The translations under genes were made by a program, and so were the position numbers. A DNA stretch of 64,000 bases, taken from NCBI GenBank assembly GCA_964035015.1, contig CAXIUP010000126.1, forward strand, positions 270,001-334,000, in the 5' to 3' direction. Below, in pieces: positions 1 through 64,000 of the stretch (its first letter is position 1; the number at the start of each line of letters is the position of its first letter). Origin of the DNA: Corallium rubrum (Eukaryota > Cnidaria > Anthozoa > Scleralcyonacea > Coralliidae). Below the pieces are notes generated by a model. That model was not told the DNA's origin. It searched no databases and worked only from the letters and a program-made list of their open reading frames with translations.

Positions 1-258
1 GGTTGATTGCTTAATATTGCCTGAATTCCAGAGGGTTTTTGTCAGTGAGAATTTCGTCGGCAGGGATTCTGTGGGCTCACTACCAGTTGTCCAGTGCCAC
101 AGCTGCAAGCAAAATCATTGCTATACTACTTTTTCTAGTCATACTTACTTTTTATCACACGTCGTCACTTCGATGTCAGTAAGATAGGTTTCTGTTCCTT
201 AAAAGGTAAATACAAAGAACAGATACCGACGCAATATGCGGAGAACGAACTTATCAGT

Positions 259-355
259 ACAGTAGAACCTCGTTAATGACGACCATCGTCCGGCCAAAAA
301 AACGTTATAATAACGAGGTTCTCGTATTAATGGGGTGGTCGTATGGTGGGATTCC
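259..355. mobile_element. Tigger/pogo-like terminal repeat fragment
   Basis: The string CAGTAGAACCTCGTTAATGA and a nearby inverted partner (AACGAGGTTCTCGTATTAAT) resemble the terminal inverted repeats of pogo/Tigger-type elements, which often begin CAGTAGAACCTCG. No transposase is present. It lies within or just past the copy A alpha-kinase introns. Fragment only. Confidence 0.35.
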
Positions 356-714
356 ACTACAATGAAAGGCATCACCCAAAGTCATCGATGCATGAATGTA
401 ACCTAAGCCGTGGACAACGACAATAAAAGCTGCGGAAATAAGCCACTATTTTTTTTTCATTCTCAGCTATACCATTGTATCTAGTCAAATGCACGAGCAA
501 GAGAGTCGACAAGATTGTGTCATATACCACCGACTACAACTATAACTCTCAATTAGTCAGTCTAACACGCGTCAAAATTATTTTGAAAAGATTGTCTTGT
601 AAGAAGGAATAGCCCTCCGCACAGAGGACGTCCATTGTTTTTATGTTGACATGTTCTCCCATTTCCTATTAGTACCAGTAAGTTTAGTCGTAACTAGCAA
701 GAGCATGCTATTAC

Positions 715-3700
715 CTTGAAGATCCGTCAAAAGCAAAGCACCTCTTGAGAACTCTAAGCTCCAGTGCACAAAGGAAAGACACTTGAGGCCTATCTTTTCT
801 GTTTCACCGGCTGCTGTTGCTCTTCCAGTATTGTTCAAGAACTTCTTAAACACTTTGTACTTTATCTTTGGTTCAAGGCAGTATGCTGTGGCAGAATTCC
901 GACTAACCAGGAGATATGATGGAAGAACACTGCAATAAGTATGTAAATATAGTGATTATTTCTCTTTAGTTTTCCAATAAAAACAATAGGCACATAAAAG
1001 AGTCTATCAATTTCTTTAGCCAATTTTGACAGATGGTATTTTCCATGTATGCACTTGATCTGTGAACTCGTGCTATTTTAATAACCTTTGGAAAACTCAT
1101 GCATTCCTGCATGTCTCTTTCTTTTTTTTTGCGAATTCCACTCAAAACCATGCTATTACCTAAACTTTATATTTAGTCATTTAGGCAGTAGTACTCAAGG
1201 AAGGCAGTAAATGAGATAAAAAAATTCAGCATCATTTCACCTCGAATCCATCACAACAATATAACTAAAAATATTTCTTTGTTTTGTGTGTTATGTTACT
1301 TATGCTCATGTAAATCTGCATACCTTGGAAACGATCCGATAATCGATTTCGTTTTCTCTTTAAATATGATGCAAAGTCTGTTTTCCATGCTCTGCGTTTG
1401 CACTTCCTATGGGGGGAACAGTACGCAGAAACAATCAGTATTAAGTACAATGGTTAATAAAATAATCGCAGCATTATACAATAGCTTAGCGCATGCCAGC
1501 ACATGCTCATGATAGAAACTATACCTTTTGGCATAAATACACATGATCACGCTTTGTATCGTTAACGGTTCTTTTTGATAATTGCTTAACGACAACCGAT
1601 TCGTTCAAGATTTCTGCATGTTTCGCCCCTCGAGAAATCTCATCTAACGTAATAGTTGCGTCATAATAACATCTCAAGCCGCCTCTTCCAACAAGAATGC
1701 CTAACTCCATCCTGCATTCACCGACGTCGACCCATTGACCCGCAAGTGTTTTTGGACTGACTTCAAAGGTCGATATAGTAAAAGTTTCTAGAATGTCAAA
1801 CAAAAACATTTAGATAGAGGTGTGATTTATTTTAACCAACTACAAACGCGTGCAAGATAGTTGACACATTTCAAACATATGAGCATCTTCATATTCATGC
1901 AAAGAAAGTCTTAAGGAAAAATCAGACTGATTTGAAGGAAACTGCTATGGGTTAAACAGCCGCAAAACAAATGTATACGCTGTTTTGTTGGCCAACATTG
2001 ATTTGGAGAAAGGAGTTAAGGCCATAAGGCCTATTCACAGCAAATCCTAGCAAATTAGCGTTAATGTAGTAAGTTGCCTCGAGTTTTTTTGCTACCGACT
2101 GCAACTGCTAGCGCGTGTACAGTCTACTTAATGAAATACGTTGTAACACACCTTCGCTTTCGTCGAAACGGTAACAAGTTTGACCGGCATCCATCATGTT
2201 TCTTAGCGCAGATCCCTGTAGTATATTAAATAATCATTTCTCGTTTTTGGATATGAACGCGCGATGTTGTTTGTTTGCTTTTTCTTTTGTTTTTTCATAT
2301 CTCTATTACAGCAAGCGACGGATAAAAGTTCTTGCGGCGGATGTTATTCCTTGCTTTTATTCCTTGCTTTTGGCTACTAAATTGCGGTCCTTACTGATGC
2401 ATGAGTAAATTAACATGTAAATGTAGAAAACTTTAAATGTAGGTTTATCTCTACCTTTTTCTCTATTTTCTGGATCCAATTTTCTTTCATGTTCCACTCC
2501 TGGACGCTATAGATTATAAACAGAAATCACGGTCATTTATATCCTTCGAGTTCTGTAGGCTGTAGTCTTAGGCCTCAAATTATTCATTATATGCCTTCAC
2601 ATTTCTAGTCCTCGACAATATGGTTTTACCAGCACGAAATGACTCACGCTCATCGCTACACCTCTGTAACAAAATTCTGCGCCTTTTAACATTGATTCTC
2701 CTAATAGGAGAATCAATATTATAAGGCGCAAAAATTAAGTAACTAACGGATTCTGTCTTCTATGCGTGCATGTACGCATGTATAAATGATATTACAAAAA
2801 TATGTTGCAGACGTTCAATGAATATGGTGTGTAGAAATATACAACTTACAGTATACTTGCTCTGTTTATGTAACTTACCATACCACTCGAGAAATTCCTG
2901 TTAGACGACGTTTCTTTGAAAAAAAAAATGACTTGAGAGAAATTCACAACTTAGCTACAGCACCAACTTTAACCTTCGTGTAATGTTTCATACTACCTAT
3001 ACTAAATAATTAGTTTCGATAAAGTTGCTTTTTCTATAAGAATGTTTTTAGATTAACCTAAAGATTACTTGGGAGATAAAGCAATGGATATCTATTCAAA
3101 CTTAAGTTTAATCATTTACGCGTTTTTTTTTTGTGCTTTGTCGTTAAACTGAACAATTGACTACGGGACACAAACATTTATAAACACGTCACATCAAAAC
3201 TGGAAATACTAAACATAGATAGGAAGTAATTCAGTTTAGTTTAATTCACCTCTTGCACGGTTGCCAGTTTTATCACCCAGTATTCTACAATAAATGCAAC
3301 AATAAGGTATACAGATATGGGTCACTGCAGTTTTAATCAGCCAGAAGAGGTCAGTTTTTATTTAGTGTCTACTTTTGTATCATAATTATTTAGTCTATAT
3401 CTTTCTCAAATCATTAATAATTCAAGAAAAACACAAGAAATCACGCAATAATTTGGCTAGATATAATATATCATTTCACCAATAAAATTAGGTTGTTATA
3501 ACACTAAATAATCTCAACATTTAAATAAAGTTATTATAGTCAAGACAAGTGTTGTGGAAACACTACGTTTAGAATTTATTTGCTAAGATTTCGGCCTGAA
3601 TTGTTTTCTGGTAAAGCTTCGCTGCTGCAGATGATTGAAACGTTTTGCTGGCTCGACTCCACCTTAGACTAAAACAAAGAAAAGAATAATGCAGCGTAAG

Positions 3701-4077
3701 TCGGTAAGTATAATATTGTAATACACAAAAATATTCCATTCCGTGTACGATGGTAATTTATCAGATCAGGTGCTTGCATTTACGTGCTCTTTCATATTCC
3801 CACTGGAATTTTCCTGTCTGGGTAACACGCCAAACCGTTTGGTATTTAACAGTTTCACGAGCTCAGAAACTGTCAGTTGTGGATCCGGCGTAGCTGTCCA
3901 TTTTGCACCCGGTCTATAGGTGTACAGTTTCTGTGGACCTTCCATGTCGAAAAGCAACTTTCCTCTATCCAGCAGATCCTGCTGCCCTGTTTCCGATTCA
4001 ATAATCACATCTTGCGGAGGAGCGCTATTTGTGACCGTGTTTAATCTTGTCAATTTTAGTGGCGTGAGAGAAACCTA
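715..4077 (-). CDS. Alpha-kinase domain gene, copy A (partial, leaves window at left)
   Basis: Predicted atypical (alpha-class) Ser/Thr kinase. Exons read on the minus strand: 4077-about 3770 (N-terminal module with GPQKLYTYRPGAKW), a possible linker exon near 3672-3580, 1787-1525 (N-lobe: glycine-rich GILVGRGGLRCYYDA, then the VVVKQL lysine strand), 1406-1324 (EVQTQ...SFP) and 929-715 (ending FSRGALLLTDLQG, an alpha-kinase hallmark). All have AG/GT borders and compatible phases, and none contains a stop. The 1787-1525 and 929-715 exons match copy B (11462 onward) in position and phase; the last is 215 bases in both. The GNYGPGAF-type C-lobe exon seen in copy B is not visible here and should lie beyond base 1. 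The first exon shown has no ATG and begins at a splice acceptor, so an upstream exon is missing or unrecognised. Kinase class comes from known family motifs; substrate unknown. Confidence 0.75.
1810..3575. other. Intronic DNA of alpha-kinase copy A with a small foldback
   Basis: No convincing coding. A short perfect-arm foldback lies at about 2683-2730 (TGCGCCTT and ATTGATTCTCCTA with inverted partners). The rest is AT-rich sequence without recognisable features. Confidence 0.5.
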
Positions 4078-4527
4078 AAAAAATCAAACATATATATCGT
4101 ATACATCGTATATATTGTACTTGAGAACCTAAAGACAAATGAACTAATATATAATATATACAATTATAGTATATATATATATATATATATACACTGTATA
4201 TATATATATATATATATATTTATTATACCCTCACAATTAATCATCCAATCAAATGTCTACATTAGCGTCACGTGCCAGCCCAATATGTTAGGATGTAGGG
4301 CAACTACATAGTGGGCAGCAACCTTTGGACAGGTGCACAAGGTATATTTACTTTTTAATCGCACGATTATTTGTTCGATATAATAAAACACCTATTGGAT
4401 TCATCTTCGCCCGATATGGAAAATATTTAAGTCTCAAATTTTAATATTAGGCTCGACCTTCGGTCTCGCCCAATTTTCGACTTAAATATTTTGCCATACC
4501 GGGCTCAGATTAATCCAATAAGTTATA

Positions 4528-4558
<31 letters not shown>

Positions 4559-4896
4559 TATATCGCATGTTGTATATCACATATCACCATAGTGATATCA
4601 CATATCACATACTGTAGACGAGAACTACATACGATAACGCTGGTTCATCTTTAATAAAACTAAAAACTAAACACAATATCGTCCGATTACAAGCAAGAGA
4701 ATCAAAACATGTGTTCGCACTTTTTAGCGATAAAAACAAAACGATATAAACGTCGCACATTTTCTGTCCTTTTCGCAAGTCGCTTCGACACATCATATTT
4801 CATATTTCATATATTAAATATCACATATCATGTATATAGTGTAAATTAGGAAGCACTAAACAATAAATAGAACAAAAGTAATACCGAATAAATCCT
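4078..4896. other. AT-rich intergenic stretch with TA microsatellites
   Basis: Contains alternating TA tracts near 4167-4223 and 4529-4549 and several short CATATATCA-like repeats between 4550 and 4840. No gene is supported. A PLE begins downstream. Confidence 0.5.
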
Positions 4897-6243
4897 ATGG
4901 ATTACGATATTATAGATGAGGCAGAGTTACTGGCAATTGACCTTACCGACACACAAACTGACAATGACTTAGAACAACACACTACTGAGGACAACCAAAC
5001 TAACAACCCCACACAAACCACTCAGGTTCACGAAGCTAACTCTACCACTACTAACAACGACCTTTTTGACATGACAAACCTCAATGACAGCATTTTTAAC
5101 AATGTTACCACACACCCCAACTCTATTCCCTCCATGACTACATCTCACAACACCAACAGTCTCTATTTGGACAAACACATACACTCCCACAACACAACCC
5201 CACAGTCTATTAACCTTATCCACCACTCCACACCCAACAGTACACATACAGACAGTGGCATACACACACTACACAGAACCATACATAATACCAACACCAC
5301 AGTCCACAATACAATCAACACAACTACTAACACAAACACGACTCCTGATCCTGTCAACGACGGTGCTTCTACTAGCACAATGACTGACCAAAACAACACT
5401 ACCAACATAGACATCAATGACATACCCAACCATTTACTAGGACCCTTTAGAACACTCTGCATACTCAAACACAAACGAAACAAACAACAAGCTACTATCG
5501 ACAATCTCAGAGAACACCAAAAAACTAAGACTACTCCCAGCAACCTCCAAATCAGTAAAAAATGCCCACACGACCTACCCCTACAGCTTAGAGAACAATG
5601 GGAAAGTACACTTAACGACACCTCCAACAAACTACTCAACATTACACTGGACTATCACCATTCCCTACTACAAGACACTCACAACAAAATACAACATCTT
5701 GAACAACGTATCCTTAATGACACCAATGACAAACCACTAGCTATACAAATCATCAACCGCACCCACGAAATAGGAGACCAATACACCAGACGAGTTATCA
5801 CTTCCAAAATCAAAGCAACAAAACGACTCCAACGACCACAACACAACCCATACAAGATCAACTCTAACAACCAACAACCCTCCCACAGTTCAACAAACCC
5901 ACACCCCACTAGACAAGTTGACACTACACAACACATATACACACCCACCCCTATTACCAACCGACCACAACCAACACCCCAACCTTCCCTGGCTCCACAA
6001 ACTAACAACATACACCACCATCCCACACACAGCAAACTCACACCATTACTCTCTATCCAGACCACCCCACCAATACTTCCCTCCAACCCACATCCCCGTT
6101 TTACACCATCCTCCACCACCATAAGACAACACCAACGAAACACAAATACCACTCATAGCAACATAACACCAGCCATTACCTCACTAGTCGAACAAGGCAT
6201 TCAGGATTTTATCCACAAACACATACGCAACCCACCCCGATAA
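4897..6243 (+). CDS. PLE 1 N-terminal Thr/Asn-rich region
   Basis: 448-codon frame opening at an ATG (MDYDIIDEAELLAIDLTDTQ). The first 170 residues are a low-complexity Asn/Thr/His stretch. Residues about 170-310 are more ordinary and likely helical, with many Lys/Arg and His. The C-terminal third is Pro/Thr/His-rich. It precedes the RT in the same orientation and ends about 10 bases after the in-frame continuation of the RT reading starts, so it is probably the N-terminal part of one polyprotein broken by a frameshift rather than a separate ORF1. No known domain recognised. Confidence 0.6.
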   Translation: MDYDIIDEAELLAIDLTDTQTDNDLEQHTTEDNQTNNPTQTTQVHEANSTTTNNDLFDMTNLNDSIFNNVTTHPNSIPSMTTSHNTNSLYLDKHIHSHNTTPQSINLIHHSTPNSTHTDSGIHTLHRTIHNTNTTVHNTINTTTNTNTTPDPVNDGASTSTMTDQNNTTNIDINDIPNHLLGPFRTLCILKHKRNKQQATIDNLREHQKTKTTPSNLQISKKCPHDLPLQLREQWESTLNDTSNKLLNITLDYHHSLLQDTHNKIQHLEQRILNDTNDKPLAIQIINRTHEIGDQYTRRVITSKIKATKRLQRPQHNPYKINSNNQQPSHSSTNPHPTRQVDTTQHIYTPTPITNRPQPTPQPSLAPQTNNIHHHPTHSKLTPLLSIQTTPPILPSNPHPRFTPSSTTIRQHQRNTNTTHSNITPAITSLVEQGIQDFIHKHIRNPPR

Positions 6244-6689
6244 CGACCCAACATACCACTTACTACCAAAAAACCTCACTAAATACATAAAAGGCAAACG
6301 TAACCACTACAACAATAGATACAACAACAAACTCAAATTACAGAAACAAGTGCATAACCACCTCGTCAACAACAGTGTAGTAAACCTCTCCAATGAACCA
6401 CTACCCAAATCGACTACCAACCGTTTATCCAAAGGACTTAAATTTGTTCCCACACCTAAACCTACACACTACAACACCATCTACAACTCCTTTCTCAAAT
6501 ATAGATGCAACATGTACACCAAGTACCTCTTTGGTAACCATCACACTACCCGACACCCCTTCAAAACTCCAACTAACTTCACCCCACCCACTCCTGACAA
6601 CCCCAACTTACTTGAATACATTTCACAGGCTTACTATGACTTAAAAACCAATCACACAACCCTCCCAAACGCAACATATCTACAACTGA

Positions 6690-8164
6690 ATGTAACTCTA
6701 TCACTGAACTGATTAACAACGACAATCTCATTGTCAAACCAGCTGACAAAGGTGGTGCCATCGTCATCTGGCCAAAAATAGACTATCTCACTGAAGCCTA
6801 CAAACAACTCAACAACACAAACCACTACCAGAAAATACCAAATGACCTCACACAACATATACAACACACAACATATACAACAACAAAGCAGAACCTTGGT
6901 CACACTTATGCACAATGACCAACTCATCGATGACACAACACGTAAATACCTCCTCCCACAAAACAACACTAACATACCAACACTTTACCTTCTTCCTAAA
7001 ATACACAAACCCAACATCCCAGGTAGACCCATTATTTCAGGTTGTGGGGGTCCTACAGTAAAACTCTCACAGTATGCTGATCACCTCCTCAAACCACTTT
7101 TGAACCATATACCCTCCTACATCAAAGACACCACTGACTTCCTTGAACGCATATTCTCACTTAACAACAACAACCTACCTACTGGACTTATACTCATTAC
7201 CACAGATGTCAAAAGTCTGTACACTAACATACCAAATGATGAAGGCATTAAAGCCTGCATTGATATGCTTAGAGAACACAATTATACAACTGACGCCAAC
7301 ATAGACCATATCACCAACACACTTTCACTTATACTGAACAATAACTTTTTCTCCTTCAACAATGACTACTACCTACAAATACATGGCACAGCCATGGGTT
7401 CCCCAATGGCCCCTACTTATGCTAATATTTTCATGTCAGTCCTGGAAAATCAAATGCTCCTTAATGCACCTAATGGTCTCACTCCAATTGAATGGATAAG
7501 ATTCATTGATGACGTTTTTGCTTTGTGGACCCATGGAATTGAAGCACTTTTACAATTCTTTGACTATCTCAATACATTCCACCCAACCATTAAATTTGAC
7601 TATGACTACTCTGACAAATCAGTTAACTTCCTTGACACTACTATTTACCTCAATCAAAACAATCAACTTCTTTCTGACCTCTATACCAAACCTACAGACA
7701 GGACTTTACTTCTTCACAATGACTCCTTTCACCCAACAACTTGCAAAGAAGGTATAATCTACAGTCAAGCACTTAGATATCGCCGTATCATCACAGATGA
7801 CGAACTACTACAAAAACGACTCAACAATCTTTCTGTTATATTAATTAACAGGGGATACAAACTCGACACCATCAACAAAGCATTTCAACGAGTCACACAA
7901 CACTCACAACATGACATACTACACAAAGACAAACCTGAAAAATCCATTAACAGCCCCATTTTTTCCACCCCTTACAACACTAACACTACACACATAGGAC
8001 AAATTTTACGGAAACACTGGCACCTAATTGAGAACGATTGCACATTGAGCATTCTCTGGCCAGAAGCTCCAATAGTGGCATATCAAAAAAACAAAAACCT
8101 CAAAGACTCCCTCGTACGTGCCAAACTAAGAACAGACTCTACTCCTGACAACCACACACTATAA
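6690..8164 (+). CDS. PLE 1 reverse transcriptase
   Basis: Encodes an RNA-directed DNA polymerase of the Penelope class. Open reading in this frame begins near 6665, before the first ATG at 6842. Ordered RT motifs run from KPADKGG through PKIHKP, DVKSLYTN and MGSPMAPTYAN to FIDDVF, followed by the thumb-like region (NFLDTTIYLN, then SQALRYRRI). The catalytic aspartates are present (D in TTDVKS, DD in FIDDVF). The frame ends after DSTPDNHTL without the Cys-rich linker or GIY-YIG nuclease usual in canonical Penelope proteins. Confidence 0.85.
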
Positions 8165-9156
8165 CCCCTACTACACTACACGAACCTTGGTCAATTGTCT
8201 AAAAGCTCTGCTATCAGTCTACATGAACCAGTACTACAAGAGGAACCATTTCCACCCATGTGGATTGTACAGTCTAACATTGCCCAAGATTCTGGCTTCA
8301 AGTTTCTCAAGGACAACTATACTTGACTCCCCACCAACATCAGAGGAAATCAGATATGGATCACCAGCGAATCACTACGTGGAACATTAACCACCATTCA
8401 CAAACACCCTGGAAGAAATACTTATAAAATCAATAACCTGCAAGAACTATTAGCACCTCTATAATCATAATTGAACTAATCATTACAAATAGCCTGGAAG
8501 AACTACTTATAAATACTCTGGAAGGGATCACTATCGATTAGTGTCTTCAATCAACATACAATATTAACTTCCTCCAACAATGATTATTTATCTTTACTAT
8601 ATATAATTATTTTGTAAGCTGTCCATCATAATCACTCCAATTATTTTTTTTTTTACTTACATATCTACAACCACACCACTACCAGCAATTGTATATTCAC
8701 ATACCCCTTACCTACACCACTATTCGCTCACAAATGACCTCTTACCTCCTTATATGTGAACCACACATCCACTACCACACAACTCTTCCACTACCAGTAC
8801 ACCAATACAATCAATTTACAAGCATCAACCGACCCTACCTACCCTAGACCTCTACTACACCCTAATATTCCTGTACCTTCCCCTTATTCAATGTCGGTTT
8901 TTATATTTTCACACAGTCTGGTCCTCATTTTTAATTACCTCATGCGTATAATTGACAGCAATGACCTCTGTCTCTCAATTTACAATTGTACACCATCACA
9001 GCAACACCTTGTCCTTGACCTTTATCTTCCCTGCAAACCACCCACTTCTTTCTGTATGGTTACAATTATTGCCAACTCGGCCATATTTGCAATATAATGC
9101 CACCTTAAAAACAAGTTAACTCACCCTTCAACTTACAATCACTCCCTCTCAAACAC

Positions 9157-9226
<70 letters not shown>

Positions 9227-9714
9227 TAAACATAAATTCACTTATACAGACACATTATGTTGGACAGTTAGCCTTATAGTTACTTCAACCATGTCATTCA
9301 CTTATTTTACTCTTTTAATCCGTTTAAATTTACATAACCAAGCAACTATGTGTACAAGGGTGGACAATATGAAGTTAACTACTAATACTATACTTTGTTT
9401 AAACACTACCTTGGTCCTCCACACCTCATTGTAAATATAACTCTGTAATTCACTAGTTTTGCACTCTCTTGTTTACCTCAGGTTATATTCATAATTTACC
9501 AAAATACAATCTACCTATAATGCTTACCTCTTTTGCTAGATAGGATGCCCTTAAGGCCACAGCGTAATACTCTATCTTTTCAAATTCACCTGAATAACCG
9601 CTTCAACAACCAGTTTATCTGCCCTTCGGTTTTGTACTGTCCAAACTCGCCCCAGAGAACCTCTCACTAACACAATATTATCCCTACATGACCCTACGAC
9701 CACTCCTAGAACCT
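8165..9714. other. PLE 1 3' flank and non-coding sequence
   Basis: A/C-rich sequence like the element upstream, including short unfounded frames, then a CA microsatellite. Probably 3' untranslated sequence of PLE 1 or its flank. No gene supported. Confidence 0.4.
9158..9224 (+). repeat. (CA)n microsatellite
   Basis: About 33 uninterrupted CA units. Confidence 0.98.
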
Positions 9715-10083
9715 TGACCTTGCCCACTACCCCCCCCCCCCGAAACTCCTACGTAAACACGCGCACCTTTAGCTGGAACCTGGTAACGAATGATGCAACA
9801 CACTTTACCCTGCAACAACATACGTACGCCCTCATTGCGCATTTGGAGACTAACGACAGAGGAGCACAATTCTTTTCCTTGTCACGCTATACTACGAGCC
9901 TTGCTACAAACGAAAACGTTCCTTTCATCCTTCTCTACCCAACCCGTGATGCTGAGACGCGTTGGATTCAATAAAAAAGCAAGCAACAAGTTCGGTAAGC
10001 ACTCACTTTATCTCTATTATTGTTATAGTGTTATTATTCTTGTCTAACTATTTACTTAATCACATTGACTCCCAACCCCAAAT

Positions 10084-10129
10084 CCCTGCTGATGAGACCA
10101 ATTCAGAAGGTCGAAACGTGCGTCCAGGG
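10084..10129 (+). ncRNA. Type I hammerhead ribozyme, PLE-associated
   Basis: All core elements are present in order: stem I 5' strand CCCTG (10084-10088), CTGATGAG core (10089-10096), stem II ACC/GGT with loop (10097-10111), CGAAAC (10112-10117), a minimal stem III/loop GTGC (10118-10121), GTC cleavage triplet (10122-10124), then CAGGG (10125-10129), which pairs exactly with CCCTG. Minimal-stem-III hammerheads are known in the terminal repeats of Penelope-like elements. The upstream PLE 1 is on the same strand and is the likely owner, though about 2 kb separate its RT stop from the ribozyme. Self-cleavage is predicted at 3' of the GTC. Confidence 0.82.
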
Positions 10130-10982
10130 TTGTGTCCTAAGATCCTGATTGCACTTTACTTATACGTTACAAATCTTTTTCTTTCTCTGATGTTTTCACA
10201 TGATTCTTAAGCATGATATCTACACTGCATGTCCAACAGCGGTTCCGCGTCACTTTTTCATACGCAAAATAGCCAGAGGCTAATTGCGCTTTTTATTCAA
10301 ATCACCCCCTAATCTCTCTCGTTTTTCAACAATACACGACGGAAACTCCTTTGTGGTTCCCATTAACTACATTTTAACCTATAAAAAATTAAAATAAAAA
10401 AGGTTTAGTTTCTTGCCTGTTTTCTCCCCCTTTCCCTATAACAAGTTTTCCCTCGTGCATATTTAACTTTTCCCTCGTGCATATTTAACTTTTTAAAACG
10501 GTTTTACTTTTACACAATTACAGGAATGTATAACAAACAAGGTTTCTTTTTTGTTTTACGGAAGAAAAAGGAATGCGAAAAATTAAAGACCTCTTGCAAC
10601 AATACGAAGACTGCCAGAAAGAAAAGAAAGGAGGGAGGGAGCGTTAAAGGAAAAGGAAAAAAAGAAAATAATTTTGTGGTTAGTGAGCATACGTATAGAT
10701 ACGAGTAGTAATAACTGTTGTAGCAATATCAAATGTTATTAAATCAATTTTTGTATTTATTTATATACATTTGCATGATACATTCATGTAAACATTTATC
10801 AACATTGATATAATCAGTAAAGTGTGGTACGTACTTTGTTCTTCGTGAGTCCTTTTTTTACGTTTTACAACAATAATATTGTAACTGTGAATTTGTAAGT
10901 GAAATTCTTTTAATAATTGAAATATTTTACTTAAATTATAATTAAACTTTTTACTCTGTCTAAACAGACAATGGCAGAATAC
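10130..10982. other. Non-coding AT-rich sequence
   Basis: Short direct repeat near 10446-10493 (TTTTCCCTCGTGCATATTTA occurs twice). No convincing gene; a Lys-rich 60-codon frame near 10526 has no supporting features. Confidence 0.45.
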
Positions 10983-11200
10983 ATCGCGAATCTCAACTGC
11001 GCATCAGAATGACGCGTTCTGAGTCGGGATAAAACTTATTTCAATTTATAACATTAGGCTGAGGAATTCAGTACAATGAGTTCAGAAATGTAAATAAAAA
11101 TGCATATGAAAACTGCTGCTTTAGCCTGATGTTATAAAGTTAATTAAGTTTTATCCCGACTCAGAACGCGTCATTCTGATGCGCAGTCGAGATTCGCGAT
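10983..11200. mobile_element. MITE with ~56-base terminal inverted repeats
   Basis: Left arm 10983-11038 begins ATCGCGAATCTCAACTGCGC. Right arm 11145-11200 is its near-perfect inverse (one or two mismatches). About 106 bases of unique sequence lie between and there is no coding. Target duplication not clear. It lies just upstream of the copy B alpha-kinase exons. Confidence 0.85.
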
Positions 11201-13170
11201 CCATGTATAGAGTCTATTTGTTAAATAAATCATAATGATTTAAACGCACTGGTAATAACAAACTGTAATATTGCAATTGTACTTTGTCCCTCAGTGTGTA
11301 TTAAGGTAGAAAACCAAACATTAATCATTGATTAACATTGGTTAACCTCTTAATGTAGGTCTCTCTTTTTTCTAAACATAGATTTTAATTTTTGTAAATT
11401 TAAAATATTGATTGCACCAACCTTAATATTAATTTACAGAAATAATTTCCCCTACTTTTAGTTATCATGCACTCCCCTTGCAATGAGCCACCAGAAACAG
11501 CCAACCACGGATGGAGCTGCTGTTACTGTCATAACGGATGACGAGACAACAAAATTGGAGTTTATACGCGAAGCAAAACGATTATTGGGAATGAAAGGAC
11601 CAGTAAAACTTTACAGTTTTCGCCGTGGATCAAAATGGGCTGGTGTGCCCGATGGGGATCACTCCATGGTTCAACTCACCCAAATTTTATCAACCGAGTG
11701 CTATGGACTATTAAAAGTGACGGAGTCCGAATCGCGCAGCAGTGTCACTATGGTAATTTAAAATACGGTCTAGCTTTGTTGGAACATTTATTTGAATGTA
11801 TTAACGTGTTCAAATGTTTGTTATTTTGCAGGTGGGTGAAAACGATGCGGAAGAGAACTCAAGCAACTTTGTTATTTCTTCAATGCAAGGAGAAATGTCG
11901 TCTTTGCCTCGTAAGCAGCGCACATTTTTTACGAATGATTGACTGCCTATGTTTATTCACTTCAAATGACTTAATTACGTAAAATTAACAATACTTGATA
12001 GAACATGTATCCTTGAATATGTATCCTTGGTGGAAGTATTTTTAAAGCAAAAGAAGAAACTAAATTACACCTGAATGTAGCAAATTCAAAATATATGCGT
12101 AAATCTCCGGACTGTAAAGAAATGCTCAATGAACACTGCAATAAGTTCTGATATACATGCGGGGTTGAGGTTTAGCTACTTGTTATATATAGGAAGTCAA
12201 AGGCGTTTAACATTCGGTCTAGCCGGATGGCTTTTTGTTCTATTCTTGTAATAACCTTTGTTGTCTGTGAACGACCTAGAGATACACAAAATATTAGAGG
12301 CTGGTTTTTTATTGGATTAATTACTAATTACTAATACCCTAGTAGGTTTTTACTTGGTAAAAGAACTTGGGACAGTACTGGCTAAATAACAAGTATACTA
12401 GTATGAAACAGTTATGCAATGTTTAAGGAAAGTAACGGGTTGGGAATACTTGACTGCTGGAATGAAACTATGAAAGCAACGAATAACGTTTTAAAATACA
12501 TGTGAAAAAAGTACTTTGTTAATACGAGGTATTTTTACTTTGTATTTACTGTCTTCTTCTTTAGAGTATTCTTCTCTTGAACAAGTCGTAAAAAGTATGA
12601 GTGTTCGGTTAGTAATTATTGGATAAGATATACTTATTCTGATTTCTATGTGTAGTTGAAATTACCAATGTTGATTATACCTTTTTTAATTTTAGCTCAT
12701 CAACTCATAAACAAAACTTCGACGGTAAATATAGTAATTGTAATTATGAGAAATGAACAAATTGATATCTTCGAACATTTTTGGAGAAATGAGTTGCAAT
12801 GCATATATAATAGTGTTTTATTGTGTTGTTGTTGCTTTTTGTAGAGGCATTTCCCATTGCACGGAAGCAGAGGGAGAGCGTTTTAGTGCCTAAGCAGAAA
12901 CATTTCAGACGCAAGGTCAGCTCAACTTTTCCTAGTTTTTGTATTTCCAACTGATATTGTCACAACAATTTAAAAAAAGTTGCATTTTATAATGCTATAA
13001 CTCAGCATATATCATTTTGATCTTAGGGAGATTATCGAAGTACCAAAATAATTGAAAAGTCAGCAATTCAAGAGGGTAGTTAATTATGTTGTTGTTATTG
13101 TCGTATTGAATTGGACAAACACGTATATAACAATGTATCATATAGATAAAAACAAAATTGTAATTTTTTT

Positions 13171-13260
13171 TAGTTCGGGACTACGTACTTATTTTACCTC
13201 TAACGTCATAATTACGTTTTGATGACGTCAGAGATAAATAAGTTCATAACCCCGAACTCA
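13171..13260. repeat. Foldback element
   Basis: Arms AGTTCGGGACTACGTACTTA and the inverse TAAGTTCATAACCCCGAACT enclose TCTAACGTCAT...ATGACGTCAGA. A short inverted repeat in an intron of alpha-kinase copy B. Confidence 0.7.
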
Positions 13261-13719
13261 AAAAACTACAAATTTTATTTTTACCTAAGATGCACTTTGT
13301 TTATTTCCGATTTAGTTTATAGTTTTCGAGTTTAAACACCCTTAAGTTTGACCATATATAGCAAATTCTTTATTCTTTACATTCCTTTACATTTCGCTGG
13401 AAATTTGATTTATAAAATCAGCCATAACTTTACTTATTTTATTGGATTTTTGTAGGGTTCTCGCTGGAGAATTTCCTTTTAATTGAAGAACATTTTTATA
13501 GTTTTTAAAATTTAAAAGTCAATTTAAAAACAAATCTAAATTTTGAACGTCACTAGTGACGTCACACTATCAATCACAAGCGTGAAATCACGACCGCAAA
13601 ATTTGATTTGCCTATGATCTTGCGTAGTTTCGTTTTATTCTGAATATTCTATATACCTTGGTGACCCAAGTGGGAGAAAAAAACACATTTCTGACCACCG
13701 TGAGGTTTGCACTAAAACG

Positions 13720-13850
13720 AACATGATCCAACATCGTCCCATATCATCCAACATTATGTAACTCAATGTTCAAACAGACCCAACATGTTGCATCCAACAT
13801 TGCTGGATGATGTTGGTTCAATATGTTGCACCCGTTTAAACAAGCCCTAA
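13720..13850. repeat. Dispersed repeat, CCAACATGTTGCA family, copy 1
   Basis: Repeated words such as CCAACATGTTGCATCCAACA and GTTGGATGATGTTG, plus a CGTTTAAACAAGCC end. A second copy with the same words lies at 36460-36890. Confidence 0.6.
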
Positions 13851-15200
13851 GCATGAACTGAAAAAAAAATTGTGAGTCAGCTACTCTCGTGCATTAGGTG
13901 CATTGTATAATAACATTTTGAATTTTTTAAATTTAGTTTTGCTGAGCAAATTGGACGACACTAAATTGGCAAATTTAGTACAGGGGGGAGAAACTTGCTT
14001 ACCAGCCAACCATGGAAAAGGTATATATCCAATTCACTAATAATTTATAATAATAATTCAAAAAAATGAATGTAAATCGGGTAGAAGTTCGTCCTGATTT
14101 ACATAACTTTCCATTCGATTTTCTCAGCTTAACCATGCAGCTTATATAATTAAAAAATTAGTTGTTTGCAATAATAATATTTGGTTAGTAATACACCATA
14201 TTTGCGTCTAGACTGTATAGACTTTAATACAATGCTCGCGTTCAGGTTGTCTTATAAATCCCATACAGGTTGACCGTTGATATTGTATATTTATACTAGT
14301 ATTTATAATTGTATAAACTGTCCGTGTTGAATTGCCTCTATACAGTAATATAGATAGAACCAAGTGAAAAAGTTTTACCACACTGCATTTCCCGTGAGAA
14401 GAAAGCAAAATTATTTCGGAAAATATTGAAACTAAAGTTGTGTTTTGAATAATTGTCTGGGCATCAAATACTAATACTAGTAAAGTGTTTCAGCTGTTTC
14501 TATGGCAACAGTGACGTTTCAAAATGACCAAAAACTAACATCGTTTTTTTTAGTATTAATACTTTTCTTAAACTTTGAGTAAGTAATAGACAGATTTAGA
14601 AAAATACGTAGATTCAATTATTTAAAAAAACTAAAAAATATCTTATTTTTTTGAGTAAAAAAAATTGAATTTACAGTTTTTATTTTAAAAAAATTAATAT
14701 GCTAATTAATTACTTAAGGTTTAAAAAATGTATTATTGGGAGAAAAATGGGGGTCAACAAACTTTTTTGCAACATAAATTTGATTAATTCTTTATTTGCA
14801 GCCAATCTTGAAACGTCGCTGTTGGCATAGCAACTGCAGAGATACTTTATCCATTAACAGTATTTGTTGTGCTGAGAGTTACTCCATATTTTACTTTAGA
14901 TTTTAGTTTTTGGTTTTTAGTTTTTGCTTTGTTTTCATTCGTTCTCAAAAATGCAAGGTAAAAAACAGTAGAAAGCCACTTTAGGTAGTTCAGCAGCTGT
15001 GTTTACATTTTTAAAACAAAATTTTTTTTGAATAGAAAATAACATTTTTTGCTCGTTAAAGTAACATTTTGTAGCAATCGAGGTACCAGGCGGGAATCGT
15101 AATCTTGTTATAAAAATTATTGCCCAGCAAATAATTCGTAACAAAGCCATAATAAAATCAAAAGTCGTAAGTAAGCATGATAAAAAAATTTTTAATGAAG

Positions 15201-15235
15201 AACTAACGTTTCGTCACTAACCAGCGACATCATCA
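15201..15235 (-). ncRNA. Hammerhead ribozyme motif in left PLE 2 arm
   Basis: Reverse-complement twin of the motif at 15649-15685, with the same CTGATGA and CGAAAC core and GTT cleavage triplet. It is an identical copy as far as can be seen. Confidence 0.62.
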
Positions 15236-15648
15236 GAGTGATAAATATTTACAAAAATGTCTCAGCTTTATACCTACGCAATTACAAAAATAGATGGGAT
15301 AGGAGAATAATAGATGAGGGAGACGTCAGAAGTGAAGAGTCACCCGCGAAGGTGAGAAGTCAGAATAACATTAAAGGAAAGGATCTAATATTAGCATTAA
15401 GTGATGGATTTATTTTTGATGGATTTATTTATTTTTTAATGTCCTTCTCCGAAAGTTTACTCATATCAAAAATAAATCCATCACTTAATGCTAATATTAG
15501 ATCCTTTCCTTTAATGTTATTCTGACTTCTCACCTTCGCGGGTGACTCTTCACTTCTGACGTCTCCCTCATCTATTATTCTCCTATCCCATCTATTTTTG
15601 TAATTGCGTAGGTATAAAGCTGAGACATTTTTGTAAATATTTATCACT

Positions 15649-15685
15649 CTGATGATGTCGCTGGTTAGTGACGAAACGTTAGTTC
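15649..15685 (+). ncRNA. Hammerhead ribozyme motif in right PLE 2 arm
   Basis: CTGATGA (15649-15655), stem II GTCGC/GTGAC with a loop, CGAAAC (15672-15677), then GTTA and a GTT triplet. Core residues are intact but stem I is weak, so activity as a monomer is uncertain. The inverted arm carries the same motif on the minus strand at 15201-15235. Confidence 0.65.
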
Positions 15686-16840
15686 TTCATTAAAAAATTT
15701 TTTATCATGCTTACTTACGACTTTTGATTTTATTATGGCTTTGTTACGAATTATTTGCTGGGCAATAATTTTTATAACAAAAGTAACATTTAATTTGTTT
15801 ATAATTATATTCTACGTATACCTCTGTTTTTTGGCATTTTTTATTTTTAACTTTTCTTTGTACTTGATGTTTTTACAAGAATTGTTCATATTTTATTTTT
15901 TTATTTTCCTAATTTAGAAGTATATCGCGTCTCTACATTTGTTATCAACAATTCTGACTTAGTTGGTAATTGGTCTGAAATCGGAACTTGCCATTTGTCG
16001 AAAGGTGCTGTCGTTGGCATTGGTGGGTTGAGAACATGTTACGATGCCAAATTGCGCATGCTAAGCGGTTGAGATGACGCGTTGATAGGTAAACCCTTAG
16101 TCATCAAAGAGTTCAAAGAAAACGTGTTGAAGGAAAGCGACAAAATTGCTGTTTATCTGTGCCAGAAGATAAAAGTTAACAAATATATGCTTGCGCTATA
16201 CAGCGAAAAAACAACAACAACACCAACACCAACATTTTTTGTCATGAACTATTATTATAGATTTCAGTTCAAGTCGTTCTGTTACTAATTTTTTATACCT
16301 CGTTTTGCAGGAAGTACAAACTCAATGCATAGCAGGAAAAATTTGTGAAATTTTTATTAAAGAACATGGACGCACACTATCGAGGACTTTCCCAGGTAAT
16401 TAATGTTGTATAAAGTTTTTAAGTTTTTTAAGTTTTGCATGGTGGTTATTTTATACAACTAAAATAACTTTGAAGACAACTTGGGTCCACAGCCCAGAAA
16501 AGAATATATTATTCTAATAAAAATTGTTTTACCAACAGTTTTTTTATTTTCTGATTGTTTCATTGCATTAGTGTTTTACCAACATTTCTTCTTGTTGGAG
16601 AATCAGGACTGAACGCGATGTGTGTTGAGCCAAAACTGTTTGGTCAGGTGTTCAAAAAGTTTATGAACAACACGGGTAAAGCAACGGAAGCCGGGGAAGG
16701 AGAAGAAATCGGGCTAAAATGTATTGTGTTTGCTCACTGGAGCTTGAAATTTTCCCGTGGTGCGTTGCTTCTTACTGACCTTCAAGGTGAGTATTATTGA
16801 ACTGTATAATTTACCTATTAAATGGTTTCTCCACTTTGTA

Positions 16841-17066
16841 GTATGTCACCAATCTCGTTCCCAGAGCCTACGTTCCTCACCCGGGAAACGAGAGACTCTG
16901 GGATAATCCGTTTCACATTGTTACTTCATTGGCTGATGAACATGATTACTCTTCTTCCGGGTAACAAGAATCCTGTGATGGCTTGAACGGATTATCCCAA
17001 AGCCTTTCGTTTCCCGCCCGCTGGGTAAGGGGAACGTGGGCTCTGGGAGCGAGATTGGTATGTCAC
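16841..17066. mobile_element. 208-base MITE with 9-base target duplication
   Basis: Element 16850-17057 starts CAATCTCGTTCCCAGAG and ends with its inverse CTCTGGGAGCGAGATTG. Arms of roughly 70 bases pair with a few mismatches. The 9-base word GTATGTCAC flanks it at 16841-16849 and 17058-17066. A 9-base duplication suggests mobilisation by a MULE- or Merlin-type transposase (inference). Located in the intron after kinase exon 16572-16786 of copy B. Confidence 0.88.
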
Positions 17067-17419
17067 GTAATAGTATAAATCAAACAGTGAATTAAGACTT
17101 GGCGAGCATTTTATTAACTTGAAACTTAGGTCGCATGCCTTAAAATTACTTCTTAAAATTCCCTTTTAGTATTCATATTTTAAATTCCAATATTTCAAAT
17201 ATTATTTTTACTCAAAGAAATGAAACAAAAACAATTAAAGTATTTTGTCCATTCCTTCCTGTCATCTTAAATTCCTTCACGTGTTTGGCTCAATTCAGCG
17301 TTTCTGATTATAACACAAAGTGAGTTTTGCTTCACGAAACGTTAGAGAGTGCTCAATACCATATAGATAGAGAAAAATATAAAGCATGAAGTAAAGTTAC
17401 TTTAAGGTAACTATATTTC

Positions 17420-17456
<37 letters not shown>

Positions 17457-17574
17457 TTTGTGCCGCCTGGTATATAAGTAAATGTTGTGTATTATTTACA
17501 GAAAATTTCGTTTGCAGATAGTTTATTTGAATCAACTTAATTTGAAAATGGATATTTAATTATCCTCAATATAG
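17067..17574. other. Intron of alpha-kinase copy B with TA microsatellite
   Basis: Holds a TA tract at about 17426-17452 flanked by an inverted repeat (AAAGCATGAAGTAAAGTTAC and its partner). Nothing else recognised. Confidence 0.5.
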
Positions 17575-19371
17575 GTAACAAAAAGTTTCTTACAGACATT
17601 GAAGTTGCCTGCTGTAATCAAAGGTACGAAATAATGTACGTAGAACTTGTTTCAATATTTTGTTTATTTAGTTGGTGTTATTTTAACTAGGCTTTTCTCA
17701 CTCGGAAATTATGGTCCTGGGGCATTTAGTACTTTCATAAAAAGGCACAAATGCAATAGATACTGCTTAGCGATGCAGTTAGGAGAACCAAAAGGTAAGA
17801 ATTGTTATACAGACCTATAAATAATTTTATTGTGCCAATACTTTCTGTTTATCTTCACTGTCACATATTTAAAATTCTGTACAGACATTGATGTAAACCC
17901 CCGGATTGTGCTGGATGCTCAAAACATGAGTGTTGAGGAGCTTGTGTACAACGTGAAGGTATAGGAAAGTTTCATTCAATAACTCAGTTGGGAATTATTT
18001 AGACGATTTTTTTTTAATTCTATAACTGATCGAATTAGTTCTAGCCTTTAGTGTCTAAAACAATAATACTAATACATGATGTAAAAGAAACGAGATACTA
18101 AAAATAAAAAAATAAAAACTACTGACAAATCTACTTTACGGCATTGAAATACATCGACCTTTACATGCATTTATTGTTTGCTGTGACTTTGTAAAGGATC
18201 GACTCATCAAAATAACAACAGGCCAACTACAAACAAAACGCCATGATGACTTCAGAGAAAAACATCGACGCAACCTCATGCCAAGACCTTCCAAGAGTTC
18301 TATGGTGAGCTGATATTTTTGTTACTGGTACATTATAAACGTGTTAGACTGGTAGCTACACAACTAATATACACTTCAGCTTTTAAAGCTGGTAACCAGA
18401 TGCAATGCAATAATTCAGTACATTTAAATATATTTAATAACACAATCTTTTATTTACCATAAACTTATGTAGAATGAAGAAATGATAAAAGAAATTAAAA
18501 AAGTCGTCGCAACAACAGAGAAAGATTTTATTGAGCTTGTCTTGCTACCCGAGGTATGTTTTGTCAAGTCAAAACTTGTTTCTTTGTAACTTACTGTACA
18601 TTAACTTGTTACCAATTTGTTCTATGCGTATATCAATATATTAAATATTCTTATTACCTGAAAAAATAATAAAAGAAAAGAAAGCCTGTATAGGTTTCTA
18701 GAAGACCCCTAGCCATATGATTTTCATATTATGTATTAATTTAATTGTGTATATATTTCACAGACGAAAATAAAAAAAGTTATCACCACTGTTCAAACAT
18801 TTTCCAAATAAGTTTCTGACGTTGAGTGTAACTTTAATTTTTACACAAGATTGTAAGAACTAATTTATAAATCAAAAGTATAAAGAACGTGCTTTAAGAT
18901 AAACAAAGAAATAGAAAACCAATCTTGCAAAGCATACATATAACCACGAGCTTAGCTCCGTCCAATCTAACGCAATTTTCACAGAAAATATGAGACCGGT
19001 GCAACTGTATAGAAACATTGCGTACACTCCTCTACGGGTACACTATCAAATAATCATCGACAATCATTTTGCTATACAGGTTTATGACACTCTGAGAAAA
19101 GCGTATCGCTACGTGATTGGACTGGATGATGAAAACATTTCTATTCCCAACAGCTCAAAAGAAATCCAGAACATCTCCGATGACGAGGTAACATTATGAA
19201 GCAAATAAACAATAACAAAACGCAAGTGTAAAAAACGTTGAGAATTTTGCATATGTGTGCAAGTTGGAACAGCTGGACAGGCAGACATGCAGCAATACTG
19301 TTATGTGCACACTAGACCTATTTGTGGCAGATGCAATTGTGATGTCTTTATAAGAGGGGTTTTTTTGACAG

Positions 19372-19629
19372 TCGAATAGATTCTCAGAGACGTCTAGCTT
19401 GAGACAAGCGAAAATTGGCAATATCACAAGAGAAACTGACAGACCCTAACGCTGGAACAACAGAAGATTCATTTGTTTCCACTCGTGTATCATCGATTGC
19501 CGATGAGATGAAGGGCGCAGTTGCGGAAATTATTGCTCCTATAAAACAACATCTGGTACAAGTGCACGAATTACTGCAACAACAACAACATCAACAACAA
19601 CAACTACTACTACTACTACTACTACTACT

Positions 19630-19669
<40 letters not shown>

Positions 19670-20236
19670 CTACAACTACAACTACAACTACAACTACAAC
19701 TACAACTACAACTACAACTACAACTACAACTACAACTACAACTACAACTACAACTACAACTACAACTACAACTACAACTACAACTACAACTACAACTACA
19801 ACTACAACTACAACTACAACTACAACTACAACTACAACTACAACTACAACTACAACTACAACTACAACTACAACTACAACTACAACTACAACTACAACTA
19901 CAACTACAACTACAACTACAACTACAACTACAACTACAACTACAACTACAACTACAACTACAACTACAACTACAACTACAACTACAACTACAACTACAAC
20001 TACAACTACAACTACAACTACAACTACAACTACAACTACAACTACAACTACAACTACAACTACAACCAGGACAGGAACAGAAGCAACAATTACAATTACA
20101 ATTACATATACAAAAACAACAACAGTAGCAGCAACAGCAGCAGCAACAGCAACGACATTTGCAACAGAAACAGCAACAACAACAATGACCAGGACAGGAA
20201 CAGAAGCAACAACAACTACAAGTACGCATACAGAAA

Positions 20237-20272
<36 letters not shown>

Positions 20273-20285
20273 GAACAACATTTGC

Positions 20286-20316
<31 letters not shown>

Positions 20317-21058
20317 GCAACAGCAACAGCAACAGCAACAACTACAACCACAACAACCGCACCAACAACAACAAATCCAACTTCAACTACAACAACTACA
20401 ACAGCAACAGCTGCAACAGAAACTGCAGCAACTACAGCAACAGCAAGAAGGACATCAACTGCACCAACAGCAAGAGCAAGTACAGCAGCAACACAAACGT
20501 CAAAACCCACTGTTGCAGAAGCAACAATTACAAAATCAGCAACAACAACAACAACCGCTAGGACGTCAACAATTGTTCATGCAACTGCAACAACAGCAGA
20601 GCCAACTTACTGCAGCCACTGCAACAGGAACAACCTTGGCAGCTGCAACAACAGCAGCGTCAACCACAACACATGCAGCAAATAGAACAGCCTTGGGAAC
20701 TGCAACTGTTTCTACAACAACAACAACACCAACAACAACAGCTGCAGCAACAGAACTGCGACAACAACAACTGCAACAGCAGCAGCAGCGACAACAACAA
20801 CAACAACGATAGCAGCAGCAGCAGCAGCAGGAACTGCACCAGCAACAACAACTATCGCTTTCTTTACAACAGCAAGAACTGCAACCTCAATTAGAGCGAC
20901 AGCAGCAACATGAACAGCTGTCAAACAACTTGAAACAACTACAAGAACAACAGGAAGTTGGCGAAAAATTTACAAAGCTTTTCTTATATAAACCCGGTAT
21001 AAGGGCCGGACATTTCGGCTTATTTAGCACGTCACAAATCTTTAATAAAAAGACAATT
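19372..21058 (+). CDS. Glutamine-rich C-terminal tail of alpha-kinase copy B (probable, interrupted)
   Basis: A good acceptor at 19371 opens in phase with exon 19080-19187. From about 19415 a neighbouring frame carries a normal-looking stretch (KLTDPNAGTTEDSFV, then IADEMKGAVAEIIAPIKQHL), suggesting a one-base shift near 19420. This runs into a CAA/CAG tract coding Gln and Leu, first as near-perfect CAACTA hexamers, then as degenerate CAA/CAG. After about 20830 complexity returns in the Gln frame (LERQQQHEQLSNNLKQLQ, then EKFTKLFLYKPG). TAG stops at about 20129 and 20812 sit where CAG codons are expected, fitting C-to-T changes. Gln-rich coiled-coil tails are common in signalling proteins. 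That it belongs to copy B rests on proximity, strand and phase only. Confidence 0.4.
19570..20830 (+). repeat. CAACTA hexamer microsatellite and CAA/CAG-rich tract
   Basis: From about 19664 to 20065 the plus strand is an almost perfect array of the hexamer CAACTA (about 65 units). It is preceded by short ACT and CAA runs and followed by about 750 bases of imperfect CAA/CAG. Because the unit is a multiple of three, every frame is open over long stretches (Gln-Leu, Asn-Tyr, Thr-Thr on this strand; Val-Val, Cys-Ser on the other). The long minus-strand frames here are therefore artefacts. Confidence 0.95.
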
Positions 21059-21084
21059 TTATCATGTTTTATTTATTTTTTTGT

Positions 21085-24000
21085 TCAACAAACATAAGCC
21101 AGAAGAAGCTTATATATCGTTGTGGCATTGTGTATTGTAATCCTTGATTGGTCTACATTCAAAGTTCTCTGTAGGATCTGTTCGGCAAGAGCAGCGAATT
21201 CCTTAGGGTAGAATGGCTTTTCTTGCTGCAGGTACTTGGTTGCTCCAACCGAACACGTTTCAACATCTAACATTTTTTTTTGATCTTGTCTGCCTGTAGA
21301 TTAAAAAATATATAGTATAGTCTTGTACTTTAAATTTATCTTTGATTGTAATAGACATTTATTACCACAATAAATATATGCTTTGACATTTTGAACATGT
21401 AACGAATTCGTGTGACATTTACAAACAAAAACAAAACCTTACCATATAAATTAGGAAGGTTGTACATATCATTGGGAACTCCATGAGGTCCTTCGGAAAA
21501 CCTTGAAGGTCGTATGTGGTGCTCATTCCACCATTGTTGAAACGATTCAAGTTCTTTTCTCAGTAAGGGAAGGAAAACATATGCTAAAGCATGTCTAAAG
21601 TAAATCAAGACATATATGATCCAATGTTGTCTTAAAACAATAATTCTACATCATTTCACTGGTGATGACAGTATATATCGATGAGGATATCAAATATACA
21701 TATATTCAGTTGTCAGAAAAATATGTATTTTGAACATACCTATGTCCATCATTTCCTTCGTCAAATTTTCCTTCTTCAGACAAAATCTTTAATTAGAGAA
21801 TAACAAAACATGTAAATAAAAGATTACCGCCAAATAACTTATATTTTATTTGTTATTCATGTTTTCTTACGTGCAAATGTCTTATCCACCGGCCCGTTGT
21901 CTGTCTTACTAGGTGCGACCAAAGGTACTCGGACCTCTACATACAACAATAGGATATTATACGATACAAAAAAAGGAAATACTAAAAATATTTCTTAAAA
22001 CAAACACAGTAAAAATAATGCAACGACAAAGCAGTATTTAGAATAAAAACACGTGATAACATACAAGATTTTGGGTTGACTTTACATATCGATGACTGTT
22101 AGGTCCGCTCCATTCATCGTCGTGGTCGTGTCTTAAAAGCATCTGCATTGTCGCGATGTAACAATTCTCTGTCCCCATGTCAGAAATAGTCATGGTTGGA
22201 ACACCTAAAAGTTATTTATCAAAATGGTATTACTAATAGTTTATTACATGCAATCAGATTGCAAGAATCCAATATATGACCCATGCAAACTGTTATTTTT
22301 CAACAATTCGAGCAGTGTTGAATGTTTCTAACATATAATAAAATTAACTTTTTAAAGGTTGTCTTTCCAATAAATGGAATGAAACCACATAAAAAAACCC
22401 AGTTGCAATAAACAACGTTCTCTAATACATCCTGCCATGTAATGATTAATTCCAAAGTCAATAAACAGTTTTACCTACCATCTAGATTTACGATTGCATC
22501 AAGATAAAAAGCTAATACAGATCTAGGATTACTGTTAGACGTTGTTAGTTTAAGCCATAGCATCTTTCTTGAAAACCTAAATAGCGTAAAATACTAAGCA
22601 TAAAATTCATGATAGTGAAATAGGACTCACTTTGGGACTCGATACAAGTTTAAAAGCCAAAAAATTGTAATAACGCATGTACACTAACCCGTCAACACAT
22701 GCATGGATATCAAAACCAGACTTGTGAAGTTTGTCATAACCATCCATATGCCAAGCAAAATTCGGTCCCTGACAAATGCAATAGAGTTTTATATATACAA
22801 ACGAAATATCGCATAAGCTTTACAAACACACACGCACACATACACACAGACAAATATTTAATTTTTCCTATCATTATTAGCAAATATGCAAATTCTACCT
22901 GTGCTCCCAATTCCCAAATATGCCATAACTAAGCAAAAAATTAACTTATAGTACTGTTTAATAAACGAGCAGCGCCGAGTGTTTTTATATCTGACAAAAC
23001 ACGAACTGCGAGTTTCTTGAACGGCTTCAAAAACGAACCACTAACATGGTAAGTTCATTGGCGTAGTAAGTTTGAAAAATAACCTTGTCTAAGACAAGAA
23101 AATCAAAGCTAAAGTTTATGTAAATCAGGAGGTATCTTTATAAAGACACTGATTAAACTTTAATTTCTTTTGAATTTCCCTCATGAATTATTAATGATTT
23201 TTGAATTATTATTGTCTTATTACACATTTAGCATATACAAGTATGAGCTTATAAAGTTAATTTTTAATTAAACACCTTTGAACGATAAGGATGTCGTTTA
23301 AATCGTCTTCTCTTTTTGACATCTCTGACGTTAGGAGCTAAGACTGCCCACATCATCATAACAGTGTCTCTGTATGTAAAATATGAGCATTTTATTAATT
23401 AATTCCCAGTCAATTTAAGAAATAAATGGTTCATGGTTTAGCGTGCTCCATTGTGTTATGGATGCACGCGGGAATTTGGGAGAGCACGAACAAATCGTAA
23501 GAGTTGGTCGAGGCGTAGCCAAGTGCATCCATAACTCGATGGAGCACACTAAACCATGAGCCATTTCTTTTATAACATAGCATTAAATCCTTTCACAAGC
23601 TGGCGAATCGTTTTGGTTGTTGTGTTTTTCTACTTTCGTAGCCAAGTCTTTTTTGTTCAATAAAATCCAACCAAAAGGACAGTTTAAACTCGGTTATCCA
23701 GACCCAGTTTAAGTCTTCTGGGTCATTGTTCTTTATTACTCAATAAAATTAAATGACTCGGTATTTTGATTATATAAAAGGCCATATACAGTCAATTTAA
23801 AACTCAGTTTTGTTTTGAATTTTCCCCCGCGCTTTTTTACCGTGCTCCATCGAGTTATGGAGCACGCACAACAGCCTATCAAAAACGTTGCTATATGAAA
23901 GCTATGTTATAATATTATTTGGCTACTGGAAAAAACATTTGCAAATACATTCAGGACAGGATAAACGCAGAGAATTAGCATGTATGTACATTATATATGT

Positions 24001-27000
24001 TATTACCAATTGACGTCAGTCTTGACTTCAGTCCGTATAGATCAGGGCTGCTCAAATGTTTTTTCTCGAGGAGCAGACAAGAAAGGAGATTATTTAGGGC
24101 CAGAACAAGGAAGCATATATATGCAGCCTTTATTACTTGTAACCTCATCATCATGTCAAATATTATAAAAGTAATAAAGATACATAAAGAATAAAACATA
24201 ATCCGAAAATCGTCATCTTGAGACTTGATATTCAAGTTAAAAACAAGATAAGACAAAATGAGAGGTAATATTTCGACTCTATTTCAAAGTCATTATCAAA
24301 CCAATAATTTACAAGCTTACTGAGTCTTATATATATATACAATAATCACAAGGATGATGTCACCGCTTAGTAACTGGAAATGTCACCAAGTTGACAAAAC
24401 ACGTTAGACTGACATGTCAGCTGAATTGTTTCAAGTAAATGTAGATAAAAAAAATAAAAGTTGACAGTGGTGAAAGGATATATACATATTAAAGTTCTAA
24501 AAATAAAGCTAAGGAAATAGAGACAGTTCTTTGCTGGCCTTTAGGCCATTGTTCAGTTCAGGCTTTCTAAATTTGATTAGAAGAGCTTCTAAAAGAAGTA
24601 ATTGATTTGTATTACCAAATTTACAGGAGTGAATTATTTTAAAGTTATTAAATATTTGGTTCGATATACTAGGTCCAAGAAGAGGGAAATCAGAGGTGTT
24701 ATTAAGGTTGTCATAAAGAATGTTGAGGTTGGCAAGGTGTTGAGCAAGAGGACAGTCAATTAGGTGCTGTGCTACAGCGCTAGTGTTGTTAGAGTGTTCA
24801 GAAAGGCGAGTTTGAAGGCAGCGTTCAGTTTTTCCAATGTATTTGTGAAACTATCTTAAATCGAATGAAAATATCTTAAATCTCTCTGGACACGAACTTT
24901 CCACAGAACAAATTGACATCCTGAAACTTGGACTACGCCATGGCTTAGCGACACGACCGAACGACTTAGAAATGATGTGCGTTGCCGAAGACGTTTGGGA
25001 CCAGTTGGATCGACTCGACCAATTCAAGAATGGTAATTTCGTTAAAGATAAGGTCAAGAACTCTTTACGTTCGTTTACTTATAATTATATTGATTTAGAT
25101 TTGAAACAGTTTTTTGTCGACCGTAAGCGAATTAATATTCTTAGGAATCTAAGTGTCAATTTCGCCATTCTTAAACCTGACAAGGGTAATGGCATAGTTA
25201 TTTTAAAACGGTCAGATTATATTAATTCAGTTAGCTCTCTCTTTGATAATCCTGATAAGTTTAAGAAGGTGTTCTCTGATCCAACTTTTACAAGACTTAA
25301 CTCTTTACAGACATATCTTTCTACTCTTTTCAAACGTGGCGAAATTTCCGACAGCGAATTTAGATTTTTACGGCCAAAAGCCGCACATTTCGGACGAGCA
25401 CATGGACTCCCAAAAATTCACAAAACTTTCGATCACATTCCTAAATTTCGGCTGATTATTGACACGACAAACACTCCTCATTATAATGTCGGCAAATTTC
25501 TTTCCAATTTATTAAACCCTTTGACTCTGAATGATTATACACTTCGTGACACATTTCAGGCAGTTGATGCCATTAAAGCTGTCCCTACACAACTTTTCTC
25601 TGAAGGTTACCGCTATGTTTCGTTTGATGTTGTGTCTCTTTTTACCAACGTTCCTTTAAAGAAAACAGTCGACATTATTTTAAATCGTATTTTCGTTGAT
25701 AACCAAGTTCAAACCACTCTTACTAAGCGCACCTTAAAAAAACTGATTTTAGATTCTTGTACCAAAACCACTTTTTCTTTTAATAATCAATTATATGAAC
25801 AAGTAGATGGTGTTTCTATGGGTTCGTCGTTAGGTCCGGTTCTTGCAAATATAATACTTACTGAATTTGAAAATATTATTGTTTCGGAATTAATCCAATC
25901 AGGCATAATAAAATTTTACCGACGCTATGTTGACGACACTTTGGCACTTATCAAGCCAAGTGATATTCCTTTTGTGCTATCTAAATTTAACAGCTTTGAT
26001 AAAAACCTTAAATTCACGGTGGATACCTTTCCCGATGATGATGTCCATTTCCTAGATTTAAAAATTTCCAACGATGGCATTGATGTTTATCGAAAAAACA
26101 CTCATACCGGACAATACACACATTTTCCAGTTTCGAACCTTTCTCCCGCAAAACTACTTGGATTAATTCTTTGTTTTACCGTGATTTTAAAATCTGTAGT
26201 AGTTCTTTGTTACTCAACCGTCAAATCGACTCCCTTAAACATTTTATGTCTTGGAATGGTTTTCCGGCCAAAATTAGAAATTTCCTTATCTCTAAACTCA
26301 AAGCTAAGCATTTCGCCAATTCAACCACCACTACCAAAACGTTTGATGACGCTTCTCCCAAAATTTGGTTAAGACTACCTTATCTTGGTAGACAAGGTGA
26401 ATTTCTTGTACGTAACCTAATTAAAAAACTTCGGCGCAACCTAAAAGTTGATGTCAATTTTGCTGTAATTTACCAAAGCAAAAAAATTGCCTTCTTCACT
26501 TCAAATAAAGATAAGATACCGGACCTTTCTAAAAACAATGTAATTTACGAGATTTCTTGTCCCGGTTGCAACCACAAATACATTGGAAAAACTGAACGCT
26601 GCCTTCAAACTCGCCTTTCTGAACACTCTAACAACACTAGCGCTGTAGCACAGCACCTAATTGACTGTCCTCTTGCTCAACACCTTGCCAACCTCAACAT
26701 TCTTTATGACAACCTTAATAACACCTCTGATTTCCCTCTTCTTGGACCTAGTATATCGAACCAAATATTTAATAACTTTAAAATAATTCACTCCTGTAAA
26801 TTTGGTAATACAAATCAATTACTTCTTTTAGAAGCTCTTCTAATCAAATTTAGAAAGCCTGAACTGAACAATGGCCTAAAGGCCAGCAAAGAACTGTCTC
26901 TATTTCCTTAGCTTTATTTTTAGAACTTTAATATGTATATATCCTTTCACCACTGTCAACTTTTATTTTTTTTATCTACATTTACTTGAAACAATTCAGC

Positions 27001-28682
27001 TGACATGTCAGTCTAACGTGTTTTGTCAACTTGGTGACATTTCCAGTTACTAAGCGGTGACATCATCCTTGTGATTATTGTATATATATATAGGACTCAG
27101 TAAGCTTGTAAATTATTGGTTTGATAATGACTTTGAAATAGAGTAGAAATATTACCTCTCATTTTGTCTTATCTTGTTTTTAACTTGAATATCAAGTCTC
27201 AAGATGACGATTTTCGGATTATGTTTTATTCTTTATTTTTTAAAATTGTCGGCTGGTTATGGTTTGTAATAAAGATACGTACGAACGATAATGTATCATT
27301 GTATTACTTATTTTTTAATATAAAAAAGGACTGCATAAAGGTCTTGGGCAATATGAGGCGTTTTCAATGGCTGGACACAGAGCAGCTCTGGTCTAAACTA
27401 AGCGCTACATTTTCTCAGTATATTAACTGACTATGTTTCATAAATAACTTTTTTGTGTGTGTATATTTTTAAATCAGTTCTGCCGATTTTAGGCTTTTTT
27501 GAATGGGTTTAACCTGCGGGATCCGTATTCTAGAATTCCAAACAGTTTGTTAGCCAATCAAAAAGCAGAATATGAAAGCTTAAAAACCAAAAGAAAAAAA
27601 TCAGTCGTTTTAATTATTATCAAATGTCAAACTCGTTGTCTTGGAAACGATATATATTATATCGATCATTCCTAAGACATTGAGTTTGACATTTGATAAT
27701 AATTAATAATAAGATTATCTTTTTATTAAAATTATATTTATTGGAATGAATTAACAAAGTAAAAAATCACCGTTTCACAATCAGTCCGTATTTATCCCGA
27801 AGAAGCTTCCAGATTGAGCGATATCCTTTAAGAATTGATGACGACTTTAACTCATACTACAATGTAAAATACACATACGTTTAATATAAATTATTAAATT
27901 CCAAATATTTATTGCTAGGTACGAAATTTTTGTAGTTTACAATGTGACGTCAATGCTCTGACGCGCTGGCCAGTGGTTTCGGCAGACAACACATTCCTTG
28001 GCATTAATTCTCAGTATCGTTCTAAACTTTACCTAATAATTGTTTATTCAGTGTCATTTTATTTATTGTTATTTAGTTCGGATGTATTATAACTGAAAAC
28101 ACACACAAACAAAACAAGAGCGAGTAAGTTTTCCGAGTAAATAAAATTGTACAAAACACTGTTTACCATTATTAAATTAATTTAAACAATGTATTTATAT
28201 AAAATTTATTTTTAATACTTGACCACCAAAGTTATATATATTATATATTTAAAATAAATTTTGTTTACCTCTAAAATGGTCTGCAATAAATTCAGTGGAG
28301 GGTCATCTGTTCTTCGTTTTAATCCAAGTTCTTTTAATCTTTTTTTTTAACCAATGAATACTTCACGCTAGTGAATAACAGTAACTGACTTTTATTATAT
28401 TGATAAATACTGATTTCCGTTAATAACTTTTATGTTACTAATTGTACTAATAATATAAAAAACAATCCATATATTACAATATTAAAATGAAAATGAACAG
28501 GGAGTGATAATGAATAAAACACACTTATTTGTGTATGCAAACATTTTATGCAAATGAGCAAATCTTTAATATTTACAAATTAAAACAGTCAATTTATAAC
28601 AACAATTTATAACTTGACAGTTCTATTGTCTATGAAATAGAGCGATCATTCTTATAAGGATCAATAAACATGCTTAGTATTA

Positions 28683-28737
<55 letters not shown>

Positions 28738-29255
28738 CACTTCTTTACAGGTTCCTATCTTTGCAAAGCTGTTAAAAACTGATACAAATTTTTACAAATT
28801 TAATGACGCTAACCTTCGAATAATTCCAAGTTCTTCCTTTAAGTACGCAGTAATTATGGCGTAAGGCTTCCATTCCCACCAGTATTTCTTAATACAGTCT
28901 GAAACAGTTTCCAACCGAACATTGTTCAGTAATATAAAGATAAACTTAATTCATTAATGGAAAACATATTACATTATAATCTAAACATACCATTGATTTC
29001 TTTATTTTGGTCCATATATACGGGAAAGCTTACAGCAATACAGGGAACTTTTACTTGGGTACTTTCTGACTGTATAATTAGGTTAACACCCTTGAGTGCC
29101 AATGATTGTTAACACACATCAGACGTACTTCAGTATCTTCTGAAATAATAAAAATACACTTACTGGTGCGTCTGTACTTACCTTTTTAGCCTTTATCAGT
29201 TCTAAAGTAGCGGCTCTGTTTTCTTTTATATAGCTTGTAATAAAATTATTTGAAG
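21085..29255 (-). CDS. Intron-rich DDE integrase-core domain protein
   Basis: Predicted exons, 5' to 3' on the minus strand: 29255-29182, 29069-28991, 28898-28814, 28338-28269, 27856-27771, 23369-23276, 22769-22689, 22576-22479, 22204-22065, 21936-21871, 21786-21740, 21594-21443, 21293-21085. Phases agree except at the frameshift noted below. The protein has an N-terminal helical region with KELGLKRR and ILKGYRSIWKLLRDKYGLIV, a basic RRRRFKRHPYRSK stretch, then an RNase H-fold integrase core: first D in FAWHMDG, second D in ISDMGTENCYIA, E in RSEYLWSHL, then WWNEHHIRPSRFSEGPHG, typical of the invertebrate/fish integrase-core family. An AATAAA lies just downstream of the stop (21062-21075). 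Exon 22769-22689 has one extra G (GGG at 22739-22742 region), breaking the frame after HMDG. No retroelement gag or RT accompanies it, so it looks like a host-resident or domesticated gene (inference). The start codon was not located. Confidence 0.82.
23425..23565. mobile_element. Foldback MITE
   Basis: AAATGGTTCATGGTTTAGCG and GTGCTCCATTGTGTTATGGA are mirrored by TCCATAACTCGATGGAGCAC and ACTAAACCATGAGCCATTT. A related end (GTGCTCCATCGAGTTATGGA) recurs near 23842-23866. Lies in an intron of the integrase-core gene. Confidence 0.78.
24184..27236 (+). mobile_element. Penelope-like element 3 with 664-base inverted arms
   Basis: The plus-strand body carries RT and GIY-YIG coding (24845-26911) and a 3' tail. 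The last 664 bases (26573-27236) are repeated in inverse orientation at 24184-24847, immediately upstream of the 5'-truncated body. This is a full copy joined to an inverted partial copy, a known PLE integration pattern. The junction at 24847/24848 falls inside the GIY-YIG coding of the inverted piece. The insertion occupies the intron between the integrase-core exons 27856-27771 and 23369-23276. Confidence 0.9.
24848..26910 (+). pseudogene. PLE 3 reverse transcriptase plus GIY-YIG endonuclease, one frameshift
   Basis: Reading is open from the junction at 24848, so the N-terminus is truncated; the first ATG is only at 24972. RT motifs: ILKPDKGNGIVIL, GLPKIHKT, SFDVVSLFTNVPL, VDGVSMGSSLGPVLANI and the catalytic RYVDDTL. 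Near 26128 the reading shifts by one base into the frame that continues to 26911. That part holds the endonuclease: NNVIYEISCPGC, KYIGKTERCLQTRLSEH (GIY-YIG with its Arg and His), then LLLLEALLIKFRKPELNNG. The split position lies between RT and nuclease. Without the indel it would be a near-complete canonical PLE protein. Confidence 0.85.
27613..27712. repeat. Foldback element
   Basis: TTATTATCAAATGTCAAACTC and the inverse GAGTTTGACATTTGATAATAA enclose a short loop near ATATATTATAT. Lies in an integrase-core gene intron. Confidence 0.75.
28683..28735 (+). repeat. (CA)n microsatellite
   Basis: About 25 CA units in an intron of the integrase-core gene. Confidence 0.95.
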
Positions 29256-29704
29256 CTGGGATGATTTTGATTTGTGCGTATTAGAATATAATCAGGATTA
29301 ATATTGTTATTAATCCTCTTGATACCTAATAAATCCACTTGACAAAATTGATTGACGCTAAGCATTCAAAAATTTTCGCATATCTCAACCGTATATTTAT
29401 TACATTTACCAGGTATTTTCAAACGCCAGTCGCATGCACAATCCATTATTAAAAGCTAGTAATTATCAAACGTGTCTCAGTACGCCCTGAAAAGATAGAA
29501 ATCAGAGCACTGTATTGTAAGCAGGCTTAAAGTTTTGAGTTAATTAAATTAAATTACGACTTTTGACTTGGCATGCTTCCCAATTACCACTTTTTAAAAC
29601 CGCTTTTTACAAACCACTTTTGCAAAACCAGTTTTTAAAACCATTTTCGGTAAACACTTTTTGAAAACCAGTTTTGATACACCTCTCGGCTTCCGTACAA
29701 ACCA
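29256..29704. other. Non-coding sequence before the 21-base array
   Basis: Ordinary AT-rich DNA. At about 29590-29665 there are several AAACCACTTTT/AAACCAGTTTT words. No gene seen; further upstream exons of the integrase-core gene may lie here or beyond the array. Confidence 0.4.
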
Positions 29705-32700
29705 CAAAATAAAAAGCTGAAACGTCAAAATAAAAATCAAAAGTTGAAACGTTAAAATAAAAAGTTGAAACGACAAAATAAAAAGTTGAAACGCAAAAAT
29801 AAAAAGTTGAAACGACAAAATAAAAAGTTCAAACCACAAAATAAAAAGTTGAAACACAAAAATAAAAAGTTGAAACTTAAAAATAAAAAGTTGAAACGCC
29901 AAAATAAAATGTTGAAATGCAAAAATAAAAAGTTGAAATGCAAAAGTAAAAAGTTGAAACGACAAAATAAAAAGTTGAAACGTCAAAATAAACTTAAAAG
30001 TTGATACGTCAAAATAAAAAGTTGAAACGCCAAAATTAAATGTCGAAACGCAAAAATAAAAAGTTGAAATGCAAAAATAAAAAGTTGAAACGACAAAATA
30101 AAAATGAAAAGTTGAAACGTCAAAATAAAATGTTGAAACGCAAAAATAAAAAGCTGAAACAACAAAATAAAAAGTTGAAACGACAAAATAAAAAGTTGAA
30201 ACGCAAAAATAAAAATTTAAAAGTTAAAAATAAAAAATTGAAACGTCAAAATAAAAATGAAAAGTTGAAACGTCAAAATAAAAAGTTGAAACGCAAAAAT
30301 GAAAAGTTGAAACGACAAAATGAAAAGTTGAAAAGTCAAAATAAAAAGTTGAAACGTCAAAATAAAAATGAAAAGTTGAAACGTCAAAATAAAATGTTGA
30401 AACGCCAAAATAAAAAGTTGAAACAACAAAATAAAAAGTTGAAACGCCAAAATAAAAAGTTGAAACGCAAAAATAAAAAGTTGAAACAACAAAATAAAAA
30501 GTTGAAACGCCAAAATAAAATGTTGAAACGCAAATATAAAAAGTTGAAACGTCAAAATAAAAATCAAAAGTTGAAATGTTAAAATAAAAAGTTGAAACGA
30601 CAAAATAAAAAGTTGAAACGCAAAAATAAAAAGTTGAAACGACAAAATAAAAAGTTCAAACCACAAAATAAAAAGTTGAAACACAAAAATAAAAAGTTGA
30701 AACTTAAAAATAAAAAGTTGAAACGCCAAAATAAAATGTTGAAACGCAAAAATAAAAAGTTGAAATGCAAAAATAAAAAGTTGAAACGACAAAATAAAAA
30801 GTTGAAACGTCAAAATAAAACTTAAAAGTTGATACGTCAAAATAAAAAGTTGAAACGCCAAAATTAAATGTCGAAACGCAAAAATAAAAAGTTGAAATGC
30901 AAAAATAAAAAGTTGAAACGACAAAATAAAAAGTTGAAACGTCAAAATAAAAAGTTGAAACGTCAAAATAAAAATGAAAAGTTGAAACGTCAAAATAAAA
31001 TGTTGAAACGCAAAAATAAAAAGCTGAAACAACAAAATAAAAAGTTGAAACGACAAAATAAAAAGTTGAAACGCAAAAATAAAAATTTAAAAGTTAAAAA
31101 TAAAAAATTGAAACGTCAAAATAAAAATGAAAAGTTGAAACGTCAAAATAAAAAGTTGAAACGCAAAAATGAAAAGTTGAAACGACAAAATGAAAAGTTG
31201 AAAAGTCAAAATAAAAAGTTGAAACGTCAAAATAAAAATGAAAAGTTGAAACGTCAAAATAAAATGTTGAAACGCCAAAATAAAAAGTTGAAACAACAAA
31301 ATAAAAAGTTGAAACGCCAAAATAAAATGTTGAAACGCAAAAATAAAAAGTTGAAACGTCAAAATAAAAAGTTGAAACGCCAAAATAAAATGTTGAAACG
31401 CAAAAATAAAAAGTTGAAACGTCAAAATAAAAATCAAAAGTTGAAATGTTAAAATAAAAAGTTGAAACGACAAAATAAAAAGTTGAAACGCAAAAATAAA
31501 AAGTTGAAACTTAAAAATAAAAAGTTGAAACGCCAAAATAAAATGTTGAAACGCAAAAATAAAAAGCTGAAATGCAAAAATAAAAAGTTGAAACGACAAA
31601 ATAAAAAGTTGAAACGTCAAAATAAAACTTAAAAGTTGATACGTCAAAATAAAAAGTTGAAACGCCAAAATTAAATGTCGAAACGCAAAAATAAAAAGTT
31701 GAAATGCAAAAATAAAAAGTTGAAACGACAAAATAAAAAGTTGAAACGTCAAAATAAAAAGTTGAAACGTCAAAATAAAAATGAAAAGTTGAAACGTCAA
31801 AATAAAATGTTGAAACGCAAAAATAAAAAGCTGAAACAACAAAATAAAAAGTTGAAACGACAAAATAAAAAGTTGAAACGCAAAAATAAAAATTTAAAAG
31901 TTAAAAATAAAAAATTGAAACGTCAAAATAAAAATGAAAAGTTGAAACGTCAAAATAAAAAGTTGAAACGCAAAAATGAAAAGTTGAAACGACAAAATGA
32001 AAAGTTGAAAAGTCAAAATAAAAAGTTGAAACGTCAAAATAAAAATGAAAAGTTGAAACGTCAAAATAAAATGTTGAAACGCCAAAATAAAAAGTTGAAA
32101 CAACAAAATAAAAAGTTGAAACGCCAAAATAAAATGTTGAAACGCAAAAATAAAAAGTTGAAACGTCAAAATAAAAAGTTGAAACGCCAAAATAAAATGT
32201 TGAAACGCAAAAATAAAAAGTTGAAACGTCAAAATAAAAATCAAAAGTTGAAATGTTAAAATAAAAAGTTGAAACGACAAAATAAAAAGTTGAAACGCAA
32301 AAATAAAAAGTTGAAACGACAAAATAAAAAGTTCAAACCACAAAATAAAAAGTTGAAACACAAAAATAAAAAGTTGAAACTTAAAAATAAAAAGTTGAAA
32401 CGCCAAAATAAAATGTTGAAACGCAAAAATAAAAAGTTGAAATGCAAAAATAAAAAGTTGAAACGACAAAATAAAAAGTTGAAACGTCAAAATAAAACTT
32501 AAAAGTTGATACGTCAAAATAAAAAGTTGAAACGCCAAAATTAAATGTCGAAACGCAAAAATAAAAAGTTGAAATGCAAAAATAAAAAGTTGAAACGACA
32601 AAATAAAAAGTTGAAACGTCAAAATAAAAAGTTGAAACGTCAAAATAAAAATGAAAAGTTGAAACGTCAAAATAAAATGTTGAAACGCAAAAATAAAAAG

Positions 32701-34125
32701 CTGAAACAACAAAATAAAAAGTTGAAACGACAAAATAAAAAGTTGAAACGCAAAAATAAAAAGTTAAAAGTTAAAAATAAAAAATTGAAACGTCAAAATA
32801 AAAATGAAAAGTTGAAACGTCAAAATAAAAAGTTGAAACGCAAAAATGAAAAGTTGAAACGACAAAATGAAAAGTTGAAAAGTCAAAATAAAAAGTTGAA
32901 ACGTCAAAATAAAAATGAAAAGTTGAAACGTCAAAATAAAATGTTGAAACGCCAAAATAAAAAGTTGAAACAACAAAATAAAAAGTTGAAACGCCAAAAT
33001 AAAATGTTGAAACGCAAAAATAAAAAGTTGAAACGTCAAAATAAAAAGTTGAAACGCCAAAATAAAATGTTGAAACGCAAAAATAAAAAGTTGAAACGTC
33101 AAAATAAAAATCAAAAGTTGAAATGTTAAAATAAAAAGTTGAAACGACAAAATAAAAAGTTGAAACGCAAAAATAAAAAGTTGAAACGACAAAATAAAAA
33201 GTTCAAACCACAAAATAAAAAGTTGAAACACAAAAATAAAAAGTTGAAACTTAAAAATAAAAAGTTGAAACGCCAAAATAAAATGTTGAAACGCAAAAAT
33301 AAAAAGTTGAAATGCAAAAATAAAAAGTTGAAACGACAAAATAAAAAGTTGAAACGTCAAAATAAAACTTAAAAGTTGATACGTCAAAATAAAAAGTTGA
33401 AACGCCAAAATTAAATGTCGAAACGCAAAAATAAAAAGTTGAAATGCAAAAATAAAAAGTTGAAACGACAAAATAAAAAGTTGAAACGTCAAAATAAAAA
33501 GTTGAAACGTCAAAATAAAAATGAAAAGTTGAAACGTCAAAATAAAATGTTGAAACGCAAAAATAAAAAGCTGAAACAACAAAATAAAAAGTTGAAACGA
33601 CAAAATAAAAAGTTGAAACGCAAAAATAAAAATTTAAAAGTTAAAAATAAAAAATTGAAACGTCAAAATAAAAATGAAAAGTTGAAACGTCAAAATAAAA
33701 AGTTGAAACGCAAAAATGAAAAGTTGAAACGACAAAATGAAAAGTTGAAAAGTCAAAATAAAAAGTTGAAACGTCAAAATAAAAATGAAAAGTTGAAACG
33801 TCAAAATAAAATGTTGAAACGCCAAAATAAAAAGTTGAAACAACAAAATAAAAAGTTGAAACGCCAAAATAAAATGTTGAAACGCAAAAATAAAAAGTTG
33901 AAACGCCAAAATAAAAAGTTGAAACGCAAAAATAAAAAGTTGAAACGACAAAATAAAAAGTTGAAACGACAAAATAAAAAGTTGAAATGACAAAATAAAA
34001 GGTTGAAACGACAAAATAAAAAGTTGAAACGTCAAAACAAAAATGAAAAGTTGAAACGTCAAAATAAAAAGTTGAAACGACAAAATAAAAAGTTGAAACG
34101 ACAAAATAAAAAGGTAAAACAAAAA
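29705..34125. repeat. Nested tandem array: 21-base unit in an ~807-870-base higher-order repeat
   Basis: The basic unit is AATAAAAAGTTGAAACGNCA (21 bases, with C/G/A/T variants at the N and occasional AAAATGAAAAG inserts). Marker variants recur as a block: the word AAATTAAATGTCGAAACGCA occurs near 30034, 30862, 31669, 32539 and 33409, spacings of 828, 807, 870 and 870 bases. The third spacing lacks a 63-base (three-unit) segment. Since 21 is divisible by 3, both strands have long frames (KLKRQNK heptads forward; FQLFI-type reverse). They are broken at fixed places in each block (TGTTAA, ACTTAA) and are not considered genes. Confidence 0.95.
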
Positions 34126-35310
34126 TAAAAAGTTGTTGTGAACCTCCTGGGCTTCCATACAAGACTGAACGGACCGAAAAGCATCAAGCAACCCAGTGGC
34201 AAGGCATTTGGAGTGTAAGTTGGACCACGGTTCAGGTGTAGAATAAATGGACTGGTCAGAGTCGAAGCCAGAGTTGCCGTTGGTGATGGAGAACCAGCTC
34301 GTCGATGTTGGTTGATCGGTGACCTTATCAAGACCAAACTAGGACCGGACCAGAATCAGAATGGTGCCGTGGGGAAAGAAGGAGAGAGAAGAAAAGGATG
34401 GAGTGGAAAGAGTGAAAGACCCTCGATAACGAACCAAAACTGAATTGAACTGTTAGTGTGCGAGTTGCGTGTTTCCTTTCGTGTTGGGGGGGAATTTTGA
34501 CTTTAGAGTTTGAAAACGAATTACCAGAGGTAAATCGCCTATCCAGTGTCACCTGTCAAGGGCTATCGTCCTACCAGCTGTGAAGTCCAGGCGTTTTCTG
34601 CGTTGGTTCGTGTTTCATAAACTTTCGTGTGAACTGTTGCCTGCGTTATATGTACTGTTGCCTGTGAACTGAACTAGTCAATCCGTCAGACTATTTTAAA
34701 AGAACATTGTCTCGCTAGTCGCTATTACAGTATTACTTTTAAGTAGATTTACCGTGACCAGTTATATTATTTTAATTTTGTCAAGCGCGCGCCCGAGGAA
34801 GCCTATAATTTGAGTTAATTCTTGCTATAATATAGAGCGGTACACTAAGAAAATAAAAAAAAAATATTGAAAGAAACAAAGAAGAAAAACGCAGTTATGT
34901 TGGCAGAAACAGCGTAAGTCCGGTAGTAACGGCAGACCAACGAGATAGTAGCTGTATGTTAGTTGAGCACAAGTGAATAAGTGTCAGTGATGTCACGTTG
35001 TGAGATTGCGATGACAGAAATAGTCCTTTAGAAGATAGGGACGAAGAGTAGTGACAAGAATAATGTCAATTAGTATAAGCAATGGCTGAAGAGTAGTCAG
35101 TTGTACTGTAAGTCGTAACGTAAGGGCAATAGTCCAAATTTATGCCGTTCTGGTTACGTAGTACGTAAATTCAAATCATGATTCAATATAAGACAGTGTA
35201 GGATTACCAAAATGTTATAAGATCCAAGGCGCGATTTATTTTTATTTTTTATGCGTATACAAAGCTTGTCGTTTCTGTACTTTAATTCACTCTGGCTTTG
35301 ACTCTGCACT
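34126..35310. other. Unassigned sequence right of the array
   Basis: More mixed base composition than its neighbours. No frame has recognisable domains or convincing splice structure. It could be promoter or upstream sequence of the integrase-core gene, or a degraded element. Confidence 0.4.
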
Positions 35311-35857
<547 letters not shown>

Positions 35858-36419
35858 CATAGCGAGCCAAAAATGCATCTACCGGCATACTTCTTTTTTA
35901 ATGTTAACAAGAAATATCTCTCAATTGAAAGTGCGTGTAACGTAGCCAATATATCGTCTCGTCGTTTGGTTTCAAGTATTAGTGAAACTTTGTTGAATTC
36001 TTCATTGCCAGGGTCCCATCTTTTTTGTACAGAATGCCTTGTTTCTATGTTTTTAGTGTCTTCTCTATTCTATACATATACATATAAATGAATAATAATC
36101 GATCAGCAAAACCACCATAGCAGCCTCCTTATTCAAAACGTGTCTAACGGGGGATCTTTCATCCTTCAAATTAGCAACTACAGTACCTGTACAGTTTTTT
36201 GGTTATTTTGTGAACTGTAGAGTCTTCTGCTATGGCGTCCTCGCTTTCGTCGTAGCTTCCACATGCTGCTGCCATATTTCTTTATAATTATTCGTATGAA
36301 AATAAAAAAAAAATTTTTTACATGCTGAACAGTAAGTAATACAATAGAAAAACATTTATTGTCAGGCAAAGCGCTCACTATTTTTTAACCCATTAGAGGG
36401 AAAGAACGTATAATAGAGC

Positions 36420-36890
36420 TTATTAATATCACCCGGGTGAGTAAAATCGTCTGGCACTAAGATCTGTTTAAACGGATGTTTAAACAATCCATTTAAACAT
36501 TGACCTGTTTAAACATTGTACAACATTGTTGGATGCATGTTGGACGATTGTTGGATGATGTTATACATCGTGTTCAAGTACACAAAATAGACACTCAAAG
36601 TCAGCCAGAAATGAAATCATACCGGAATATTTGTTGGCAATGGCGGAAAAGAATTATATTGCGGTGATGCTGGCGTTTCATGAGTTGGTCGAATATATCT
36701 CTCATAAAATGTTCGCTGATGTTGAATAAAAAGTTTGAAATAAATTAAATTCCACCCAACATTGTTCAACATCATTCAATATTATCCAACATTGTGTTTA
36801 AACGGGTCCAACATGTTGCACCCAACAACGTAAATAGATAATGTTGGCCCAACACGTTGCAACCGTTTCAACACGCCTTTAGGAAGAATA
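36420..36890. repeat. Dispersed repeat, CCAACATGTTGCA family, copy 2
   Basis: Contains ACAACATTGTTGGATG, CCAACATTGTGTTTAAACGG and CAACATGTTGCACCCAACA, and ends near CCGTTTCAACACGCC. Shares words with the copy at 13720-13850. Its ends read as inverted TGTTTAAAC/GTTTCAACA. Probably non-autonomous. Confidence 0.6.
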
Positions 36891-36899
36891 AGATGATAA

Positions 36900-37290
36900 A
36901 TGCGCTCTCGCCCCTTAATGGGTTAAAGTTCATTTATACTTCTTTTATTGAATATCAAATACTTGCTGAAACAAGATTTCATTGTAATCACGACCGGTTC
37001 AGCAGAACCGAAAGCATTATTACTTTTTTATAATAACAAAAATGACATTGAAAAACATTATGACAAAGAATATACAAAAAGGTTACGCTTTAGAGCACCT
37101 TCTAACAAAAAATGCACCCAAATTTAAATAAAACAATTAAACTTACTATTTATACCGTACACATAAACGCAAACCTTAGCTGTTTAAAATTGAGTAGCTT
37201 TCTGACATATTGCTCCTTCCAGCTCTCTTTGGTTTGCTTTTTCTCTAATAAGAATAATAACAGAAAACTAAAATGCATAATGATACCCTA
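36900..37290. other. Non-coding sequence
   Basis: AT-rich with nothing recognisable. Confidence 0.4.
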
Positions 37291-37293
37291 TAG

Positions 37294-37395
37294 GTCCAGA
37301 GGTTTTCCTTAGTTTACGCAATGCACGTGAGGAAGGGAAATTACGGTTTTTCCTTCCTCGCGTGCGTTGCATAAACAACGGAAATCCTCTGGACC
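37294..37395. mobile_element. Foldback MITE
   Basis: GGTCCAGAGGTTTTCCTTAG and the inverse GGAAATCCTCTGGACC, with inner arms CGCAATGCACGTGAGGAAGG and CCTTCCTCGCGTGCGTTGC. Confidence 0.85.
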
Positions 37396-37540
37396 AAGGC
37401 TACCACTGCAACGGACATGCATTGATCTTTCGTATTCTAATGATGACAACTCATTACTCATTTAAGTTCTCATTAGACCTTACTCAAGGTGTAAAGAAAG
37501 GACGCTGTTAATATGCATCTTATACATACACGGAACATAC

Positions 37541-38882
37541 CCTTTTGCCTATTCAATATTGCCTCTTTCTCTTTGGCTTCCCAGTCATCAACAATTTCAG
37601 GAGTGTATGGTACTAAACGCATGAATTAAGCAAGCAAAATATATGTAAAAGTAAAACTTTCATCATCATGGTAATTCAAGACACTGGTAGTGGTACTTAC
37701 GCGATAATTGGCTAAATATTTCTTTTAATTGAACCTCTGTCTTGGTTTTCACATCCCTGCATCTTTTCAACTTAGTTTTCAGTAATTTACCTAGTAATTA
37801 TAAACATGCAATGAAAGACAATATTTGCTGATTGTTTTACAAATTTTATAAAAGGAAACATGATGGCTATGGTAACCATAAGAATAAAAGGAAGGTTTCT
37901 TTTGCATCAAAAATTACAGTACCACACTACATTAGTTACATGGTACATGTTCTTCTATCCCAAAAATCAATACGAACCAGCATTTCCAAAAAATTTTCGA
38001 GACAAATGCAAAAGTGCATCAGTCAGCAAATCTATTCTGCAACTGGCAGACATTTCTTTAGTTATAGACGAGAAACCACAAAGGTAGGCCTACAGCCTCT
38101 CGATAGCCTCACCGTCAGTAAGGCCAAGCCTTCAAGTCTTCTAGGCCTGAATTCCACCTGCATGTTAAAATTAAAATAATACAGTAATTTATTCACCTTC
38201 AGTATGTGGGTGTACAGTATATGTATATGGGTGCATGTACAAAAAATAATCGATCTCCTCCTCAGAGAAAAAACCCAGACAAATAAAAAACAAACACATT
38301 GAACTGATATTGTTGCAATAGGATCATCGCATTACATCTCCTTTCAAAATATTTGACTTCGTGTAATTGTCAACAAAGTCATCAACCACATCCTGGTCAG
38401 CAAACGTTAGACAGCCATGGTTTGGATCACTAAAACTGTTCCCAGCAGTTCTCTTTCTGGTCAGTCCAAAGCATGCATCCATGGAGTGAATTACAACACC
38501 AGATTCATCACTCTGCAATTACACAAAATGCAATCTATGACATCTTGTTGCATGGTGTAACAATATGTGCAGATTGCGAGCAAATGGTAATTACAGAGTA
38601 ATTTAGCAATTAATAATTTAGTAGAATTGATATAAAGACATGACTACTACATGTACACATACATGTACCAGTTGGCATCAATATACTGTACTTTGTATCA
38701 ATGACCAAGACTTTAACAGTATTAATTGCCTCTTTATTATCCAATTTAGAAGGGATGTAGCTCAATTAGAGATATACTAGCTGTCTCATTGCAAACTTAC
38801 TTGTGGGCATAGAGGACAGCTTGTGTAATCCACCAAGTCACTACTAACCAAATCTAATGTCCTTAGCCTGTGCTTAAAATAT
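37541..38882 (-). pseudogene. KDZ-superfamily transposase remnant, multi-exon
   Basis: Minus-strand exons: 38882-38801 (YFKHRLRTLDLVSSDL, then TSCPLCPQ), 38512-38336 (SGVVIHSMDACFGLTRKR, SFSDPNHGCLTF), about 38157-37990 (LTDGEAIERL, stop, AYLCGFSSITKEMSAS, RIDLLTDALLHL), 37790-37701 and 37612-37541. The CPxCP zinc motif followed by a D-x-x-F strand, and the DGE..ER.W...TKEM block, are signatures of the Kyakuja-Dileera-Zisupton superfamily of cut-and-paste transposases. The conserved Trp after ER is replaced by TAG near 38095, a G-to-A nonsense change. The N-terminal part appears to be cut off where the PLE fragment at 38940 begins. Decayed; no terminal repeats found. Confidence 0.75.
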
Positions 38883-38939
38883 CTAAACAAAAGTATTTAA
38901 TTATATTAACCAACCTACGCAAAATATAGAACAGTTGGT

Positions 38940-39660
38940 TCATCTATAATATAAACTGTGCAAAATTGCAAACTTATATCTTACCGATATTCATCGAATG
39001 ATCCACAATTAAGTCCTGCATACCTCATTTACTGTATCTCTTGCAGTAAATGTCCCATGCTTTACATCGGAGAAACTGGAAGACGTTTAGGTGACAGGTT
39101 TGTTGAACACCTTCGTGATGTCAAAAACAATGTGCCAAACAAACCTGTTGCCAGGCACTTCAACAGTGCCAACCACTCCTTTTCCAACATGAAAATCTGT
39201 GCCATTCAGCCCATTACAGGTTGTAACGATACTCGTCGTAAACAAGAAATGCGTCTCATTTACAAACTTGGTACCATTCACCCTCACGGCCTCAATGAGC
39301 GATTCTCTTTCATTTAGCTCACCCCACCACCATATTCCACACCTTTTCCTTAACCTTTTTCTGATGATTTAAATAGTAATTTATAACCTGTTTCTTTGCC
39401 TATTTGCAGGTAGCTGACCCACAATTGGGTCAGCACCTGCACACAGGCTAAAATTACATATTAATTTATTTGTTTACTTTGTTTTTATTGGCTTACATGT
39501 GTTCACGTGATCCCCATTGTAGCTCTGCTATAAATACGCGTGACCACATGTGAGTTGTTTACTAATTTCTCCTGACGAAGGGCCTTCGCTCAAAACGTCG
39601 AGAAGATTTTTCTCTGTTTTTCAGGCCAACGTGACTTAACCCTGGTAATATAAGTACTGC
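38940..39660 (+). mobile_element. Penelope-like element 4, 3' fragment
   Basis: 38958-39317 encodes a GIY-YIG nuclease domain: LIYCISCSKCPMLYIGETGRRLGDRF, cut short here to its key words CPMLYIGETGRRLGDRF and EHLRDV, with VARHFNSANHS following, then LIYKLGTIHPHGLNERF and stop. No RT precedes it, so it is 5'-truncated. Non-coding tail follows with a degenerate hammerhead at 39572-39600. Confidence 0.85.
39572..39600 (+). ncRNA. Degenerate hammerhead motif of PLE 4
   Basis: CTGACGA in place of CTGATGA, stem II GGGC/GCTC, AAAAC in place of GAAAC, then GTC. Two core positions are changed, so it is probably inactive. Confidence 0.5.
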
Positions 39661-40109
39661 ATAAATGTTTCTTATCATAAATAGAAGATATATATTATAA
39701 ATATATTATATACAGTTACCCATGGCAATGGGAATGGCCACAAACAGCCTCTTTATTATTTTACTCTGGCTAACACCAGACAATTTTACTCCTCATTGGG
39801 AAAGTACCCACCATCAATGGGTTAAATAAAATAGTTACAGTACAGTACAGTAGGTTATGTTGAACACAAGCTGTCAGTGTACAGACTTATCAGAGTACAC
39901 TACATAAAGTAACACAGAATGGTCTCGCAGACATAAAGGTGTAATATTATTTAATATTTTATACATCATTATTAGTTTATGTTATAAATCTCGATAAGTA
40001 TAGAAGACAGGGATCTAAAAATTGGCGTACAAACTCGATGTTACTATATCTTTCAACTGACAAAAAACTGTTAAGATCGAAAGAGTTGACTTCAGCCTCC
40101 AGTACCACC
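39661..40109. other. Non-coding sequence
   Basis: No gene or clear repeat apart from a short TACAGTACAGTA run. Confidence 0.4.
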
Positions 40110-40334
40110 TTAATTCAGACGAATTTATTTCGAATTATAATGCGACGTAAATGTGACGTCGAGTTAAAAGTCGAATTTCAGACGAATATAATTGTTTTTA
40201 CTTGGACTCGTGGAGCCTGAAAAATTACTTCTTGAAAATATGGCGGCGAATTGTCACAAACAGCGTCTATTGTGCGACGTTTAGCGCAGGCCTTATGCAT
40301 GCATGCATGGTTCCATGCACACGTTAATTATACA
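40110..40334 (+). repeat. Left inverted repeat of the 8.1-kb element
   Basis: Begins TTAATTCAGACGAATTTATT and runs to CACGTTAATTATA. Pairs with 48021-48232 with scattered mismatches and small indels. Confidence 0.85.
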
Positions 40335-40390
40335 CAACAAGACCTTGCAGTTTATACGTAGCCCTATTTTTTACTCTTGAGTGATTATAA

Positions 40391-43300
40391 TTAAGGCCCA
40401 TGTTTGAAAGGTGTTATATTTTCTTCAATTTGTTGCAAATACATTTGCCGAAATAATTCTGCTTGTTGGCTTGTTTTCGTCATCATCCTCTTTATTGTCT
40501 TGTGGTCTTTTTTAGTCAAAGATAAATTAATTTCTACTCGCTCATTGTACCACGTTATAGTGTTTTCATTTAGAGCTTCTCCTTTTTCAATAACTTTGTC
40601 AATAAGTGATTTTAACACGTATATTTCCATGGAGTTCCATCTTGGATCCCATGGTTTTTCTCCACACTGTAGCATATATATTCCAGACTCGTATATTGCA
40701 ATCACTAAAGTCATGTTTTTCACGCGATCGTAGAGTTGAAGAAGCAGTCTTAGTAATTGCAAAATCTGTCTTGGTTTTCTTCTCTGGTTTCTCGCCATGT
40801 GGCCTTTTGCAGTTAAAACAGTCACACAGCGTCGAAGATTTCTTCAGCGCACGGAAACATGGGCACTGTACACGACGTTCTCCGGGAACTTGGAAGCAAA
40901 ATGTTCTTTCTTTGTCTTTCTTTGCTGCTCCTCGACCACATCGACAGCTTTTTTGCTTGCCTGCTGGATTCGTTCAGGATTTTCAGAAATCATAGAGGCG
41001 CCTCCTGTATTTGTCTTCCTCGATTCTACCACAGTGTCATAATGGCCACATCCCGAGTGGTTAAATGCGAGGTAAATTTTGGACAGCTTATTAGCGCTTT
41101 CTCTCGTGGAACTACTGGGATAGTTTCCATTCTTGTCATAGAAGTGTAAAGCACAATGTTTATTCCAAGAACATTCGCAAGACCTATAACCATAATGTTT
41201 CCTAGTTCACCTGCAAAAACGCCGCTTACTTTGTAGGACTCTGCTAGCTCTCGGAACTATTTTTCGCAGTTCTGAATGACAAAATTTTCGTACTAGGAGT
41301 TTGCGTAGTTTGAGAACAGACGTTGACATATCTTCAAAGCTTAGATCTAAACTCTTTAAATGTTCTCTGTAACTTTCATATTTCTTCGAAGAAACAATTT
41401 GCTTTAAACCAAAAATAACGGAGGTAAAAAGGCAGTCACCATCAGTATTCGACTTCACGAGCTCCATATTGTAGGATGACAAGGTATTATCAAGGTATTA
41501 TTCAGACATTCTTCACTTGAGTTTTGTTCCGCACTTTTGCTGATGCAAGTTCCCAAAACAAATAGAGCTGGGCTTGACATGAGATTAAGGTGTTCCGTAT
41601 TGAACATTCTACTGCGCCCATTACAGCTGTCCACACTTTCCGTAACAGCAGCTAAATTTGCTGCTCTGTCTAAAATGTTTTTTACACTATCTTTGTCCAT
41701 TTTAAAATCAGAATGTTCAAACAAATCTTCTAAGTTTTGTTCTTCGTCGTCCCAACTGCAATTTGAAAACATGTTGCAATACGATGATGGAATCGTATCG
41801 TCATCGCTGTTAAAACTTTTCTCACTTGAAACTCCCACACCAAATTTCTCGTCTGCTTTAGTGTTCTGGACTGCTGACATATCAACGGGATCAATTACAG
41901 GAACCACTTTCAGCTTTTTACCAACAGCTGCTGATTTTCTTTTTTCATTCCACACATAGAGAAATGTTGTAAAAAGAGCAACAGCTAAATGCACACCAAC
42001 ACGCACTTTACTCGCGCTTTGACATAGACACTTATGGAGATTTTCATTTCGCTCAGTACCTCAACCGGGTGCGATATCTGACAAACAGTTCTTATTGATG
42101 TGCTGCCTTAGATTCTCAATTTCTTTCAAGGCCCCCAATGGCAAAACTGATTTTTCTTCAAAAGTTATGTCTTTCCATGTGAACACAAATTCATCCAGTT
42201 GTCTGTTCATTGTTTCAGAATCAGGAGTAGGTTTGGTGCGACTTTCCGCGTGATCATGCAGATGACGTAAAACAAGGGAAAATGCTTGGGCGCAACGGAA
42301 GGCAAATGGCTGTTGTTTAGGAATTTTTTTGACAATTCTTTGTACTGCATGAAATACATCTAATTTTACTGTTAACCCTACACCAAACACAGACTGAAGT
42401 TTTTTCCTCCACGAACAGCGGTTGTCTGTAAAGGATAAACTCATCAGTTTACCTTGACGTTCAACTCTTTTTTTAAGTCCTGTTAACAAATCTTCTACCG
42501 TCTTAAAAGCTGTACCATATAACTTAATTGCCAAGCTATAACACACCCGATATCATTCATGACACAGAACATGGAGTCAAATTGTTTTTCGCACCGTGAA
42601 TCACATTTTCACTTTGCTCCGATATTTGCCGCCACTTTAAATGTATGATCAATTGATATCCACTCTGCTGAATTTTCAATCATTTCTAAAGTATAAAAGT
42701 TGGGTTTTTTTCAAAAGCGTAGATGAAACAATCGCGTATTATCGTTATACTGGGTGCTTAATATTCATCTGGTAAGACAGAGGGAAATGTGTCGTATTCA
42801 TTATCACAAGTTGGATTTTTTTCTCTAGATAAAAAATATTGCAGATCTTCTTCAAAACAAACACGCTTTCGTGTGTATGCCTCTATGTACATCTGACTCA
42901 TCGATGAGTGAATATGATCCATTTTCAGACCAGATGTAATATATGATACGATGCTTTCTTGGACATCCCTAGTCACACCTGTGATGTGTGACAAAATAAA
43001 CGGCCTTCTTGATAGTGGGATTATATCTAAGATAGCTGGATTGTGTGCGATTATTTCAGCATGTTGTCCTGGACATCTATAAACTCTGCTCACTAAATAA
43101 ATCGGACCATTTACCCCATATAAAATCCTACATGATTCTCGTTGGTTATGGCAATCTTTCCAATGAGTGGCACGAAGCAGATGACTGTCAGAACTAACTC
43201 TACATTCTGATCTAGGACACCTGATGGCACCGTTTAGGCATGAAAGTTGGTTGAGTGGATCCCAAAACAACAACACAGGACGCATGTAATCATAAGGGCT

Positions 43301-43489
43301 TGGAATCAAGGGATTACATGAACTTATCATAGGAATCGGTGGATGAACATACAAAGGAGCTGGACAGTCTCCAAACTGTTTTATAGTATTCGCTATATAA
43401 TGGTGATGCTGGTCTAGTAGATTAATGCATTGCCCTTGTTGATACATATACAGAGAAAAAAATAGTACTAGTAGGATATGCCTCTCCAT
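40391..43489 (-). pseudogene. Transposase with Cys-rich head, DDE core, OTU protease and CXC zinc domain (decayed)
   Basis: Read on the minus strand from ATG 43489. First 243 codons: Cys-rich, DUF6729-like region (RCPRSECRVS, then GPIYLVSRVYRCPGQHAE). A TAA near 42755 and frame breaks follow. DDE-like core: WISIDHTFKVAANIG, LSFTDNRCSWRKKL, VKLDVFHAVQRIVKK, then CLSDIAPG-stop-GTERNENLHK and VHLAVALFTTFLYVW, a pattern known from fish and marine-invertebrate transposase proteins. OTU cysteine protease domain from 41465: MELVKSNTDGDCLFTS (catalytic D and C), GELGNIMVIGLANVLGINI, and HSGCGHYDTVV (catalytic His), in three frames. Then a tesmin-like CXC domain (KSCRCGRGAAK, RVQCPCFRALKKSSTLCDCF) and a Lys-rich C-terminus ending EENITPFKHGP. 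At least two stops and four frame changes. Function when intact: transposition; the OTU role is unknown. Confidence 0.8.
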
Positions 43490-43936
43490 AGTTAGTAATG
43501 ACAGTAGATATACTAAAGTATCGATTGTTCTTTAACTTTATTGCTTTGTCATATAATATTTGGCCAATAAAACGAGCATTGTGGGATCATCTCATTGGTT
43601 GTATATATTGATAATAAGATTAGGGAATGAAAGGAATGATTAGGAAATCCATTTAAAGTAGTTTTAGATCTTGAGTCAAGATGAACAGCTTGTGAGGAAA
43701 TGATCGTCGTTTACAATAATGCTGATAAGATTTGCAATGTGCATGCACAAACTCATCCAATTAACATTTCTACTCAAACTTTAGATAAAAAATAACCCAC
43801 CGTGTGAGGCGTGAGATAAGAAAATGTGAGGCGCGAAATAAGAAAATTTAGGTCAATAACACCTTTCATCACAAAGATTAAATAATAGGCGGGAAAATGT
43901 AACCAATCAATATTCGTGTTTGCCTGTTGCAGCGAA
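43490..43936. promoter_or_regulatory. Divergent promoter interval of the 8.1-kb element
   Basis: About 450 bases separate the start codons of the two divergent genes and must contain both promoters if the genes were expressed. No specific motif identified. Confidence 0.35.
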
Positions 43937-44789
43937 ATGGCGCAAAATAGCGCGAAATTCAAAGCACCAAAATAACAAACAAAATAAGCGTGCATTCTCA
44001 GTGTATCATTCACTAATCTCTTGCTGTCACACTATCACTAGACTCGGTTCTTCAAGTCGGAAAAGGAAAAGCAACGCCATCGACCTTCATGATGAGGTTG
44101 TGAAAGCTTTGGCAGTAGAAGCGAGTGAAACCCATTTAGACTGGGGGATAATGTTGCTCCGGTGTATTTTACAAGTTGGTTAGAAATATTTGCGCGGTCC
44201 CATGTTGTTGTTAAAGATATCATGTTCTTGGCAATCCTTCCAAGAATATCTGGTTTGTTGGGTTCTCGAACATGTCTTAAATTGTCGGAAGGTTACCGAG
44301 AAAGTTTGAGATGTTTCACTCTGTGTCTCGCTCCACCTGACGCTGCAAAATCGCCAGCAAATAATCACGGTGGCAAACTTCCAATATCGTTTGTTGAACA
44401 CGAGAACAGTGTTAGATTGACAATCGACAAGTTTACAGAAGTTGGATTATGGCAGCATTTAATCGACAACGATGGAACGGCAGTCATCATTAAAGATGAA
44501 TGTATCAAACACGGAAGCAAATTTTAAATGAAAAGGAGATAGGAACTTTGTGTCGCTTGTATGATGGCGATTCCTTGTTCGTGACAACAGGATCAAATTC
44601 TAATCCAGTCGTGGTGGACAAAACGACCGTGGCACTTGGCGGATTTGTACAGGTATGCTTTTGAACTATTATTTGGTCAAACTTTTGCACCAAACGTCAT
44701 TGTATACTTTGCCTTTTGATTTGAAAATTGGAAACAAATTTATTATAGCTAACGTTCGCTATTAAAGTGTTATATAGCAGACTCGATCA

Positions 44790-44945
44790 TCTCGCATAAC
44801 TTGTGAAGAACCGGGCGGGAATCGTTATCCTAGCACAAATATTTACGTTCAGAGTAAAAGACGAAATAAAGCCATATATATTAACAAAATTTATTTATTA
44901 ACAAAAAGAACTAACGTTTCCCGCTCTTAAGTATATAGACCTCTT
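44790..44945 (-). mobile_element. PLE 3'-end fragment in intron of the DUF3987-like gene
   Basis: CGGGCGGGAATCGTTATCCT, AAATAAAGCCATATATATTA and AGAACTAACGTTTC match, in order and orientation, the 3' end of the PLE family seen at 15070-15215 and 60420-60535. Only the extreme 3' end is present. Confidence 0.65.
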
Positions 44946-45654
44946 AAACTGCTGCCGAAGACAAGCCCAACAAGACTTGGGTCGAGGGTTGAGTGTAATA
45001 TTCACCACGTTAAGTAAATTGTTTCGAAGCTGTTCTTATCGCGACCCTGATCGTTTGCCTATAGGCACGGCTATATAGGAGGCGGCAGCGACACCGTGGC
45101 GCGATCAAATCATGGTGATCTTAAGAATGCATTCGTGCATTTCCTGATTTCTCTTCTGGGTTACCTGTCTTGTATGTTTCGTTTACTTAATTGCCCACGG
45201 CTTAATTATTAAGACAACAAATGAATTTCTAACCAAATTATTACTTTTACGACTATATCAAATATTTCAAAAGGTGCATGATCTGTTTTTTTACACAATA
45301 TTTGTTTGTTTTTGCACCTTTAATACACCAGAATGAATAGCCTTTCAAATGACATCGTGCTATACGTATATAGCTTCTGAGGTAGCAAATGATCGACTCG
45401 GCGCGACCAAGTCATAACAGTAATAATGTCTAATTGCCTTGCACTCAGTGAAGAGTACAAAAAGCCAATGCTATTAAGAGTTACGGAATCCACAAGTAGT
45501 TCGGATCTACTAATGTCACTCGGATCAAAGGCAGAATTTAGTTGGTGCAAACATTCGTGGAAAAGAAATATAGAGAAAATGTTCTCAAATAAATACATCA
45601 AAAAATAGTCGAGTCCATGGCTTGCCTTGTGCTAACTATCACATTTAATACTTG

Positions 45655-45655
<1 letters not shown>

Positions 45656-45701
<46 letters not shown>
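45656..45701. repeat. (TA)n microsatellite
   Basis: About 23 TA units in the intron of the DUF3987-like gene. Confidence 0.95.
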
Positions 45702-45705
<4 letters not shown>

Positions 45706-46339
45706 TGTATTAATATGTATACAATTTTTTTATGAACACAGGTTAAACATTTTCTGGTTGATCTTTATCCCCTAATGTCCGCTGGGCAAGATGGCTTTGA
45801 TGCCAGATTTAACGTCGCTATCGTTAAACCCGAAGCTCTAACTCGGAAAGAAAGCGCTAGTTTTGAGATATCTCTTAAGAGAACAAAATTGCAAGATCTC
45901 AATCAGCTTTTTAATACCATTTATTGTTACCACAATGGAGATGACATCAAAATTGAATACTGTCTTGACGAGGAGGCCTTGGCAGAATTTGATAACTTCG
46001 ATGAACAAGTTTGTATGCAGTTAAATTCCAATTGGCAGACAGGCAACTTGGTAACAAGAGCCACAAAAGAACGTCGCCATGTTTTACGCTGGACAGTGAT
46101 CTTGTACGTTCTTTATCAATACACGCGAAGGACTCTCTTTGAAGCATACGGACCAATCTCTACAAAAATATGTGAAACAAGCAATTAAATTGAATGAGTA
46201 TTTCACGAAACAAAAAGATATCATTGGAAAGGTTAGTTTACAAAATTGCTAGTATTTTCTTTAACTTCGATAATTTAGGATTTTTGTTGAGATATTGAGC
46301 GTCAAAATTATTGTAAATAAATAATTAACTAATTAAATA

Positions 46340-46705
46340 AATAAATAAATCGTAAATCTTTGGAACTCACTACCTTCTTCGATTAAACTTTCTTCTTCAT
46401 TTAACATTTTTAAGTCAAGCACTAATAATTATCTTGTTCAGACCTTTAATACTTGCTTTGATGTAGAGAATGTTTGTACTTGGAAATTAATTTGCTCAAA
46501 ATGTCACAAACATGTCTCTCAGCCTGTCAAATCATCTGTTCATAGATGTTTTTGTCCCCATGCAAAACTATACCTATGTAAATATATTTTAAATTATTAT
46601 TTTCGACAGTTTATCTAGTTGGGCGTTGAGCCTGCATGTTATAAACTTGCCTCATTGTATTTCAGATATAATTTTTTTGTTTTATTCAGTACAATGAAAG
46701 TCGGG

Positions 46706-46740
<35 letters not shown>

Positions 46741-46760
46741 ATATAAATAAATAATAGAAA
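46340..46760 (+). mobile_element. 5'-truncated non-LTR retrotransposon (LINE) 3' end
   Basis: The frame at 46351 reads LWNSLPSSIKLSSSFNIFKS, then NNYL, the usual C-terminus of jockey/CR1-type RT proteins. About 250 bases of 3' UTR follow, then a TAAA-repeat tail (46706-46755). A second TAAA run lies just upstream (46322-46350). Sits in the intron 46233-47460 of the DUF3987-like gene. Confidence 0.7.
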
Positions 46761-46881
46761 ATGAAAAAAATAGAACTTGATATACGGATATAACACACAT
46801 TCATACGGTATAAACATTAAGTATATCAAATACATTAGTTCAAAAATTAACTTAGTGATAACACTTTGACAGTGACTATTT

Positions 46882-47025
46882 AACAAATAGAAAATCGCTT
46901 GCATGGCTCTTGCATGTACTGTGATAGAAACACAAAAATGCCTACACATTCTTTTCCGGTTGAAATTGCATCGTTCGTGTTTCTATCACAGTATAGTCAC
47001 AAAATCCATTTTCTATTTGTTTTAT
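46882..47025. repeat. Foldback element
   Basis: TTTAACAAATAGAAAATCGC...CTGTGATAGAAACAC is mirrored by GTGTTTCTATCACAG...CATTTTCTATTTGTTTTA. Confidence 0.8.
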
Positions 47026-48020
47026 AAAATAACTAAACAAGGATAAGCCACCAACGTGACCGAAAGTCTGCTGATGAATAATGGCGCAGTCAGATAATTA
47101 CACCAGTGATTATGTGAGATTTAACCAAACAGAGCATACGTTGTACAATATCAAATGAAAATGACGTCAAATTAAAGTACTCTAAGTGAAAATGGATCTC
47201 AATCAGAGGGTGCGTATAGGACAACTGTTATTTTTAAATTTAAAAAGAAAGATTTTTGCAAAAATAAAAAAAGTTTTTGTTAGCATCGCGTCATTTTACA
47301 GGTAAATTTTAGTTTTCACGACTTCTTATAATCCTATTAATACGATAAATAAAAATAGATGTAAAATATACAGCTGCGTTGCATACATTCAATATCCTTT
47401 ATATAAAGTTCTAAAAACTTTCCAATTTTTGTTTATTATATTTTAAATACCATCTGACAGGTGCCAACGTAGATTCGACAATAAAAGTTTCCCCAAAAAT
47501 TCTTACCTACCATGGTCCAGTTGTTGTGGCAAATTTGGTTAGAGAAAAATTTAGCCCCAGAAATTTAATGAGAAATCGGCCGACCTCAACAGAAGTTCAG
47601 GAAACTATGGCGTCTCTCGAGCAAGAACGGTTGGGCTTCGTTGTTCGCAGTGGATGTACTGTTGCTTTTATCAAAGAGCTACCAACACACGTGGACCATA
47701 CTCTTCTCGCAAGACGAGATATCCGCCAGGGAGTACGGCAAATGCTTTTCCACCCAAAATATGGACATTTCGAACAGGCTTCGAGAGAGACTAATGGCAA
47801 ACGACGAAAACGCTGCACGAATCCTTGCTGCGGACTTAGAAGACAGTAACGGTGAAGAGTAATAAACATACCTGCACAGAATGTGCTGGCGGCATTGGAT
47901 GCTTTGTACTTTTTAGGTTGACATTGACAAATAACTAGAAACAACATTATCTTCATATATAAACGTTTTTGCACTCTTCATATAACTATACGGCTAACGT
48001 ATAAACTAAAAGGTATTGTA

Positions 48021-48265
48021 TATAATTAACGTGTGCATGGAACCATGCATGCATGCATAAGGCCTGCGCTAAACGTCGCACAATAGACGCTGTTTGTGAC
48101 AATTCGCCGCCATATTTTCAAGAAGTCGTTTTTCAGGCTCCATGAGTCCAAATAAAAACAATTATATTCGTGTGAAATTCGACGTTTAACTCGATGTCGC
48201 ATTATAATTCGAATTAAATTCGGCTGAATTAAATGTTAATTGTGCGACATTTAGCGCAGGCCTAA
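48021..48265 (-). repeat. Right inverted repeat of the 8.1-kb element
   Basis: Inverse of 40110-40334 up to about 48232. 48058-48265 alone is bounded by AGGCCTGCGCTAAACGTCGC and its inverse, so a separate 208-base foldback repeat of this family probably exists in the genome. Confidence 0.82.
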
Positions 48266-49310
48266 AAATGTAATTTATACATTATTAAGTTAGATAAACT
48301 ATGGCATCTCATCAGTAGTCATATATAATAATGCTCTTGCAAAGAACTGTGTCAATATGTACAAATCAGGAACAAAATACAAAATTAATAGCTAATTTAA
48401 GACGTATAACATTCAGAAAGATTGTTATGCTAAGAAACAAGATAGTATATATTGTATACTATATATACATGTTACTGAAAAGTTATATTATATGTTAAAG
48501 TTTCAATGTGTTTTTTTTATGATGTTATTAATTAATAACTAATCGGTTTGTGTTGGGTTTATGAAATATGAATAAACACATTTACATCATGGTTATACTC
48601 CAGTCTAATATTATAACCGCATGCACGTGCTGTTTCTCTTTTTGAAAATTGCTCCGACAAGTAAAAAAGACCAAATTCATACCGCTGACAAATTCAAATC
48701 GTCCGACGCATAGCCAATGGCCATATAGGCATATGTTAAAACTGTTCCTGATTAACACTGATTCAAGTGAAGACAGCAAAAACGCAGAAATACTAAATAC
48801 TTACATTAGATTTACATTTTCTTATTGTTCAAAATGTCATAAAACATATTTTGTATCTCTTAAGTTCTATCATTGACTTGTAGAAATGAATCAGTGCTGT
48901 ACCTGAAATGTTCGGCATGCATATTATACACCTTGACACTTGACAATAATGTGTGATTAGGAAATGTCAAACTTGACTCCTAGTAGAAATGACGAGTAGA
49001 ACAATACGAGGGTGGCCGCGCTTGTTTAATAGACTTTCTGTAACAGAGGTCGTCATAACGACCCAGTGTACTCACCCAGTGTTTAGTAAATCTGCAGCAA
49101 TACGGTATACACAAGGTTTACAATTAATATAGTGGCAATTTACCTGAACACATTGGGTCGCGATTGCGCTTACTGCATGCCCAATATATATGAACATGAG
49201 TTAGTATCAATACTTCACTTGTAAATTTACTCGCGCTGTGTAGTCTTTTTTGACAAAATTTAGACGTAACTTGTATTCTTATACAACAGTATAAGGAAAA
49301 TTGCAGCGCA
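48266..49310. other. Non-coding sequence right of the 8.1-kb element
   Basis: No gene recognised; AT-rich. Confidence 0.4.
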
Positions 49311-49324
49311 TTAGAAATGAAACA

Positions 49325-49640
49325 TGATCCCTACTCTGGCCAACTGGCGCTCTGGCCAAACTGGCACTCTGGCGCTCTGGCAGCAACAGACAAATATATG
49401 TTACTCTGGCCAAACTGGCACTCTTGCCGCTCTGGCAGAAACAGACAAATACATGTTACTCTGGCCAAACTGGCACTCTGGCTGCTCTGGCAGAAACAGA
49501 CAAATATATAATGTTACTCTGGCCAAACTGGCACTCTTGCCGCTCTGGCAGAAACAGACAAATATGTTACTCTGGCCAAACTGGCCACTCTGGCAGAAAC
49601 GAAGAAATATATGTTGCTCTGGCCGCTCTGAATCAAAATC
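49325..49640 (+). repeat. Tandem repeat of ~62-70 bases, about five units
   Basis: Units contain TTACTCTGGCCAAACTGGCA, then CTCTGGC...GCAGAAACAGACAAATA. Lengths vary by small internal deletions. The Trp/Ser-rich frames across it are by-products. Confidence 0.85.
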
Positions 49641-49659
49641 ATAGCGACGTTCGTTGCTA

Positions 49660-50420
49660 ACTTCCGTGATGTCATGTGTTACGTGTATCTCGCATGTTCT
49701 TAACTACGCTCCTCTTTATAACCATCTATGGCTTGTCTTATAATGCACAGCAAAACGTGTTTTACATCTTCTAGATTATCCGAGAAGGCGAGAATAAACA
49801 GTGATGTTTAGTCTCGTGTGTTTTTAGTGATTAATTTATTTCAGCAAACAGAATTGCACAATCAGTCATTTAGTCATACGCCACATGTTTGCGCGCATTT
49901 GATTATTTCTGTAGACTTTAGTTCATGCAATTTGCATGCTACAAATAAATGAATTACGGAAATTATAACTAGTTTTAAATGAATATTACCTTTTGGTTGC
50001 TGCGCAATTTACCAACAATATCACCATTCACCAACGACTCACCCTTCATAACTTTATTTATCAATTTTGAATGATGTACAATGTGTATGGTTTAAAACAA
50101 CGCGCCTTGCTATAATTCCCCCTGTTTGAAATTGAAAACCTGACTCGTGCTCAGTGTTCATCGTATCGCACGTGTGTTGGCCAATCAGCTATCAAGCGGT
50201 GTCCCTTAGAAGCGCCGCTTGCTTTTGCTCTATATTCGTCCAATTGGAGGCTCCCGAACCTAAATTAGCGCATGCGCAATCGTTGATTTTAAGCTCTGAA
50301 GGCAAGCGGTGCTTGCCTTGGTTAATAATCAAGAAATAATTAGAACTCTTAAGCAGGGTGTATCAAGATAAGTCTTCTTAATCCACTTGACTCTTTCTAG
50401 ACAAAACATCTAGAACAATT
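49660..50420. other. Non-coding sequence
   Basis: No gene supported. A 61-codon frame at 50154 has no recognisable features. Confidence 0.4.
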
Positions 50421-50423
50421 ACG

Positions 50424-50693
50424 CTAACACTAACACCAACACCAACACCAACACCAACACCAACACCAACACCAACACCAACACCAACACCAACACCAAC
50501 ACCAACACCAACACCAACACCAACACCAACACCAACACCAACACCAACACCAACACCAACACCAACACCAACACCAACACCAACACCAACACCAACACCA
50601 ACACCAACACCAACACCAACACCAACACCAACACCAACACCAACACCAACACCAACACCAACACCAACACCAACACTAACACTAACACTAACA
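50424..50693. repeat. (ACCAAC)n hexamer microsatellite
   Basis: About 43 near-perfect CAACAC/ACCAAC units with CTAACA variants at both edges. The Val-Gly and Val-Leu minus-strand frames here are artefacts. Confidence 0.97.
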
Positions 50694-51097
50694 CATGAGT
50701 TACACATGCTAAATGTACACGTGCCAATAACATGAATATTGTCCTTCCGAATATTAGAACTGAACCCGGAAAGAAATCTTTTGCATACCAAGGGGCAATT
50801 CTTTCTAATAAGTTACCTAATGATTTGAAGACAGAACAATAACTTTTAAGATTTAAGTCTAGCTGCAAAGGTTTTAACTTTGACTTTTAACTTGTACATA
50901 TCTTTCATATTTTATAGACCTTATACTATTTTTAGGTAATTATCATAGGTTAATGTAACAATATTAAAATAGTTTTAGTTTTGTGGACAGAGACATCGAC
51001 AGGTCCTTGGTTGATACCAGCAATTGATGTTGTGGAAATAAGTTTTTAACCTGTGTAAATATGATATTATTATTATTATTGTTATTATTATTATGTG
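50694..51097 (+). mobile_element. LINE 3'-end fragment
   Basis: The frame reads VLPNIRTEPGKKSFAYQGAI, then LSNKLPNDLK and LLRFKSSCKGF after a stop, matching the C-terminus of jockey/CR1-type RT proteins (the SF-Y-GA and LPNDLK words). It ends in an ATT-rich tail at 51064-51095. Immediately follows the hexamer tract. Confidence 0.6.
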
Positions 51098-51121
51098 TCA
51101 ATTAATGCAATTATGTTTTAG

Positions 51122-51640
51122 GTTGTCAAAATAGCCCTGCATACAAGTCGAAGTTTTGTGAAGGTCACAAAGACTTGATGTCCCCATTTCAAGATGACTC
51201 TTTGGAGATGGAAGAAGGCACCTCAACCGTTGTTAGCAATGGCATTGACAACTGTTCTGGTGACATTTTCCCTGTTAGAGTGTTTGAGGAGAGAGTTACT
51301 AGGTCAGGAAGTTTTTATGTGGTATTTATATGGTGCGATGTTTGTTCTGTGCATTACTATTTGTGGGAGACTATTACATGTATATAGCTGTTTGCATGAA
51401 TCACATTAGACAGCGCTGCATGATGGTTATTGACCAATTTATTTTCCGTTTTTGGTGTAGGTGTTGTGGTCAAGTGGGTTAAAGAGTTGGGTCAAAGGTG
51501 TTAATTTACCGAGAAGGTGCAAGAGTTGTTTTGCAAGGGGAAGGAATTTGAACATGTGAGCGTTGATTTGACTGAGTATGGTCAAAAGCAGTGTGAGCTA
51601 CGCGTACTCGATATGGCCAGTAAAGATGTTGAAGGAACAG
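51122..51640 (+). pseudogene. CxC-type transposon exon(s), probably KDZ-related
   Basis: An acceptor at 51120 opens a frame reading CQNSPAYKSKFCEGHKDL, then DDSLEMEEGTSTVVSNGIDN. A GC..tP..KS+FC..H motif is frequent in Cys-rich regions attached to KDZ-type transposases. Coding quality falls after about 51300. Partial; the owner element is not defined. Confidence 0.4.
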
Positions 51641-52019
51641 TGATTCCAAAAAGGTTGGGGTATAATGTTTAACATATTATACACTGTATAAATCATTGTG
51701 CTGTGCAGTGGCAGCTTTAGAATATAACGGCCGTATCCCATTGTGTGTCGTAAAGGGCGACTAAAAGAGGTTAGTGCCAACAAGGGCTTACAACTGTATA
51801 AAACCTGCCACCAAAATGACATGCATTTTTTTTGTGAAATAGTAATATGCGTTGAGTTGAAATCACTGTGAACCACAGAGTTTTTACTCGGACAACCTGT
51901 GGTAGCGCGAGTCTAGGTTTGTCCGTCTATGGTTTGTTGATTCATATTCCCATGTTTAGAACTTAGTTCTCCACCGCGATATTGGCCAATTACCTTCGCG
52001 GAATGTAGGCACGAGAAAC

Positions 52020-54196
52020 GGGTGACGATTTTCCATGGGCAGAGAGGGAGGCTGAGTCAGCGATACAACAGCGGTGTCACCCAAGAATGTCGATGAATAC
52101 TAAATCGCATATTCCAGGAGGCGTGTAAGATTACCCGATTATCCTGTAAAACAATTCCTGCTGTGTTCCTGAGCAATACCATGGCAGAAAAGGAAATAAA
52201 ATATCTTACAGAATACAGATATCTTTGATAAAATAATGTTCGATTTACTGGTGGTTATTTATGGCAACGTACGACTATTAGGAAATCAACATAGTATTAG
52301 GAAATCAAATAATCAATACTAATCCCCTCGTGTTCGTGTGGTTCGTGAAGTGGGCCTCGCGACGCGAGGGTACTAATCTCGATGGAGTGGGCAGTAAGTC
52401 CGGTTGGGGATTGTACCCATGTTGGCGGTTTGGAGTATCCATTTGTGTATATATATATATATATATATATATTTATTTATATGTAATGATCAACGGAGAC
52501 CATGTTGGGGATCCGTGGGGTGATGGTGGCTAAAAGGGTTCTGGCCTATTGCTGTTCGGCCTGTTCCCTTCGTTCGTTCGCTTGTTTCTTTCTCTTGTCT
52601 TTCCCTTGAATATGTCTCAACATTTCTAGCTATCCTATAAACATTTTTTCTTCGAACTTTTGTAGTTTTGTACTCAAACTTGAACGAAAATGATGTTGTT
52701 GACGTAAAAGACTACACTGAAAAAGGAGAACCACAGTTCTTAAATTACATCAGAGTTTATAGTCGAAGAAACGAAAAGAGCGACTCGTAATTTCAAGGCT
52801 AAACACGGTGTCGGGAACTACATCAGCGGAGAGAGGACCAGCGAAGAGAGAGGCTAGAAATTATGCCAGAAAACACAGCAAAAAGAATAGCACAAGAGAA
52901 AGAGAGACTGTGAAGAGAGAAACTTTAATTCGTGACTGAGAGATGGTATGAAGGTACAGAGATATTTTTTAAAACATTTATTTATTAATAACAAAAGAAA
53001 ACGTATTTAAACAATATATCTCTGTGTAGGAATTGTTGGTGGCATACATATGTACTGTACAATCATGTATTTGACATTTTCATACATTCACTGTACTGCA
53101 CAGTATGCATTATGATTTATTATAAATTCATCAATTGGAGTAATGCCTGGCTATTCTTCCCTGGAATGTCAGGCATAATTTGCAAACTTTTTATGCCTGG
53201 GAGTGGGGCGTTTATCTACAGTACTGTTCGAGATACTGTTTACCTAAAGCTGAAAAAAATCTGGTTGCTAATTTAGTCAAAATATTGGGTTGTCAAAATA
53301 TTGTATTTTGTGCAAAAAGACCATATAATTTGTACTGGAATGCTACAATGGGAGGTACGGGACTCCCATATATTGACTATATAGGCCTATAGGGATGTGC
53401 CACTGGAAAGGGAATGGTTTTCATTATCACAGTTTTGATTTGGTGCAAGGTCTGTTCTTATATGCTGGCAGTCATTTACTCCTTTCTTTCAGTTTGGAAC
53501 AGGGTACCATTTTTAGCCATTGTGTGTGAAGCCAATTTCTGTCTGGAGTAACCAACATAATTTAAGGGTTCATAATTTGAGGTGCCCCTGGGATTGAAGG
53601 CAGAGTGCATTAATAATAATAAACAACGAACACGAGGGGGTTTGCATTAATGTATTTCTAGTAGTATTAGGAAATCAAATAATCAATACTAATAGTATTA
53701 GGAAATCAACGGGAACTAAGACCCAACGGTACAACTTTAGAATACCCGTCCAGTTTAGTAAGTTTACTATTTACATATATATTAAGGGTCAAATTGCGGA
53801 AAGTTCATCATATACAATTGCTTCGTTCTATTTTAAAACCAACTTTAATTTGATAACAATCAACAAGTACACAATATAAACCTTCGACATTATATTTAAA
53901 GAGATTTTGGAGCAACCTCATGCTTTGTATTGTATTGTCATATTATTCATTGTATTGTATTTCTGGCCTTTAAATGCCGTTTCAAAAGTGGATGGGTATG
54001 CTAAAGTTATTCCGCTTCGAAGATGATGTAATATGTATAAACCACTGAAAACTCTGTCTCTATGAACAAGCTCGGGAGTTTAGCCTGGCCATCTGGCAAG
54101 TAGCGCCGAAAATACGATCAACATTCTTGAGTGAAACCGCTGTTGTATCGCAGACGCAGCCAGCCTCCCTCTCCGCCCATGGAAAATCGTCACCCA
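52020..54196. mobile_element. Inverted-repeat element of ~2.2 kb, with nested insert
   Basis: 52020-52096 (GGGTGACGATTTTCCATGGG, AGAGAGGGAGGCTGAGTCAG, CGATACAACAGCGGTGTCAC) is mirrored by 54122-54196. No transposase was found inside, so probably non-autonomous. Contains the inner element 52324-53640 and TTAGGAAATCAA direct repeats. Confidence 0.72.
52324..53641. mobile_element. Inner element flanked by CCCCTCGTGTTCG inverted ends
   Basis: Starts CCCCTCGTGTTCG (52324) and ends CGAACACGAGGGG (about 53628-53640). The word AGTATTAGGAAATCAAATAA occurs on both outer sides (52294 and 53669 regions), but part of it is repeated locally, so a target duplication cannot be sized. Contains a TA microsatellite at 52447-52472 and no clear coding. 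Confidence 0.5.
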
Positions 54197-54334
54197 CGAT
54201 CATTATGCAAGAGTACGTCACAAAATTGTCATTTGCATATTATATAAACTGAAATATCTCGACAACGAAGCAAGGAAACGAAAAACTACAAAAGATGTTA
54301 CTCTGTCATTTTAAGTGTTCTGTATTTAAGTGTT

Positions 54335-55116
54335 CTACAAAAGTCCGGTAGAGTGGTAAATGTAAGGGGAGATCTTCCACCCGAAAGGCAATGTATTATA
54401 TGTAAAAAACCAGCCACCCCACTGGATACCAAAGTACGTTCTGCTATCATCGCTTAGCAGGATGTGATCGTATCCGGATTTATCATCTAGCACTGTTTGA
54501 TAACTACCCTTTGCGACATAACGAGGGATATCTTTCAAGCTATCAAGGGTAAAGGGTTGGTCTTGCATCCAAAGGTTCAGGTACTGGGCGTCATGACACA
54601 AGCGGGGCTTGGTTGGTTCTACCGTGAGTGGCAAGACAAGGTACGGGGGTTGCACGACACCAACTCTGCCGACTAAAGATATGGCACCGGTCTTCAATCG
54701 GCCCACTAGAGTTTCCTTATGAACTCCCCAAATGACTTGCACGACACATTGTTCTTGAAAAGCCTAGGCGGGGGGCGATCTGAGTCGTAGTTGTTCCCCT
54801 TAAACGAGCCAGTAAAGTGTTGAAAAAACGGCACAACAGACACCTTATTCCTAATCCAGCCAAGTATCGTATTGTGCCGTTCCGAGGGATTCCGTGATGC
54901 AATCTCGTCCCAGTAGCCAACATTATTATGCAGCTCTCCCGCGCAAAACTGGCTCGGATCCCGAAACATTAAATTTTCAATGTCACCAATGGTTTCCCCA
55001 GATACTACTTGGCGCATTACCCATTCCAAATTACCGTTTGCTGTCATCCCTCCGCTGAGAGTGACGGGGTTTCCATGCACATCTACCCACTTTAGGTCAT
55101 TGCGAACTATTTCCAT
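54335..55116 (-). pseudogene. Retroelement reverse transcriptase, N-terminal half (truncated)
   Basis: 55116-54706 encodes a pre-RT region (GYWDEIASRNPSERHNTILG, GNNYDSDRPPPRLFKNNV). A frame change near 54710 leads to RT motifs KPRLCHDAQYLNLWM, TVLDDKSGYDHILLS (catalytic D) and YNTLPFGWKISPYIYH. This belongs to the gypsy/DIRS-type RT group with CHDARxLN signatures found in marine invertebrates. It stops at 54335, before the second catalytic motif, so it is 3'-truncated. Downstream of the gag-like gene on the same strand. Confidence 0.75.
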
Positions 55117-55446
55117 GGAAATTTGTGTGTCAAATTGTATGTCAACTTCCCAAGGCCAAATTATACATTCCTATAACACAGAAGAATATGGCGGTGAGGG
55201 AAAACAAGAAACCCCGACAAGCCAAGCAGAGAGATAACAGCTCTGACCCAGTATGACTGGGAGGGTTGATTTAGGTACCCATTTTTCGGAGCCATTAAAA
55301 CTCTGGACTATATTTATTGGAACGAGCAGAGAAATTTATGATTAACCACAGTTTACGCACGAGGACACTAAGTATAGACTTTATTGACTATTTCGGGAAT
55401 CTCTAACATTTGTAAAGAGATTCAACTTGTACTTATAAGTTATTTA

Positions 55447-55949
55447 TTTATCAGCCTTATCCTTTCCTTTGAGATCGCTTTTCATTTTGTTACAATTTGC
55501 TTTGAAATGCCCCGGTTTACGACAATAAAAGCAGTGGAAAGTAGACGGTGACAAGCGCCAAGCCCTCGAAGTGCTAGCACCCATCGCTCCGGACCGCTCG
55601 ACATGATTCATCTGACGGTAACTCTTCTCCACCTTGGTCACTATTTCATAAACTTTCTCGTGGGTCTTATCACCGAGAAGGCGGAGAAGTAAAGTGCGGA
55701 AGTGTGCGGTTGGTAGATGAACTTTCTCCCGAGCGGTCTGGTACACCAGACGGTAGTAGGCGTGTTTTTCACTCTTGTTATCATGTGAACAGTGCTCAAG
55801 AGCTTCAACCATTTCTAACGCTTCATAGTTCTTGAACTCTGACAACGGCCTGGAAGCATAGGCCATAAATTTTGTTAGATGATTCTCAACTGAGGCTTTT
55901 GTGAATGACACAAACATGTTTTGAAGCTCCTGGAAGTCTCCTCTCAATT
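55447..55949 (-). CDS. Retroelement gag-like protein with CCHC zinc knuckle
   Basis: About 165 residues, helical and Lys/His-rich, ending in a CCHC knuckle CFYCRKPGHFKANC and a Lys-rich tail (SDLKGKDKADK). Preceded by a splice-like acceptor at 55950. The first coding exon may be 57310-57170; the phase with that exon does not fit without one base change. Belongs to the same element as the RT at 54335-55116. Confidence 0.75.
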
Positions 55950-56209
55950 CTATGTCAAAAGAATAAAGAGGAGACGGTGTTTATAATCCTATCGATGCAA
56001 GAAAGACAAGAACAACCCCGTTTGACACCCCATGACAAAGAGTTTGGCGTGCATAAAATAAAGACAACATAACTATTCTCGTTAGCGTCATGACACGCGG
56101 AATAAACAGTTGTATTTACTGTGCCATCCCCGCCACGACTCAATACGCTTAGAGTCATGATAGGGTCCAATATACAAGAATAAAACTCGCGTGCGATCGA
56201 TAAATATTT

Positions 56210-57130
56210 GACCATCTCCCAAAGGATGGGAAGAGAAAACACACCCGTGCACAATAACATTCAAACATTATCTGAAGTCATCCAACGAACTATCTCGTCG
56301 AAGGATTCATTCTGCAGATAAACCCGGTGAGAAAAACTCACCCGTGACCAATAGCATGTAACCAAACATTATTCAAAATTATCCAACGAACCATCCGGTC
56401 GAAGGATTCATTCGGCAGATTAACCCGGTGAGAAAACTCACCCGCGACCAATAGCATGTAATTAAACATGATTCGAAATCATCCAACGAACCATTCGGTG
56501 AGAAAACTCACCCGTGCACAATAGCATTGAAACGTTATCTGAAGTCATCCAACAAACCATCCCGTCGAAGGATTCATTCTACAGATAAACCTGGTGAGAA
56601 GACTCACCCGTGCACAATAGCATGTAATTAAACATATTATCTGAAGTCATCCCACGAAGCATCCCGTCGAAGGATTCATTCTACAGATAAACCCGGTGAG
56701 AAAACTCACCCGTGCACAATAGCATGTAATTAAACATATTATCTGAAGTCATCCAACGAACCATCCCATCGAAGGATTCATTCTACAGATAAACCCGGTG
56801 AGAAAACTCACCCGTGCACAATAGCATGTAATTAAACATATTATCTGAAGTCATCCAACGAACCATCCCGTCGAAGGATTCATTCTACAGATAAAACCAG
56901 TGAGAAAACTCACCCGTGCACCATAACATTCAACCATTATCCGAAGTCATCCAACGAACCATCCCATCGAAGGATTCATTCCACAGATAAAACGGGTTAA
57001 AAAAAAATCACCCATGCATGGCCGTACACAATAGCATGTAATTAAACATTATCTGAAGTCATCCAACGAACCATCTCGTCGAAGGAATTCATTCCACAAA
57101 TAAACCCGGTGAAAGAAATTCACCTGGTAA
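56210..57130 (+). repeat. ~100-base tandem satellite, about nine units
   Basis: Each unit reads AACCCGGTGAGAAAACTCAC, CCGTGCACAATAGCATGTAA, TTAAACATATTATCTGAAGT, CATCCAACGAACCATCCCGT, CGAAGGATTCATTCTACAGAT in order. Typical spacing is 101-103 bases (e.g. 56692 to 56794). It lies wholly between the two gag exons. Outer units are more diverged. Confidence 0.92.
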
Positions 57131-57169
57131 ACGTACAAGAGAATACCAAACTAACATGGCAATAGTTAC

Positions 57170-57310
57170 CTCGAGTTCCCCATCTTGTTGTTGAACTGGT
57201 GGAGCTTGGTCCGGTAGAATTTCTGGGTCTTGTGGAGCCACCGGTGGAGCTATCACAGCTTCTGGTTGTACAGGAGGAGCCGGATCTTCCGGAAACTGAA
57301 CATCTGCCAT
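57170..57310 (-). CDS. Pro-rich first exon of the gag-like gene (probable)
   Basis: ATG at 57310, then a Pro/Ala/Val/Gln-rich 47-codon stretch (MADVQFPEDPAPPVQPEAV, APPVQQQDGELE) ending at a GTAACT donor. A typical gag leader composition. The putative intron to 55949 contains the ~100-base satellite. Confidence 0.5.
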
Positions 57311-57419
57311 TCGTTAGATTCGCGCGGGTCGTACGTTTAATAGAACAGTTCTTCTGACCACTGTTCCGCTGGAGAACTGAGCAAGAAGGGAGTGTTCTAC
57401 GCTGATCCCATGTTTTATA

Positions 57420-58076
57420 GTCATTTCATAACGTCATCCACATGCATATGCATAACTAACCATAAATGGGCTATTATTGTACCTTATTTCATATTTGCAT
57501 ATCATTATGAGTATTATGAATAGTAGCCTGGGTGCAGACTGAGATATATCATATGTAAGTGTTGAGTATTTTATTGCCCTCGCCCCTCTAGCTCAGGGGC
57601 GGATTTAGACTACGTCAACTAAGTCGCGCGACGAAGTGAAAATTTGACGTGAATATATAATTTTTGTTTGTTTGCACGTTGTCAAAAATTTACAAATCAA
57701 ATCCTGCAAATTAAAAATAATTATCTAGTAGGAAGGAGTATGTTCTATTCTTAAAATGCCTCTCTACAAAGGCTTCAGTTCAGGCCAGAAAAATTTCCCC
57801 GTTGGCGTTTTTCCGTTTTCTTTACGCGCGAGGCCTAATTCTGTAGCTACGACTGATTTCGAGGGAAGCAGTGGGATGCACGGGACATAATGGGAGAATC
57901 AAGGATTGGGTTCACAGTCATTTCCAGGCTGCAACTGCGATGCAGGCTCTCGGCTTGATGAATTTGACGAAGTCGTCAAATCTTGACAAAGTTGGTTGGT
58001 TTTTCAACGTTCCTGATTGGCTAATTTTGCTCTAATTACTCGGGCTACCTGAGTCTAGGTTTCGGCTCTGTTATTA

Positions 58077-58111
<35 letters not shown>

Positions 58112-59150
58112 TTTATTTTTTTGGGGGGGAGGGTCGTGATCGTTAGTCTCCCAGTCGCGCGATATTGCCCCAACAGGCTTTGCGAGTTGTCTCTATTAGA
58201 AATCACCATTTAATCGAAAAATTACGTCTATGGCACCTTTGTCTGACTACGTGTTCTTCGAAAGAAACAACAAGGAATCAATCTTTCGGTGATATTAGAC
58301 ATTGTATGGCCGTTTTTAATAGTGAAACAGAATAGCCAATTTAGAAACTCACCAGGATCTGCTGAAGTATTTATAAAAGGTAAGCTGTCTTGTTAATATT
58401 TCCAATGTCATTGATTGTCAATGTTTACAGTTTAGTTTATAGAACAGAAGTTTTTATACCATGTTCAAACCATTTTGTTTGAGCAGTTTACCATTGAGAA
58501 GTTTACCCTGCGTGTTTATAAATAGATCCGTTGTTTTCTTAATTTGCAGTAATAACTGTGGTGTATAAATTGAACTGATGATTGATGAACTCAAGCTCAC
58601 TGAATAACCATAGTCACATAGACGTGAATACATGTAGCCTCAAATAAAACAAATCTCTTAAAAATTGACATTATGATTTAATACTATACTGTATAGCTAA
58701 TAGCTTGGATTGATATTTGTTCATGTAATAATCAGTACTAATCACTCAAGATTTTGAGCCTTAGACCCTGGGGTTGTCTGGACACATGACAGATTATAGG
58801 CAAGTGTTTATGCTTGAGTTAAAGCTTGCAACTAAATTGTCATCAGACATCTTTCAAAACATTGGAAGCAAGAAATTTTCCTTTTTTGGATAGCTAGTGA
58901 TCCAAACATGGGTATTCACCAATCAGCACTCGTGTAACACAAGAAACCAGTCCAGGGGCAGGGACCCCAAAGCACGGTGCTTTCTTGATACATGAGTGCA
59001 AATCTTAACTCATAACCATTTTGGTTGTGCGTATATCGAGAAAGAGCCATAGGCACCCCAGTCCTGGTTACAATGACTTCCAGACATGCAGGGTCTCCAG
59101 TATATCCAGTTTTACAACTACTGGTACAAGTTTTAATGCATCATTGTCAG
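57420..59150. other. Non-coding region with ATT microsatellite
   Basis: ATT tract at about 58068-58116 followed by T- and G-rich runs. Otherwise nothing recognisable; a GGTAAGC donor-like site at 58380 has no convincing exon upstream. Confidence 0.4.
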
Positions 59151-59385
59151 CTGCCTCCAGGGACATAGCCAGGATTTTGAAAGGGGGGAGCTGAAATCAG
59201 AGTAAATTTTTAGGGGGGTCTGGGGGCATGCTCCCCCAGGAAATCTTGAAACCGAGAGTCACTGAAATACCATTTCCTGGCTTTTGGAGGAAGATTTTAC
59301 AGACTCTAAAGGTTAAAAAACATCATATAAAATACTCAAAACACGCAAACATCACATAGATACTCAAAATGCATACACTCAGTAC

Positions 59386-60540
59386 ATGTATATTCTTGAC
59401 ATCCAAATTCAACGCTTGAATGGCAAATTTGTAACTTCCGTTTATCGTAAACCAACGTTTACTGGGCTTTTCACAAATTTTGAAAGTTTCATACCACTTG
59501 TGTATAAAAAGGGCTTAGTAATGACTTTACTTTTTCGTTATTTTAACATTTCTTCCTCCTACACAATTTTTCACGAAGAACTAGAGGAATTTAAAAGTAT
59601 CATGCTTCAAAATGGTTATCCTATCAAATTTTTAGATAGTTGTATTCGCAAATTTCTTGAAAAAATTTTTTGCCCAGCGTCTAAAATTACCATAGCACCC
59701 AAACGTATCATTTTATTTACACTTCCGTTCACCGGTCAACACTCCCTTCAAATTCGCCAACAAATCGTTAAGCTCTTTGCTTCTGCTTTTCCACAAATTC
59801 AACTTCGTGTTGTTTTTAAACCTATTAGACGCCTTTCAAGTTTTTTCCGTTTTAAAGATCAAATTCCTTTCGCTTTAAGATCACGCGTAGTTTATAAATT
59901 TAAGTGTCATGACTGTGAGTCATTGTATGTTGGTGAAACCATTCGCCATTTACACACGCGTGCTTCTGAACACATGGGAGTTTCGGCTTACACGGGAAAG
60001 CCTCTTTCTTTGAGTTCCTGGTCTGGAGTTTTAGCACACCACAAAAAAACCGGCCACCCTGTTTCTTTAACAGATTTTTCTATTCTAAGCTCTTCTTCTT
60101 CCAATTTTGAACTCCTTCTTAGAGAAAGTCTGCTTATTAATAAGTTAAATCCTTCACTCAACGCTAAAATCAGTTCTCTTCCTTTAAACTTATTTTGATT
60201 TATACACACGTTTTTCTTTATATTTTTCTATACTTGTCTTGACACATAACTGAAAACATTCTATCATACCTGTTACTTCACACTGTAATTTATTAACTGT
60301 CACTTCCACCCCTCTCTCAGTTACTCATTTCCTGTTATTGTAAATATTTTGGCATATAAGTCGAGATAACCTTGTAAATAATTATTCACTCTGAAGATGT
60401 TGCAGGATTAGCAACGAAACGTTAGTTTTAATAAAAATTTGAAATAACTCATGTCTCTTTCAATATGGGGCTTTTTAAAATTATATGCTGGGCTTTAATA
60501 TTCCTGACAAGATTACGCTTTCCGCCTGGTTCGTCTATTG
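59386..60540 (+). mobile_element. Penelope-like element 5, 5'-truncated
   Basis: 59386-60198 encodes the C-terminal 270 residues of a PLE protein: the thumb/linker region (VTSVYRKPTFTGLFTNFESF) and GIY-YIG nuclease (VYKFKCHDCESLYVGETIRH, then SEHMGVSAYTG), ending LINKLNPSLNAKISSLPLNL. The RT palm is absent. The 3' tail ends CGCCTGGTTCGTCTATTGCT, shared with PLE 2. Reading is open to the start of the insertion. Confidence 0.88.
60391..60426 (+). ncRNA. Hammerhead-like motif of PLE 5, core mutated
   Basis: CTGAAGA (one change from CTGATGA), stem II GTTGC/GCAAC, CGAAAC, GTTA, GTT. The U-to-A core change predicts little or no cleavage. Confidence 0.55.
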
Positions 60541-60669
60541 CTACGATGTATAGTTTGAATTCACTGTTTACAGTTTATTTCCTGACATAATTCACACTGC
60601 ATCAATTTTGTAGTTACATGTCTGTTGTTTTATATCTAAAGAGGAGGGGGAGCTGTGGCTATGTCCCTG

Positions 60670-62230
60670 GCTGCCTTCTCTATCTACTGTCATTTATTAA
60701 TTCATTTTACTTATCTTTATGCTAATCATAATGGAGTATAATAGCAATGCTACAGTACTTGAGCATGTGATCATTCCTTATCTGTATGCAGCTAGTGCAG
60801 GTGTAAAACACAAGTTCTCTTCTGTCCACCTGATATTGATTAAAATTTCAGTTTTAAACCCCAGGCTGAAACTGTCACAAACTCGTAACCCAGCCACCAT
60901 CACCATATACCTTTGGTTGATTCTCATGAAAATCTCAGACCATGGTTCTATTATTTTTCTCTTACACAGTACTTTTTTGGCTAACTTTTTTTCTATAATC
61001 TGTAGATCCAGGCCAAGGGCCAGGTTTTGACAATCACTTACATGACTGTGATGATCAATGCTGGTAAAATCTGATGCTTCTAATATATTTCTGGAAGATA
61101 AATCTAAAAACCTGGAAGGTAAATTTACTGTCACAGCTGTCTACAGTACATGTACACAGAATGTTGGTGGAGTCATTTTGTTATCATGTATATCAATACT
61201 GTAGAACAATCATGCTGTCCTTTTGTTGAACATTGTCTACACTGATGGTCTGCAGACTATGGCCACAACTCAAAAGCAGGGCACAAAACATTTTCACAGT
61301 ATTTTGTTAGAAGTTTAAAAATTCATTTTACAATTTTTCAGCACGTCCCAACAAACATTGGTCAACTCAAACCAGTTGTCTGTTACCCGATGTTAGTAGA
61401 CGTGAAATTCTCAAGTTCCCTCTTAAATATAAAATTTCCCTATCAGTGATTGCATGCAGCGAGAAAGAAACAATACTAAACATCTGAGAAGCTGATAACA
61501 GTTGAGAAGCTGATAAATACCAATGTTGATTTCAGGTAATCTTAAGACAAACAATTAAGTTAAACAAAATTATTAGTAACTTGTCCTAATGTAATACAAA
61601 TCATATATGGCACCTCATACTAAACAATTCACACATGTTTTCAGCATACCCTTTCACTCAAACAGAATGTCAAGTTGGACAAAATTTTAAAACTTGTCCT
61701 AACGATAACAAATATTGATGCTCCCAGTACTTAATGAACACAAATCATATATGGCACCTCACACTAAACAATTGAGATGTGTTTTCAGCATAACCTTTCA
61801 CTCAAACAAAATGTCAAGTTGGACAAAATTATAAAATTTGACCTAACAATAACAAATATTGATGCTCGATCTAATGGTCTGAAACACTAATTTTCCTCAC
61901 ACTTACTGTAATGAACACAAATCATATATGGCACCTCATACATAACAATAACAAATAACGATATTCTTAATGAAATATTAAACGATTCTACATCTAATGG
62001 CGTGAAACAATAATTTTCTTCACACTTAATGAAGACAAATCATATTGCACATTAAAGTTTTTCATTTCAAACAGTTCCATGCAAATATCTTCGTCATTAT
62101 TGGAAGCGAGAGATAATCCTCCTGGCAACTGAGCTAGGATGTCATCAAGAACTTTCTCTAACGCTGTCAAGCAAAGTAAAGCACTGGAACCATCCTGAAT
62201 CGCAAAGACTTGGTCACACTACATGTCATC
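60670..62230. other. Non-coding region with dispersed ~130-180-base direct repeats
   Basis: The block CAAATCATATATGGCACCTC, ACTAAACAATT, TTTTCAGCATA, CCTTTCACTCAAACA, AATGTCAAGTTGGACAAAAT, ACAAATATTGATGCTC occurs at about 61600-61722 and 61740-61868, with a partial copy at 61918-61990. No gene supported. Confidence 0.6.
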
Positions 62231-62235
62231 AGCTG

Positions 62236-63053
62236 TCACAATACACCGCAGTTTTTACATGTCATTATTTTCACAACATCAGATGTAACTTCGGTCAATA
62301 TCTTTCCGCACTTTTTGCATGAGTACCGTTTCTTTACGCCATCTATCATCTCGATCGTTTCAGCTACAACAGTAACTATTTGAAAAAGATTGTTCAACTC
62401 TTCTTCGGTAGAATAGGGAAATTCTTCCTTGACCTCCTTGATGATCGTATTCACTGTCGTGGTCAAGTACTTTCTGTTTTCATATTCTTTCACCCGAACA
62501 TTTGTCAAATGATAACAAACGTTGTTCTGTACAGAGTTGATGTGACCTTCCCACAACGTAATTCTAATACTGTAAGTATTATCGGTTATGATACATCGCT
62601 CCATCATTTCCATCTCATGTCCCCTAACCATGACTTTTCTACGCTGTCCATTTGTAATGCAAGTCTTCCGTTCACACAGATTATCACGTTTTCGGCAATA
62701 GAATTAATGTTCTCTATCTTTGTGGTAGTGTCATTTTCTCGCATTGTATTACACTCAAATGTTATTTCACTGTTTTGAGCTGGTTCTATCTTGCTCTGCT
62801 TGTTTACTACCACGTCCATTTTTTCGGGGTCAAACAGGTTTCGTTTCTGTCCCACATTAAGAAGTTTGACTGCTTCTCCTGATTCAGCGTAGCTTTTGAT
62901 CTCCGCTTGTTTACTTGGATCGTAACAAACTACACTCTTTGTTGTTGTGCTTTCCGTTTGTATTGTAAAATTGAAAAACGGAAATCCCTTCGAGCGACGT
63001 TTCTTCTGAGGACTCACATTGCTGACAAACCCTTTCACTGTCATTTCCGCCAT
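62236..63053 (-). pseudogene. RPA-like OB-fold protein with C-terminal zinc ribbon, one frameshift
   Basis: ATG at 63053 (MAEMTVKGFVSNVSPQKKRR). The first OB-fold-like domain has FFNFTIQTESTTTKSVVCYD, then AVKLLNVGQKRNLFD. At about 62640, inside GTAGAAAAGTC, the frame must shift by one base to continue as VMVRGHEMEMMERCIITDNT, SIRITLWEGHI, then a C-terminal four-Cys zinc ribbon (YSCKKCGKIL...MTCKNCGVL), ending at 62236. The order OB - OB - zinc ribbon resembles the large subunit of replication protein A and the many RPA-like proteins of cnidarian and sponge genomes. Single-stranded DNA binding is inferred. The break is in an A run and could be a sequence error. Confidence 0.75.
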
Positions 63054-63059
63054 GACTCA

Positions 63060-63745
63060 GCCCGTCTCGAAGGATTATCTGTTAACAGTACTTTAATAAA
63101 CACATGTGCTTTTCTCTTATTTATACACAGACAGAGGATAGTTACGCACCAGTTACATTGCAGCGGATATGACAGAAAAACAGCCAATCACGTCTTATAC
63201 AAACGAACCAATAAAAAGTGCAAGCTATCTACGATTACGTCATAATGTTTCAGGGCTCCCAAGCTCAGCCACAAACATTAAAGTTTTGATCGGTACTTCA
63301 AGTAACATTAAGATTAAGGTCAGTGTTGTTGTTGGGATGGCTGAATGGGCGAACATGATCCAAAGTTTTTCACATGAAAAACACTTGAAACAAACATGTT
63401 TCATGGTTCACGGTTCACGACAACTCGCAAATCGGTAGTACACATGGCAAATATACATGATGTCGAGAATTTGTAATTACGTCATCCCGATACGCTTTGC
63501 GAAACTGATACGTGGATATATAATACATGTGCGACTTTCTTTCACATACGTATTTGTTGAAGTTTTCCTTCTTGAAATCGGAAATGCGGCTGGCAAGTGC
63601 CTTTATACTAACTACGCTCAACATGCTTACAATTACACACGCCGATAGCAGTAAACCTACACTAAAAGAAGCCGAGCGATTTTGAAACGGGTTGGTCTGC
63701 GATCTCAAAGAAAAACTCAAGATAAACTCAAGTTACTCACTCAAA
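63060..63745. other. Intergenic interval between divergent genes
   Basis: Presumed to hold promoters of the RPA-like gene and of the gene starting at 63746. Short frames on both strands (one with a hydrophobic segment near 63600-63660, minus) lack ATG starts or splice support. Confidence 0.4.
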
Positions 63746-63958
63746 ATGCTCAAAATATACCAAACAATCTCAAGAACTACTTTATATAGAAACTCGTGTA
63801 CAAATGTTTCCATGAACTCTGCTATGAAGTGTTACTCCGTGAACACGAAGAACAACAAAGACAAAAGATCAGGTAACTATTTATATGCTGCAAGTTTTAT
63901 AGCCAAAGAGTCTCAAGAAATTATTAACGCTGTGTTGCAAAGTTGTAAATCTGTTCAG
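63746..63958 (+). CDS. First exon of an unidentified gene leaving the window
   Basis: ATG at 63746, 71 codons, phase-0 end at CAG with donor GTAACT. The first 35 residues (MLKIYQTISRTTLYRNSC, then SAMKCYSV) are rich in Arg, Ser, Thr and Lys with no acidic residues, as in mitochondrial presequences. The following part (NYLYAASFIAKESQEIINA) looks helical. Family not recognised. Confidence 0.4.
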
Positions 63959-64000
63959 GTAACTTTGATGTTTGTAATTTGTATTATTTTTGCCTATATA

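Follow-up and report, generated by a model that had tools for sequence, protein, structure and literature searches.

Does a eukaryotic DNA transposon carry, beside its transposase, a gene for a phage-type helicase or ATPase? The question is raised by a locus within the window, as the whole analyzed stretch of 64,000 nucleotides is called here. DUF3987 proteins occur in replication modules of bacteria and viruses, and to our knowledge there is no case of DUF3987 in a eukaryotic cut-and-paste transposon; a search of the open-licence PMC literature likewise found no description of DUF3987 joined to a eukaryotic transposon. An earlier note had taken the locus for a transposon in which a DDE-OTU-CXC protein is coupled with a DUF3987-like gene. 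The pairing itself was borne out by a complete copy (the C1 copy), by a DUF3987 match and by recurrence across families, while the proposed size, the termini and a DUF6729 label did not hold. The features located in the window are as follows.

40110..40367, plus strand: remnant of the left terminal inverted repeat (TIR), an inverted match to 47988-48232; 95% to the C1 copy; the outer part, present in other copies, is absent.
40391..43531, minus strand: transposase gene with stops and frameshifts, in the order N-terminal Cys-rich region, DDE core, OTU, CXC, C-terminal tail.
40773..40958, minus strand: CXC zinc-binding block, from tblastn with the relative L056.
41042..41434, minus strand: OTU domain; the Cys box is NTDGDCLF (Cys 41434-41432) and the His box GHYD (His 41044-41042), and the two occupy different reading frames in the window copy.
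42043..42650, minus strand: DDE core motifs, with D in IDHTFK (42650-42648), D in FTDN (42426-42424), DxxH in LDVFH (42360-42349) and E in TERNE (42045-42043).
44040..44652, plus strand: plus gene exon 1, DUF3987 E = 4.1e-6; donor GT at 44653; two frameshifts; putative start, based on the C1 copy.
About 44330-44353, plus strand: degenerate P-loop APPDAAKS in exon 1, in the window sequence.
45742..46231, plus strand: plus gene exon 2, DUF3987 E = 8.1e-4; acceptor AG at 45740-45741, donor GT at 46232.
47461..47862, plus strand: plus gene exon 3, C-terminal and winged-helix-like by eye; interrupted by one frameshift, with the stop at 47860-47862.
47988..49624, plus strand: right TIR, incomplete; about 82-90% to copies on C1, C166, C18 and C1:72.1M.
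48060-48263, no strand: nested 204-bp repeat inside the right TIR, with 25-bp inverted ends; left counterpart 40110-40293.
49350..49594, no strand: 55-bp minisatellite, part of the TIR; 4.4 units in the window; other copies have similar units in their TIRs.

The minus-strand gene is predicted to encode a DDE-type transposase with a DxxH motif and C-terminal OTU/otubain and CXC domains. The DDE-like motifs, the two OTU boxes and the CXC block described earlier could each be assigned coordinates in the window. A tblastn search of the window with L056, an intact relative, recovered four pieces at 51-66% identity, running from 43513 down to 40773, and the frame of the C-terminal tail spans 40391-40843. 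The core motifs, assigned by eye, are kept in L056 and L058 (39% identity) as IDHTFK or SDHTFK, TDN or IDN, LDxFH and RNE. Their D, D and E form the putative catalytic triad, and the DxxH after the second D follows, by eye, the pattern of DDE/DxxH transposases. That group comprises hAT, P, MuDR, Kolobok and Dada, with reported target duplications of 4-10 bp (PMC3706591). The element here shares the position of DxxH and the long target duplications with it, but differs in that the window-type transposase matched none of the Pfam transposase models and in having an OTU-CXC tail and an ATPase-like partner. Nor did Pfam find an integrase core in either L056 or L058.

Of the C-terminal domains, the OTU part was matched above threshold in the C1 transposase, which scored 28.5 bits against Peptidase_C65 (cut-off 24.3). 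The Pfam OTU model stayed below its cut-off of 23.3 bits in both the C1 copy (19.5 bits) and L056 (17.8 bits), as did the MSL2-CXC matches in the same two proteins (E = 2.9e-4 and 1.4e-4, respectively) with respect to the Pfam cut-off, L056 reaching 22.4 bits for CXC. Of the 72 core clusters in the genome, 67 have an OTU-part match immediately downstream of the core and on its strand. The DUF6729 label is unsupported: at E <= 1, neither the window pieces nor L056 (955 aa) or L058 (500 aa) matched PF20499 in Pfam. A transposase with a C-terminal OTU domain has been reported in animals for Ginger1 (PMC2836005), a trait shared here through the Peptidase_C65 match of the C1 copy. Ginger1, however, has a Gypsy-integrase-like DDE, is smaller (2.6-7.1 kb) and has shorter TIRs (44-270 bp in Table 1), and the passages of that report cited here do not mention a DUF3987 partner (PMC2836005). 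In PMC6875170 the term OTU occurs solely as an abbreviation.

The plus-strand gene has three exons and codes for a DUF3987 protein, whose relatives are a phage helicase and phage primases, the latter over their C-terminal half. While the window pieces remained below the 27-bit Pfam cut-off for DUF3987 (PF13148), at 26.7 and 19.1 bits, the homologue in the C1 copy exceeded it at 34.1 bits, in agreement with the earlier reading of the gene as DUF3987-like; L045 and L042 reached 76.2 and 75.6 bits. Among PHROGs, L028 matched DNA helicase (2.3e-20), and matches to DNA primases, over their C-terminal half, went as low as 2.5e-8 (L045); NCBIfam gave no match for the six proteins examined. A homologue of exon 3 adjoins DUF3987 in L030, L031-L034, L048, L049, L035 and L027. 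For primase proteins of mobile elements, the DUF3987 domains have been predicted to be helicases that serve the replication of these elements (PMC5862659). The domain found here is homologous to these but lies beside a transposase, in a transposon with intron-bearing genes, and no primase half was seen alongside it.

The P-loop is a defining feature of the DUF3987 family. In the window and C1 copies it reads APPDAAKS and is thus not canonical. Alignment A2 has 14 rows covering the site, of which 8, from other families, are canonical and 6 are not. This degeneracy, which the window family shares with several others, suggests that ATP hydrolysis may be dispensable in some families. Relatives of both genes are under purifying selection: dN/dS is 0.13 for the OTU part, and two pairs of DUF3987 sequences give 0.065 and 0.092.

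The element in the window is a decayed copy of a large DNA transposon, with both ends missing and frameshifts in both of its genes, whose divergent arrangement and decay had been recognized correctly from the start. When positions 36000-53000 were compared with the genome, the leftmost homology with any other copy was at 40110, and rightward homology extended to 49624. The ~220-base inverted repeats first reported at both ends are real as flanking repeats (88.8% over 259 columns), but as termini they were rejected: they are inner remnants, largely the nested 204-bp repeat, of TIRs of 2.0-2.7 kb. The original end coordinate of 48265 arose because the edge of the nested repeat falls there; about thirty short dispersed copies of the same stretch were present among the genome matches listed. 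In the right TIR of the window, similarity to other copies stops within the minisatellite, and the terminal GGTTGTTTTACC sequence is missing.

Another copy in which the repeats bracket both genes, the absence of which had been named beforehand as grounds against a two-gene element, is found at C1:2108573-2122295. This complete relative is 13,723 bp long, as opposed to the 8.1 kb first given for the element, and encloses both genes within TIR arms of 2,725 and 2,024 bp (98.1% identity across 2,013 aligned columns) and one perfect 8-bp target duplication. Both of the two copies with both ends have 8-bp target duplications (TAAAATCT and AAGAATAC), one of the two copies being a gene-less derivative of the element. 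These duplications are consistent with ordinary DDE transposition, and nothing in the analysis shows the replicative transposition hinted at previously. In the L045 family, the element boundary was located in TA-rich repeats.

One unlikely reading places the element in the KDZ superfamily (Kyakuja-Dileera-Zisupton), as a variant carrying OTU and DUF3987 parts as passengers. The 8-bp target duplication is also reported for Zisupton (PMC12730594), zinc-chelating Cys clusters are a further likeness to the superfamily (PMC12730594, PMC12062965), and four other DUF3987 loci adjoin KDZ-type matches (4 of the 32 KDZ clusters of the genome, within 15 kb), one of which, when read, scored E = 2.9e-10; the remaining three matches are weak (E 0.001-0.005). 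Against this, neither L056 nor L058 matched the KDZ transposase profile (PF18758) at E <= 1, nor did the window pieces, and the KDZ-associated CxC zinc cluster profiles were not matched, only MSL2-CXC and TCR being found, below cut-offs. Against the KDZ protein of L057, hhalign returned a probability of 0.3%, from a shallow alignment, and the best blastp E was 0.19. Direct KDZ membership of the window-type transposase was therefore rejected as far as Pfam and this shallow comparison reach. The element also differs in its OTU domain, its 2.0-2.7-kb TIRs with minisatellites and its DUF3987 partner, and the low dN/dS of DUF3987 speaks against a passenger.

More doubtful still is a role for the DUF3987 protein as a target-selecting, transposase-activating ATPase like IstB, TnsC or MuB, as opposed to a helicase. 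IS21, Tn7 and Mu show the same division of labor, with a DDE transposase and a dedicated ATPase partner (PMC11208146), here a separate P-loop gene in one element, and degenerate P-loops in some families are easier to accept for a regulator than for a motor. The similarity, however, goes to DUF3987, phage helicase and primase families, and scans against Pfam, NCBIfam and PHROGs found no IstB, TnsC or MuB family. In addition to this lack of detected homology, the element here differs in its 8-bp duplication and eukaryote-like host.

The pairing of DUF3987 with the transposase is not due to chance. Using a distance threshold of 15 kb, 33 of 52 DUF3987 loci were paired with an OTU-type transposase, as compared to 3.7 (maximum 9) in 2,000 random placements, the counts including copies of one family, which are not independent observations. 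Pairing recurs in families of this genome that have diverged from one another, and paired loci in which both genes are open include C284, C120, C213, C203, C30 and C79. Where DUF3987 loci form groups of near-identical sequence (91-99% nucleotide identity), the six groups with at least two paired copies each have a constant gene orientation, and intergene spacing is constant in four of them and variable in two; in the group comprising C13, C61, C79, C8 and C82, the genes are convergent and 4,501-4,741 bp apart. Between families orientation varies, with 13 divergent, 13 convergent and 7 tandem pairs. No DUF3987 match lay within 15 kb of 41 of the 72 core clusters, in a Pfam search that also missed the window's own plus gene, and 14 of the 52 DUF3987 clusters had no OTU-type or KDZ-type match within this distance. 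Scans of viral contigs for the transposase and DUF3987, and one scan of a genome contigs collection for DUF3987, gave no confirmed relatives, and PDB searches gave no convincing match. That DUF3987 genes and transposases merely accumulate independently in repeat-rich regions is hardly credible and was rejected, since, although many matches lie on small contigs and orientation and spacing vary between families, the excess persists on contigs over 5 Mb (14 of 24 loci paired versus 0.12 expected by random placement), same-family copies keep one orientation, and the C1 copy directly contradicts it for the window family.

The window thus probably contains a decayed two-gene DNA transposon whose transposase would work with its own phage-type helicase/ATPase, a mechanism we infer from sequence. 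In such an element, the transposase would bind the element ends via its Cys-rich and CXC parts and would cut and paste with an 8-bp stagger, and the OTU domain may strip ubiquitin off repair proteins or the transposase itself. The ATPase-like partner would be a motor acting with the transposase, most likely in DNA unwinding, either at the element ends or at the gap left by insertion. More tentatively, and with rather less confidence, the element may represent a separate eukaryotic transposon lineage, in which a fusion of DDE/DxxH transposase and deubiquitinase has its own phage-derived helicase-type ATPase, as a counterpart of the division of labor in IS21, Tn7 and Mu. If the pairing is conserved, a DDE transposon would have recruited both a phage-type motor and a deubiquitinase, and the pairing offers a way to test both how large elements are moved and whether dedicated ATPases also serve transposases of eukaryotes.

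Across the genome, the DUF3987 gene recurs beside a transposase that carries OTU and CXC regions. A Pfam search for DUF3987 gave 80 matches in 52 clusters, and a search with the C-terminal linker-OTU-CXC query gave 106 matches in 94 clusters. Thirty-three of the 52 DUF3987 clusters lay within 15 kb of a linker-OTU-CXC match, where uniform placement predicts 0.31; loci of one family are counted singly here, yet they are not independent events. When DUF3987 clusters were placed at random within their own contigs, using the largest coordinate seen for contigs without known length (a bias toward chance), 2,000 trials paired 3.7 of them on average and never more than 9. On contigs longer than 5 Mb, 14 of 24 were paired, against 0.12 expected and a maximum of 2. 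Adding matches to the transposase DDE region (the core) raised the total to 34 of 52. Four of the other 18 clusters lay within 15 kb of a match to the Kyakuja-Dileera-Zisupton (KDZ) profile, three of them weak (E 0.001-0.005) and the fourth, at locus L057, at 2.9e-10. The remaining 14 had no partner within this distance, with a transposase match 21-24 kb away in two cases. Counted in reverse, just 31 of 72 core clusters had a DUF3987 match within 15 kb; the Pfam search misses members, since the window's own plus-strand gene is absent from its matches. At L057, the C-terminal part of a tyrosine recombinase (L057:2-316, C1:70581601-70581915; Phage_integrase, E 6.7e-8) lies near both the DUF3987 gene L041 and the KDZ transposase, which may be another mobile-gene combination.

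Gene orientation varied by family (13 divergent, 13 convergent and 7 tandem pairs). Where DUF3987 loci were nearly identical (91-99% at the nucleotide level) and two or more copies were paired, they formed six groups, each with a single orientation. The intergenic gap was constant in four of these groups, as in the convergent copies on contigs C13, C61, C79, C8 and C82 (4,501-4,741 bp), and variable in two (5.2-24 kb; 6.4-12.8 kb). Copies this similar point to recent movement; some pairs, such as the 100% identical loci on C29 and C82, may instead be assembly duplicates.

The minus-strand gene has an open homologue on C25 (L056; 955 aa listed, within a 1,072-aa open frame) that aligned to the window in four pieces at 51-66% identity, from 43513 to 40773. 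A second relative, L058, is 39% identical to L056, and both share the motifs IDHTFK/SDHTFK, TDN/IDN, LDxFHAVQR and RNE. From sequence, these can be read as the D, D and E residues together with DxxH, a motif known from hAT, P, MuDR, Kolobok and Dada (PMC3706591); that source, from 2013, lists Zisupton with the superfamilies that lack a DDE transposase. No Pfam transposase family matched the window pieces, L056 or L058, and DUF6729, which the earlier note had named as a candidate domain, likewise found no match in them. In the C-terminal part, the complete relative on C1 matched the otubain family Peptidase_C65 at 28.5 bits (cut-off 24.3), while L056 matched OTU alone, below cut-off, at 17.8 bits. 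Cys and His boxes are present in the OTU region, and the CXC block that follows resembled MSL2-CXC at E 2.9e-4 (C1 copy) and 1.4e-4 (L056), both under cut-off. Because 67 of 72 core clusters genome-wide have a linker-OTU-CXC match directly downstream on the same strand, the fusion is general, with the proviso that the OTU domain need not be intact where such a match occurs. On contig C103 (G000:C103:133137-134048 and 140140-141036), an OTU-part match lies inside a 2,370-aa open frame, and ~6 kb upstream of it a core match falls in a frame that is broken; this may be a rearranged or fused gene.

Features of the window copy and of the copies with both ends:
~44040-44652, plus strand: exon 1 of the DUF3987 gene, placed by splice sites
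~45742-46231, plus strand: exon 2, placed by splice sites
~47461-47862, plus strand: exon 3, placed by splice sites
48060-48263: nested 204-bp repeat with 25-bp inverted ends; left counterpart at 40110-40293
C1:2108573-2122295: C1 copy, 13,723 bp, starting GGTTGTTTTACCGTG and ending with the reverse complement of GGTTGTTTTACCGTG
C18:15061435-15066714: gene-less derivative, 5,280 bp, AAGAATAC on either flank

The window occupies C141:270001-334000 of a 474-Mb genome, whose size and introns point to a eukaryote. The earlier note had bounded the element by inverted repeats of ~220 bases. These repeats exist (40110-40367 versus 47988-48232, 88.8%), but other copies reveal them as inner parts of far longer terminal inverted repeats (TIRs), and the proposed right end at 48265 is the edge of the 204-bp repeat nested in the TIR. 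On the right, the copies on C1, C166 and C18 remain homologous as far as 49624, across a 55-bp minisatellite (49350-49594); on the left, no copy showed homology beyond 40110, and the terminal sequence is absent from the window copy. Pieces of the nested-repeat stretch are dispersed in the genome (at least 60 matches listed, 40 of 1,078 candidates scored), and we infer that the repeat is a MITE. The arms of the C1 copy (2,725 and 2,024 bp) share 98.1% identity across 2,013 aligned columns, with TAAAATCT on either flank as an 8-bp target duplication. This copy is interrupted at ~2116815-2117963 by sequence without counterpart in the window copy or the copy at C1:72.1M. The C18 derivative, foldback-like, is mostly TIR sequence with neither gene and has its own 8-bp duplication. 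Among the copies compared, only these two have both ends; those on C166 and at C1:72116221 have one each, the latter adjoining Ns.

Three retroelement remnants elsewhere in the window look like Penelope-like elements: 4882-8164 and 24849-26911, both with reverse-transcriptase matches (E 1.2e-6 and 1.9e-7), the second followed by a GIY-YIG domain (1.6e-5), and 59317-60198, which has no Pfam match and was recognised by eye alone. A type I hammerhead ribozyme (10083-10130, plus strand; Rfam RF00163, E 5.2e-6) lies ~2 kb downstream of the first. At 29705-34135, a 4.4-kb array of ~204 copies of a 21-bp unit has an open frame on either strand; the one on the plus strand gives a coiled-coil-like KNKKLKRQ repeat.

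Between the C25 and C166 transposases, dN/dS was 0.16 (543 codons; OTU part 0.13, CXC part 0.33), and two DUF3987 pairs gave 0.065 and 0.092. Of the six comparisons that gave finite values, four had dS above 1.5; five more (the C25 versus C30 core and four DUF3987 pairs) were saturated and hence gave no ratio. The C166 and C1 copies gave 0.49, as expected of decaying copies.

The DUF3987 similarity proposed for the plus-strand gene was borne out by the window pieces (E 4.1e-6 and 8.1e-4) and by the C1 copy (34.1 bits, cut-off 27). The junction of exons 1 and 2 agrees with an uninterrupted reading in DUF3987 locus L030, and an exon 3 homologue stands beside DUF3987 in L030, L031-L034, L048, L049, L035 and L027. 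In a PHROGs scan of four proteins, all four matched; the families hit were phage DNA helicases (2.3e-20 for L028) and phage primases, the latter in their C-terminal half (E as low as 2.5e-8, for L045). DUF3987 is known from primase proteins, and Kazlauskas and co-workers predicted that such domains act as helicases when mobile elements replicate (PMC5862659). The other parts also have precedents: OTU domains on the Ginger1 transposase (PMC2836005) and in Helentrons (PMC6431247), and Cys clusters on KDZ proteins (PMC12062965). An OTU transposase, Cys cluster and DUF3987 together were not found in the titles, abstract openings and passages of the open-licence PMC papers listed; the family may already carry a Repbase name.

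The sequence data directly show the element's anatomy and target duplication, the domains of its proteins, the recurrence of the pairing and the low dN/dS. Mechanistically, the transposase would bind the long ends, cut, and insert with an 8-bp stagger, and the phage-type ATPase would be a motor at the ends or gap. Canonical P-loops (APSGAGKT, GPSGIGKS) and a Walker-B-like CVDEA occur in other families of this genome, and the P-loop is canonical in 8 of the 14 rows covering the site in an alignment of DUF3987 proteins. The main rival on mechanism is a regulatory DUF3987 protein like IstB, TnsC or MuB (PMC11208146), which degenerate P-loops favour: the site reads APPDAAKS in the window and C1 copies alike and is thus not merely the decay of one copy. 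Alongside the proposed motor, the OTU domain would counter ubiquitination of the transposase or act on repair factors, a role already proposed for transposon-borne OTU and Ulp1 domains (PMC2836005).
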